Assembly (NCBI GenBank): GCA_012729555.1
Contig: JAAYCX010000042.1
Location: 1-39,239 of the forward strand
Source: Acidobacteriota bacterium
GTDB lineage: Bacteria; Acidobacteriota; UBA6911
Length of the DNA: 39,239 nucleotides
Reading direction: 5' to 3'
Every line of letters starts with the position of its first letter. Positions within the stretch are counted from its first letter, which is position 1. Below, piece after piece: positions 1 to 39,239 of the stretch. The notes under the pieces were generated by a model. That model was not told the origin of the DNA. It saw only the letters and a program-made list of their open reading frames with translations, and did not search any database. A program made the position numbers and the translations under genes.

Positions 1-175
1 CCCGGACCGACTCTTCCGATCCCTCCAGGCGGGCCGAGACCGTTGCACCCGGCAGACGGGCCCCGTCCGGCCCCGTGATGATGCCCAGCACCGCCGCGGG
101 ACTCTCCCCGGCGACGCCCGGGGCGGCACCCAGGGCGACCGCCAGCACTGCCATTATCCATATACATGTTCTCAT
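1..175 (-). CDS. Secreted carboxypeptidase-regulatory-like domain protein, N-terminal fragment
   Basis: The reading frame starts with ATG at 175 and runs off the left edge, giving 58 residues. It opens with a short Arg plus hydrophobic segment ending near PGVAG, a plausible Sec signal peptide. The following stretch (GIITGPDGARLPGATVSARLE) matches the start of a carboxypeptidase-regulatory-like (CarboxypepD_reg) beta-sandwich, the domain that often precedes TonB-dependent barrels or sits in large secreted proteins. A strong AGGAGG lies about 10 bases before the start. It is downstream of the Cys/His-rich gene on the same strand, with a probable terminator between them. Whether the missing part is a TonB-dependent receptor cannot be seen, so no substrate is proposed. 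Confidence 0.55.
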   Translation of the reverse strand, partial: MRTCIWIMAVLAVALGAAPGVAGESPAAVLGIITGPDGARLPGATVSARLEGSEESVR

Positions 176-204
176 GAGCAGACCCTCCTCCTTTGGTTGC
201 AGGC

Positions 205-223
205 AAAAAAAACGGCTGTGCCG
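205..223 (-). terminator. Probable intrinsic terminator after the Cys/His-rich gene
   Basis: Read on the minus strand, CGGC-ACA-GCCG is followed directly by eight T residues. The stem is only four to five base pairs, so termination may be partial. It lies between the stop of the Cys/His-rich gene and the ribosome-binding site of the next minus-strand gene. Confidence 0.45.
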
Positions 224-234
224 CAGAGGGGGCG

Positions 235-663
235 CTATTTGGGAGGGGGGATCGGGATGGCCGGATCATGGGAGGCGCGGAGAACCCGGACGCGGGAGAC
301 CACCCCGGCGGATTCGAGACCGGGAAGGGGCGGCTGGGCCTCCGGGCAGACTGCGAGCGTCATCAGCAGCACGGAAACGCTGTCGGAGGGTTCGGGCTCC
401 GCCCCGTGCCCGCAGCCGGCGCCATGCTTGTGCACGCAGTGGTGGACCCCGTGCCCGTCGACGTAGCACAGGGCGGTGCAGCAGCTTCCGGTGTCGCACC
501 CGTCGGTGACGGCCGCGGCGTCGGCGCTGATCAGCAGAAAGGCGGCCGGGATGGGGAGCGCACAGGTCTCGACGAGCAGCATCAGCCCGAGCAGAAGGGG
601 GAAGGGGCGGAAGGCCGCCGCCAACCCCGGTCCTCTCTTCGATGCCGCCCGAAAAAGTTTCAT
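235..663 (-). CDS. Small Cys/His-rich membrane or secreted protein of the copper locus
   Basis: A 142-residue protein with a basic N-terminus and a long hydrophobic segment (about residues 19-45), either a signal peptide or a membrane helix. Then comes a compact Cys/His-rich stretch, from CDTGSCC through GVHHCVHKH to GAGCGHG, with about six Cys and six His within 40 residues, followed by a second weaker hydrophobic patch and a Pro-rich end. The composition suggests metal binding at the membrane or in the periplasm; this is inferred from composition and position only, and I do not recognise a named family. I chose the ATG at 663, which has GGGGGGCGA upstream, over an in-frame GTG at 690. Its promoter carries the same 43-bp element as the multicopper oxidase promoter, tying it to copper or metal control. 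Confidence 0.6.
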   Translation of the reverse strand: MKLFRAASKRGPGLAAAFRPFPLLLGLMLLVETCALPIPAAFLLISADAAAVTDGCDTGSCCTALCYVDGHGVHHCVHKHGAGCGHGAEPEPSDSVSVLLMTLAVCPEAQPPLPGLESAGVVSRVRVLRASHDPAIPIPPPK

Positions 664-713
664 GTCGCTCGCCCCCCGGCCCGAACCCACCCGCCTGGAT
701 GGGACCCTCCCTG

Positions 714-742
714 TTTATATGCCCGTCCGGGAGCCGCGCCAA
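714..742 (-). promoter_or_regulatory. Predicted sigma-70-type promoter of the Cys/His-rich gene
   Basis: On the minus strand TTGGCG (-35, 737-742) is separated by 17 bases from TATAAA (-10, 714-719). The expected start of transcription is near 706, giving a leader of about 43 bases. The weak -35 abuts the shared 43-bp element, as expected for an activator-dependent promoter. Confidence 0.45.
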
Positions 743-782
743 TCAGGCGGATCCCTATTGGGGCCTTCCAAATCCCCTACCC
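740..782. promoter_or_regulatory. Copy A of a shared 43-44 bp promoter element
   Basis: This stretch is closely matched by 11243-11286. Both begin with CAATCAGG on the plus strand, contain CCCTATT followed by a G run, CTTCC, AAATCCC and a terminal CCC; only a few substitutions and one net indel separate them. In both places the element lies upstream of a minus-strand gene and its inner end (TGATTG on the minus strand) runs into the predicted -35 box. It fills the gap between the FKBP stop codon and the Cys/His-rich gene promoter. Confidence 0.65.
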
Positions 783-1474
783 TATTTGACGGCCAGGAGC
801 TCGATCTCGAACACCAGGGCCATGTTCGGGCCGATCTGGCTCCCCGCTCCCCTCTCCCCGTACGCCAGCCGGGCGGGGAGGAACACCTCCCATTTCGAAC
901 CCTCGGGCATGAGCTTCAGGACCTCGCTCCAGCCCGGGATCACGCCCCCCTGGATTTTGAAGGTCACGCTCTTTCCCATCTTGTAGGAGTTGTCGAATTC
1001 GGTGCCGTCGATGAAGGTCCCGCGGTAGTGGCATTCGGCGGAATCCGCGGCAGTGGGTATCTTCCCCGCGCCCGTCTCCAGAACCCTGTACTGGAGTCCG
1101 CTCGGGAGGACCGTGATCCCCTCCCGCTTCGCGTTCGCGGCGAGGAACGCCTCCCCTTCCTTCAGGTTCTTCTCGCTCGCCGCCTGGAACGCCTCCGCCT
1201 GCCTGCGCCGCAGTTCCTTCTGGAACGCGTTCATGGTCCGGGCCAGTTCCTCCTCCGTCAGAAGGAGCGGGGCGCCCGCGTGCGCGTCCCTCATCCCCCG
1301 GATCACGAGTTCCAGGTCGACCTCCAGCCCCTGGTTGCCGAAATTCCGGGCGACGCCCACCCCGATGCCGTAATTCACCTTGTCGACCTCCGATTCGAGG
1401 ACCGGGGTTTCCTGCGCCGGCAGCGATGCGCCCAGAAACGTCAGCGCCAAAAAAGCCTTGAGTCCGATATTCAT
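782..1474 (-). CDS. FKBP-type peptidyl-prolyl cis-trans isomerase, periplasmic
   Basis: A 230-residue protein of the Mip/FkpA type. Residues 1-20 (MNIGLKAFLALTFLGASLPAQ) form a Sec signal peptide. Residues about 25-125 are the helical N-terminal region with a Lys/Glu/Ala-rich linker, and residues about 140-230 are a complete FKBP domain with the typical Y-F-D and GVIPGW-type motifs (YRGTFIDGTEFDNS, GGVIPGWSEVL, LAYGERG) ending in VFEIELLAVK. It should speed proline isomerisation during folding of exported proteins. The start has GAGGAGGGAGATC upstream. It lies 186 bases downstream of the CusA-type pump on the same strand and may be read from the same transcript. Its placement suggests, but does not prove, a folding role for the metal-efflux proteins. 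Confidence 0.95.
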   Translation of the reverse strand: MNIGLKAFLALTFLGASLPAQETPVLESEVDKVNYGIGVGVARNFGNQGLEVDLELVIRGMRDAHAGAPLLLTEEELARTMNAFQKELRRRQAEAFQAASEKNLKEGEAFLAANAKREGITVLPSGLQYRVLETGAGKIPTAADSAECHYRGTFIDGTEFDNSYKMGKSVTFKIQGGVIPGWSEVLKLMPEGSKWEVFLPARLAYGERGAGSQIGPNMALVFEIELLAVK

Positions 1475-1508
1475 GATCTCCCTCCTCGTAATGACGGTTC
1501 AAAGGGAA

Positions 1509-1562
1509 CCGGAGGACACCGCCTCCGGCCCCCCGGACGCGCCGGCCGAGGCCGCGGCCGGC
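1509..1562 (-). other. Two GC-rich stem-loops between the pump and FKBP genes
   Basis: In the 186-base gap CCGGAGG-N6-CCTCCGG (1509-1528) and GCCGGCC-N8-GGCCGGC (1541-1562) are both perfect seven-base-pair inverted repeats. On the minus strand the first is followed by TTCCCTTTG, a poor T tract. They may act as a weak terminator or mRNA-processing structure between cusA and the FKBP gene. Confidence 0.35.
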
Positions 1563-1660
1563 GCTGGAGGGCGCGGGTCGGGAAAACAGCCATGGCCGGA
1601 ACCGACGCCCGCCGGGCTCCGAATCCACGCCGCGTTTCCACTCCGCACCCCCGTCTCCTG

Positions 1661-4600
1661 CTAACCGTTGAACTCCGGGACCTCGCCCGACACCGGGACG
1701 GCCTTCCCCCGCTTGAGCTCGAAATGCCATTTCCAGATCTCGTAGATGGCCGGGTAGACCAGCAGTTCGAGCAAAAACGACGTGAACACCCCCCCGATGA
1801 CGGGGGCCGCGATCCGCTTCATCACGTCCGAACCGGTCCCGGTGGCCCAGAGGATCGGCACCAGGCCGATGAAGTCCGTCGCCACCGTCATGAACTTGGG
1901 CCGGATGCGCCTCACGGCGCCGTGCACGATCGCCTCCCGCAACTGTCCGATCGTTCGGAGCTTCCCCTCCTTCCCGGCCTGCCGGTAGGACAGGTCGAGG
2001 TAGAGGAGCATGAACACCCCGGTCTCCGCGTCCACCCCCAGCAGGGCGATCAACCCGACCCAGACCCCGACGCTCATGTTGTAGCCGAGGAAATAGAGGA
2101 ACCAGATCGCGCCTATGGCCGAAAAGGGGACGGCCAGGACGACGATCATGGTCTTGACCGCGGAGCGGGTGTTCAGGTAGAGAAGCAGGAGGATCAGAAA
2201 CCCGGTGATCGGCACCACCAGCAGGAGCCGCTGGTTGACCCTCTCCATCGCCTCGTACTGGCCACTCCAGATGATGGCGTACCCGGGAGGGAGCGTCACC
2301 TTTTCGCGCACCACCTCCCGGGCTTCCTTCACGTAGCCGCCCGGGTCGCGGTCGTCGAGGTCGATGTAGACATAGCCGGTGAGGAGCCCGTTTTCGTTGC
2401 GGATCATGCCGGGGCCGCTGGCCGTATCGATCTCGGCCAGGTCGGAGAGCGGGATCTGGCGCTTCCCCCCCGCCGGGACCAGCACGCGCCCCAGCGCTTC
2501 CAGGTCGGAGCGGAAATCGCGCATGTAGCGGACATTGACCGGGTACCGCGCCCTCCCCTCGATGGTGGTGGTCACGTTTTCGCCGCCGATGGCGTTCTGC
2601 ACGGCGGTCTGGGCGTCGTCGATCGTCAACCCGTAGCGGGCCAGGGCGTCCCGGTTCCATTGGAAATCGAGAAAGTACCCCTCGGACGTCCTCTCGGAGA
2701 AGACGCTGCGCGTCCCCCTGACGGCGGGGAGGACCGCTTCCACCTGCATGCCGATCTCCTGGATCCTTTCGAGATCGTCCCCGTGGATCTTCAGGCCCAC
2801 GGGGGTCCGCATCCCGGTGCTCAGCATGTCGATGCGGGCCTTGATCGGCATGGTCCAGGCGTTGGAGACCCCCGGGACCTTCACGATTTCGTCCAACCGG
2901 TCCACGAGCTGCTCGGGCGACATCGTATCGGGCGTCAATCTCCGGAAGACCGGCTTGAGCCAGTCGGGGGCCCACGAGGAGTACCAGGTCGGCACCCGGC
3001 GCCACTCCGAACGCGGCTTGAGGGTGATGATGGTCTCCAGCATCGACAGCGGCGCGGGATCGGTCGAGGTCTCCGCGCGCCCCGCCTTGCCCAGCACCCG
3101 GTCCACCTCCGGCACCGACTGGATCAACCGGTCGGTGACCTGCAGCACCCGCTGCGCCTCCCCGATCGAGATCCCCGGCATGGTCGAAGGCATGTAGAAC
3201 AGGGCCTCTTCGTACAGCGGGGGCATGAACTCGGAGCCGAGCGACATGAAGACCGGGATGGTGGCCATCATGAGCATCAGGGCTCCCGCAATGACGACCC
3301 CCTTGTGCTCGAGCGACCACCTGCAGACCGGTTCGTAGAACCGTATCAGCCCCTTGCTGACGGGGTGATGGTCCTCGGACCGGATCCGGCCCACGAAGAG
3401 CGCGTTGGCCGTGCGGGACATCCACCGCGGGCGGAAGCTGAAGTTCCTGAGGTGGGTGAAGGTGAGGCGCAGCGCCGGGTCGAGGGTGATGGCCAGCATC
3501 GCGGCCACGATCATCCCCAGCGTTTTCGTATAGGCCAGCGGCTTGAACAGGCGCCCCTCCTGGGCCTCCAGGGCGAAAACCGGGATGAACGAGACGGCGA
3601 TGACGAGGAGGGCGAAGAAGCTCGTGCTCCCGACCTCCTTCACCGCCGAAATGACCACCTCGCGGTAATCCCCGCGCCGCCCCGAACCCTCCCAGACCTC
3701 GAGCTTCTTGTGCGCCTGCTCGACCACGACGATGGCCGCGTCCACCATGGCTCCGATGGCGATGGCGATCCCCCCGAGCGACATGATGTTGGCCGTGATC
3801 CCCATCCCCCGAAAGGGGATGAAGGCGATGAGGACGGCGACGGGGATGGTGATCATCGGGATCAGCGCGCTCGGGATGTGCCACAGAAAGAGGAGCACGA
3901 TGAGGGACACGGTGACGATCACCTCGATGACGGTGTTCCGCAGCGTGTTGATCGAATTGTGGATGAGCTCCGAACGGTCGTAGATCGGGACGACCCGGAC
4001 CCCGGGGGGGAGCCCCGGCTCGATCTGGCGGATCTTCTCCTTCACCCTCCCGATGACGTCGAGGGCGTTCTCCCCCTGGCGCATCACGATGATGCCCGAG
4101 ACGACATCGCCGGTCCCGTCCAGGTCCGCGACCCCGCGCCGGATATCGGGCCCGAGCGCCACCCGCCCGATGTCCTTGACGCGGATCGGGGTTCCGTTCC
4201 GGCTGGCGGCGACCACGACCGACTCGAGATCCTCGAGCGACCGGGCGTAACCGCGGCCGCGCACCATGTATTCGGCGCCGCCGAGTTCGATCAGGCGGCC
4301 GCCCGTTTCGCTGTTGCTGCCGCGGATGGCGTCGACCACGTCGTTGATCGGGATGTCGTAGAAAAGGAGCCGGTTCGGGTCCAGGCTCACCTGGTATTGC
4401 TTGCCGAACCCGCCGATGGGGGCTACTTCCGCGACCCCGGGCACCGAACGGAGGTGGTAGCGCAGGTACCAGTCCTGGAGCGACCGGAGGTCGGCCAGGG
4501 TATGGTTGCCGGAGGTGTCCTCCAGCACGTACTGGAAGACCCAGCCCAGCCCGGTGGCATCGGGCCCCAGTTCGGTTTTACACCCCTCCGGCAGCGACTG

Positions 4601-4951
4601 GAGCACCCCGGAGAGGTATTCGAGCGTGCGGGTGCGGGCCCAGTAGATGTCGGTCCCGTCATCGAAGATGACGTAGACGAACGAATACCCGAAATCGGAA
4701 AACCCGCGCACCGCCCGGACTCCCGGGGCCCCCAGCATGGCGGCCACGATCGGGTAGGTGACCTGGTCCTCGATGATGTCGGGGCTGCGGTCCCAGCGCG
4801 AATAGATGATGACCTGCGTGTCGCTCAGGTCCGGGATCGCGTCGAGCGCGACATGCTTCATCGACCACCAGCCGTAGATGGCGGCTACGGCCACGAGGGT
4901 GAGGACGATGAGGCGGTTGCGCGCGGAAAAATCGATGATGCGCGCGATCAT
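1661..4951 (-). CDS. cusA: CusA-type heavy-metal RND efflux pump (copper/silver)
   Basis: A 1096-residue inner-membrane proton antiporter of the HME-RND family, slightly longer than E. coli CusA (about 1047). It starts MIARIIDFSARNRLIVLTLV, the usual first membrane helix, and has the TM4 motif GIAIAIGAMVDAAIVVVEQAHKK with the proton-relay Asp (D404), plus E976 and K1019 in the matching helices. The three methionines that bind Cu(I)/Ag(I) in CusA are present: M587 (FYMPST), M637 (PLSMLET) and M709 (RIDMLSTG). This supports monovalent copper/silver rather than Zn/Co/Ni specificity. About 37 extra residues lie between the second and third methionine. The start ATG overlaps the stop of the adaptor gene (ATGA), so translation is probably coupled. 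No outer-membrane CusC-like gene accompanies it. Confidence 0.93.
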   Translation of the reverse strand: MIARIIDFSARNRLIVLTLVAVAAIYGWWSMKHVALDAIPDLSDTQVIIYSRWDRSPDIIEDQVTYPIVAAMLGAPGVRAVRGFSDFGYSFVYVIFDDGTDIYWARTRTLEYLSGVLQSLPEGCKTELGPDATGLGWVFQYVLEDTSGNHTLADLRSLQDWYLRYHLRSVPGVAEVAPIGGFGKQYQVSLDPNRLLFYDIPINDVVDAIRGSNSETGGRLIELGGAEYMVRGRGYARSLEDLESVVVAASRNGTPIRVKDIGRVALGPDIRRGVADLDGTGDVVSGIIVMRQGENALDVIGRVKEKIRQIEPGLPPGVRVVPIYDRSELIHNSINTLRNTVIEVIVTVSLIVLLFLWHIPSALIPMITIPVAVLIAFIPFRGMGITANIMSLGGIAIAIGAMVDAAIVVVEQAHKKLEVWEGSGRRGDYREVVISAVKEVGSTSFFALLVIAVSFIPVFALEAQEGRLFKPLAYTKTLGMIVAAMLAITLDPALRLTFTHLRNFSFRPRWMSRTANALFVGRIRSEDHHPVSKGLIRFYEPVCRWSLEHKGVVIAGALMLMMATIPVFMSLGSEFMPPLYEEALFYMPSTMPGISIGEAQRVLQVTDRLIQSVPEVDRVLGKAGRAETSTDPAPLSMLETIITLKPRSEWRRVPTWYSSWAPDWLKPVFRRLTPDTMSPEQLVDRLDEIVKVPGVSNAWTMPIKARIDMLSTGMRTPVGLKIHGDDLERIQEIGMQVEAVLPAVRGTRSVFSERTSEGYFLDFQWNRDALARYGLTIDDAQTAVQNAIGGENVTTTIEGRARYPVNVRYMRDFRSDLEALGRVLVPAGGKRQIPLSDLAEIDTASGPGMIRNENGLLTGYVYIDLDDRDPGGYVKEAREVVREKVTLPPGYAIIWSGQYEAMERVNQRLLLVVPITGFLILLLLYLNTRSAVKTMIVVLAVPFSAIGAIWFLYFLGYNMSVGVWVGLIALLGVDAETGVFMLLYLDLSYRQAGKEGKLRTIGQLREAIVHGAVRRIRPKFMTVATDFIGLVPILWATGTGSDVMKRIAAPVIGGVFTSFLLELLVYPAIYEIWKWHFELKRGKAVPVSGEVPEFNG

Positions 4952-6582
4952 TCGTGGGTGTGCATCCCGTGCATGTCCCCCTCCGCCATCGCGTGGACAT
5001 ACTTTTCGGGATCCGCCTCAAACCTCTCCCTGCACATTTCCGCGCAGAAGTAATACGTCTTCCCCTGGTACTCGGTTTTCAGGGTGCGGTCGGAAGCCGG
5101 GTCGACGTCCATGCCGCACACCGGGTCCTTCGCCGTCGCGACCTGGGACGGCGCCTCTTTTTTGGGGAGATACTTCGCCGGGTTCGCCTCGAAATTCTTC
5201 CTGCACATCTCCGAGCAGAAGTAATAGGTCTTGCCCTGGTGCCCGGTTTTCAGGGTGCGGTCGGAATTCGGGTCGACATCCATTCCGCACACCGGGTCCT
5301 TCACCGTCCCGGCCTTGGCGGACGCCGCGGCCGTTTGGCCCGCCGGCATTCTCATGCGGCTTTCGGAATCGATCAGGAAGTTGCCCGAGACCACGATCCG
5401 TTCGCCGGGTTCCAGCCCGCGGGTGACTTCCACGCGGTCGCCCAGGCGCCATCCGGTTTCCACCAGCCTCGGCTCGAACACCCCGGCTTCCCGCTCCAGG
5501 TAGACGGTCTTCCTGCGCCCCGAATCGATGACGGCGTCGGCGGGGACCGTCACGGCGTCGCGCCTCTCGATCTCGAGCTCGACGTCGACGAACATGTCGG
5601 GGAGCAGCACCTGTCCGGGGTTGTCCAGCTCGAACCGGGTCTGCAGGATGCGCGACTCGGAGTCGAACTGCGGGAGGGCGTCACTCATGCTGGCCTCGAG
5701 CTTCCGTCCCTGGTAGAGAACGGTCGCCTTCGTCCCCGGCGTCAGGAATTCCCGGTCCTTTTCGAAAATGTCGGTCAGGACCCACACCCGGCTGATGTCC
5801 CCGATGCGGTAGAACTCGGTCCCCTTGTCGAACCGCTGCTCGGGGGAGACGTTGCGCGCCAGGACGTAACCGGTGACGGGCGAGTAGATCTTGATGTCGG
5901 GCGCCGGGATGCGGGCCTTCTCGACATCGGCGATCTGGCGGTCGCTCATGCCGAGGTTGCGGAGCGAATCGACCGGGTACTGCGGGATCAGGCTCGTCCC
6001 GGTTTTGAGGGAACCGTAGCTGGCCGACCCTCTCTGCGCCGGGTTGTTGCCGCTGACGCTGACCAGGAACAGCTGCTCGGAGGCGAGCAGGTCCCGGGTG
6101 TAATAGGTGGCCAGCAGCTGGCCGCGCCTGACCGAGCGGCCGACCGTATTCGGCCCCAGCTCGAGGATCCACCCGTCGGTGGCCGCGATGACGCGGTAGA
6201 GCCGCTGATCGTCCACCGTCACCCGGCCGGGCACCCGCAGGACCTGGGAAGCGGAGGAACGACGGACTTCGTCGGTGCGCACGCCGATCAGCTGCCGCTT
6301 CGCGGAGCCGATCCGGACCGTCCCCGGCTCCTCGGAGCCGTGCGTGCCGGATGCGGCGCCCTCGCCGCCGGACGCCAGCGGTTCCAGGCGCATGCCGCAA
6401 ATGGGACAATCCATGGGGTGGTCGGAGCGGTATTGCGGGTGCATCGGGCAGGCGTAAACCGGCGCCTGCTCCGAGGCGGCTGAAGAGGTGGCGGGACCGA
6501 TGTGCCGGCTGGCCATGTATCCGGCAAAAAAGGTTCCCGCCACCAGGACCACAATGGTCATGAATCTCGCGGGCGTCTTCAT
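4948..6582 (-). CDS. cusB: CusB-type periplasmic adaptor with HMBD and two YHS domains
   Basis: A 544-residue adaptor that should link the RND pump to an outer-membrane channel. An N-terminal anchor (residues 8-24) is followed by a heavy-metal-binding domain at 44-68 (CPMHPQ then CPICGM), then the HlyD/CusB core with barrel-sandwich, hairpin and beta-barrel at about 88-412. The C-terminus carries two YHS domains: residues 429-472 (C432, C456, C460) and 486-529 (C489, C513, C517), each with VCGMDVDP and YYFC-x-EMC, ending in a Met/His-rich tail (HAMAEGDMHGMHTHE). E. coli CusB has neither the HMBD nor YHS domains and relies on the separate chaperone CusF; here metal capture and handover may be fused in. 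The start is preceded by AGAGGACTT. The stop overlaps the start of cusA by four bases. Confidence 0.9.
   Translation of the reverse strand: MKTPARFMTIVVLVAGTFFAGYMASRHIGPATSSAASEQAPVYACPMHPQYRSDHPMDCPICGMRLEPLASGGEGAASGTHGSEEPGTVRIGSAKRQLIGVRTDEVRRSSASQVLRVPGRVTVDDQRLYRVIAATDGWILELGPNTVGRSVRRGQLLATYYTRDLLASEQLFLVSVSGNNPAQRGSASYGSLKTGTSLIPQYPVDSLRNLGMSDRQIADVEKARIPAPDIKIYSPVTGYVLARNVSPEQRFDKGTEFYRIGDISRVWVLTDIFEKDREFLTPGTKATVLYQGRKLEASMSDALPQFDSESRILQTRFELDNPGQVLLPDMFVDVELEIERRDAVTVPADAVIDSGRRKTVYLEREAGVFEPRLVETGWRLGDRVEVTRGLEPGERIVVSGNFLIDSESRMRMPAGQTAAASAKAGTVKDPVCGMDVDPNSDRTLKTGHQGKTYYFCSEMCRKNFEANPAKYLPKKEAPSQVATAKDPVCGMDVDPASDRTLKTEYQGKTYYFCAEMCRERFEADPEKYVHAMAEGDMHGMHTHE
4996..5298 (-). 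repeat. Tandem duplication encoding two YHS domains
   Basis: Two 132-base units (5167-5298 and 4996-5127), 171 bases apart, remain highly similar at the DNA level, including long identical blocks around the VCGMDVDP and YYFC-x-EMC codons. This points to a fairly recent internal duplication, or gene conversion, rather than two independently acquired domains. Confidence 0.85.
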
Positions 6583-6608
6583 AAGTCCTCTGTCGATAAA
6601 AAGGTTGA

Positions 6609-6632
6609 GGGGGAGGGATCGCTCCCTCCCCC
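6609..6632 (-). terminator. Stem-loop between the multicopper oxidase and cusB
   Basis: A perfect 10-base-pair stem (GGGGGAGGGA and its complement) closes a four-base loop. On the minus strand it is followed seven bases later by TTTTT. It sits between the oxidase stop (6647) and the cusB start (6582), so it could terminate or attenuate transcription into cusBA. The T tract is offset from the stem, so efficiency is uncertain. Confidence 0.55.
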
Positions 6633-6646
6633 GGTGGAGACTTCGG

Positions 6647-9600
6647 TTAGAAATTCGGACCGGTCCGTATGGGGAACGGCTGCGCGTTCGTCCAGGCGGA
6701 GGTACCGGTGGGCGTGATCGCCCGGATCCGGTAGTAGTAGACGGAGTTGCGATTCACGTTCTGGGTCAGCGGGCTGGCCGAATCGTTGAAGGTGGCCAGG
6801 TCCGAGGTGAAGGTGGAATTGGAGGCACGCTGGATCTCGAAACCGGTCGCGCTTCCCGCGTACTCCCAGCTCAGAGTCGCCCGGTAATGATTGCCCTGGG
6901 GCGCCACCGATACGGTTACGTTGGCCGGGGCCGCCAGGGCGGCCACCGTCACCGGCCAGTCGAGCGTGGCATAGGCCGAAGAGCCGGCCCCGTTGACCGC
7001 CTTCACGCGGTAGGAGTACCGCCTCCCACCCAGCACCGTGTTGTCGGAATAGGACGTCGTTCCCGCTCCCGCCAGGGCGATCTGGGCGTAGTCGCCGCAG
7101 GTGTTCGCCGGCGCCACGACCATGCAGCGCTCGATGACGAAACCCGTTTCGTTGTTGGAGTTGTCGGTCCAGGTCAGATCGACCTGGAGCCCCGACACCG
7201 ACGCGGAAAGGTTGCTCGGAGCCGCCGGCACCGAAGGCGCCGTCGGGGCGTTCCCCACCGGGACCATGATGGCGTCGGAGACCGAGTTGGCCGACATGGT
7301 CGGGAAGCCGATGGGGGAAGTGGGGTAGACCTGGGTGTCCCCGATCGTCTCGCCGATGGCGAATACCCGGTACCAGTACAGGGTGTTGTTCGGGGGCCTT
7401 CGATCCTGGAACGTCACGACGGACCCGATTTCGGGCGAGGGGTTGACGACGTCGAAGGTCGCCAGGCCCGTGCTGAAATCGGCGTTGGTCGCCCGCTGCA
7501 CCGTGAACCGGGCCTCCCGGGTGGAGTTGTCGGTCCACGAAAGGTTGACCCTCCGGTTGTTGCCGTTCCCGGTCACGTTGGCGGCGAGATCGGTGGGCGG
7601 CGACGGCGGGACCACGAACACCAGGGAGTGCATCATGTCCATCTCTTCGTGCGAGAGGATGTGGCAGTGCCACACGTACTCCCAGCCGAAGTTGACGTAA
7701 TGGTTGCGGATCTCCGGGATCGGGTTTCCGGCCGGGTCGAACCATCCCGCCGGCGGCGGCGGGATGAGGGTGGCCCCCTCCGGCATCGACGGGTCGATCA
7801 GCCGGATGCTGTCAGGCACCTCGAAGGGGAGCTGATCCTGCATCGGGATCGTCGGCCGCATCGCGATGTAGGTGACCTCGAGCGGATTGATCTTGAAGGT
7901 GTCCTTCCAGCCCAGTTCGGTCGGGTCGACCGGCTCCGTCCCCGCGGTCACCTGGCCGCTCTGGTCGACGCGGTTGATCAGCTGGGCGTGGAACAGGTGG
8001 GTGTGAACGGGGTGGGTGTCCACGCCGTTGTGGAAGATTCTCCAGATCTGGGTCCCGTCCGGCATGATGCCGATCGGCTTCGCCTCCATCGACCCCATCA
8101 CGATGTCGGTGGGGGGGGACGCCAGGCCATACGGAATCAGGACATGGATGGGGGAATTCAGGATACTGAGCCCCAGCATCCCGCTCATCCGGCCGAACAT
8201 GGTGTCGTACACGCCTCCCATTTCGTCGTGCATCGCCTTCATCTCGAGCGGCAGAGTGACGGGGGATTGAATCCCGCCCTGTTCGTCGATGGGATTGAAG
8301 GTCTTGGAGGTTTCGGCGATCTGGATGTACTGCTCGGCGGCCGAAGCCGGGAACGACTGGTTGTAGGCGCTGTTGTAGGCTTCCTGGGGGATGATGATCG
8401 GATCCTGGGAAACCTCGAACACCCCGCGCTTCGAATCGGTCTTCGCGAAGACCGCTTCCAGGTTTTCGAAGGTGACGTCGGGGGTGGGCACGGCCGCAGC
8501 CGCGGCCACCCGGATCTGCATGACGGTCCGGGTGTTGGGGCCGTAGCCGGGCAGGGTGTTGGGCGCCGCGCCGGAGTCCATCTGGTTGCCGTTCCCCGTG
8601 TAGTTGTCAAAAGGGGCGGCGCCCGCCGGGACCGGCGCCGGCGCGTCGTTATAGAGGATGAGGGTCTTGCCCGCGTAGGCGCTGAAATCGACCACCACGT
8701 CCGCCCGCTCGGCCGCGCCGATGTAGAGGGAGTGCTGGTTGACGATCCCGTAGCTGAAGTAGCCCTTGTCGAGGTTCCAGCCGACCGGCTGCTGCGGCAC
8801 CCGGACCGGCTTCGGCATGAAGCCCCCCTCGGTGCCGATCATCCACCATTCCGGTCCCGCCGTTTCGGGATCGGGCACCCCGCTCTCGAGCGCCCCGTCC
8901 TGGTTGTCCGGAAGCACGCTCACCGGCACCATTTTCACCTCGGTGCACAGGGAGGGGTCCGTGACCGCGCCGTCACACAGCACGGTTGCGCTGCCGCTCT
9001 CGTTGGCCGTGGTCGGGGTATTCTTGTCCGCCGCCACGTAGAGCTGCAGGTTGACGAAGCGGTCGTTGGACGCGTTCAGGACGCGGAACCGGTAAGCCTT
9101 GGGCTCCACCTCCAGGAAGGGATAGGGGGTTCCGTTGACCAGCATCGTGTCAAAGAAGCTCTCTCCCGGCATGGAAGGATTGGGCACGCCGGGCATCATC
9201 GGCGGTTCCCAGGGGGCCGTGCACTCGGCGTTGACCGCGTCCGGCAGGCCGTCGCAGATCGGCTGGTAGTAGGGGTTCGGAACCGGGCCGACCTCGATGC
9301 AGCCCACCGGCGACCCTTCGGTGCATTCCGGGGTCGGCGGGTTGAACCAGGGCCCGTAGTGCCACTTGCCGAAGGCGTTGGTGCCGGTGAGGTCCCACGG
9401 GTTCTGGACCGTCATGTAGACATGCGGGTACCAGAGGTCGCCGGTACGGGCGGCGCCGGGCGTCACGCCCCAGTTCCAGGTAGGGTCCTGGGCGTAGATC
9501 GTCTCGGCGTCGACGAAGGTCTTGTCCTGGATGACCAGCGGGATTCCAAGGCCCGGCAGGACCTCGAGGCCGTCCGGGTTGACGCCGGTCACGTTGGTGC

Positions 9601-11047
9601 CGTGGATCATGTCCTGCTCCACCGCATCGGTCAACAGGTACCCGGCCGCCTGGCCGGAGTAGACGTTGAGGCGGGTGATGCCGTGGGCATGGTCATGGTA
9701 GAACTGCAGCCGGGCGCTCTGGGCGTTGGTGTAATAGAGCGTCATGCACCCGCTGCCCCCCGGGAGAAGCGGCTCGTTCGGGTCGGAGGAGCAGCCGTCC
9801 ATGTCGGGGACGTTGCGCGCGCTGACGCCGGCGGGATACGGGGTGTTCTCCCCCGCCGGGGTGATCCACTGGTGGACGTTACCGTCGCTCAGCCAGATGG
9901 TGTTGTTGCCGTGCAGATGGACGGTGGCCCGGTTCTGCGTGTACATGTCGTACGCGCCTCCCGGTCCGGCCGGGCCGTACCCGGCGCCCATGACCGTCTC
10001 GTCCACCGGCAGGAAGAGGTCTCCCCCCTCACCGGTGGGGAGCAGGTTGTAGAACTTGATGCGCACCGGCACCGGGGTCCCCTGCTCGGCCACGGCCACA
10101 TCCGGATCCTTCTGGATTCCGTGCACCCGCCCCCGTGCGACGATGGTGGGCCCGAGATAGTGCGGTCGAGTGGCGCCGTAAGCCTGCGCCCCCCCGATCT
10201 GGATGTTTTCGGTCAGCCCGTTCTCGGTCGTCAGCGGCACGGCCGAATAGCTGTTTCCCAGGACGTCCGTGCCTGACCATCCCTGGGGAACGATCTGCAC
10301 GTAGCCCCGCAGCCTGGTCGGCGGCAGGTCGGAGTGCAGCTGTTCCTCGTACTCGACCAGGGCGATTTCGTAGTAGTCGGCCATCTGGCCGCTGAACCGG
10401 TCGGTGGTTTCCGGAACCCCGACGGGGATGAACTGCCCGAGGTCGTTGGCCGCGCCGGAGCCGAGCCCAGGCAGGCGGTTGACAAACTTGCGGATGCCGC
10501 CCGAAAGGTCGGCGAGGATGGGGGTCGCTTCCGCCCCCGTCCCGGTGGGGTCGGTGATCACAACCATCGGGGCGGTGTACCCGGTCCCCGCGGCGTCGAC
10601 GGTGATGCTTTCAATCACACCTCCATTCAATACGGCCGTCGCGCTGGCGCCGGTGCCGGTCTTGTATACATCGAGAATCTCCACGGTGGGGCCGGTGTAA
10701 CCGCTCCCGCCGTTGTCGACGGCGATCGAGCCGATCGAACCCTTGGGCAGCGGGCTGAAGGCCCAGTTGCCGTAGGGGCCGAAATAGTGGGGAACCCCGC
10801 CGGGGCCTTCGATTCCCTCGGGCGCCGCGGCGCTTTCCAGGGCGGCGGCGCCGGGGAGCAGGCCGATCTCGGCCGCACGCTCGGCGGCCGCCTTCTGCTC
10901 CTGGGTCGTCAGCTTCCCGCCCCTATAGGTGACTTTCTTTTCTTTTTTGGCCGTCGGCTGCGCCTGCACCTGGCTTGCACCCAGGGCGAGCGCCATCAGC
11001 GCCAAAAAGAGGAGACGCACAGATATCCAATCCTTGTGCCTCTTCAT
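6647..11047 (-). CDS. Giant multicopper oxidase with three C-terminal fibronectin-III domains
   Basis: A 1466-residue exported protein; residues 1-30 form a Sec signal peptide without a twin-arginine motif. Residues 103-184 hold two copies of a Gly-rich unit (GSGYTGP, GTGYTAP). The oxidase core spans about 220-1148 and keeps all four copper motifs: HLHG (H377, H379), HDHAHG (H451, H453), HPVHTH (H1012, H1015, H1017) and HCHILSHEEMDMM (H1127, C1128, H1129, H1133, axial M1138). It is of the CotA/bilirubin-oxidase kind. Three FnIII domains follow (about 1149-1262, 1272-1368, 1372-1462). A four-electron oxidase using O2 is expected; with cusBA, periplasmic Cu(I) oxidation is a reasonable role, though phenolic or Mn(II) substrates are possible. 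CotA- and CueO-type enzymes are about 500 residues. AAAGGAG supports the ATG at 11047. Confidence 0.92.
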   Translation of the reverse strand: MKRHKDWISVRLLFLALMALALGASQVQAQPTAKKEKKVTYRGGKLTTQEQKAAAERAAEIGLLPGAAALESAAAPEGIEGPGGVPHYFGPYGNWAFSPLPKGSIGSIAVDNGGSGYTGPTVEILDVYKTGTGASATAVLNGGVIESITVDAAGTGYTAPMVVITDPTGTGAEATPILADLSGGIRKFVNRLPGLGSGAANDLGQFIPVGVPETTDRFSGQMADYYEIALVEYEEQLHSDLPPTRLRGYVQIVPQGWSGTDVLGNSYSAVPLTTENGLTENIQIGGAQAYGATRPHYLGPTIVARGRVHGIQKDPDVAVAEQGTPVPVRIKFYNLLPTGEGGDLFLPVDETVMGAGYGPAGPGGAYDMYTQNRATVHLHGNNTIWLSDGNVHQWITPAGENTPYPAGVSARNVPDMDGCSSDPNEPLLPGGSGCMTLYYTNAQSARLQFYHDHAHGITRLNVYSGQAAGYLLTDAVEQDMIHGTNVTGVNPDGLEVLPGLGIPLVIQDKTFVDAETIYAQDPTWNWGVTPGAARTGDLWYPHVYMTVQNPWDLTGTNAFGKWHYGPWFNPPTPECTEGSPVGCIEVGPVPNPYYQPICDGLPDAVNAECTAPWEPPMMPGVPNPSMPGESFFDTMLVNGTPYPFLEVEPKAYRFRVLNASNDRFVNLQLYVAADKNTPTTANESGSATVLCDGAVTDPSLCTEVKMVPVSVLPDNQDGALESGVPDPETAGPEWWMIGTEGGFMPKPVRVPQQPVGWNLDKGYFSYGIVNQHSLYIGAAERADVVVDFSAYAGKTLILYNDAPAPVPAGAAPFDNYTGNGNQMDSGAAPNTLPGYGPNTRTVMQIRVAAAAAVPTPDVTFENLEAVFAKTDSKRGVFEVSQDPIIIPQEAYNSAYNQSFPASAAEQYIQIAETSKTFNPIDEQGGIQSPVTLPLEMKAMHDEMGGVYDTMFGRMSGMLGLSILNSPIHVLIPYGLASPPTDIVMGSMEAKPIGIMPDGTQIWRIFHNGVDTHPVHTHLFHAQLINRVDQSGQVTAGTEPVDPTELGWKDTFKINPLEVTYIAMRPTIPMQDQLPFEVPDSIRLIDPSMPEGATLIPPPPAGWFDPAGNPIPEIRNHYVNFGWEYVWHCHILSHEEMDMMHSLVFVVPPSPPTDLAANVTGNGNNRRVNLSWTDNSTREARFTVQRATNADFSTGLATFDVVNPSPEIGSVVTFQDRRPPNNTLYWYRVFAIGETIGDTQVYPTSPIGFPTMSANSVSDAIMVPVGNAPTAPSVPAAPSNLSASVSGLQVDLTWTDNSNNETGFVIERCMVVAPANTCGDYAQIALAGAGTTSYSDNTVLGGRRYSYRVKAVNGAGSSAYATLDWPVTVAALAAPANVTVSVAPQGNHYRATLSWEYAGSATGFEIQRASNSTFTSDLATFNDSASPLTQNVNRNSVYYYRIRAITPTGTSAWTNAQPFPIRTGPNF

Positions 11048-11061
11048 TCGGTTTCTCCTTT

Positions 11062-11089
11062 CATTCACACCCGTGAATGCCAAATTCAC
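11062..11089 (-). promoter_or_regulatory. Leader hairpin with alternative half-sites before the oxidase start
   Basis: CATTCAC-ACCC-GTGAATG (11062-11079) is a perfect seven-base-pair stem immediately upstream of the AAAGGAG site. A third half-site, ATTCAC (11084-11089), could pair with the same GTGAAT, so two mutually exclusive structures are possible in the mRNA leader. It could also be a DNA-level operator. Confidence 0.4.
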
Positions 11090-11215
11090 TCCGTGTTGCC
11101 CGGGCACGAAAGCCGCGGCAACCCCTGGCTTCATGTTTGAGGACCCTGTTCGCTGTTTCATTCAGGAACTCATTTCCCTGTACCACCGGCCGAATGCCGG
11201 TGTCGTCGTGAGCCC

Positions 11216-11245
11216 AATGTATGATTTGCGTGACCTCGGTCACAA
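11216..11245 (-). promoter_or_regulatory. Candidate promoter of the multicopper oxidase
   Basis: On the minus strand TTGTGA (11240-11245) and TACATT (11216-11221) are 18 bases apart, each matching four of six consensus bases. The shared element lies directly upstream of the -35, as at the other promoter carrying it. The leader would be about 160 bases long. Confidence 0.35.
11229..11244. promoter_or_regulatory. CRP/FNR-family-like palindrome
   Basis: CGTGACCTCGGTCACA matches TGTGA-N6-TCACA at nine of ten defined positions and has perfect GTGACC/GGTCAC arms. It overlaps the candidate -35 of the oxidase promoter. No CRP/FNR-family gene lies in the window, so the binding protein is unknown. Confidence 0.45.
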
Positions 11246-11286
11246 TCAGGGGGTCCCCTATTCGGGGCTTCCAAAATCCCTAACCC
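11243..11286. promoter_or_regulatory. Copy B of the shared 43-44 bp promoter element
   Basis: A near-copy of 740-782 in the same orientation relative to the downstream minus-strand gene. The minus-strand TAGGG-N4-CCCTG at its inner end resembles the TAGGG-N4-CCCTA pattern I recall for the NarL-family regulator NreC. The adjacent NarL-type regulator gene is therefore the first candidate to bind it. Confidence 0.65.
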
Positions 11287-11318
11287 GGGCGTGACCGGGT
11301 GCGGGGATGCTTGCGCCT

Positions 11319-11347
11319 TTGCGGGGGAATGCGGGAGGTATTATAAT
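11319..11347 (+). promoter_or_regulatory. Promoter of the NarL-type response regulator
   Basis: A perfect TATAAT (11342-11347) lies 17 bases after TTGCGG (11319-11324), a weak -35 matching only TTG. The start of transcription would be near 11354, giving a leader of roughly 40 bases to the ATG at 11393. Confidence 0.5.
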
Positions 11348-11392
11348 GGATCAGCTGTAAACGCCGTTCTGAACCAGGAAGACACAAGCCCT

Positions 11393-12088
11393 ATGACCGG
11401 CAGCATGCAATCGGACGAGCGGAAGGGGACCGGCCGCAAAACGGTAAGGGTCGTGCTCGCCGACGACCACAAGATCCTCCGCTCGGGGATGTGCGGCCTG
11501 CTGGAAAGCGAGCCCGGCATCGAGGTCGTGGCCCAGGCGGAGGACGGCCGGACGGCGGTCCGGCTCTGCCGCGAACACCGCCCCGACGTCGTCCTCATGG
11601 ACATCTCCATGCACGACATGAACGGCATCGAAGCCACCCGCCAGATCATCGGCCATTCCCCCGGGGCGAAGGTCATCATCCTCTCGATGTATTCGGGGCA
11701 GAAGTTCGTCGCGGACGTGTTCAAGGCGGGGGCTTCGGGGTACCTGCTGAAGGACTGCGACTTCGACGAAGTGCTCTCCGCCATCCGCGCGGTGCTCTCG
11801 GGCGAGACCTACCTCTGCCCCCAGGTCGCCACCGTCCTGCGCAACGATTACGTGCAGAAGATCCTCCAGACCGAAACCCCCGCCGCCCCCCTCTCCCCCC
11901 GGGAGCGCGAGGTGCTGCAGCTCCTGGCCGAGGGGAAGTCGACCAAGGAGATCGCCTGGTCCTTCAACCTGAGCGTGAAGACGATCGAGGTCCACCGCCA
12001 GAAGATCATGGAGAAGCTCGATATCCACAGCGTCGCCGAGCTGACCAAGTACGCGGTCCGAGAAGGCCTGACCCCCCTCGAACCCTGA
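11393..12088 (+). CDS. NarL/FixJ-family DNA-binding response regulator
   Basis: A 231-residue two-domain regulator. Residues 17-133 are a receiver domain with the acidic pair D24/D25, phospho-acceptor D70 (VVLMDISM), S98 and K120 (YLLKD). Residues 165-225 are a LuxR-type helix-turn-helix (SPREREVLQLLAEG, STKEIAWSFNLSVKTIEVHR). Phosphorylation by a HisKA_3 kinase should switch DNA binding on; two such kinases lie within 6 kb. I chose the ATG at 11393, which has AGGAAG about a dozen bases upstream, and not the upstream in-frame start, because the receiver begins only about 17 residues in. It is divergent from the multicopper oxidase, whose promoter carries the shared element, so control of the copper genes is likely but inferred. 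Confidence 0.9.
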   Translation: MTGSMQSDERKGTGRKTVRVVLADDHKILRSGMCGLLESEPGIEVVAQAEDGRTAVRLCREHRPDVVLMDISMHDMNGIEATRQIIGHSPGAKVIILSMYSGQKFVADVFKAGASGYLLKDCDFDEVLSAIRAVLSGETYLCPQVATVLRNDYVQKILQTETPAAPLSPREREVLQLLAEGKSTKEIAWSFNLSVKTIEVHRQKIMEKLDIHSVAELTKYAVREGLTPLEP

Positions 12089-12225
12089 CTCCCGGGCGCA
12101 TCCCGGACCCGCCCCTCAGGGTTTTATACCCCCTCCCATGGGGGAAACCCCGATACACCCCGGCACCCCCTGCGAAGATAATGACGCTGTCTCTCCCCTT
12201 TATGGTCCATTTCGGGGCTCGGAAC
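12089..12225. other. GC-rich gap with short inverted repeats
   Basis: A 137-base gap between the two regulators. It contains CCCCC-TCCCAT-GGGGG and nearby runs of C and G that could fold into a hairpin but lacks a T tract. It loosely recalls the shared promoter element but does not align well. In-frame ATGs at 12181 and 12202 could extend the next gene upstream. Confidence 0.3.
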
Positions 12226-12606
12226 ATGGGCAGACCCATCCGGATTCTATTGGCTGACGATCACCCGGCCCTGAGGAAGAGTCTTGCCCGCGTCCTGGAG
12301 CGGGAGGAGAGCCTGGAGGTGGTGGGGGAGGCGTCCGACGGGCGGATGGCCGTGGATCTTGCCCGCGAACTCCGCCCGGACGTGATCGTCATGGACGTGC
12401 AGATGCCGGGACTCGACGGCATCGAGGCGACCCGGCGGATCGCCCTGGCTCAACCCGGAACCCGGGTGATCGGCTATAGCCTCAACCCGTCCGGGAGCAT
12501 CGCCGAGGCCATGCGCCGGGCCGGCGCGGCCTCGTGCCTCGGCAAAAACGAGCCGGTCGCCGCCCTGATCCGCGTCATCCGTGCCTTCCGGCCTCGGGAG
12601 GTTTAG
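12226..12606 (+). CDS. Receiver-only response regulator
   Basis: A 126-residue single receiver domain with acidic pair D11/D12, phospho-acceptor D57 (VIVMDVQMPG) and K107 (CLGKNE); the usual beta-4 Thr/Ser position reads GYSLN. There is no output domain, so it should act by protein contact, as a phosphate sink, or as a relay partner. Its sequence is closest in style to the NarL-type receivers next to it, which fits loss of the helix-turn-helix after duplication. The ATG at 12226 has only a weak upstream GGGGCTCGGA; two earlier in-frame ATGs are possible. It converges with the sensor kinase, and the two genes share stop-codon bases (12603-12606). Confidence 0.83.
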   Translation: MGRPIRILLADDHPALRKSLARVLEREESLEVVGEASDGRMAVDLARELRPDVIVMDVQMPGLDGIEATRRIALAQPGTRVIGYSLNPSGSIAEAMRRAGAASCLGKNEPVAALIRVIRAFRPREV

Positions 12607-14582
12607 ACATCGGGAACGGGCCAGGAAGCCCTGACCTCGGTCCCCTCGCCGGGAGCGGACCTGAACTGGAGCGAACCGCCGCTCAGTTCGGCCCGTTCCC
12701 TCATGCTGAAAAGCCCCAGGTTCCTTCCCTGCCCGCCGGCGGAGGATGTTTCCCCCGGGTCGCACCCGGCCCCGTTATCCGAGATCCTCAGTTCGATCCG
12801 TTCCCCCTTGCCGATCCCGACGGCGATCCGGTCGGCATGACTGTGCTTGGCGGCGTTGTTCATCGCCTCCTGGAGAATGCGGAAGATCGGCACCTTCAGG
12901 GCGTCGGGGACCTCCGGCTCGGTGATGTCGATTTTCAGGGAGACATCCACCCCCTTGTAGGTCGCGCGGAAATTTTCGCAGAAATCGGCCATCGTTTCGA
13001 GCAGCCCCATCACGTCCAGGTACGCGGGGCGCAGGTCGTTCTGGATCCTGCGCACCTCGTCGATCGCCTCCCGGATCATCCCGACCAGGGCATTCAGCTC
13101 CCCTGAGATCGCGGGGAGGGCGCTCCCGGCCATCCGGACGCACCCCTCCGCGCGGTATTTCATGGCGGCCAGCGACTGGCCGATGCCGTCGTGAATCTCG
13201 TAAGCCAGCCACTTCCGCTCCTTCTCCTGCGAGTCGATGACCTGGCGCGACAGCAGCCGGCACGACCGCTCCGAGTCGCGCAGCGCGCTTTCCATCCTGC
13301 GCTGCTCGATGATGAGCTGCACGCCGGAGGCGAACGCCTCCAGCTGCCGGACATCCTCGTCGTCGTAACCGGTCTCCTTGTTCGCCGCCACGACGATGGC
13401 GACGATCCGGTTGTGGCCGAAGACGGGCACCATCAGGACCCGGGTGAGGGGGACGTGGCCCTCCGGCAGCCCCTTCTTCCCCGGGTGGTCCGCCGCGTAG
13501 TCGTTCACGATCACCACCCGCCGCTGCCGGACCGCCTCCGCCCAGATTCCGGCGCCGGCGATCTCGAATTCCTCCGGGCGCGGGGAGATCCCGCACTCGG
13601 AGAGCGCGTCCCGGGACCAGGAATACATCGTCATCCGGCTCTCCTCCTGGTTCACGAAACCGTAAAAGGCATAGCGGCTGCGCGTCATCCGGAGCGTGCC
13701 TTCAAGGATATGGTCGCAGAGGTCGCCCGCTTCCGCGTTCACCTTCTCGGCGATGCCCCAGAGGGCGCGCAGGCGCTCCTCGGCCCGGGCGCGCTCCAGC
13801 ACCTCGGCTTCCAGCCGGTCGTTGACCCCGGCCAGTTCGGCCGTCCGCTCCCTGACGCGGCCCTCCATTTCGTCGCGCGCCCGGCGCAGCTCCTCCTCGC
13901 TGCGCCGAAGAGATTCCACCATCCTCGCCAGGCGCCGGGCCTGGGCCTGGAGGCGGGCGATGATGGGATTGGTGACCCGGATGAAGGGCAGGGCCCCGGC
14001 CAGCACCACCACGCTGGCGATGATCATGGCGAGGAGCCCCGCCCGCGCGAAGGGGACCCTCAGCTCCGCGAGATCCACCTTGGCGACGATGCCCCAGCCC
14101 AGGGCGGGAACGGGTTCGTAGGCCGCGAGCACCTTCACCCCCCTGTAATCCAGCCCCACCATGCTGCCCGAACCGCCCAGCAGCGCCATCCTCATCGGCT
14201 CGGCCAGGCCCGAGTCGAGCGGGACCGGGACCTGTTTGTCCTCCCGGTAGCGATGGTCCAGGATGAAGACGATGTCGTCGCCCACCCGCTTGGCCAGCTT
14301 GAACTCCCCGGTATGGCCGATCCCCTCGAAATGCTTGTGCGCTTCGGCCACCTTCTGCAGCAGCTCGCCTTCCAGGTCGCCGGATGCGTCGGGCGCCCTC
14401 CCGCCGCCGGTGTCCGTCAGTTCCTCGATGAGGCGGGCGTGGTTCCGGGCGATGGAGACGAGGATATCGCGCTGCTCCTCGAACGCCACCCGATAGAGAA
14501 GGAGGACGGCGGTGGCCGTGGACGCCACGCAGGCGCCCGCCATGATCGCGATCAGCAGCAGGACTCGCTTTTTTCCGCTCAC
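12603..14582 (-). CDS. Membrane sensor histidine kinase with Cache-like and GAF domains
   Basis: A 659-residue NarX/DegS-type kinase. TM1 is at 7-30, followed by an extracytoplasmic Cache-like sensor (about 31-180, with LGWGIVAKVD near its end), TM2 at about 183-203, a coiled coil (210-270), a GAF domain (about 272-425), a HisKA_3 dimerisation/phospho-acceptor region with H464 (YEIHDGIGQSLAAMKYR), and HATPase_c (about 560-655; N box EAMNNAAKH, SDNGAG, a GLFSMRER G2 box). It should phosphorylate NarL-type regulators such as the one at 11393. A GTG start at 14582 is preceded by GGAG at good spacing. The ligand is not evident; metal sensing is only suggested by the neighbourhood. Confidence 0.92.
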   Translation of the reverse strand: MSGKKRVLLLIAIMAGACVASTATAVLLLYRVAFEEQRDILVSIARNHARLIEELTDTGGGRAPDASGDLEGELLQKVAEAHKHFEGIGHTGEFKLAKRVGDDIVFILDHRYREDKQVPVPLDSGLAEPMRMALLGGSGSMVGLDYRGVKVLAAYEPVPALGWGIVAKVDLAELRVPFARAGLLAMIIASVVVLAGALPFIRVTNPIIARLQAQARRLARMVESLRRSEEELRRARDEMEGRVRERTAELAGVNDRLEAEVLERARAEERLRALWGIAEKVNAEAGDLCDHILEGTLRMTRSRYAFYGFVNQEESRMTMYSWSRDALSECGISPRPEEFEIAGAGIWAEAVRQRRVVIVNDYAADHPGKKGLPEGHVPLTRVLMVPVFGHNRIVAIVVAANKETGYDDEDVRQLEAFASGVQLIIEQRRMESALRDSERSCRLLSRQVIDSQEKERKWLAYEIHDGIGQSLAAMKYRAEGCVRMAGSALPAISGELNALVGMIREAIDEVRRIQNDLRPAYLDVMGLLETMADFCENFRATYKGVDVSLKIDITEPEVPDALKVPIFRILQEAMNNAAKHSHADRIAVGIGKGERIELRISDNGAGCDPGETSSAGGQGRNLGLFSMRERAELSGGSLQFRSAPGEGTEVRASWPVPDV

Positions 14583-14605
14583 AGGGCAATCTCCAGGACC
14601 CGTTT

Positions 14606-14630
14606 CCGGCCGGATGCCGGCATCGGCCGG
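14606..14630. promoter_or_regulatory. Palindrome between the two divergent sensor kinases
   Basis: GATGCCGGCATC (14613-14624) is a perfect 12-base palindrome embedded in longer CCGGCC arms with one bulged base. It lies midway between the divergent starts at 14582 and 14759. It could be an operator or an mRNA hairpin. Confidence 0.35.
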
Positions 14631-14758
14631 CCGTTATCACACTATGGACCAGATCCGCCCGGAATGCAAAAACACCCTTTTCGGCACGAACCGCTCCCCC
14701 CGCCGCGCCGGATTTTGCTATGATACGTTCACCTCCGGCGAAAGGAACGACGAAGCCG

Positions 14759-17212
14759 ATGCCGCCCCAGAACGATCCGAAGCGCGCCGACAGTTCCGGC
14801 AGGGATGCCCGGGAAGCGCCGCGCCTCAGCGAAGCCATGTACCGGGAGCTGGTCGAGATCCTGGCCATCGGCACCGACATCAGCGAGCGCCTCCGGATCG
14901 ATGGGGCGCTCAGGGAGAGCGAGGAAAAATTCCGCAGCGCCTTCGCCAACGCCACCGTCGGCTTCGCCATGACGGACCCTTCGGGCCGGTTCCTCGACGC
15001 CAATGCGGCCTACTGCCGCATCACGGGGCGTACCATCGACGAATTGCGGGCCCTGCGGTTCCAGGACCTGATCCACCCGCAGGACTCGGCCGAAAACGTG
15101 AGGCTGATCGACCGCATGCTTTCCGGGCGGATATCCGACTTCGCGGTGGACAACCGCTACCTTCGCAAGGACGGGGACAGCGTCTGGGTCCACAAGAACG
15201 TCTCGCTGGTGCGAGCGGCGGGGGGGGAGCCGAAATGGATCCTCGCCCTCATCCAGGACATCACCGCTCAGAAGCGGGCCGAGGAGTCGATGCTGCAGAG
15301 CGAAGCGCGGCTGAGGGCGCTGGCCGAGGGGCTCCCCGAGATCGTATGGACGGCAAACACCCGGGGGGACATCGAGTGGTTCAACCGCCGCTTCTACGAA
15401 TACACCGGTGAGGACGTCGACCCGGCGGGAGAGAGCGGCTGGAGCGGAATCGTGCACCCGGACGATCTCGCCCCCACCGTCGCGACCTGGGAAAAATCGG
15501 TACGGGAAGGAACGCTGTTCGAGCATGAGCTGCGCACGAGAGGGAGGGACGGCGGGTACCGGTGGTTCCTGGTGCGCGCCTGGCCGATGCTGGACCCGGA
15601 AGGGAGGATCGTCCGCTGGTTCGGCACGAGCACCGACATCCACCGCCTCAAGGAAACCGAGGCGGCCCTGCGGCAGAGCCGGGAGGATTTCACCCGGGCC
15701 CAGGAGGTCGGGCAGATCGGGTGGTGGCGCCTCGACCTGCGCAAGGATATCCTGACCTGGTCGGACGAGAACTACCGGACCTTCGGAATTCCGGCCGGGA
15801 CCCCCATGAATTACGAAAAGTTTCTGGCCACCGTGCACCCGGAGGACCGCGACCAGGTAGACCGCGCATGGCGGGCGGGCATACAGAGCGGGTCCTACGC
15901 CATCGAGCACCGCATCCTGGCCGGGGGGGAAACCCGCTGGGTGAGAGAAAAGGCCTACCCGGAATTTGACGGGGAGGGGAGCCTTCTGGGCGGCTTCGGC
16001 ATCTCCCAGGACATCACGGAACGGATGAAGGCCGAGCAGGAGGTCCGCAGGCTGAACGAGACGCTGGAACGGCGGGTGGCGGAGCGGACGGCCGAGGTCA
16101 GGCAGCAGGCCGACCAGCTGCGCGCTCTCGCCAACCAGCTCAGCCAGGCGGAGCTGCGGGAGCGCAGGCGCCTGGCGGGCATCCTGCACGACCATATCCA
16201 GCAGCTCATCGTGGCCGCCCGCATGCAGCTGGGCCGGTTGAAGCGCGACTCCGGCCGGGGGCGGATGGAGGAGACGGCCGCCGACATCGACGCCATCCTG
16301 ATGGAGGCCCTGGAGGCCTCCCGGTCCCTTACCATGGACCTCAGCCCCCCCGCCCTCCACGAATCGGGCCTCGCCGGGGCCCTGGAATGGCTGGCCGCAA
16401 GCATCGGGGAGAAGACCGGCACCCGGGTGACCCTGTGCACCGACAAGACGGCCGAACCGGCGGGAGAGGAGATGCGGTTCCTCCTGTTCGAATGCGCGCG
16501 CGAACTCCTCTTCAACGCCGTCAAGCACGCGGCCGTCGCCGAGGTCGGGCTGGGGCTCTGGCGGACCGACGACGGGAGGATCAAGCTGATCGTGTCGGAC
16601 CGGGGGAAGGGGTTCGATCCCGGCATCCTCCGGAACCGCAGGCCCGGGGAGATGACGTTCGGACTGTTCAGCGTCCAGGAACGGCTCATGCATATGGGCG
16701 GCTGCATGGAGGTGGACTCGGCCCCCGGGAGGGGGACCGTCGTCACCCTCTGGGCCCCGGCCGGCGACCGTCCCCTCTCCGCCGGCGGGGAGCCTCCGCA
16801 ATCGCCGGTGGAGAGGGGCATCCGCGCCGTCTCGCACCGGCGCCGGAGGTGCCGCGTCCTGATCGTGGACGATCACAAGATCATGCGCGACGGCCTGAAG
16901 GGGCTGCTGCAGTTCGAATCGGATATCGAGGTCGTCGGCGGCGCGGCCGACGGCGCCGAGGCCATGGCGCTCACCCGGGAGCTGAGGCCCGACGTCGTCA
17001 TCATGGACGTCAACCTCGGGAAGATGACGGGGATCGACGTCAGCCGCAGGATCAAGGCCGAAATCCCGAACACGAACATCATCGGGCTGTCGATGCACCT
17101 CGACTCCCAGATCGCCGAAGCCATGAAGGAAGCGGGGGCCGTGGCCTATCTCAGCAAGGGGGGGCCCGCCGAGGACCTCATCGCCACCATCCGCGGCTGC
17201 GCCTCCGGGTAG
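14759..17212 (+). CDS. Multi-PAS hybrid histidine kinase with C-terminal receiver
   Basis: An 817-residue soluble hybrid kinase with no membrane segment. Three PAS domains lie at about 55-175, 180-300 and 308-425, each followed by the usual QDIT or TDIH tail. A coiled coil leads to the HisKA_3 region with H477 (LHDHIQQLIVAARM), then HATPase_c (about 565-668; FNAVKHA, SDRGKGFDPG). The last 120 residues are a receiver with D750 (VIMDVNLGK) and K800 (YLSKGG), similar to NarL-type receivers. Redox, oxygen or small-ligand sensing by PAS is possible but no cofactor residues are evident. The track of M codons begins at 14720, but that ATG lies in TGCTATGAT, which looks like an extended -10, so I place the start at 14759. 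It ends two bases from the convergent beta-barrel gene. Confidence 0.9.
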   Translation: MPPQNDPKRADSSGRDAREAPRLSEAMYRELVEILAIGTDISERLRIDGALRESEEKFRSAFANATVGFAMTDPSGRFLDANAAYCRITGRTIDELRALRFQDLIHPQDSAENVRLIDRMLSGRISDFAVDNRYLRKDGDSVWVHKNVSLVRAAGGEPKWILALIQDITAQKRAEESMLQSEARLRALAEGLPEIVWTANTRGDIEWFNRRFYEYTGEDVDPAGESGWSGIVHPDDLAPTVATWEKSVREGTLFEHELRTRGRDGGYRWFLVRAWPMLDPEGRIVRWFGTSTDIHRLKETEAALRQSREDFTRAQEVGQIGWWRLDLRKDILTWSDENYRTFGIPAGTPMNYEKFLATVHPEDRDQVDRAWRAGIQSGSYAIEHRILAGGETRWVREKAYPEFDGEGSLLGGFGISQDITERMKAEQEVRRLNETLERRVAERTAEVRQQADQLRALANQLSQAELRERRRLAGILHDHIQQLIVAARMQLGRLKRDSGRGRMEETAADIDAILMEALEASRSLTMDLSPPALHESGLAGALEWLAASIGEKTGTRVTLCTDKTAEPAGEEMRFLLFECARELLFNAVKHAAVAEVGLGLWRTDDGRIKLIVSDRGKGFDPGILRNRRPGEMTFGLFSVQERLMHMGGCMEVDSAPGRGTVVTLWAPAGDRPLSAGGEPPQSPVERGIRAVSHRRRRCRVLIVDDHKIMRDGLKGLLQFESDIEVVGGAADGAEAMALTRELRPDVVIMDVNLGKMTGIDVSRRIKAEIPNTNIIGLSMHLDSQIAEAMKEAGAVAYLSKGGPAEDLIATIRGCASG

Positions 17213-17214
17213 TT

Positions 17215-18795
17215 CTACCGGCGGTTGTCGAACCTATACCCCAGGGTGAGAAAATACTGGTTGTAATCCTCTCCCTGCCCGCGGTAGACGGTCACTCCGC
17301 CCCCGAGGAAGTAGCGGGCCCCCAGGGACCAGTCGGCGTTGGCGTTGACGAAACGCGCGCGACTGCGGGTCGTGTAGGCTGACTCCAGGTTCTGTTGCCC
17401 GAGCTGCACGTCGAACCCGAAGCCCGTTCCCACTTCGCGGCCGAACCCGGCGCTCTGGTAGGTGCCGCGGCCGAAGGAGCTGTCGAACTTCGAATAGCGG
17501 TATTCGGCCTGCAGACCCGACCCGAGGACGTCGTCCACGCCGGCGCCCCCCAGGTAGTTCCAGGCGGCCCGCCGGTCCCCGGTCCGGCTGCTCCTGCCGG
17601 CGTTGCCGAAAACGCTCACCCGGTGCGGGAGTGCCAGCCGGAATCCCCCGCTCAGCCCCTGGAACAGGAACCTGTCCACCAGCCCGGTCCCGATCAGGCG
17701 CGGGTCGAAGGTGGGAAGGTTGCGGAAATAGTTCTGGCTCACGTTGAACGTGATCGCCTTGTGGGGCTGCAGCCGGACCGTGGTGTGGCTCCGGGTCAGC
17801 AGTATTTCCCGACTCCCGGAATTCCGGGAGGCGTTGCGCAGATCCACCTCCAGGTTGTTGTGGACGGAGAGCCGGCGCCGGTAAAAAATCCCGTTCTCGA
17901 AAAACCCGAACTGGCGGTCGGGTTTCCAGTCCACGCGCGCGAGCGCGATCCCGGCGGTGCCCGTAAACCGGAACGACTCGAAGCTGCCCCTTTCGGTATT
18001 GACGAAAGCCCCGGCCAGCTGGCGGTCGGGATTGTAGTTCCAGCTGCTCGGATCGGGCGTCGTCCCCCCGAAAATCCCGGCCGTCTGCTTACCGAACCGC
18101 CTTCCCAGGTAGAATCCGTCGATCGTGCTCAGGCTGGCGGCCCAGGGGACGTAGAGGCGCCCTGCCCCCGCGACCCAGGGGGAATCGGGATTGTCGTACT
18201 GAAGGCCCAGATGATAGGTCCGGTTGATGAGATCGGTAAGCGTCTCCCGGCGCGTGGAATCCTTCCTCGACTGGACCCTCCCCCGATAGTGACCTTTGAC
18301 GCTCCAGTGGGTGCCCCCCAGGCGCCCGGCATCCATCCGGAGCATGAAGCCCAGCTGCGAGGACCCGACTCCTTCCCCGGGGAGCTGCAGTGCGCTCCAA
18401 TCGACACCCAGCCGGCCCCTGACCCGGTTGGCGTCCGTTTCCCGGGCGGTCGCTCCGATCCGCCCCATTTCATCGCGATCGAGATATGCCCGGTCGCCGG
18501 GGACCACCGCAGTGCTCGAGGTGACCACCCTGCCGACGGCGGAAACCGCGGCCACCGATTCGATCTCGATTTCGGCCACCTCCACGGTCCCCCCCGCCCC
18601 GCTGCGGCCGATAAGGAGCCTTTGCCCCACCGAAAGCGGAGTGCCGGCGACTTCCAGGTATACCGCGCCCTGGAGCACGTGCTTGACCCGGATCGTGCCC
18701 TCGCCGGCGCGAAGGGGGCTCTCCGCACCCAGCATAAGGGCACAGACCATGATCGCCCGAAAGACGAACTGTATTCCTGCGCTTGGATCCCGCAC
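17215..18795 (-). CDS. Outer-membrane beta-barrel partner of the 12-heme cytochrome
   Basis: A 526-residue protein with a signal peptide (residues 1-30), a small N-terminal beta domain (about 32-108, VKHVLQGAVYLEV, VGQRLLIGR), and then about 400 residues of alternating Tyr/Phe/Gly-rich strands and polar turns ending TLGYRFDNRR, typical of an outer-membrane barrel. It follows the cytochrome gene by nine bases on the same strand and is preceded by AGGGGGAATTC at a GTG start. This pairing resembles porin-cytochrome conduits such as MtrB with MtrA or the Geobacter Omb/Oma modules, where the barrel holds a cytochrome across the outer membrane. The family assignment is by architecture and context only; the barrel is shorter than MtrB. 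Confidence 0.75.
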   Translation of the reverse strand: MRDPSAGIQFVFRAIMVCALMLGAESPLRAGEGTIRVKHVLQGAVYLEVAGTPLSVGQRLLIGRSGAGGTVEVAEIEIESVAAVSAVGRVVTSSTAVVPGDRAYLDRDEMGRIGATARETDANRVRGRLGVDWSALQLPGEGVGSSQLGFMLRMDAGRLGGTHWSVKGHYRGRVQSRKDSTRRETLTDLINRTYHLGLQYDNPDSPWVAGAGRLYVPWAASLSTIDGFYLGRRFGKQTAGIFGGTTPDPSSWNYNPDRQLAGAFVNTERGSFESFRFTGTAGIALARVDWKPDRQFGFFENGIFYRRRLSVHNNLEVDLRNASRNSGSREILLTRSHTTVRLQPHKAITFNVSQNYFRNLPTFDPRLIGTGLVDRFLFQGLSGGFRLALPHRVSVFGNAGRSSRTGDRRAAWNYLGGAGVDDVLGSGLQAEYRYSKFDSSFGRGTYQSAGFGREVGTGFGFDVQLGQQNLESAYTTRSRARFVNANADWSLGARYFLGGGVTVYRGQGEDYNQYFLTLGYRFDNRR

Positions 18796-18804
18796 GAATT
18801 CCCC

Positions 18805-19794
18805 CTACTCCCGGCCATCCGGGTGGCACGCGTAGCAGTTGGAGCTGTTGTAGACGTAACCGGAGACACCCCCGTGCTCCTCATCCATGGAGGTCCTTTC
18901 GTGCTCGTGGCAGGTCAGGCACGTGAACAGGGAGTAATTGGCGGAATTGGTGTGGCAGTCGCCGCAGGCGGACCACTTCCCCGCGTGGGCGCCGCTCCTT
19001 ATGGGGAACGCGGGGTGATCGTACCGCGCCGGAACCCAGGCGGAGGTACCATGGCAGACCGTGCAGTCGCCGGGGAAGCCGGCCGTGACGTGGTTCGGGT
19101 TTGCGGCGCCGTCGAAATCACTCGTGTGGCACGACACGCAGTCGCCCGTCAGCCCCCCGTAACCCGCGCCGGCGTGGCACTGCCCGCAGTCGAGCGGGGC
19201 GTGGGCCCCCGTAAGCGGGAAAGCGGTCAGACCCGAATGCCCGGATGCGGCGCTCCAGTTCTGCATGCCGTGGCAGGATTCGCACTGCGTGGGGAAGCCC
19301 GCCGACTCGTGGTTCACGGCCGCGGCGCGGTATTCCTCGAGGTGGCAGGAAACGCAGGCGGTGTCGAGGCCGCGGAACAGACCGACGGCCCCGCCGGTGT
19401 GACACGATTCGCACTCGGTCCGGGCGTGGGCGCCGATGAGGGGGAACCGGTTCAGGTGCCCGCCGGCGTCGCGCGCGACGCGACGCCAGTCGCGGACCGT
19501 GTGACATTCGGCGCAGTCGCTCCCCAGCTGCCGGCGGTGAATGTCTGCGTGACAATCGGCGCATCGCTTCCCCACCCGGGAAAAGACCGGGTCCAGGTGA
19601 CACGAATCGCAGCCCAGCCCGGCGTGCAGGCCCTCCAGCGGGTAGCCGGTCCTGGCGTGATCGAAACCGGGAGCCGACAGGAGCGGGAGGGACGCCAGGC
19701 CCGCGGCGAGCAGGGCGAGCGCGATCAGAATCCCCCGCGGAGCCCGCCCCGGGAAACGAAGCATTCCGGAAAAATGCCTGAGTGCTGTCGGCAT
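18805..19794 (-). CDS. Dodecaheme c-type cytochrome
   Basis: A 329-residue protein with an N-terminal hydrophobic export or anchor segment (about 20-45) and twelve CXXCH heme motifs: CDSCH, CADCH, CAECH, CESCH, CVSCH, CESCH, CGQCH, CVSCH, CTVCH, CGDCH, CLTCH and CYACH. Between them are recurring FPL-x-GAHA-type units with extra His residues that can serve as distal heme ligands, so it is built of tandem short heme modules. It should be a periplasmic electron wire. ATG at 19794 was chosen because GAAGGGGG precedes it; an ORF extension to 19881 is unlikely. With the downstream barrel it may carry electrons across the outer membrane. No surface cytochrome gene is adjacent. Confidence 0.93.
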   Translation of the reverse strand: MPTALRHFSGMLRFPGRAPRGILIALALLAAGLASLPLLSAPGFDHARTGYPLEGLHAGLGCDSCHLDPVFSRVGKRCADCHADIHRRQLGSDCAECHTVRDWRRVARDAGGHLNRFPLIGAHARTECESCHTGGAVGLFRGLDTACVSCHLEEYRAAAVNHESAGFPTQCESCHGMQNWSAASGHSGLTAFPLTGAHAPLDCGQCHAGAGYGGLTGDCVSCHTSDFDGAANPNHVTAGFPGDCTVCHGTSAWVPARYDHPAFPIRSGAHAGKWSACGDCHTNSANYSLFTCLTCHEHERTSMDEEHGGVSGYVYNSSNCYACHPDGRE

Positions 19795-20094
19795 ACGCCC
19801 CCTTCGGAAAAGTTGAGCCACAACCGCCATATGGTGCGAATGTACTAAACATGCGCTTCTGCATGGTGTGTTTTTCATCACACCAACCTATTTTTTTCCC
19901 GGCACAAACAGGGGAATCCGGGAATCGGGGAAAAATTCCCGCTCGCTTCCCGTCGGAGCGCAGCCACTCGGGGGAGAAGTACTGTTTTTTCCATATGTTC
20001 CTGCCTGCGCAGCCATCAGGGACACTGGAACCGGATTTGCTTACCACTAGGGCGTCGCCATGACGGCAGACCGTTACCAAGGAGCTGACATCCG
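19795..20094. other. Divergent control region between cytochrome and beta-barrel genes
   Basis: A 300-base, relatively AT-rich gap with poly-T stretches. It carries a CRP/FNR-like palindrome (19867-19882) on the cytochrome side and the AAGGAG site of the small barrel gene at its right end. No convincing full promoter was identified on either strand. Confidence 0.5.
19867..19882. promoter_or_regulatory. CRP/FNR-family-like site upstream of the cytochrome
   Basis: TGTGTTTTTCATCACA matches TGTGA-N6-TCACA at nine of ten defined positions, flanked by extra complementary bases (GGTGTG/CACACC). Its centre is about 80 bases upstream of the cytochrome start codon, a position compatible with activation. 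Such control is common for anaerobic respiratory genes, but the regulator is not in the window. Confidence 0.45.
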
Positions 20095-20559
20095 ATGATC
20101 AAGAAGAGAATGGTCCTGTTGCTGGGAATGCTGATGTGTTTTGCCGCGGCCGGCGCGATGGCCGAGACGCGCTTCGGCGTGCGCGCCGGGGCGGGGGTCG
20201 ATCCCGACCAGTTTCACTTCGGCGGCCACCTGGTCTCCGAACCCTTGCTGGCCAACCTGACCTTCCGGCCCAACCTGGAAATCGGGGTGGGGAGCGACCT
20301 CACCGGCGTGGCCGCCAACTTCGAGTTCGCCTACGGGATTCCGCTCCCCAAGCGCGATCTCTCGCTCTACATCGGAGCCGGGCCGGCGCTCAACGTCTAC
20401 CGCTTCGGGGGATCCGACGGCCGGGAGAGCGACACCGACGCCGGCGGCGGCTTCAACGTGCTCGTGGGGCTCGAACAGAGCAAAGGGTTGATGGCGGAGA
20501 TCAAGGTGGGGATGATCGACAGCCCGGAATTCAAATTCACGGTCGGCTATACCTTCTGA
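20095..20559 (+). CDS. Small outer-membrane beta-barrel protein
   Basis: A 154-residue protein with a clear signal peptide (MIKKRMVLLLGMLMCFAAAGAMA) followed by alternating strands (RFGVRAGAG, LTFRPNLEIGVG, SLYIGAGPALNVYRF, GFNVLVGLEQ, MAEIKVGM) and a C-terminal aromatic (KFTVGYTF), the signature recognised by the BAM machinery. Its size fits a six- to eight-stranded OmpX/OmpW-like barrel. AAGGAG lies about 10 bases before the ATG. It opens a rightward run with the next two secreted proteins; its function is unknown. Confidence 0.75.
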   Translation: MIKKRMVLLLGMLMCFAAAGAMAETRFGVRAGAGVDPDQFHFGGHLVSEPLLANLTFRPNLEIGVGSDLTGVAANFEFAYGIPLPKRDLSLYIGAGPALNVYRFGGSDGRESDTDAGGGFNVLVGLEQSKGLMAEIKVGMIDSPEFKFTVGYTF

Positions 20560-20589
20560 AGGCGGGAGCAGAGGTGGAACCCGAACCGG

Positions 20590-20632
20590 CCGATACGGGG
20601 AGTATCGGGATCGTCAACGGGGGCATGCCCCC
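20590..20632 (+). other. Two hairpins in the spacer before the repeat-tail protein
   Basis: CCGATAC-GGGGA-GTATCGG (20590-20608) is a perfect seven-base-pair stem, and GGGGGCATGCCCCC (20619-20632) is a perfect 14-base palindrome. They lie between the small barrel stop and the AAGGAG site of the next gene and may stabilise or separate the mRNA parts. No T tract follows. Confidence 0.4.
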
Positions 20633-20650
20633 ACGCAAGGAGAAGACCTC

Positions 20651-21253
20651 ATGTTGAAAATGGATTCAGTCGGGAATCGTTTCTGGATCATCGCCTCGAT
20701 CACCGTTCTTCTGCTGGCAGCCGCATCGGTCGTGGCGCAGACGGAAGACCCGGACATGGACCCCCCGGACCCGGACGTCATCGAGGAAGAAACCGTCAAC
20801 GCTGAAAATCCGCCCGGCTATATCAATGACCTCGTGGAAAACTCCGACTTGACCCCGGAGCAGGTGGAGATGATGCGGGTTGACGGGATGGGATGGGGAA
20901 ACATAAAGACGGCGGCGGAACTGGCCGAGGCCATCTCGGCCGGAAGCACCGAGGCCGATCCCATCAGCTACGACCAGGCCCTGGAACTGGTGCTGGCCGA
21001 CCGGGCGCAGGAGATCGGATTCGGCGAAATCGCGGAGAAGTACAACCTGAAGATCGGCGAACTGAACCGCAACCGGGTCCGGACACGGACCGCGGGAACC
21101 AGGGGCCCGGCAGTGGAAAAACCGGCCAAGGCGGAGAGACCCGAAAAAATGGAGAAGCCCGAGAAACCGGCAAGACCGGAGAGACCGGAGAGACCGGAAA
21201 AGCCCGAGAGGCCTGAAAAGCCGGAAAGGCCGGAGCGGGGACCGGGAAGGTGA
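20651..21253 (+). CDS. Secreted protein with a Pro-Glu-Lys/Arg repeat tail
   Basis: A 200-residue exported protein. A signal-anchor (about 12-30) is followed by an acidic Asp/Pro-rich spacer, then a helical core (about 60-140) containing two related motifs, DGMGWGNIKTAAELAEAI and EIGFGEIAEKYNLKIGEL. I recall similar small secreted proteins in Acidobacteria, without known function. The last 50 residues are nearly pure PEKP/PERP repeats, charged and extended, suited to spanning or binding the cell wall or polyanions. AAGGAG is eight bases before the ATG. Its stop overlaps the GTG start of the next gene (GTGA), so the two are probably co-translated. Confidence 0.75.
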   Translation: MLKMDSVGNRFWIIASITVLLLAAASVVAQTEDPDMDPPDPDVIEEETVNAENPPGYINDLVENSDLTPEQVEMMRVDGMGWGNIKTAAELAEAISAGSTEADPISYDQALELVLADRAQEIGFGEIAEKYNLKIGELNRNRVRTRTAGTRGPAVEKPAKAERPEKMEKPEKPARPERPERPEKPERPEKPERPERGPGR

Positions 21254-22035
21254 GACCCCGAACCGGGCTGATCGGCGTTTTATTGTTCATGGCGGGGATG
21301 ATGCTCTCATCCCCGCCCGCTGCTTCTGCGGAGGACAGGCCGGCTTGGCAATACGGGCTGGCCTTCTCCTACCTGACCGGCGACTATGGGGCGGATGAAA
21401 ACACCGACATCCTCTATGGCGCCGCCGTCCTCAAGCGCTTTTTCCCCCGCGGCGACGTCACCGCCACCATTCCCTGGCTGGATGTCTCCGGCGGCGGGGT
21501 GACCCTGATCGACGGAGGAGCGGAGCCGATCGCCGGGGCTACCGGCGGGTCGGGGCTGGGGGATATCGTCCTCAAGGGGCGCTATTACGCCGTGCAGCAA
21601 AGCGGCCCCCTCCCCTTCATCGATCTCGTTGCGAGCCTGAAGCTTCCCACCGCCTCCGAGGCGAAGGGACTGGGGACGGGCAAGCAGGACTTCACCCTGG
21701 CCGCGGAATTCGCCCGGGTATTGCCGGGCAACCGGTGGATCGTTCTGGGTGAACTGGGGCACACTTTCGTGGGGGACCCCTCCGGCTACGATGCCTCCAA
21801 CCGCTGGCTGTACAATCTCGGCCTGGCCTGCCGCACGAGCCCCAGGACCATGCTCAGCGGCTACCTCGAGGGGCGCACCGCCGTCTTCGCGGGGAACGAC
21901 GACCCGCTCTCGCTCCTGCTGGGCGGCGAGTTCAAGCTCACCCCGGGTCTCTACCTGGACACCATGGTGGAAACGGGGCTGAACGACGGAGCCCCCGACC
22001 TGGGTGTCACCATCGCCATCCGGAAGAGAATCTAG
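21250..22035 (+). CDS. Outer-membrane beta-barrel (MetA-like transporter type) protein
   Basis: A 261-residue protein with a signal peptide (about 1-27, ending SAEDR) and a barrel-like body: repeated amphipathic strands with GLGDIVLKGRYY, LVASLKLPTAS, LGTGKQDFTLAAEFAR and a C-terminal DLGVTIAIRKRI. The order of these motifs resembles the MetA-pathway phenol-degradation family of outer-membrane proteins, many of which have no known substrate. The GTG start overlaps the preceding stop by four bases. It converges with the GPH symporter a few bases downstream. The family assignment is moderate; any transported compound is unknown. Confidence 0.72.
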   Translation: MRPRTGLIGVLLFMAGMMLSSPPAASAEDRPAWQYGLAFSYLTGDYGADENTDILYGAAVLKRFFPRGDVTATIPWLDVSGGGVTLIDGGAEPIAGATGGSGLGDIVLKGRYYAVQQSGPLPFIDLVASLKLPTASEAKGLGTGKQDFTLAAEFARVLPGNRWIVLGELGHTFVGDPSGYDASNRWLYNLGLACRTSPRTMLSGYLEGRTAVFAGNDDPLSLLLGGEFKLTPGLYLDTMVETGLNDGAPDLGVTIAIRKRI

Positions 22036-22041
22036 CCGGGT

Positions 22042-23451
22042 TCAGCGCCGCCTCTCAACCAGGTCGTGCTCGATCTCGAGCATCACCCGGTTCTTGAGCG
22101 GGTAGAAAAACATGACCAGGCCGCCGATCACCCCGAAGACGGCGGGGTAGAAGCTCATGAGCATCCGGATGCCGTACAGGGCGGACTCGGTCTGCACGGC
22201 GTTGGATACGAACCCGTGCCAGTCGAGGATCCACCCCACGAAAGTCCCGCCGAAGGCCAGGCCGAGCTTCAGGGCGAAGAGGGACGCGGCCATGACGAGG
22301 CCCGTGGCGCGGCGCCCGAACTTCCACTCCCCGAAGTCGGCGGTGTCGGTGTAGATGGCCCACTGCAGGACCGACACGGCCCCTATAAAGAAGGAGACGA
22401 CGACGTTGAGGCCGAAGATCAGCAGGACGTTGTGCGGCTGGAGGAAGTAAAAGCCGCAGGAGATCACGGCGCTCGCGACCAGGAAGCTCGAGTAGGCGTT
22501 CTTCTTGTCCAGCAGTTTCGCGAACAGGATCGCCAGGAGGGCGCCCGCCAGGGTGGCCAGGTTGCCGGCGGTGGCGAAGGCGGAGGTAAAGGCGTCGATG
22601 CCGAGCGGGATTCTCCAGGAGAAGATCTCGAGCACCTGCCCCTGCACGTAGTACTTGAAGAAATAGGGGGTGGAGGAGCCGCGCATGACGGCGAACAGGA
22701 GCTGGAACACCGTGGCGACGGCGATCAGGATCCAGGGCTTGTTCCGCACCAGGTCCCGGAGGTCCTGCCGGGTATCCGCCTTCTGCCCTCTGGGAGGGGA
22801 GACCCGCTCCCGGGTGGCGAAGAAAGTGATGGTGAACAGGACCAGGGCCAGCAGCCCGAAGGCCCCCATCGTCCGCTGCCAGCCGACCTGGGCGTCCCCC
22901 CCGCCCAGCCGGCTGACCAGATAGAGGGTGGCCCCCGACACGATCATCTGCCCGACGAAGGCGGCGACGAAGCGGTACTGCGAGGCGCTGGTCCGCTCGA
23001 GCGAGTTGGGGCTCATGACCCCCATCAGGGCCGAGTAGGGGACGTTGATGGCGGTGTAGAGCATCATCAGGAGGGTGTAGGTCACGTAGGCGTAGAGGAT
23101 CTTCCCCCCGGTCCCGAAGCCGGGGGTCGTGAAGGTGAGGAGGCCCCCCAGCGCGAGCGGCAGCCCCATGATCAGGAGGTAGGGGCGGAATTTCCCCCAG
23201 CGCGTATTCGTGCGGTCGGCGATCGCCCCCATGATCGGGTCGTTGACCGCGTCCCAGATCCGCGTGAGCAGGAACATGGTGCCCATGGCCGCGGCCGGCA
23301 TCCCGAAGATATCGGTGTAGAAAAAGGGGAGGTAGAGGATGAAGGTCTGGAAAAAGAGATTGGAGGCGGCGTCCCCCAGGCTGTAGCCGATCTTCTCCCT
23401 GATGGACAGTTTCGGTGCGGGGGAAACACCCGCGCTGCTCTGGCTCGTCAT
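22042..23451 (-). CDS. GPH-family (glycoside-pentoside-hexuronide) cation symporter
   Basis: A 469-residue, 12-helix inner-membrane transporter of the MelB/XylP/YicJ group. It has the characteristic start KIGYSLGDAASNLFFQTFILYLPFFYTDIFG, the loop TRIWDAVNDPIMGAIADRTNTRWGKFRPYLL, and the helix with YSALMGVMSPN. Members take up glycosides, pentosides or glucuronides with Na+ or H+. Next to GH115 and GH3 hydrolases it is a natural candidate for uptake of xylo-oligosaccharides or (methyl)glucuronate, by inference. GAGGTGACAG precedes the ATG. It is divergent from the next transporter and converges with the barrel gene at its 3' end. Confidence 0.93.
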   Translation of the reverse strand: MTSQSSAGVSPAPKLSIREKIGYSLGDAASNLFFQTFILYLPFFYTDIFGMPAAAMGTMFLLTRIWDAVNDPIMGAIADRTNTRWGKFRPYLLIMGLPLALGGLLTFTTPGFGTGGKILYAYVTYTLLMMLYTAINVPYSALMGVMSPNSLERTSASQYRFVAAFVGQMIVSGATLYLVSRLGGGDAQVGWQRTMGAFGLLALVLFTITFFATRERVSPPRGQKADTRQDLRDLVRNKPWILIAVATVFQLLFAVMRGSSTPYFFKYYVQGQVLEIFSWRIPLGIDAFTSAFATAGNLATLAGALLAILFAKLLDKKNAYSSFLVASAVISCGFYFLQPHNVLLIFGLNVVVSFFIGAVSVLQWAIYTDTADFGEWKFGRRATGLVMAASLFALKLGLAFGGTFVGWILDWHGFVSNAVQTESALYGIRMLMSFYPAVFGVIGGLVMFFYPLKNRVMLEIEHDLVERRR

Positions 23452-23558
23452 CTGTCACCTCTGTCGGACGGTATCCTGACCTGCTGCGCCGCGCTTCGCC
23501 GGGTTCGGGAAAATGCGCCGGCCATTGTACTACGGACACGCCGGGAAGGAACATTTAT

Positions 23559-23587
23559 TTGCCCCCGGGCGGGCGCCGGCCTAAAAT
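23559..23587 (+). promoter_or_regulatory. Candidate promoter of the Spinster-like MFS gene
   Basis: TTGCCC (23559-23564) and TAAAAT (23582-23587) are separated by exactly 17 bases. Transcription would start near 23594, which excludes the ATGs at 23586 and 23589 and would make an mRNA with a very short or no leader for the ATG at 23598. Confidence 0.4.
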
Positions 23588-23597
23588 GATGGGGCCC

Positions 23598-25001
23598 ATG
23601 GCCGCCATTCGCGATTTCATGAAACGCACCACCGCAGCGGATACCGGCGTCTACCCCGGCGCCCGGCGGGCGCTCGCCCTCCTCCTGCTCATCAACATGT
23701 TCAACTACATCGACCGGCAGGTCCTGGCCGCCGTGGTGGGCCCCATCAAGCGCACCTTCTTCGACGCCAACGGGGAACTCGCCGTCGGAAGCGAGAGCCT
23801 CAACGCCGTCATCCGCTGGCTCCAGGGGCAGCTCGGTTTCAAACCCGAGGACGCCCTGATGGGGCTGCTGGGCACCGCCTTCATGCTGGTCTACATGGGG
23901 GGCGCCCCCCTGTTCGCCCGCCTGGCGGGGAATCATTCCCGCTGGAAGATCGTGGGGATCGGGGTGATCCTGTGGAGCCTGGCGAGCGGCGCCTCGGGAC
24001 TGGCCACCACCTTCATCATCCTGCTGCTGACGCGCTGCTTCGTGGGGGTCGGCGAGGCGGCCTATGGACCGGTCGCCCCGGCCATGATCGCCGACATGTA
24101 CCCGATCCGGACGCGCGGGAGGGTGTTGGCCTGGTTCTACGTGGCCATCCCCGTCGGGAGCGCCCTGGGATACGTGCTCGGCGGCTGGATCGCCGGGAGC
24201 GGCATCGGCGCCTGGGGCTCGGGCCTGGTCGGGATCGCGCACGAGAGCTGGCGCTGGGTCTTCTTCCTCGTGACCATCCCGGGAATTCTCCTGGGGGTGC
24301 AATGCTTCCGGATGAAGGAGCCGCCGCGCGGGGGCGAAGGCGAACCCGCGGGGGGGAGCGCCCAGGTCCCGTGGCGCGCCTACTGGGTGCTGGCGCGCAC
24401 CCCCTCCTACGTCTTCTGCACCCTGGGGATGACGGCGATGACGTTCGCCATCGGCGGCATCGCCTTCTGGATGCCGTACTACCTGGAAACCCGCCCGGGC
24501 GCCCCGGGCAACTCCACGATCGTGTTCGGCGCCATCACCGCCGTCGCCGGCCTCAGCGCCACCCTCCTGGGGGGGATGGCGGGGGACCGGCTCCGTTCCC
24601 GGTTCCCCAGCTCCTATTTTCTCGTCTCGGGAGCCGCCATGCTCGCGGGCTTCCCCCTTTTCCTGGCGGCGCTGCACGCCCCCTTCCCCTGGGCGCTCTG
24701 GGTCCTGGTCTTCCTCGCCTGCTTCTGCCTCTTCTTCAACACCGGGCCGACCAACACCATCCTGGCCAACGTCACCCGCCCCTCCATGCGCGCCATCGGC
24801 TACGCGGTGAACATCTTCGTCATCCACGCCCTCGGGGACGTCATCTCCCCCGTCATCGTGGGGCTGCTCAACGACCGCTACGGCGACATGAACAAGTCCT
24901 TCCTCGTCGTCGGCGCGATGTTTCTCGTTGCCGGCGTCTGCTGGCTGGCCGGCGCCCGCTACCTCGAGCGCGACACCGCGCGCGCGGCCGCCGAGCCCTG
25001 A
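23598..25001 (+). CDS. MFS transporter, Spinster-like
   Basis: A 467-residue, 12-helix transporter. The first helix reads LLLLINMFNYIDRQVLAAVVGPIK, a hallmark of the Spinster-like MFS group, and GVGEAAYGPVAPAMIADMYP with RGRVLAWFYVAIPVGSALGYVLGG gives the conserved TM4-TM5 region. The bacterial group includes transporters of sugars, organic acids and drugs, so the substrate is open; location beside the hemicellulase genes suggests a sugar or sugar acid. The start is uncertain: ATG at 23598 follows GATGGGG, while upstream ATGs overlap the predicted -10 and a downstream ATG lies at 23619. Confidence 0.88.
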   Translation: MAAIRDFMKRTTAADTGVYPGARRALALLLLINMFNYIDRQVLAAVVGPIKRTFFDANGELAVGSESLNAVIRWLQGQLGFKPEDALMGLLGTAFMLVYMGGAPLFARLAGNHSRWKIVGIGVILWSLASGASGLATTFIILLLTRCFVGVGEAAYGPVAPAMIADMYPIRTRGRVLAWFYVAIPVGSALGYVLGGWIAGSGIGAWGSGLVGIAHESWRWVFFLVTIPGILLGVQCFRMKEPPRGGEGEPAGGSAQVPWRAYWVLARTPSYVFCTLGMTAMTFAIGGIAFWMPYYLETRPGAPGNSTIVFGAITAVAGLSATLLGGMAGDRLRSRFPSSYFLVSGAAMLAGFPLFLAALHAPFPWALWVLVFLACFCLFFNTGPTNTILANVTRPSMRAIGYAVNIFVIHALGDVISPVIVGLLNDRYGDMNKSFLVVGAMFLVAGVCWLAGARYLERDTARAAAEP

Positions 25002-25038
25002 AAGCCCCGTGCGCTTCCCTTTCCGGCAGGGTTGGGTA

Positions 25039-25044
25039 TATACT
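25039..25044 (+). promoter_or_regulatory. Possible -10 element of the small secreted protein gene
   Basis: TATACT within GGTATATACTGG stands out in the GC-rich gap before the gene at 25099. Only a weak -35 candidate (TTCCCT) lies about 18 bases upstream. Confidence 0.3.
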
Positions 25045-25098
25045 GGCCGGCACAAGGGTTGTACGGAAACAACATCCAATCATCTACAGGGAGGCACT

Positions 25099-25476
25099 AT
25101 GCTGCGTCGAAGCCTGGTGGCAGCGGTTCTTATCGTGGCGGGCCTGGTCTGCGCCTACGCCGCGGACATCACGGGCAAATGGAATGCGGAATTCGACTCC
25201 CAGGTCGGCCCGCAGAAGTACGTGTTCGATTTCAAGGTCGAGGGCACGACCCTCACCGGGAAGGCCATTTCCAACATCGGGGGGATGGAAGCGACCACCG
25301 ACATCACCGAAGGGAAGATAGAGGGGAACTCCATCACCTTCGTGGAAAACCTGGATTACCAGGGGATGCCGCTGCGCATCGCCTACAAGGGGACGGTCTC
25401 GGGCGACGAGATCAAGCTTTCCCGCATGGTCGGCGAACAGGAAGGGGAGACCTTCACCGCCAGGAGGGCGAAGTAG
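25099..25476 (+). CDS. Small secreted beta-rich protein
   Basis: A 125-residue protein with a signal peptide (MLRRSLVAAVLIVAGLVCAYA) and a compact domain starting ADITGKWNAEFDSQVGPQKYVFDFKVEG and ending ETFTARRAK. Regular strands with GTTLTGKA, DITEGKIEGNSITFVE and KGTVSGDEIKLSR suggest a lipocalin-like or single-sheet beta fold. I recall this domain as common in Acidobacteria and Bacteroidetes, often near or fused to glycoside hydrolases, with no established function. The ribosome-binding site GGGAGG is strong. It converges with the GH115 gene, 12 bases apart. Confidence 0.8.
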   Translation: MLRRSLVAAVLIVAGLVCAYAADITGKWNAEFDSQVGPQKYVFDFKVEGTTLTGKAISNIGGMEATTDITEGKIEGNSITFVENLDYQGMPLRIAYKGTVSGDEIKLSRMVGEQEGETFTARRAK

Positions 25477-25488
25477 CGCCAGGCAGCG

Positions 25489-28400
25489 CTACCGGCCGAG
25501 AGGACTTTCGGGCGGGCCGAGGTAGCTCGGCCTGGCCCCGCCGAGGTCCACCACGATCCTCTCGAGCACCACCGAGGGGTCCACCATCCTGATTTTCAGC
25601 GTGTGGTACCCCGCCTCGGCCAGCTCGTGGACGGAGCGGACGGTGCGGGAGGCGTTACGCACCGACTCCTCCCACTCCCGGTTGCCGTTGCGGGCGTCGA
25701 AACCCTCCGGGAGGATCGTGACCACCCGGGCCGGTTCCTCGTCGATCGAGACGGCCAGGCGCAGGCCCCGCCCCGGGGTGAAATTCAGGGTGGGGGCCAC
25801 CGTCAGGCACACCTCCGCCTTCCCCGGCTCGAAGACATAGACGCCGTACTCGAGGGCCGGGGAGTCCCCGGGCGGCAGGACGCTCGGGGTGCCGCGGGGA
25901 AAAACCGTCATGGCCGAACGGGTCCGACCGTAGCCTTCGATCTCCTCCCAGCGCGCCCCGCCCGCGGGCAGACTGCGGGTGAAGTGCGCGGCCTCGATCG
26001 CGATATGGCCGTCGCTTTCGATAAAGCCCCGGACCGCTTTCCGGACCCCGGGCGCGGGGTTGTGGAGCGGCACCCGGATATCCACGCTCTCCCCCCCCGC
26101 GCGGCCGATCCGGATGTCGCCCTCTGTCGCCCCCTCGGGGACCCGGTCCCAGTCGACCGACACCCAGAGGCGGCGTTCCTTAAGGATGTCGCCCCGGCGT
26201 TCGCTCAGCCGGATCCACGGCTGGCGGGCCTCGGCGCTGAAGACGAAGGGCTCCCGCCCCCGGTTGAAAACATCCAGGTAGCGCCGCTGCCGGTTGAAGG
26301 GGTCGATCACCGGGAGCTGCGCCCGGGCCTCCGCGCCGGGCCAGGCTTCGGCGGACCCTTCCGCCGACGCTCGCGGCCAAGCTTCGGCGGACCCTTCCGC
26401 CGTCGCTCGGGGCCAGGCTTCGGCGGACCCTTCCACGGCCACGCCGAGGGAGGCCTCTGCGGGCAGATCGAGGCGCGTGACCTTCGGCATGATGTTGCGC
26501 GGCGGGTCGTTCCACATCGTGTAGCCGATATGGACCTGGTCGGCGAAATGGTTCCATTTGCCCCCGGCAAAGACCCGGTTGTAGTGGTCCGAAAGACGCG
26601 CGTCCGCTTCGAACAGTTCTTCCACCCGGTCGGCCATGTCGCCCGCTGACGCCCGTCCCTGGCTCGCGTACAGGGCGTTGGCCCCCGCCGCCGCGTAGAG
26701 GGCGTAGACCTGGCCGAGCGCCTTGACGGGATGGAGCACGAGCGTGTAGAAGGCCTCGCGCGCCGCCGGGCGCAGTTTCCGGTGGAGTTCCTCGGCCCTG
26801 GCCGTGAGCGCGCCAAAGTCCTCGACCACCCTTTCGGCCTCCCGGTAGTGGAGCTGGGAATAGGTGGAGGGGGAGAGGAGCTCGGGCTTGCGCCGGGCGA
26901 CGTATCGGGAGTAGGTCTCCATGATGTCGGCGGCTTCGGCCGCGTGGGCCGCGCCGAACTCGCGCGCCGCCCAGAGCCGCGTGAACTCCCCCAGATTGCG
27001 GTGGTTCCAGCGTTCGGTGTTCCAGCCGTACTGGAGGAAGAACTCCATGGGATAGAGCACGTGCCGGAAGTGCCCCACGTTGACGATCCAGATCCGGTCC
27101 GCTCCGTGCAGTTTCGCCAGCGACATCTGTTCCCAGACCGAGGGGAGCGAAACGGTGTTGATCCACTTGTAGTTGCGCGGCCCGCCGACGTAGTCGAAAT
27201 GGTAGTAGATGCCGGCGCCCCCGGCGCGCCCGCGCTCCGCCCCGGTCGGCAGGCGACGGATGTTGCCCCAGTTGTCGTCGGGCCAGAGCAGGGTCACGTC
27301 GTCGGGCACCCGCAGCCCGGCGTTGTAGAACTCCACCACCTCCTTGTAGAGGCACCATAGCTGGGGGACCGCCGTGACGTCCGGGTTGATTTCCCGGGCG
27401 ATGATGCCGCGCTGGACCCCGACGATCTTTTCGAGCAGCTCCATGCTCTGGGCCACCGTTCCGCCGGGGATCATCGGGGTGTCGTTCGCCCCGCGCAGCC
27501 CGATGGTGAGGATGCTCTCGAAATCCCTGTTTCTCCGGACCCCCGCGCGCCAGAACTCCTCGAGCACCTCCGGGTGCCGGTAGTAGTTCCAGCTCCCCAG
27601 GGTCTTCTGATGCCTGCGGTCCCACTCCTTCTGCGCCCGCAGCATCGGCTCCTGGTGCGAGGTCCCCATGACGATGCCGTACTCGTCCGCCAGGCGCGCG
27701 TTTTCCGCGTCGTCCTCGTTGAAGGCGTTGTTCCACATGGCGGGCCAGAGGTAATTCCCCTTCATGCGCAGGATGGTTTCGAAGACCCGCGCGTAGAACG
27801 CGCTGTTGTAGTTGGCCACCCCTTCCGGGACCGGGGGATCTTCGCCCGGGGGGACGCTGCCGTAGGTGTGGCGCACCCATTCGCTCAGGTTGGGGGCCTC
27901 GTCGTTGATGAAGATGCCGCGGTACCTGACCGAGGGGGGGCCCTGGACCGTGGTTCCCGCCCTGACGAAGAGCCTGTCGCGGTGGGGCACCGGGACGTCG
28001 GCCCACCACCAGGAGGGGGAAACCCCCATCTGCTCCGAAAGGTCGTATATGCCGAAGATGGTCCCGCGCTTGTCGCTGCCGGCGATGACCAGGGCGCTTC
28101 GGACGCCCGGGAACGGGTCGGCGACCACCTGGGTGAGAAAGGTCTCCCATTGTCCCGCGATCCGGGCCGTGTCGATCTTCCCCGATTGCGCCAGCCTTTC
28201 GATCAGCCGGCTTTTGCCCACGGTCCCGACGAGGACGGGCCGCTCCGGAAGCGCGTCCACCTCCAGGGAAAGCGCCGCCCGGCGCCCCGTGACCTTATGG
28301 ATGTCCGACTGGAGGTCACGCGCCGCGCGCACGACTCCGGGCCAGTCCGATCCGTCGACATGGATCGGGGCCGCCGTCGCGCCCTGGACGAGGGCGAAGC

Positions 28401-28521
28401 TGCCGGGCGCCGGCCTGGACTCGACGTAGGCGGGCTGCCCGACGGCCCAGGCGCTGCCGGTGAGGAACAGCAATCCCAGCAGCGGCACAAGTGCCTTCGT
28501 GATCCGTCCCCGTCTGGACAT
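25489..28521 (-). CDS. GH115-family xylan alpha-1,2-glucuronidase
   Basis: A 1010-residue exported enzyme: signal peptide at 1-27 (MSRRGRITKALVPLLGLLFLTGSAWA), an N-terminal alpha/beta domain, then the GH115 TIM-barrel region with RGIFINDEAPNLSEW, NYLWPAMWNNAFNEDDAENARLADEYG and the WPDDNWGNIRRLP segment, and a C-terminal beta-sandwich (EIEGYGRTRSAMTVFP onward). GH115 enzymes remove (4-O-methyl-)glucuronic acid from internal and terminal xylose of glucuronoxylan. A Pro/Ala/Glu-rich triple repeat at about residues 692-728 forms an unusual linker. The ATG at 28521 was chosen over 28572 because it begins the signal peptide and avoids overlap with the GH3 gene, whose stop is 13 bases upstream. 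The two are probably co-transcribed. Confidence 0.9.
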   Translation of the reverse strand: MSRRGRITKALVPLLGLLFLTGSAWAVGQPAYVESRPAPGSFALVQGATAAPIHVDGSDWPGVVRAARDLQSDIHKVTGRRAALSLEVDALPERPVLVGTVGKSRLIERLAQSGKIDTARIAGQWETFLTQVVADPFPGVRSALVIAGSDKRGTIFGIYDLSEQMGVSPSWWWADVPVPHRDRLFVRAGTTVQGPPSVRYRGIFINDEAPNLSEWVRHTYGSVPPGEDPPVPEGVANYNSAFYARVFETILRMKGNYLWPAMWNNAFNEDDAENARLADEYGIVMGTSHQEPMLRAQKEWDRRHQKTLGSWNYYRHPEVLEEFWRAGVRRNRDFESILTIGLRGANDTPMIPGGTVAQSMELLEKIVGVQRGIIAREINPDVTAVPQLWCLYKEVVEFYNAGLRVPDDVTLLWPDDNWGNIRRLPTGAERGRAGGAGIYYHFDYVGGPRNYKWINTVSLPSVWEQMSLAKLHGADRIWIVNVGHFRHVLYPMEFFLQYGWNTERWNHRNLGEFTRLWAAREFGAAHAAEAADIMETYSRYVARRKPELLSPSTYSQLHYREAERVVEDFGALTARAEELHRKLRPAAREAFYTLVLHPVKALGQVYALYAAAGANALYASQGRASAGDMADRVEELFEADARLSDHYNRVFAGGKWNHFADQVHIGYTMWNDPPRNIMPKVTRLDLPAEASLGVAVEGSAEAWPRATAEGSAEAWPRASAEGSAEAWPGAEARAQLPVIDPFNRQRRYLDVFNRGREPFVFSAEARQPWIRLSERRGDILKERRLWVSVDWDRVPEGATEGDIRIGRAGGESVDIRVPLHNPAPGVRKAVRGFIESDGHIAIEAAHFTRSLPAGGARWEEIEGYGRTRSAMTVFPRGTPSVLPPGDSPALEYGVYVFEPGKAEVCLTVAPTLNFTPGRGLRLAVSIDEEPARVVTILPEGFDARNGNREWEESVRNASRTVRSVHELAEAGYHTLKIRMVDPSVVLERIVVDLGGARPSYLGPPESPLGR
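26339..26446 (-). repeat. In-frame tandem repeat, three 36-base units
   Basis: Units at 26339-26374, 26375-26410 and 26411-26446 share a near-identical 24-base core; the third diverges in its last third. Each adds 12 residues of the form EGSAEAWPRA(T/S)A to the GH115 protein, between its central part and the C-terminal sandwich. Such DNA-level identity suggests recent slippage and possible length variation between strains. Confidence 0.9.
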
Positions 28522-28534
28522 CTGGATGGCCTTT

Positions 28535-30841
28535 CTATCTGACACGCAGAACCGTCTTCTGCAGGTCTTCATCGCGGGAGGAGTTGCCGGTCAGGATCTC
28601 GAACTCCCCCGGCTCCACCCGGTATTTCATGTCGATATCGTAGAAAGCGAGGCGCTCGGGCGCGATTTCGAACACCACCGTCTCCGTCTGCCCCGGGGCG
28701 AGCGGGACCCGCCCGAATCCCTTCAGTTCCTTCACCGGGCGCGTGGCCGAACTCACCCGGTCCCGGATGTACAGCTGCACCACTTCCTCCCCGGCGACCG
28801 GCCCGGTGTTGGTGACATCGACCCTCACCACCGTCGACTCCCAGCGCCGGATCGATTTTTTCTCCAGGCGCGGCGGGCCGAAGCCGAAGGTGGTGTAGCT
28901 GAGCCCGAAACCGAAGGGGTAGAGCGGGCCGACCTCGTCGAAGAGGTAGCCCCGGCGCGCGGCCGGCTTGTGGTTATAGAAGGCCGGGAGGTGCCCGACC
29001 GACCGCGGGATGGTGATGGGGAGTTTCCCCCCGGGGTTGATGTCGCCGAAGAGGGCCTCGGCCGCGGCCTGTCCCGTCTCCTGCCCCAGGTACCAGCACT
29101 CGAAAATCGCCTGCGCCTTTTCGGCGAGGTTCCGGATAGACAGCGGCCGGCCGTTGAAGAGGAAGGCGACGACGGGTTTGCCCGTGGCGGCGACGGCGTC
29201 GACCAGTTCGTCCTGCAGCCCGACCAGGTCGAGCGAGGAGCGGTCCCCCAGGTGATTGCGCGCCCAGGCCTCGCGCGAGGTCTGTTCGTTCCCCCCGAGG
29301 GCCAGTACCACCGCGTCGGCCCTCCGGGCGACCCGGACGGCGGCCGCGATCCTTTTCCGTTCTTCGGCCGGGTCGGGGGTGACGACCTTGTCCTCCTGCC
29401 ACGACCCGCCGACGGTGATCCGGCACCCTTCGTGGTGGAGCAGCCGGACCTTTCCCGCCCGCGCGCGAATCCCCTCGAGGAGGGTGACGAAGCGTTTGGG
29501 CCGGCCGCTGTAGCCGCCGAGGAGCACCCGGTCGGCGTTCGGCCCGATCACGGCCAGGGTCCGCACCCGGCGCGGGTCGAGGGGAACGGTGCGGTTGTCA
29601 TTCTTGAGCAGCGTGATCGTCTTCCGGGCGGCTTCGAGCGCCAGCGCGCGGTGCGCCTCGCAGCCCGAGATCCGCACGGCCTCCTCCGGGTCCGTGTAAG
29701 GGTCGTCGAACAGCCCCAGTTTGAATTTCCAGAGCAGCATCGGCGCCACCAGCTCGTCGAGCAGCGACTCCTTGAGAACCCCCTTCTTCACGAGTTCGAC
29801 CAGGTGAAGGTAGCAGTCCGGCTCGGGCAGCTCGATATTCACCCCGGCCTTCGCGGCCAGGGCCGCCGCCCGGCGCCCGTCCTCGGCCAGGTGGTTGCCG
29901 AACAGCTCCGGGCGCTCGGCAAGCTCGCGGATGGCGTAATAATCGCTGACCACGAATCCCTTGAACCCCCATTCCTTGCGCAGCACGTCCCGGAGCAGCC
30001 ACCGGTTGGCATGCGACGGGACGCCGTCGATTTCGTTGTAGGACGCCATCACGCTGACGGCCTTCCCTTTCCGGATCGCCTCCCTGAAGGGATGGAGGAA
30101 GACTTCGCGCAGGAGCCGTTCGGAGACGTTGACCGGGGCGCAGTTGGTCCCCGATTCGGGCTGACCGTGGGCGGCGAAATGTTTCAGCGTGGCGATGACG
30201 CGCTTCTTGTCCCGGAAGCGGCCGTCCCCCTGGAAGCCCCGGACGGCGGCCACCCCCATGGCGGCCACCAGGTACGGGTCCTCCCCGTACGTCTCCTCCA
30301 CCCGTCCCCAGCGAGGGTCGCGGGCCACGTCCACGACCGGGGTCAGCGCCTGGTGCGTCCCGCGGGCACGAGCCTCGGCCGCCGTCGCCTCGAACACCCT
30401 CTCCACCAGTTCCGGGTCGAAGGTGGCCCCCAGCCCGATCGGCTGGGGGAAGCTGGTGGCGCCGGGCGCCGCCTGGCCGTGCAGGCACTCCTCGTGAAAG
30501 ATCACCGGGATCCCCAGCCGGCCCTTTTCGACGAAGAATTTCTGGATGGCGTTGGTCAGTTCGGCGTTCTCCCGAGGGTCGAGCCCGCCCCCGGCGTCGC
30601 TGGGGCGGCCCACCTGCCCGAGCCCCGGGCGGTCCCGGAAATGGCGCGCGGCCCTGGCCGGGTCGAAACGCCCCTTCCCGTCGACGAGGGTTTCCGCCTT
30701 GCCTTCCCAGACGCACCGCATCTGCGCCGCCTTCTCCTCGAGCGTCATGCGCCGGAGCAGGTCCCGCACTCGGCGCTCGGCAGGCAGGCGCGCGTTCCGG
30801 TAGGCCGGCACTCCCGATTCCTTGCTTTTCGGTTTCGCCAT
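28535..30841 (-). CDS. GH3-family beta-glycosidase (xylosidase/glucosidase type)
   Basis: A 768-residue enzyme without an evident signal peptide, so probably cytoplasmic. The N-terminal TIM barrel carries TPVVDVARDPRWGRVEETYGED, KHFAAHG (about 220-226) and the nucleophile D300 in GFVVSDYYAI. The second alpha/beta domain has GGNEQTSREAW with the likely acid/base Glu and a DRSSLDL motif, and the C-terminus is the FnIII-like domain (ELKGFGRVPLAPGQTETVVFEI). The pattern fits beta-xylosidases and beta-glucosidases. It would cleave imported oligosaccharides after side-chain removal by the GH115 enzyme downstream. GAGGAGATC precedes the ATG at 30841; an earlier ATG at 30862 is less likely. Confidence 0.94.
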   Translation of the reverse strand: MAKPKSKESGVPAYRNARLPAERRVRDLLRRMTLEEKAAQMRCVWEGKAETLVDGKGRFDPARAARHFRDRPGLGQVGRPSDAGGGLDPRENAELTNAIQKFFVEKGRLGIPVIFHEECLHGQAAPGATSFPQPIGLGATFDPELVERVFEATAAEARARGTHQALTPVVDVARDPRWGRVEETYGEDPYLVAAMGVAAVRGFQGDGRFRDKKRVIATLKHFAAHGQPESGTNCAPVNVSERLLREVFLHPFREAIRKGKAVSVMASYNEIDGVPSHANRWLLRDVLRKEWGFKGFVVSDYYAIRELAERPELFGNHLAEDGRRAAALAAKAGVNIELPEPDCYLHLVELVKKGVLKESLLDELVAPMLLWKFKLGLFDDPYTDPEEAVRISGCEAHRALALEAARKTITLLKNDNRTVPLDPRRVRTLAVIGPNADRVLLGGYSGRPKRFVTLLEGIRARAGKVRLLHHEGCRITVGGSWQEDKVVTPDPAEERKRIAAAVRVARRADAVVLALGGNEQTSREAWARNHLGDRSSLDLVGLQDELVDAVAATGKPVVAFLFNGRPLSIRNLAEKAQAIFECWYLGQETGQAAAEALFGDINPGGKLPITIPRSVGHLPAFYNHKPAARRGYLFDEVGPLYPFGFGLSYTTFGFGPPRLEKKSIRRWESTVVRVDVTNTGPVAGEEVVQLYIRDRVSSATRPVKELKGFGRVPLAPGQTETVVFEIAPERLAFYDIDMKYRVEPGEFEILTGNSSRDEDLQKTVLRVR

Positions 30842-30967
30842 GATCTCCTCTTGGTTCGTCACGGGGGGCCGGTCCCCGGCCCGCGGGGGGCCGAAAGGCA
30901 GGGTTCGGCCTCGACCGATTGTGCAATAGAAGACCGGATTTATAAAGAGGTATCGGGGGGGCGTGGG

Positions 30968-30999
30968 GGCGCGGCACGACCCGGGGGCCGTGCCGCGCC
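30968..30999 (-). terminator. Strong stem-loop after the Ldh2-family gene
   Basis: GGCGCGGCACG-N10-CGTGCCGCGCC is a perfect 11-base-pair stem in the gap between the Ldh2 gene stop (31021) and the GH3 gene. No T tract follows on the minus strand, so it may end the operon by a different mechanism or block readthrough. A possible weak GH3 promoter lies just beyond it. Confidence 0.5.
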
Positions 31000-31020
31000 T
31001 TTAACGGCGGGTTCGGATTT

Positions 31021-32127
31021 CTAGAACCCGAGGTCGTGGCCGGTGATGTTGAGCTCCGCGCGCAGCGCGTTCAGGTTCTTCTGCAGCCCCGGGGGGACCT
31101 CGATCCCCTCTTCGGTCACGCGCCGGGTGATGGCGTCGGCTTTCTCGCCGGCGGTGTAGATCCGCTTTTCCCCCGGCGCTTTCGGCGACTCGCGCAGTTC
31201 ACGCACGATATCGCCCGCCGTCTTCTTGAACCGCTCGAGCGGCAGGAAACTTTCCACGTTGATCACCAGGAAGAAGTGGCCGATGCGCAGGGGGTGGATG
31301 TTCCCCTCGTGGTCGGTGTCGTGGAGTTCGGAGAGGAAGGCGCCGTCCTGGAACGCCGCCGAGAGGATCTCGACCACGGTGGCCAGGCCGTACCCCTTGT
31401 GCCCCCCCATCAGCTCGCCGCTGCCGCCGACGGGAAGGAGCGCCGCCTTGCAGTCGTTCATCTCCTCTATCAGGTTGGTGCTGTCGGTGACGAGCGACCC
31501 GTCCTTGCGGATCACCCAGCCGGCGGGGATCGGCTTCCCGGCGCGCGCCGCCACCTCGATCTTGCCGCGCGGGGCGATCGATGTCGCCGCGTCGAAGTGG
31601 AAGGGGAACGCCTCGTCGGTCGGCGCGCTGAAGGCGATCGGGTTGGTCCCCAGCATCGGCTCCACGCCGAAGGTGGGCGCGATGGAGGGGTGGGCGTTGG
31701 TAAAGCTCATCCCCACCATCCCTTCCTTGGCCGCCATGTCGGCGTAATACCCCGCGATGCCGTAGTGGCTCGAGTTGCGCACCGCGACGGCCCCCAGCCC
31801 CATCTTGCGCGCCTTCTCGATGGCGAGCTTCATCGAATGGTAGCCGACGACCATCCCCATCCCGTTGCCGCCGTCGACGACGGCGGTGGTCGGGGTCTCG
31901 TGGACGATCTTCCAGTCGGTCACGGGTTGCTGCAGCCCCTGCTTCATCCTCTCGTAGTACATCTTCAGGTGGGCGACGCCGTGCGACCGGACCCCGACCA
32001 GGTCGGAAGCCAAAAGCACGTCGGCCACGATTTCGGCGTCCGCCTGAGGCACGCCCATCTTGAGCAGGGCGTCGATCATGAACGCCGTCACTTTTTTTAC
32101 CGGTACATAGACATTTTCTTCAGCCAT
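31021..32127 (-). CDS. Ldh2-family malate/L-lactate/sugar-acid dehydrogenase
   Basis: A 368-residue NAD(P)-dependent dehydrogenase of the Ldh2/MDH2 (non-Rossmann) family. Signatures are SHGVAHLKMYYERM, DGGNGMGMVVG, RNSSHYGIAGYYA (with the catalytic His), MLGTNPIAFSAP and GGHKGYGLATVVEIL. Family members oxidise or reduce 2-hydroxy/2-oxo acids such as lactate, malate, ureidoglycolate, sulfolactate and 2,3-diketogulonate, so the substrate cannot be read directly. The ATG at 32127 has GGAG at eight bases; the ATG at 32133 would leave too little space. It is the last gene of a four-gene leftward operon with GlcD- and GlcF-like proteins, pointing to 2-hydroxy-acid or sugar-acid metabolism. Confidence 0.93.
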   Translation of the reverse strand: MAEENVYVPVKKVTAFMIDALLKMGVPQADAEIVADVLLASDLVGVRSHGVAHLKMYYERMKQGLQQPVTDWKIVHETPTTAVVDGGNGMGMVVGYHSMKLAIEKARKMGLGAVAVRNSSHYGIAGYYADMAAKEGMVGMSFTNAHPSIAPTFGVEPMLGTNPIAFSAPTDEAFPFHFDAATSIAPRGKIEVAARAGKPIPAGWVIRKDGSLVTDSTNLIEEMNDCKAALLPVGGSGELMGGHKGYGLATVVEILSAAFQDGAFLSELHDTDHEGNIHPLRIGHFFLVINVESFLPLERFKKTAGDIVRELRESPKAPGEKRIYTAGEKADAITRRVTEEGIEVPPGLQKNLNALRAELNITGHDLGF

Positions 32128-32151
32128 TTTCATAACTCCGTGATTGTGAAT

Positions 32152-33543
32152 TTAAGCCTTGTCCTCGAACATCTTGCCTGGATTCAGAATATTCAGCGGG
32201 TCGAGCGCCTGCTTGATGCGCCGCTGCACCTCGACCGATACCGGCCCCAGCGCCCTCTCGAAATACGGGCGCTTGAGCACCCCGACCCCGTGCTCCCCGG
32301 AAAGGGTCCCCCCCGCGGCCAGGGCGGCGGCGAACACCTCCCCCACCATCCGTTCGACTTTCTCCCACTCCCCGGGCTTCCGTTTGTCGAAGAGGATGTT
32401 CGGGTGCAGGTTGCCGTCCCCCGCGTGCCCGAAAATCACGATCGGCAACCCGTGCCGCGCGCTGATCTCGCGCAGCTCCCGGACCACCTCGGGAATCGCG
32501 CTGCGGGGGACGGTGATGTCCTCCCCCAGCTTGTTGGGCGCCTTGCGTGCGAGCGAGGGGGAAATGGAGCGCCGGGCGCGCCACAGTCCCGCCCGCTCCT
32601 CCTCCGTCCGGGCCACCTTCACCGAGCGGGCACCGGTAGCGATGCAGATCCGGCCCGCGGCTTCCGCTTCGCGCATCACCGTCTGTTCGTCGGCCCCGTC
32701 CGTTTCCAGGATCAGGGAGGCCTCCACGCCGGTGTCCAGACCGAGGTGCATCGCCTCCTCGATGCACTCGATGGCCGTCCGGTCCATCAACTCCAGGCTG
32801 GCGGGCACGATCCCTTCCGCCAGCACGGCATTCACCGCCCGGGACGCCTCATGCAGGGAATCGAACTCGCAGAGCGCCGTCTTCGCGAAGCGCGGGCGCG
32901 CCACCAGCCGCAGCAGCGCACCGGTGATCAGCCCGAGGGTGCCTTCGGAGGAGGTGAACAGCCCGGTCAGATTATAGCCCGTGACGTCCTTGATCGGCTT
33001 CCCCCCTGTTTCCAGAAGGCGCCCGTCGGCCAGCACCACGGTCAAACCCAAAACATAGTTGCCCGTCACCCCGTATTTCAGGCACCGGGGGCCGCCGGCG
33101 TTGCAGGCGATGTTCCCCCCGATGGTGGAATGGCGGATGCTGGAAGGGTCGGGGGGATAGAACAGGCCCAGTTTTTCGACCTCCGCCTGCAGGTCGGCCG
33201 TCACCACCCCCGCCTCGGCCCGGACGGTCGAGTTGGCCGCGTCGATCTCCACGATTCTGTTCATGCGGGTGAAACTGACCACGATCCCCCCGGCGCGGAC
33301 GGGGATCGAGCCCGCGGCCAGCCCCGATCCCATGCCGCGCGCGATCACCGGGATGCGGTTTTCGGCCGCGATCTTCACCACCCCGGCCGTCTGTTCGGTC
33401 GAACGGGGGAGCACGACCGCCGCGGGGGTCCCCTCGGCGAAGGTACCGTCGTAGCTGTAGGCGGCCAGGTCCTCGGGCGTCACGAGGACCCCGTCCCTGC
33501 CCGCGATGCGGATGAGCGCGTCTACCACCTTCTTACTCTGCAT
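32152..33543 (-). CDS. glcD: GlcD-like FAD-linked hydroxy-acid oxidase subunit
   Basis: A 463-residue flavoprotein of the VAO/GlcD family. The FAD-binding half has IPVIARGMGSGLAAGSIPV, DPSSIRHSTIGGNIACNAGGPRCLKYG and TSSEGTLGLIT; the C-terminal cap has IVIFGHAGDGNLHPN and GTLSGEHGVGVLKRPYF. It should oxidise a 2-hydroxy acid such as glycolate or D-lactate and pass electrons to the Fe-S partner encoded just upstream. Start ATG 33543 lies right after GGGGGGAAG, closer than usual, and overlaps the glcF-like stop by 11 bases, suggesting coupling. No GlcE subunit is present, so this is a two-subunit form. Confidence 0.92.
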   Translation of the reverse strand: MQSKKVVDALIRIAGRDGVLVTPEDLAAYSYDGTFAEGTPAAVVLPRSTEQTAGVVKIAAENRIPVIARGMGSGLAAGSIPVRAGGIVVSFTRMNRIVEIDAANSTVRAEAGVVTADLQAEVEKLGLFYPPDPSSIRHSTIGGNIACNAGGPRCLKYGVTGNYVLGLTVVLADGRLLETGGKPIKDVTGYNLTGLFTSSEGTLGLITGALLRLVARPRFAKTALCEFDSLHEASRAVNAVLAEGIVPASLELMDRTAIECIEEAMHLGLDTGVEASLILETDGADEQTVMREAEAAGRICIATGARSVKVARTEEERAGLWRARRSISPSLARKAPNKLGEDITVPRSAIPEVVRELREISARHGLPIVIFGHAGDGNLHPNILFDKRKPGEWEKVERMVGEVFAAALAAGGTLSGEHGVGVLKRPYFERALGPVSVEVQRRIKQALDPLNILNPGKMFEDKA

Positions 33544-34855
33544 CTTCCCCCCCGTAGGCCTCGTCGAGCAGCGTCACCGGGTGTACCACGCGCACCGGCA
33601 TCCCGCGCCGCCGCAGTCCCGTATTCAACTGCATCTGGCAGCCGGGGCAGCCGGAAGCCAGGATCCGCGCACCGGTCCCCGTGACGTTGTCGAGCTTCCG
33701 GTCGAGCACCTTCCGGGACAGGGCATGGTGCGTGATCAGCTGGCTTCCGGCCGAACCGCAGCACCACTCCGCTTCCGGCAGCTCCACCAGCTCGAGGCCG
33801 TCGATGAGGCCGAGGAGGCTGCGCGGCTGGTGCCACACCCGCTGGCCCCGGCGGAGGTGGCACGGATCGTGGTAGGTCACGACGGCCTCCACGCGCCCCG
33901 CGGGCCTGGCCAGCGGGATTTCCATGAGAAACTCGCTGATATCCCGGACCTTCTCCGCGAACGCCCGGGCTCTCGCTTCCCACCGGGAGTCCCCCGCGAA
34001 AAACGCACCGTAGTCCTTCAGGGTCGACCCGCAGGTGGCGCAATCGGTGATGATCTTTTCCACGCCGCAGCGCTCGAAGACTTCAATATTACGCCGCGCC
34101 TGCTCCCTGACAAGGTCCATTCGGCCGTAACCGCGCGCCGGCATCCCGCAGCAGGCGGCTTCCTTCGGGGTGATGACGGTGCAGCCGTTGCGGGCCAGGA
34201 CGCGAAGGGTGGCCGCGCTCTGGTCGGCGAAGAGGAGGCTCTGGGCGCACCCGAGGAAGAAGCCGACCCGGCGGGCTTCCCTGCCCCGCGCCGGGGTCAC
34301 CTCGGGGAGGACGCGGCGCAGGGGGCGTTTCGGGATGCGGGGCAGCATCGCCTCCAGGTCGCGGATCCTCGCCGGCAGCAGGCGGTTGAGCCCAAGCAGG
34401 TAGACCAGCCGGCGGATTCCCAGCCCCTCGTAGAGCCGCAGGGGGAGCGTCGCCAGTTCCAGGCGGCCGGCGTGGGTGAGGAGGCCCCCGAAAAGCCACC
34501 TTTTCCAACGGGACGGGCGGATCCCCTCCCCGACCCCGCGCATCGAGAGCGCCAGTTCGGCGGGGCGGATGCCCACCGGGCAGAGGTCGTCGCACGCCAT
34601 GCAGGCGAAGCACCCGTACATCTGCTCGAGCAGGTTGGGGCTGAGTTCGAGCTCCCCCTCGAGCCCCTTGCGCGCGAGCGCCACCCGCCCGCGCGGGGAC
34701 GCCGTCTCGGTCCGGTATTCCCGGTAGGTGGGGCAGGCGGCCAGGCAGAGTCCGCAGCGGATGCAGTGGAGATACTCCGATTCAGTGGGCTTGGATCCTT
34801 CCACAACAAGCTTCCCCGTTCGCGGTTTACGGACCGCGGGGCAGAGGGCTAACAC
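33533..34855 (-). CDS. glcF: GlcF-like Fe-S electron-transfer subunit
   Basis: A 440-residue protein with two [4Fe-4S] ferredoxin motifs (C31, C34, C37, C41 and C82, C85, C88, C92) and two CCG domains (FFLGCAQ with EAACCGMP; YHDPCHLRRGQ with EWCCGSAGS), as in GlcF, LutA and heterodisulfide-reductase subunits. It should take electrons from the GlcD-like flavoprotein and hand them to the quinone pool or another carrier. The GTG at 34855 overlaps the dehydrogenase stop by seven bases; an in-frame GTG at 34804, with GGGGAAG upstream, is an alternative that would remove 17 residues but no motif. Confidence 0.9.
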   Translation of the reverse strand: MLALCPAVRKPRTGKLVVEGSKPTESEYLHCIRCGLCLAACPTYREYRTETASPRGRVALARKGLEGELELSPNLLEQMYGCFACMACDDLCPVGIRPAELALSMRGVGEGIRPSRWKRWLFGGLLTHAGRLELATLPLRLYEGLGIRRLVYLLGLNRLLPARIRDLEAMLPRIPKRPLRRVLPEVTPARGREARRVGFFLGCAQSLLFADQSAATLRVLARNGCTVITPKEAACCGMPARGYGRMDLVREQARRNIEVFERCGVEKIITDCATCGSTLKDYGAFFAGDSRWEARARAFAEKVRDISEFLMEIPLARPAGRVEAVVTYHDPCHLRRGQRVWHQPRSLLGLIDGLELVELPEAEWCCGSAGSQLITHHALSRKVLDRKLDNVTGTGARILASGCPGCQMQLNTGLRRRGMPVRVVHPVTLLDEAYGGEDAE

Positions 34856-35826
34856 CAGACGGTCATGTCCAGGGCCGCCTTGATCATCCCCGCTTCATGT
34901 CTTTCATACATTGAAAACGCCGAGGCCGCGTCGCGGACCGGCATCCGATGGGTCACCAGGCAGGAGAGTTCCCCGCCGCACTCCAGAAAGAGTTCGTGCG
35001 CGCGGGCCAGGTATCGGGGCCAGTCGGGAGTGACGGTGGCCACGAGCTGCGCGTTTTTCCGGAAAAAGATCTCGTACTCCAGCGCGTAGACCGGCTGATC
35101 GGGTACCCCGAAAGCCACCACGGTCCCCTCCCGGCGTATGATCTCCAGGCAATCGTTGATCGTTTCCCGCTGGTGGCCGACGGCTTCGATGCAGATGTCC
35201 GGGGGCGCCCAGTCCAGCACCCCCGCGCGCGCGTCCTGGACCGCCTCGATCCCGCGCCGGCACAGGGTACGGGTGGCGCCGAAGCTCGCGGCGAAACGGC
35301 ACCGGTCCGGGCAGGGGTCGATCCCGATGACGTCGGCGGCGCCCGCCCGCCGGGCCAGCCAGCAGAACATCAGGCCGATGGCGCCCAGTCCCAGCACGGC
35401 GACCGATTTGCCCCCGAGATCTCCGATACGGTCGATGGAACCGAGCACCGTCGAAAGGGGCTGGATGATGCAGGCCGCGGCCCCGTCCTCGATGGCGGGA
35501 TCCAGAAGGACGGTCTTGGGGGCCAGGGCGAGGAAATATTCGGCCAGGCCCAGGTCCCCGTCCGGGATCGCCAGGACCCGGTCCCCGGGATGGAACCGGT
35601 CGCTCGAGCTTTCCACCACCACCCCGACGCATTCGTGAATGGGTGCCCCGGGGGCCAGCGGGTAGGAGCGGTAGCGCTTGTTCCCGGTGTAGAACGGGAT
35701 GTCGCTGCCGCAGGTCAAGGCCCATTGGTTGCGCACGAGGACCCGGCCGTTTTCGCCGGGCAGCCGGGGCACCGGAACCTCCACCGTCTCGAATGCGCGC
35801 GGGCGCACCACCTGAAGCGCTTTCAT
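34849..35826 (-). CDS. Zinc-type alcohol/polyol dehydrogenase (MDR family)
   Basis: A 325-residue medium-chain dehydrogenase. The catalytic domain has C39 (LTCGSDIPFY) and H64/E65 (IHECVG), expected zinc ligands; the Rossmann motif GLGAIGLM is at about 145-152. The structural-zinc loop with four Cys is missing, and the position that is often Glu in EPL-type motifs is Gln (Q121, IIQPLSTV). This suggests a divergent polyol or keto-sugar dehydrogenase. It is first in the leftward operon with glcF, glcD and the Ldh2 gene and divergent from the cupin operon. Conversion of a keto-sugar acid is a reasonable guess from context. TAGGAAT precedes the ATG. Confidence 0.9.
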   Translation of the reverse strand: MKALQVVRPRAFETVEVPVPRLPGENGRVLVRNQWALTCGSDIPFYTGNKRYRSYPLAPGAPIHECVGVVVESSSDRFHPGDRVLAIPDGDLGLAEYFLALAPKTVLLDPAIEDGAAACIIQPLSTVLGSIDRIGDLGGKSVAVLGLGAIGLMFCWLARRAGAADVIGIDPCPDRCRFAASFGATRTLCRRGIEAVQDARAGVLDWAPPDICIEAVGHQRETINDCLEIIRREGTVVAFGVPDQPVYALEYEIFFRKNAQLVATVTPDWPRYLARAHELFLECGGELSCLVTHRMPVRDAASAFSMYERHEAGMIKAALDMTVWC

Positions 35827-35953
35827 CGCATATTCCTATTCCGAGTCCATCCCTGGATGAATTGAGGAACAAAGTGAATCCATCGGGGGATGACGAGCAT
35901 CCTTCCTTATGATAGGATACTCTCAGTCGTTCCAAAAAGCTCTGTCTGGCACA

Positions 35954-35984
35954 GGAACAGTTTCACATAACGAAATTTTGTTCC
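35954..35984. promoter_or_regulatory. Candidate operator, GGAAC inverted repeat
   Basis: GGAAC and GTTCC 21 bases apart, with inner TTTC and GAAA also complementary, form an imperfect 31-base palindrome midway between the divergent operons. It is a plausible site for the local IclR-type regulator. Confidence 0.45.
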
Positions 35985-36067
35985 ACTCCGCAGAATAGTT
36001 CCCTTTGCTCCCGTTGTCAATTCGGCAGGGTCGAAATCGAAAAATGAGTTTCAGCCCGTGAAATTGA

Positions 36068-36096
36068 TTGACACTGGATGAAATGCGTTATAGAAT
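36068..36096 (+). promoter_or_regulatory. Sigma-70 promoter of the cupin operon
   Basis: A perfect TTGACA (36068-36073), a 17-base spacer, and TAGAAT (36091-36096, five of six). Transcription would start near 36103, leaving a leader of about 35 bases with GGAG seven bases before the cupin ATG. Confidence 0.75.
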
Positions 36097-36121
36097 GAAA
36101 CTCGATTCCGTGTAATGGAAC
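36096..36121. promoter_or_regulatory. Candidate repressor operator over the transcription start
   Basis: TGAAACTCGATTCCG (36096-36110) shares the GATTCCG half-site with the palindrome at 37461 and lies directly after the -10. TTCC-N7-GGAA follows (36106-36120). A protein bound here would block initiation. Confidence 0.4.
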
Positions 36122-36137
36122 AGAATGGAGACATTTT

Positions 36138-36500
36138 ATGAATCCTTTGCCATTTGTAAAAGCAGCGGACGTCAAAGGCGAGTTCAAGACTCCGCCCCGC
36201 ACGTCCAAACTTCTCCTGGCCCCCAAGTTCGGCCAGGTGAAGAATTGTTCCATGGGCATGAACATCACCGAGGTGGGCAGCCAGATCCCCGACCACACGC
36301 ATGAGGAATCGGAAGAAGTCCTGTTCCTGATGAGCGGTCGCGCCCGGATCGTGCTGGAAGGGGTCGGTTCCTGGGAGATCGGTCCCGAAACCGCCTTCTA
36401 TTCGCCGCTCGGGGTGAAGCATCGCGTGGAAAACATCGGCGATGAACCGCTGAAGATCGTTTGGGTTTATTGCCCCCCATTGCCGTCCCACTGCAGCTAA
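36138..36500 (+). CDS. Single-domain cupin protein
   Basis: A 120-residue cupin with both conserved motifs: motif 1, GSQIPDHTHEESEEVLFLMSG, supplies two His and a Glu metal ligand, and motif 2, GPETAFYSPLGVKHRVEN, supplies the third His. It is a small beta-barrel, probably binding a divalent metal. Small cupins in catabolic operons can be isomerases, epimerases, dioxygenases or sugar-binding accessories; nothing here fixes the reaction. It is the first gene after a strong promoter and is followed 27 bases later by the TIM-barrel gene. Confidence 0.88.
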   Translation: MNPLPFVKAADVKGEFKTPPRTSKLLLAPKFGQVKNCSMGMNITEVGSQIPDHTHEESEEVLFLMSGRARIVLEGVGSWEIGPETAFYSPLGVKHRVENIGDEPLKIVWVYCPPLPSHCS

Positions 36501-36527
36501 TTTCAGCAACTAAAGGAGAACGCAGTC

Positions 36528-37445
36528 ATGATTTTTGAACAGACACGCAAGGCCATGAAAAGACTTGGGCTGCCCGAGGGCGACGCCTTCGATCTGCCCT
36601 CTTCAACCAAGAGATTCCCCGACGGGGCGCACTTCCGCATCGAATGCCCGACGGTCAACTCCTCGGCAACCGTTGCCGCGCTGCTCGACAGATCCACCGA
36701 GATGGGGATCACGATCAACCGGATCACCGAAACCTTCGGCATGTTCCGTCACACCGCCCAGGAGATCAAGGAATACTGCAAACTTTGCAATGAATACGGT
36801 TGCGAGCTCCTGCTCTCCACCGGCCCCCGCGCCACCTACGACACCGGCGCCACCGTTCTGTCCCCCCAGGGCGTTCGCGTCAGCTATCGCCTGCGCGGCA
36901 TGGAACAGGTTCTGCGCGCCATCGAAGACATCAAGCGCGGCTACGAGCTGGGCTGCCGCGGCTTCCTGGCTTACGACGAGGGGATGCTCTGGGTGGTCAA
37001 CGAGATGCGCAAGAACGGCGATCTCCCCAAGGACATCGTCTTCAAGACCTCGGCCCACCTCGGGCACTGCAACCCGGCGTCCGTGAAGCTGCTGTCCGAC
37101 CTCGGCGCCGACAGCATCAACCCGATCCGCGACCTGCAGATCCCGATGCATGCGGCCCTGCGCCAGGCTGTGGACACCCCGCTGGACGTGCACACCGACA
37201 ACCCTCCGGGATCGGGCGGATTCATCCGCGTGTACGAAGCCCCCGAGATCGTCCGCGTGGCGGCCCCGGTACATCTCAAGACCGGCAACTCCGTCATCGG
37301 CGGTCACGGCGAAATGACGGGCGCTGCGGAAGGGAAGAGAATGGCGGAACAGGCGGCCATCGTCGTCGAGATGGTCAAGCGCTTCTATCCGGAATTCAAG
37401 CAGTCCGCGAAGCGAACGCCCGACATGTGCATCCCGGTTGTTTAA
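36528..37445 (+). CDS. TIM-barrel protein of the U32-peptidase-like kind, unknown reaction
   Basis: A 305-residue protein. The N-terminus (LGLPEGDAFDLPSSTKRFPDGAHFRIECP) and the later segments LLLSTGPRATYD, DIKRGYELGCRGFLAYDEGMLWV, AHLGHCNPASVKLLSDLGADSINPIRDLQIP and LDVHTDNPPGSGGFIR look like successive strands and helices of a TIM barrel. I recall relatives widely annotated as peptidase or U32-like without an established reaction, commonly near sugar or amidohydrolase genes. Its place between a cupin and a creatininase-family hydrolase makes a sugar-acid isomerase, epimerase or lyase as likely as a peptidase. AAAGGAG precedes the ATG. Confidence 0.75.
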   Translation: MIFEQTRKAMKRLGLPEGDAFDLPSSTKRFPDGAHFRIECPTVNSSATVAALLDRSTEMGITINRITETFGMFRHTAQEIKEYCKLCNEYGCELLLSTGPRATYDTGATVLSPQGVRVSYRLRGMEQVLRAIEDIKRGYELGCRGFLAYDEGMLWVVNEMRKNGDLPKDIVFKTSAHLGHCNPASVKLLSDLGADSINPIRDLQIPMHAALRQAVDTPLDVHTDNPPGSGGFIRVYEAPEIVRVAAPVHLKTGNSVIGGHGEMTGAAEGKRMAEQAAIVVEMVKRFYPEFKQSAKRTPDMCIPVV

Positions 37446-37460
37446 GTTCCACCCTTTAAG

Positions 37461-37475
37461 CGGAATCTGATTCCG
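37461..37475. promoter_or_regulatory. Perfect 15-base palindrome between two operon genes
   Basis: CGGAATCTGATTCCG has seven-base arms around one central base, the same layout as the IclR consensus TGGAAAT-N-ATTTCCA. It lies 17 bases before the creatininase-family start, just upstream of its AGGAGG. It may be an internal operator or an mRNA hairpin. Confidence 0.5.
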
Positions 37476-37491
37476 AAGAACAGGAGGAATC

Positions 37492-38475
37492 ATGGGTAGC
37501 AAATGGGGTGACTGGGGTCCGTGGGAACTGCCCCCCAAGGGCGGTCAGATGGAAACCCCGGGAGTCTATCTCCAAACCATGAACATGACGCAGATCAACG
37601 AGCGTCTCAAGACGAACGACCTGATCATCGTTCCGGTCGGAAGCACCGAGTGTCACGGGGCCTCCCAGCCCGTCGGCGAGGACACCTTCCTCGTCACCCG
37701 CATGGCCGAACAGGTCGCGGCGAAGATGGGGTGCACGATCGCCATGCCGGTCTGGTACGGGTCCCACCCGTACAACCATCTCGGCATGCCGGGCACGGTG
37801 GTCGTCCCCGAGGACACTTTCCTGGCGAACCTGCGGGCCATCATAGCCGGCCTCTGGAACATGGGCTTCAGGAAGCAGATCTTCCTGAACGGCCATGGCC
37901 AGGAGGAGGTCATTCCCCTTGCGCTCCACCAGTGGGCGAAGATGTACCAGGTGCCTTCGGTCCTGGTTTCGCTCCACTGGGAGACCGTCATTCACGACCA
38001 CCTGAGGACCAAGGAGTTCGGCGGTCCTTTCGAAACCCAGTTCTCTCACGCGGATGAAGCGGAAGCGTCGTATTCCCTGGCGCTCTTCCCCGAATTCTGC
38101 GACATGAGCCTGGCCGTGGACAACAAGCCCTCCGGGTTCATCCCGAAGGGGCACGTGGACGGCGGCGGTGAAGTGTACCACCGGCCGATCAGGGGGCATG
38201 AACATGTCGGTCTGAGCGGGTCGGAAGTCAATGTCTATCCGGAAGGCGTCATCGGCAGCCCGACGCTGGCCCGTGCGGAAAAGGCCTACGACGGCCTCAA
38301 CGAGCTGCTGGATTACATGTGCAAGCTGATCACCGACATCATGACCGCGTTCCCGGCGGGCAAGCTGCCCCCGGCCGACAAGGTCACGCAGCGCGACCCC
38401 AAGGAGATCGAAGCTCTCCTGAAGGGACCGCTCAACGGCGGGAAGCACATCTACACCGTTGCTTATCCCCCATAG
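37492..38475 (+). CDS. Creatininase-family hydrolase, probable 3-dehydro-scyllo-inosose hydrolase type
   Basis: A 327-residue cytoplasmic hydrolase. The creatininase metal site is recognisable: E53 and H55 in VGSTECHG, D64 in GEDTFLVTR, and H135 in LNGHGQEEV with nearby Glu. The N-terminal MGSKWGDWGPWELP and the segments WYGSHPYNHLGMPGTVVVPEDTF, FETQFSHADEAEASYSLALFPE and GPLNGGKHIYTVAYPP resemble the subgroup I recall as 3-dehydro-scyllo-inosose hydrolase (IolN), which opens a diketo-inositol ring in the Thermotoga-type inositol route. True creatininases are about 260 residues. AGGAGGAATC gives strong translation. No inositol dehydrogenase (IolG) is in the window, so the pathway assignment is tentative. 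Confidence 0.82.
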   Translation: MGSKWGDWGPWELPPKGGQMETPGVYLQTMNMTQINERLKTNDLIIVPVGSTECHGASQPVGEDTFLVTRMAEQVAAKMGCTIAMPVWYGSHPYNHLGMPGTVVVPEDTFLANLRAIIAGLWNMGFRKQIFLNGHGQEEVIPLALHQWAKMYQVPSVLVSLHWETVIHDHLRTKEFGGPFETQFSHADEAEASYSLALFPEFCDMSLAVDNKPSGFIPKGHVDGGGEVYHRPIRGHEHVGLSGSEVNVYPEGVIGSPTLARAEKAYDGLNELLDYMCKLITDIMTAFPAGKLPPADKVTQRDPKEIEALLKGPLNGGKHIYTVAYPP

Positions 38476-38494
38476 TCGGAAACATCTGTAAACC

Positions 38495-38578
38495 ATGCGG
38501 GGGATGCGGCGTCAAAACAGGGCGGCGCATCCCCCCGCATACGCCCAGGGCGCATCCGCCCTGGGGCGCATACGCCCC
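38495..38578 (+). other. Cluster of three GC-rich stem-loops
   Basis: ATGCGGGGGATGC pairs with GCATCCCCCCGCAT (38495-38540, one bulge); CCCAGGGCG-CATC-CGCCCTGGG (38544-38565) is a perfect nine-base-pair stem; GGGGCG-CATA-CGCCCC (38563-38578) overlaps it. The motif GCATACGCCC occurs twice. There is no T tract. It may end the operon, protect its mRNA, or be a REP-like repeat. Confidence 0.55.
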
Positions 38579-38628
38579 GGCGCGCAAGGGGCCCATGCAT
38601 TGCGCCAGGTCCCTCAAGGAGGTTGGCT

Positions 38629-39239
38629 TTGTCCCAGTCCGTAAGGGCCGTCGAAAGGGCCCTGGATATCCTGCTCTGCTTTTCCCGCGAGGAACCGACT
38701 CGGTCGCTGACCCAGATAGCCGAGTCGGTCCAGATGTCCAAGACCACGGTTCACCGCCTCCTGACCACCCTCGAACTCAAGCGCTTCATCAGCCGTGACA
38801 AGGCCACCGGGCTCTACCGGCTCGGGTTCCGGCTCATTGAAATGGCCTCCCTGGTCCTGCAGGACATCGAGCTGCAGCGCTGGGCCATCCCCTATCTCCA
38901 GCGTCTCTCCTCCCGGTACGGTGAAACCGTGGACATGTCGATCCTGGAAGGGTCCCACGTCATGTACCTGGAAGTGATCGAAAGCCCCCAGCGGGTCAAG
39001 ATCGCCGCCGCGGTCGGCCAGCGCCTCCCGGCCTACTACACCGCGAGCGGGAAGGCGATCCTGGCCTTTCTCCCCGAAGAACGGGTCCGGCCGATCCTGG
39101 AAAAAAACCTGGCCGAGGGCAACTCCCTCATCAAGCGGACCGTTCCCGAAATGCTCGCCCACCTGAAGGAAATCTCGGAACGCGGCTACGCCATCGCTGA
39201 AGAGGAGTACGAGCAGGACATCAACGCCGTCGCCGCCCC
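38629..39239 (+). CDS. IclR-family transcriptional regulator, 3' end missing
   Basis: The first 203 residues of a regulator cut by the window edge; the family is usually about 250-260. Residues 3-60 form the winged helix-turn-helix (SVRAVERALDILLCFS, LTQIAESVQMSKTTVHRLLTTLE) and the IclR effector domain follows (VDMSILEGSHVMYLEVIESPQRVKIAAAVGQRLPAYYTASGKAIL). A TTG start at 38629 follows AAGGAGG by six bases; no ATG in frame fits. It should bind a small molecule from this pathway and control the divergent operons; GGAA/TTCC palindromes at 35954, 36096 and 37461 are candidate sites. Confidence 0.92.
   Translation, partial: MSQSVRAVERALDILLCFSREEPTRSLTQIAESVQMSKTTVHRLLTTLELKRFISRDKATGLYRLGFRLIEMASLVLQDIELQRWAIPYLQRLSSRYGETVDMSILEGSHVMYLEVIESPQRVKIAAAVGQRLPAYYTASGKAILAFLPEERVRPILEKNLAEGNSLIKRTVPEMLAHLKEISERGYAIAEEEYEQDINAVAA

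Follow-up and report, generated by a model that had tools for sequence, protein, structure and literature searches.

A predicted two-site operator of a NarL/LuxR-type response regulator at a copper locus in Acidobacteriota

Elements A and B, two similar stretches of a predicted copper locus, are very probably the operators of the NarL/LuxR-type regulator encoded beside B. Each would hold two sites for the regulator and serve to activate a promoter of the locus. This reading is drawn from comparison of the sequence with that of related genomes. The window is the whole stretch of DNA that was analysed, 39,239 nucleotides of an Acidobacteriota bacterium (contig JAAYCX010000042.1), and its relevant features are collected in Table 1.

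Table 1. Features of the window that bear on the predicted operators.
Feature	Position	Strand	Description
TonB-dependent receptor gene start	1..175	minus	Cut by the window end; the G004 counterpart matches a TonB receptor
Cys/His-rich small protein	235..663	minus	From ORF and sequence; first gene after A
Promoter of A	714..742	minus	-35 TTGGCG (737-742), 17 nt, -10 TATAAA (714-719); from sequence
Element A	740-782	minus	Two-site predicted operator; 40-bp core 740-779; TMRGG half-sites 22 bp apart; GATTG end
FKBP-type isomerase	782..1474	minus	Gene next to element A
CusA/CzcA-family heavy-metal efflux pump	1661..4951	minus	NCBIfam TIGR00914 above cut-off
CusB/CzcB-like metal efflux adaptor	4948..6582	minus	YHS and heavy-metal-binding domains
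Multicopper-oxidase-like protein	6647..11047	minus	Pfam Cu-oxidase_2; first gene after B
Promoter of B	11216..11245	minus	-35 TTGTGA (11240-11245), 18 nt, -10 TACATT (11216-11221); from sequence
Element B	11243-11285	minus	Two-site predicted operator; 40-bp core 11243-11282; proximal part TAGGG-N4-CCCTG
Likely regulator-gene promoter	11319..11347	plus	TTGCGG-17-TATAAT, divergent from B; sequence match only
NarL/LuxR-type response regulator	11393..12088	plus	Pfam Response_reg and GerE; proposed DNA-binding protein, divergent from B
Element C (proposed)	12117..12156	plus	Degraded copy about 30 bp past the regulator stop codon, before the receiver-only gene
Receiver-only protein	12226..12606	plus	Pfam Response_reg only; downstream of C
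HK1, GAF and HisKA_3 sensor kinase	12603..14582	minus	Pfam; candidate partner; convergent
HK2, PAS hybrid HisKA_3 kinase with receiver	14720..17212	plus	Pfam; candidate partner

Element A, the reverse complement of 740-782, reads GGGTAGGGGATTTGGAAGGCCCCAATAGGGATCCGCCTGATTG, and element B, the reverse complement of 11243-11285, reads GGTTAGGGATTTTGGAAGCCCCGAATAGGGGACCCCCTGATTG. The two are identical at 35 of 43 bases without a gap. Elsewhere in the window the best match reaches 25 positions. When the window was simulated 60 times with a first-order Markov model, the best match averaged 24.7 and never exceeded 28. The near-identity that the original prediction described for 740-782 and 11243-11286 therefore exceeds the simulated maximum, with the correction that the ungapped register of B stops at 11285. 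The flanking stretches are unrelated (only 20-33% matching). As had been proposed, A and B have the same orientation, each facing a downstream minus-strand gene. The proximal part of A reads TAGGG-N4-GCCTG. A strict pattern of 23 fixed bases with up to three mismatches finds exactly two copies, A and B, in the 3.83-Mb genome, rather than the many random copies of a dispersed repeat. Half-sites give no grounds for claiming a larger regulon, as the proximal half alone does little better than its control in this genome (43 matches versus 30).

Along the minus strand, B is followed by the genes for the multicopper-like protein, the CusB-like adaptor, the CusA/CzcA pump and the FKBP-type isomerase, then by A, the Cys/His-rich protein and the TonB-dependent receptor. 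The family search with the Cys/His-rich protein was without match. The stop codon of the FKBP gene touches A. Among the 297 genomes searched with the strict pattern (this genome and relatives), only one other, G004, contains it. G004 belongs to the same genus, is about 95% identical in DNA here, and has one copy of the element before each of the same two genes. There the FKBP stop codon is the start of A, which thus occupies a very short gap and is kept all the same.

The NarL-type regulator gene that the original prediction placed beside B is indeed present. Its product has the NarL/FixJ (LuxR-HTH) architecture, with Response_reg (1.1e-27) and GerE (5.1e-20) domains above cut-off, and its translation contains a phosphorylation pocket, read by eye, of ADDH, LMDIS, LSM and LLKD (acidic pair, Asp, Ser/Thr, Lys). 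The regulator gene is followed by the receiver-only gene, the convergent GAF/HisKA_3 kinase gene and then the PAS hybrid HisKA_3 kinase gene. Relatives of HK2 directly precede orthologs of the regulator, as seen by tblastn at the ortholog loci.

Both elements run directly into a promoter-like sequence. The TTG of the terminal GATTG begins the -35 at A and at B, as originally noted, and a -10-like hexamer lies 17-18 nt further on. A strict sigma-70 scan does not report these promoters because their -35 hexamers are weak, a result consistent with the weak -35 originally described; the likely regulator promoter likewise goes unreported by that scan. The register was tested with the hexamer that starts with the terminal TTG of the element taken as the -35. 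Over 14 sites from across lineages, agreement with a -10 hexamer is on average highest at 17 nt after this -35, and the score observed at 16-18 nt is matched by none of 5000 shuffles. The TMRGG half-sites lie 22 bp apart, about two helical turns, and the proximal site has its centre about 44 bp before the start predicted from the -10. By the established promoter classes, such spacing would be expected if an activator touches RNA polymerase at a weak -35. Taken with its recurrence across the phylum, described below, the element is best read as the operator of this regulator clade, with two sites abutting a weak -35 as for an activator. It could instead be bound by the same regulator acting as a repressor or roadblock, since the proximal site touches the -35 and a protein bound there could block RNA polymerase. 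This is rather unlikely; activation agrees better with the weak -35, the fixed -10 register and the placing of the sites entirely before the -10. A CRP/FNR-like palindrome, TGTGACCGAGGTCACG, was also observed at 11229-11244, sharing bases with both the -35 and the spacer of promoter B. It is kept in G004 with one base changed (TGTGACCGACGTCACG) and could be a second control on B.

The assignment of the element to the regulator rests on its recurrence. In a comparison of more than 400 genomes of the phylum, the 40-bp consensus TMRGG-N2-TTTnGAA-N8-TMRGG-N4-YCCYGATTK recurs next to orthologs of the regulator. Orthologs with an adjoining element are mostly 51-55% identical to it, and the element usually lies shortly after the regulator gene. 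In G114 and G294, which belong to another family and whose regulators are 51-53% identical, a few hundred bases separate the element from the regulator gene, and 27 of 28 consensus positions are matched. In G065, G100, G069 and G104 it lies 35-121 bp after the ortholog. In G301 a weaker copy, which outscores every other site on its strand, lies 52 bp past the ortholog. A matrix made from the window and G004 copies alone has the element as its top site at five ortholog loci, with none of 200 shuffles as good. At G104 the element is also the top site of this matrix, but 14 of 200 shuffles equal it. A matrix built without the window sequence ranks B first and A second in the window, with scores of 42.7 and 35.9 versus a control of 11.5.

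The consensus TMRGGNNTTTNGAANNNNNNNNTMRGGNNNNYCCYGATTK, with up to three mismatches, has 22 matches in 396 genomes versus one for the reversed pattern. Matches with three mismatches in G386, G238, G254 and G095, and with two in G259, apparently fall within coding regions and were put down to chance. Because sites adjoining the regulator were the first used to build the consensus, only the test on fresh genomes is free of that bias. These genomes, from family f35 (the family of G114), were left out of pattern building but are relatives of training genomes. They hold 11 sites at two mismatches or fewer; six of the 11 adjoin an ortholog 53-55% identical, and one, where a contig starts, is followed by the same amidase.

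In a tree of the regulators, all full-length ones with an adjacent element that were placed fall in one clade (support 100/99). The clade has 17 entries, 10 with an adjacent element and seven without a clear one. A recognisable adjoining element was not found at the clade members in G012 (60% identity), G019, G008 and G006, nor at a paralog encoded in this genome. The assignment of A, 10.5 kb distant from the regulator gene, follows from its similarity to B. The same-clade paralog might compete for the elements. A and B might even be the operators of another regulator altogether, either this NarL-type paralog or a metal sensor, with the regulator beside B linked to them by the clustering of signalling genes. 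The copies of the element in G008 and G031, which stand apart from any regulator gene, would agree with this. The alternative is nevertheless improbable, as several families, and fresh genomes too, have the element beside orthologs of the regulator, and none adjoins the paralog or its G006 and G008 orthologs. That A and B, as two similar stretches in one locus, are a dispersed repeat, a recent duplication or a chance similarity of no regulatory meaning is scarcely credible given a similarity beyond simulated chance, only two genomic copies in unrelated flanks, conservation in other families with an unvarying register to the promoter, and the fresh-genome sites.

Taking the element as the operator of the neighbouring regulator, we infer a course that would begin with an inducing signal and the phosphorylation of the regulator by a partner kinase, HK1 and/or HK2. 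Dimers of the regulator would then occupy the two sites along the same face of the helix. At the promoter-proximal site, which abuts the -35, the bound regulator would help RNA polymerase at the weak -35. B would switch on the multicopper-protein, CusBA and FKBP genes, and A would switch on the genes for the Cys/His-rich protein and the TonB receptor. The activator-dependent promoters originally proposed are favoured by the recurrence of the element beside orthologs at a conserved -35/-10 register, with activation itself deduced from that arrangement.

The genes downstream of the element differ between lineages. They encode an AmtB-type ammonium transporter in G104 (and in G301, by sequence), a DUF1573 protein in G065 (and in G100 and G077, by sequence), and a small basic ORF followed by an AMIN amidase in G069, G294 and kin. 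In G008 the downstream gene encodes an FAD-binding protein resembling, by its sequence, a succinate-dehydrogenase flavoprotein, and in G031 it encodes a glycosyltransferase. The copper locus is a target only in this genome and G004. The upstream regions of multicopper-protein homologs in other genomes contain other DNA, and the element is absent from those checked. The original prediction had called for a scan of this genome and its relatives for sites upstream of metal genes, and such genes were found downstream only in these two genomes. Its undescribed metal regulon is therefore only half right and is not supported in the form proposed: in this genome the pattern finds A and B alone, and the targets in other lineages differ. 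What is conserved across lineages is the regulator-operator pair, with the link to metal a local one.

The pair would be an old module of the phylum whose targets have been exchanged between lineages and here include a copper/heavy-metal locus. In a more tentative reading of the same sequences, to which we give somewhat less than an even chance, this uncharacterised regulator clade would carry its long two-site predicted operator as a portable cassette, commonly placed directly behind the regulator gene. Any gene that came to adjoin the cassette would pass under the regulator's control, in this case a copper-efflux locus. If so, the copper response would be NarL-type rather than OmpR-type. The comparison provides a specific predicted regulator-operator pair with a ready consensus for genomes where no such pair was found described, and an example of one regulator-DNA pair kept while target genes change between lineages. 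In the literature searched, whose coverage mostly excluded subscription papers, there was no description of the operator.

The regulator was compared with known systems. The operator of NreC has the letters TAGGG-N4-CCCTA. The likeness here is in a NarL-type regulator and in GC-rich inverted half-sites resembling this pattern before promoters. The originally proposed NreC-like pattern is present as TAGGG-N4-CCCTG in B; across lineages, however, the half-site is TMRGG/CCYGA, and nothing marks the regulator as NreC. The system also differs in its 40-bp two-site element, its conserved TTTnGAA block and its targets. NreC of Staphylococcus is a NarL-type activator with a GC-rich palindrome (PMC8139620, PMC5694512). 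Linkage to an NreB-type iron-sulfur kinase was not found, the neighbouring kinases being of the GAF/HisKA_3 and PAS hybrid types. No oxygen, nitrate or nitrite genes were seen beside the element, and the linked genes in the window are those of metal efflux.

The closest solved structures are those of VraR/LiaR, NarL and DevR, which share the receiver and LuxR-type DNA-binding architecture of the regulator. The sequences of their operators differ from the element. The full-length scores of the regulator fall far short of the curated NCBIfam cut-offs for named NarL-type equivalogs such as MctR (186.9/300), UvrY/GacA (183.5/280 for UvrY) and NarL (152.4/250). A further likeness, to CusR, CopR and AgrR, is the two-component control of a Cus-type efflux locus, which is predicted here. 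The copper-silver regulators CusR and CopR belong to the OmpR/PhoB family and have other boxes. AgrR is also of the OmpR/PhoB family (PMC7380067). The regulator here is NarL-type and not OmpR/PhoB, so that a copper locus under NarL-type control is predicted, in contrast to the OmpR-type regulators of known two-component copper systems.

Element C is the third-best matrix site in the window and is not above the control (11.4 vs 11.5); its G004 copy is clearly above it (26.1 vs 0). C is succeeded by TACACC-17-GATAAT (12154-12182), in which GATAAT has the same register as at the other copies, and its position shortly after the regulator gene is of the same kind as in the orthologs. By sequence, C is proposed to control the receiver-only gene. 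A separate observation is that ATGGGGGAAACCCC, at 12140-12156, also occurs in the regulator/multicopper intergenic region of G255 (L119), and it is perhaps a different operator common to both. L119 has, at about 6200-10700, the arrangement seen in the window, with a NarL-type regulator (divergent) and an HK1-like kinase (convergent) accompanying a multicopper homolog. The G255 regulator sits on a long branch outside the clade and is without an element of the A/B type. Sequence resembling HK1 residues 91-183 (39-41% identical) also lies near multicopper homologs in G114 and G294 (L116, 13106-13384; L117, 13054-13332), hinting at a sensor tied to the multicopper protein.

G409, G414 and G415 (L170, L173 and L179) each have another copy of the element, at a distance from the regulator; G414 and G415 are among the fresh genomes of family f35. 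In G414 and G415 this site precedes the same small membrane protein, and the downstream sequence in G409 is similar. Further shared genes follow the small membrane protein in these loci, which are, on sequence, a likely additional target in the genus of G409, G414 and G415. In G077 (L159, about 9600-9900), the counterpart of the regulator reads as the ATPase part of a kinase joined straight to a LuxR-type HTH without a receiver, which is either a real fusion or an assembly error.
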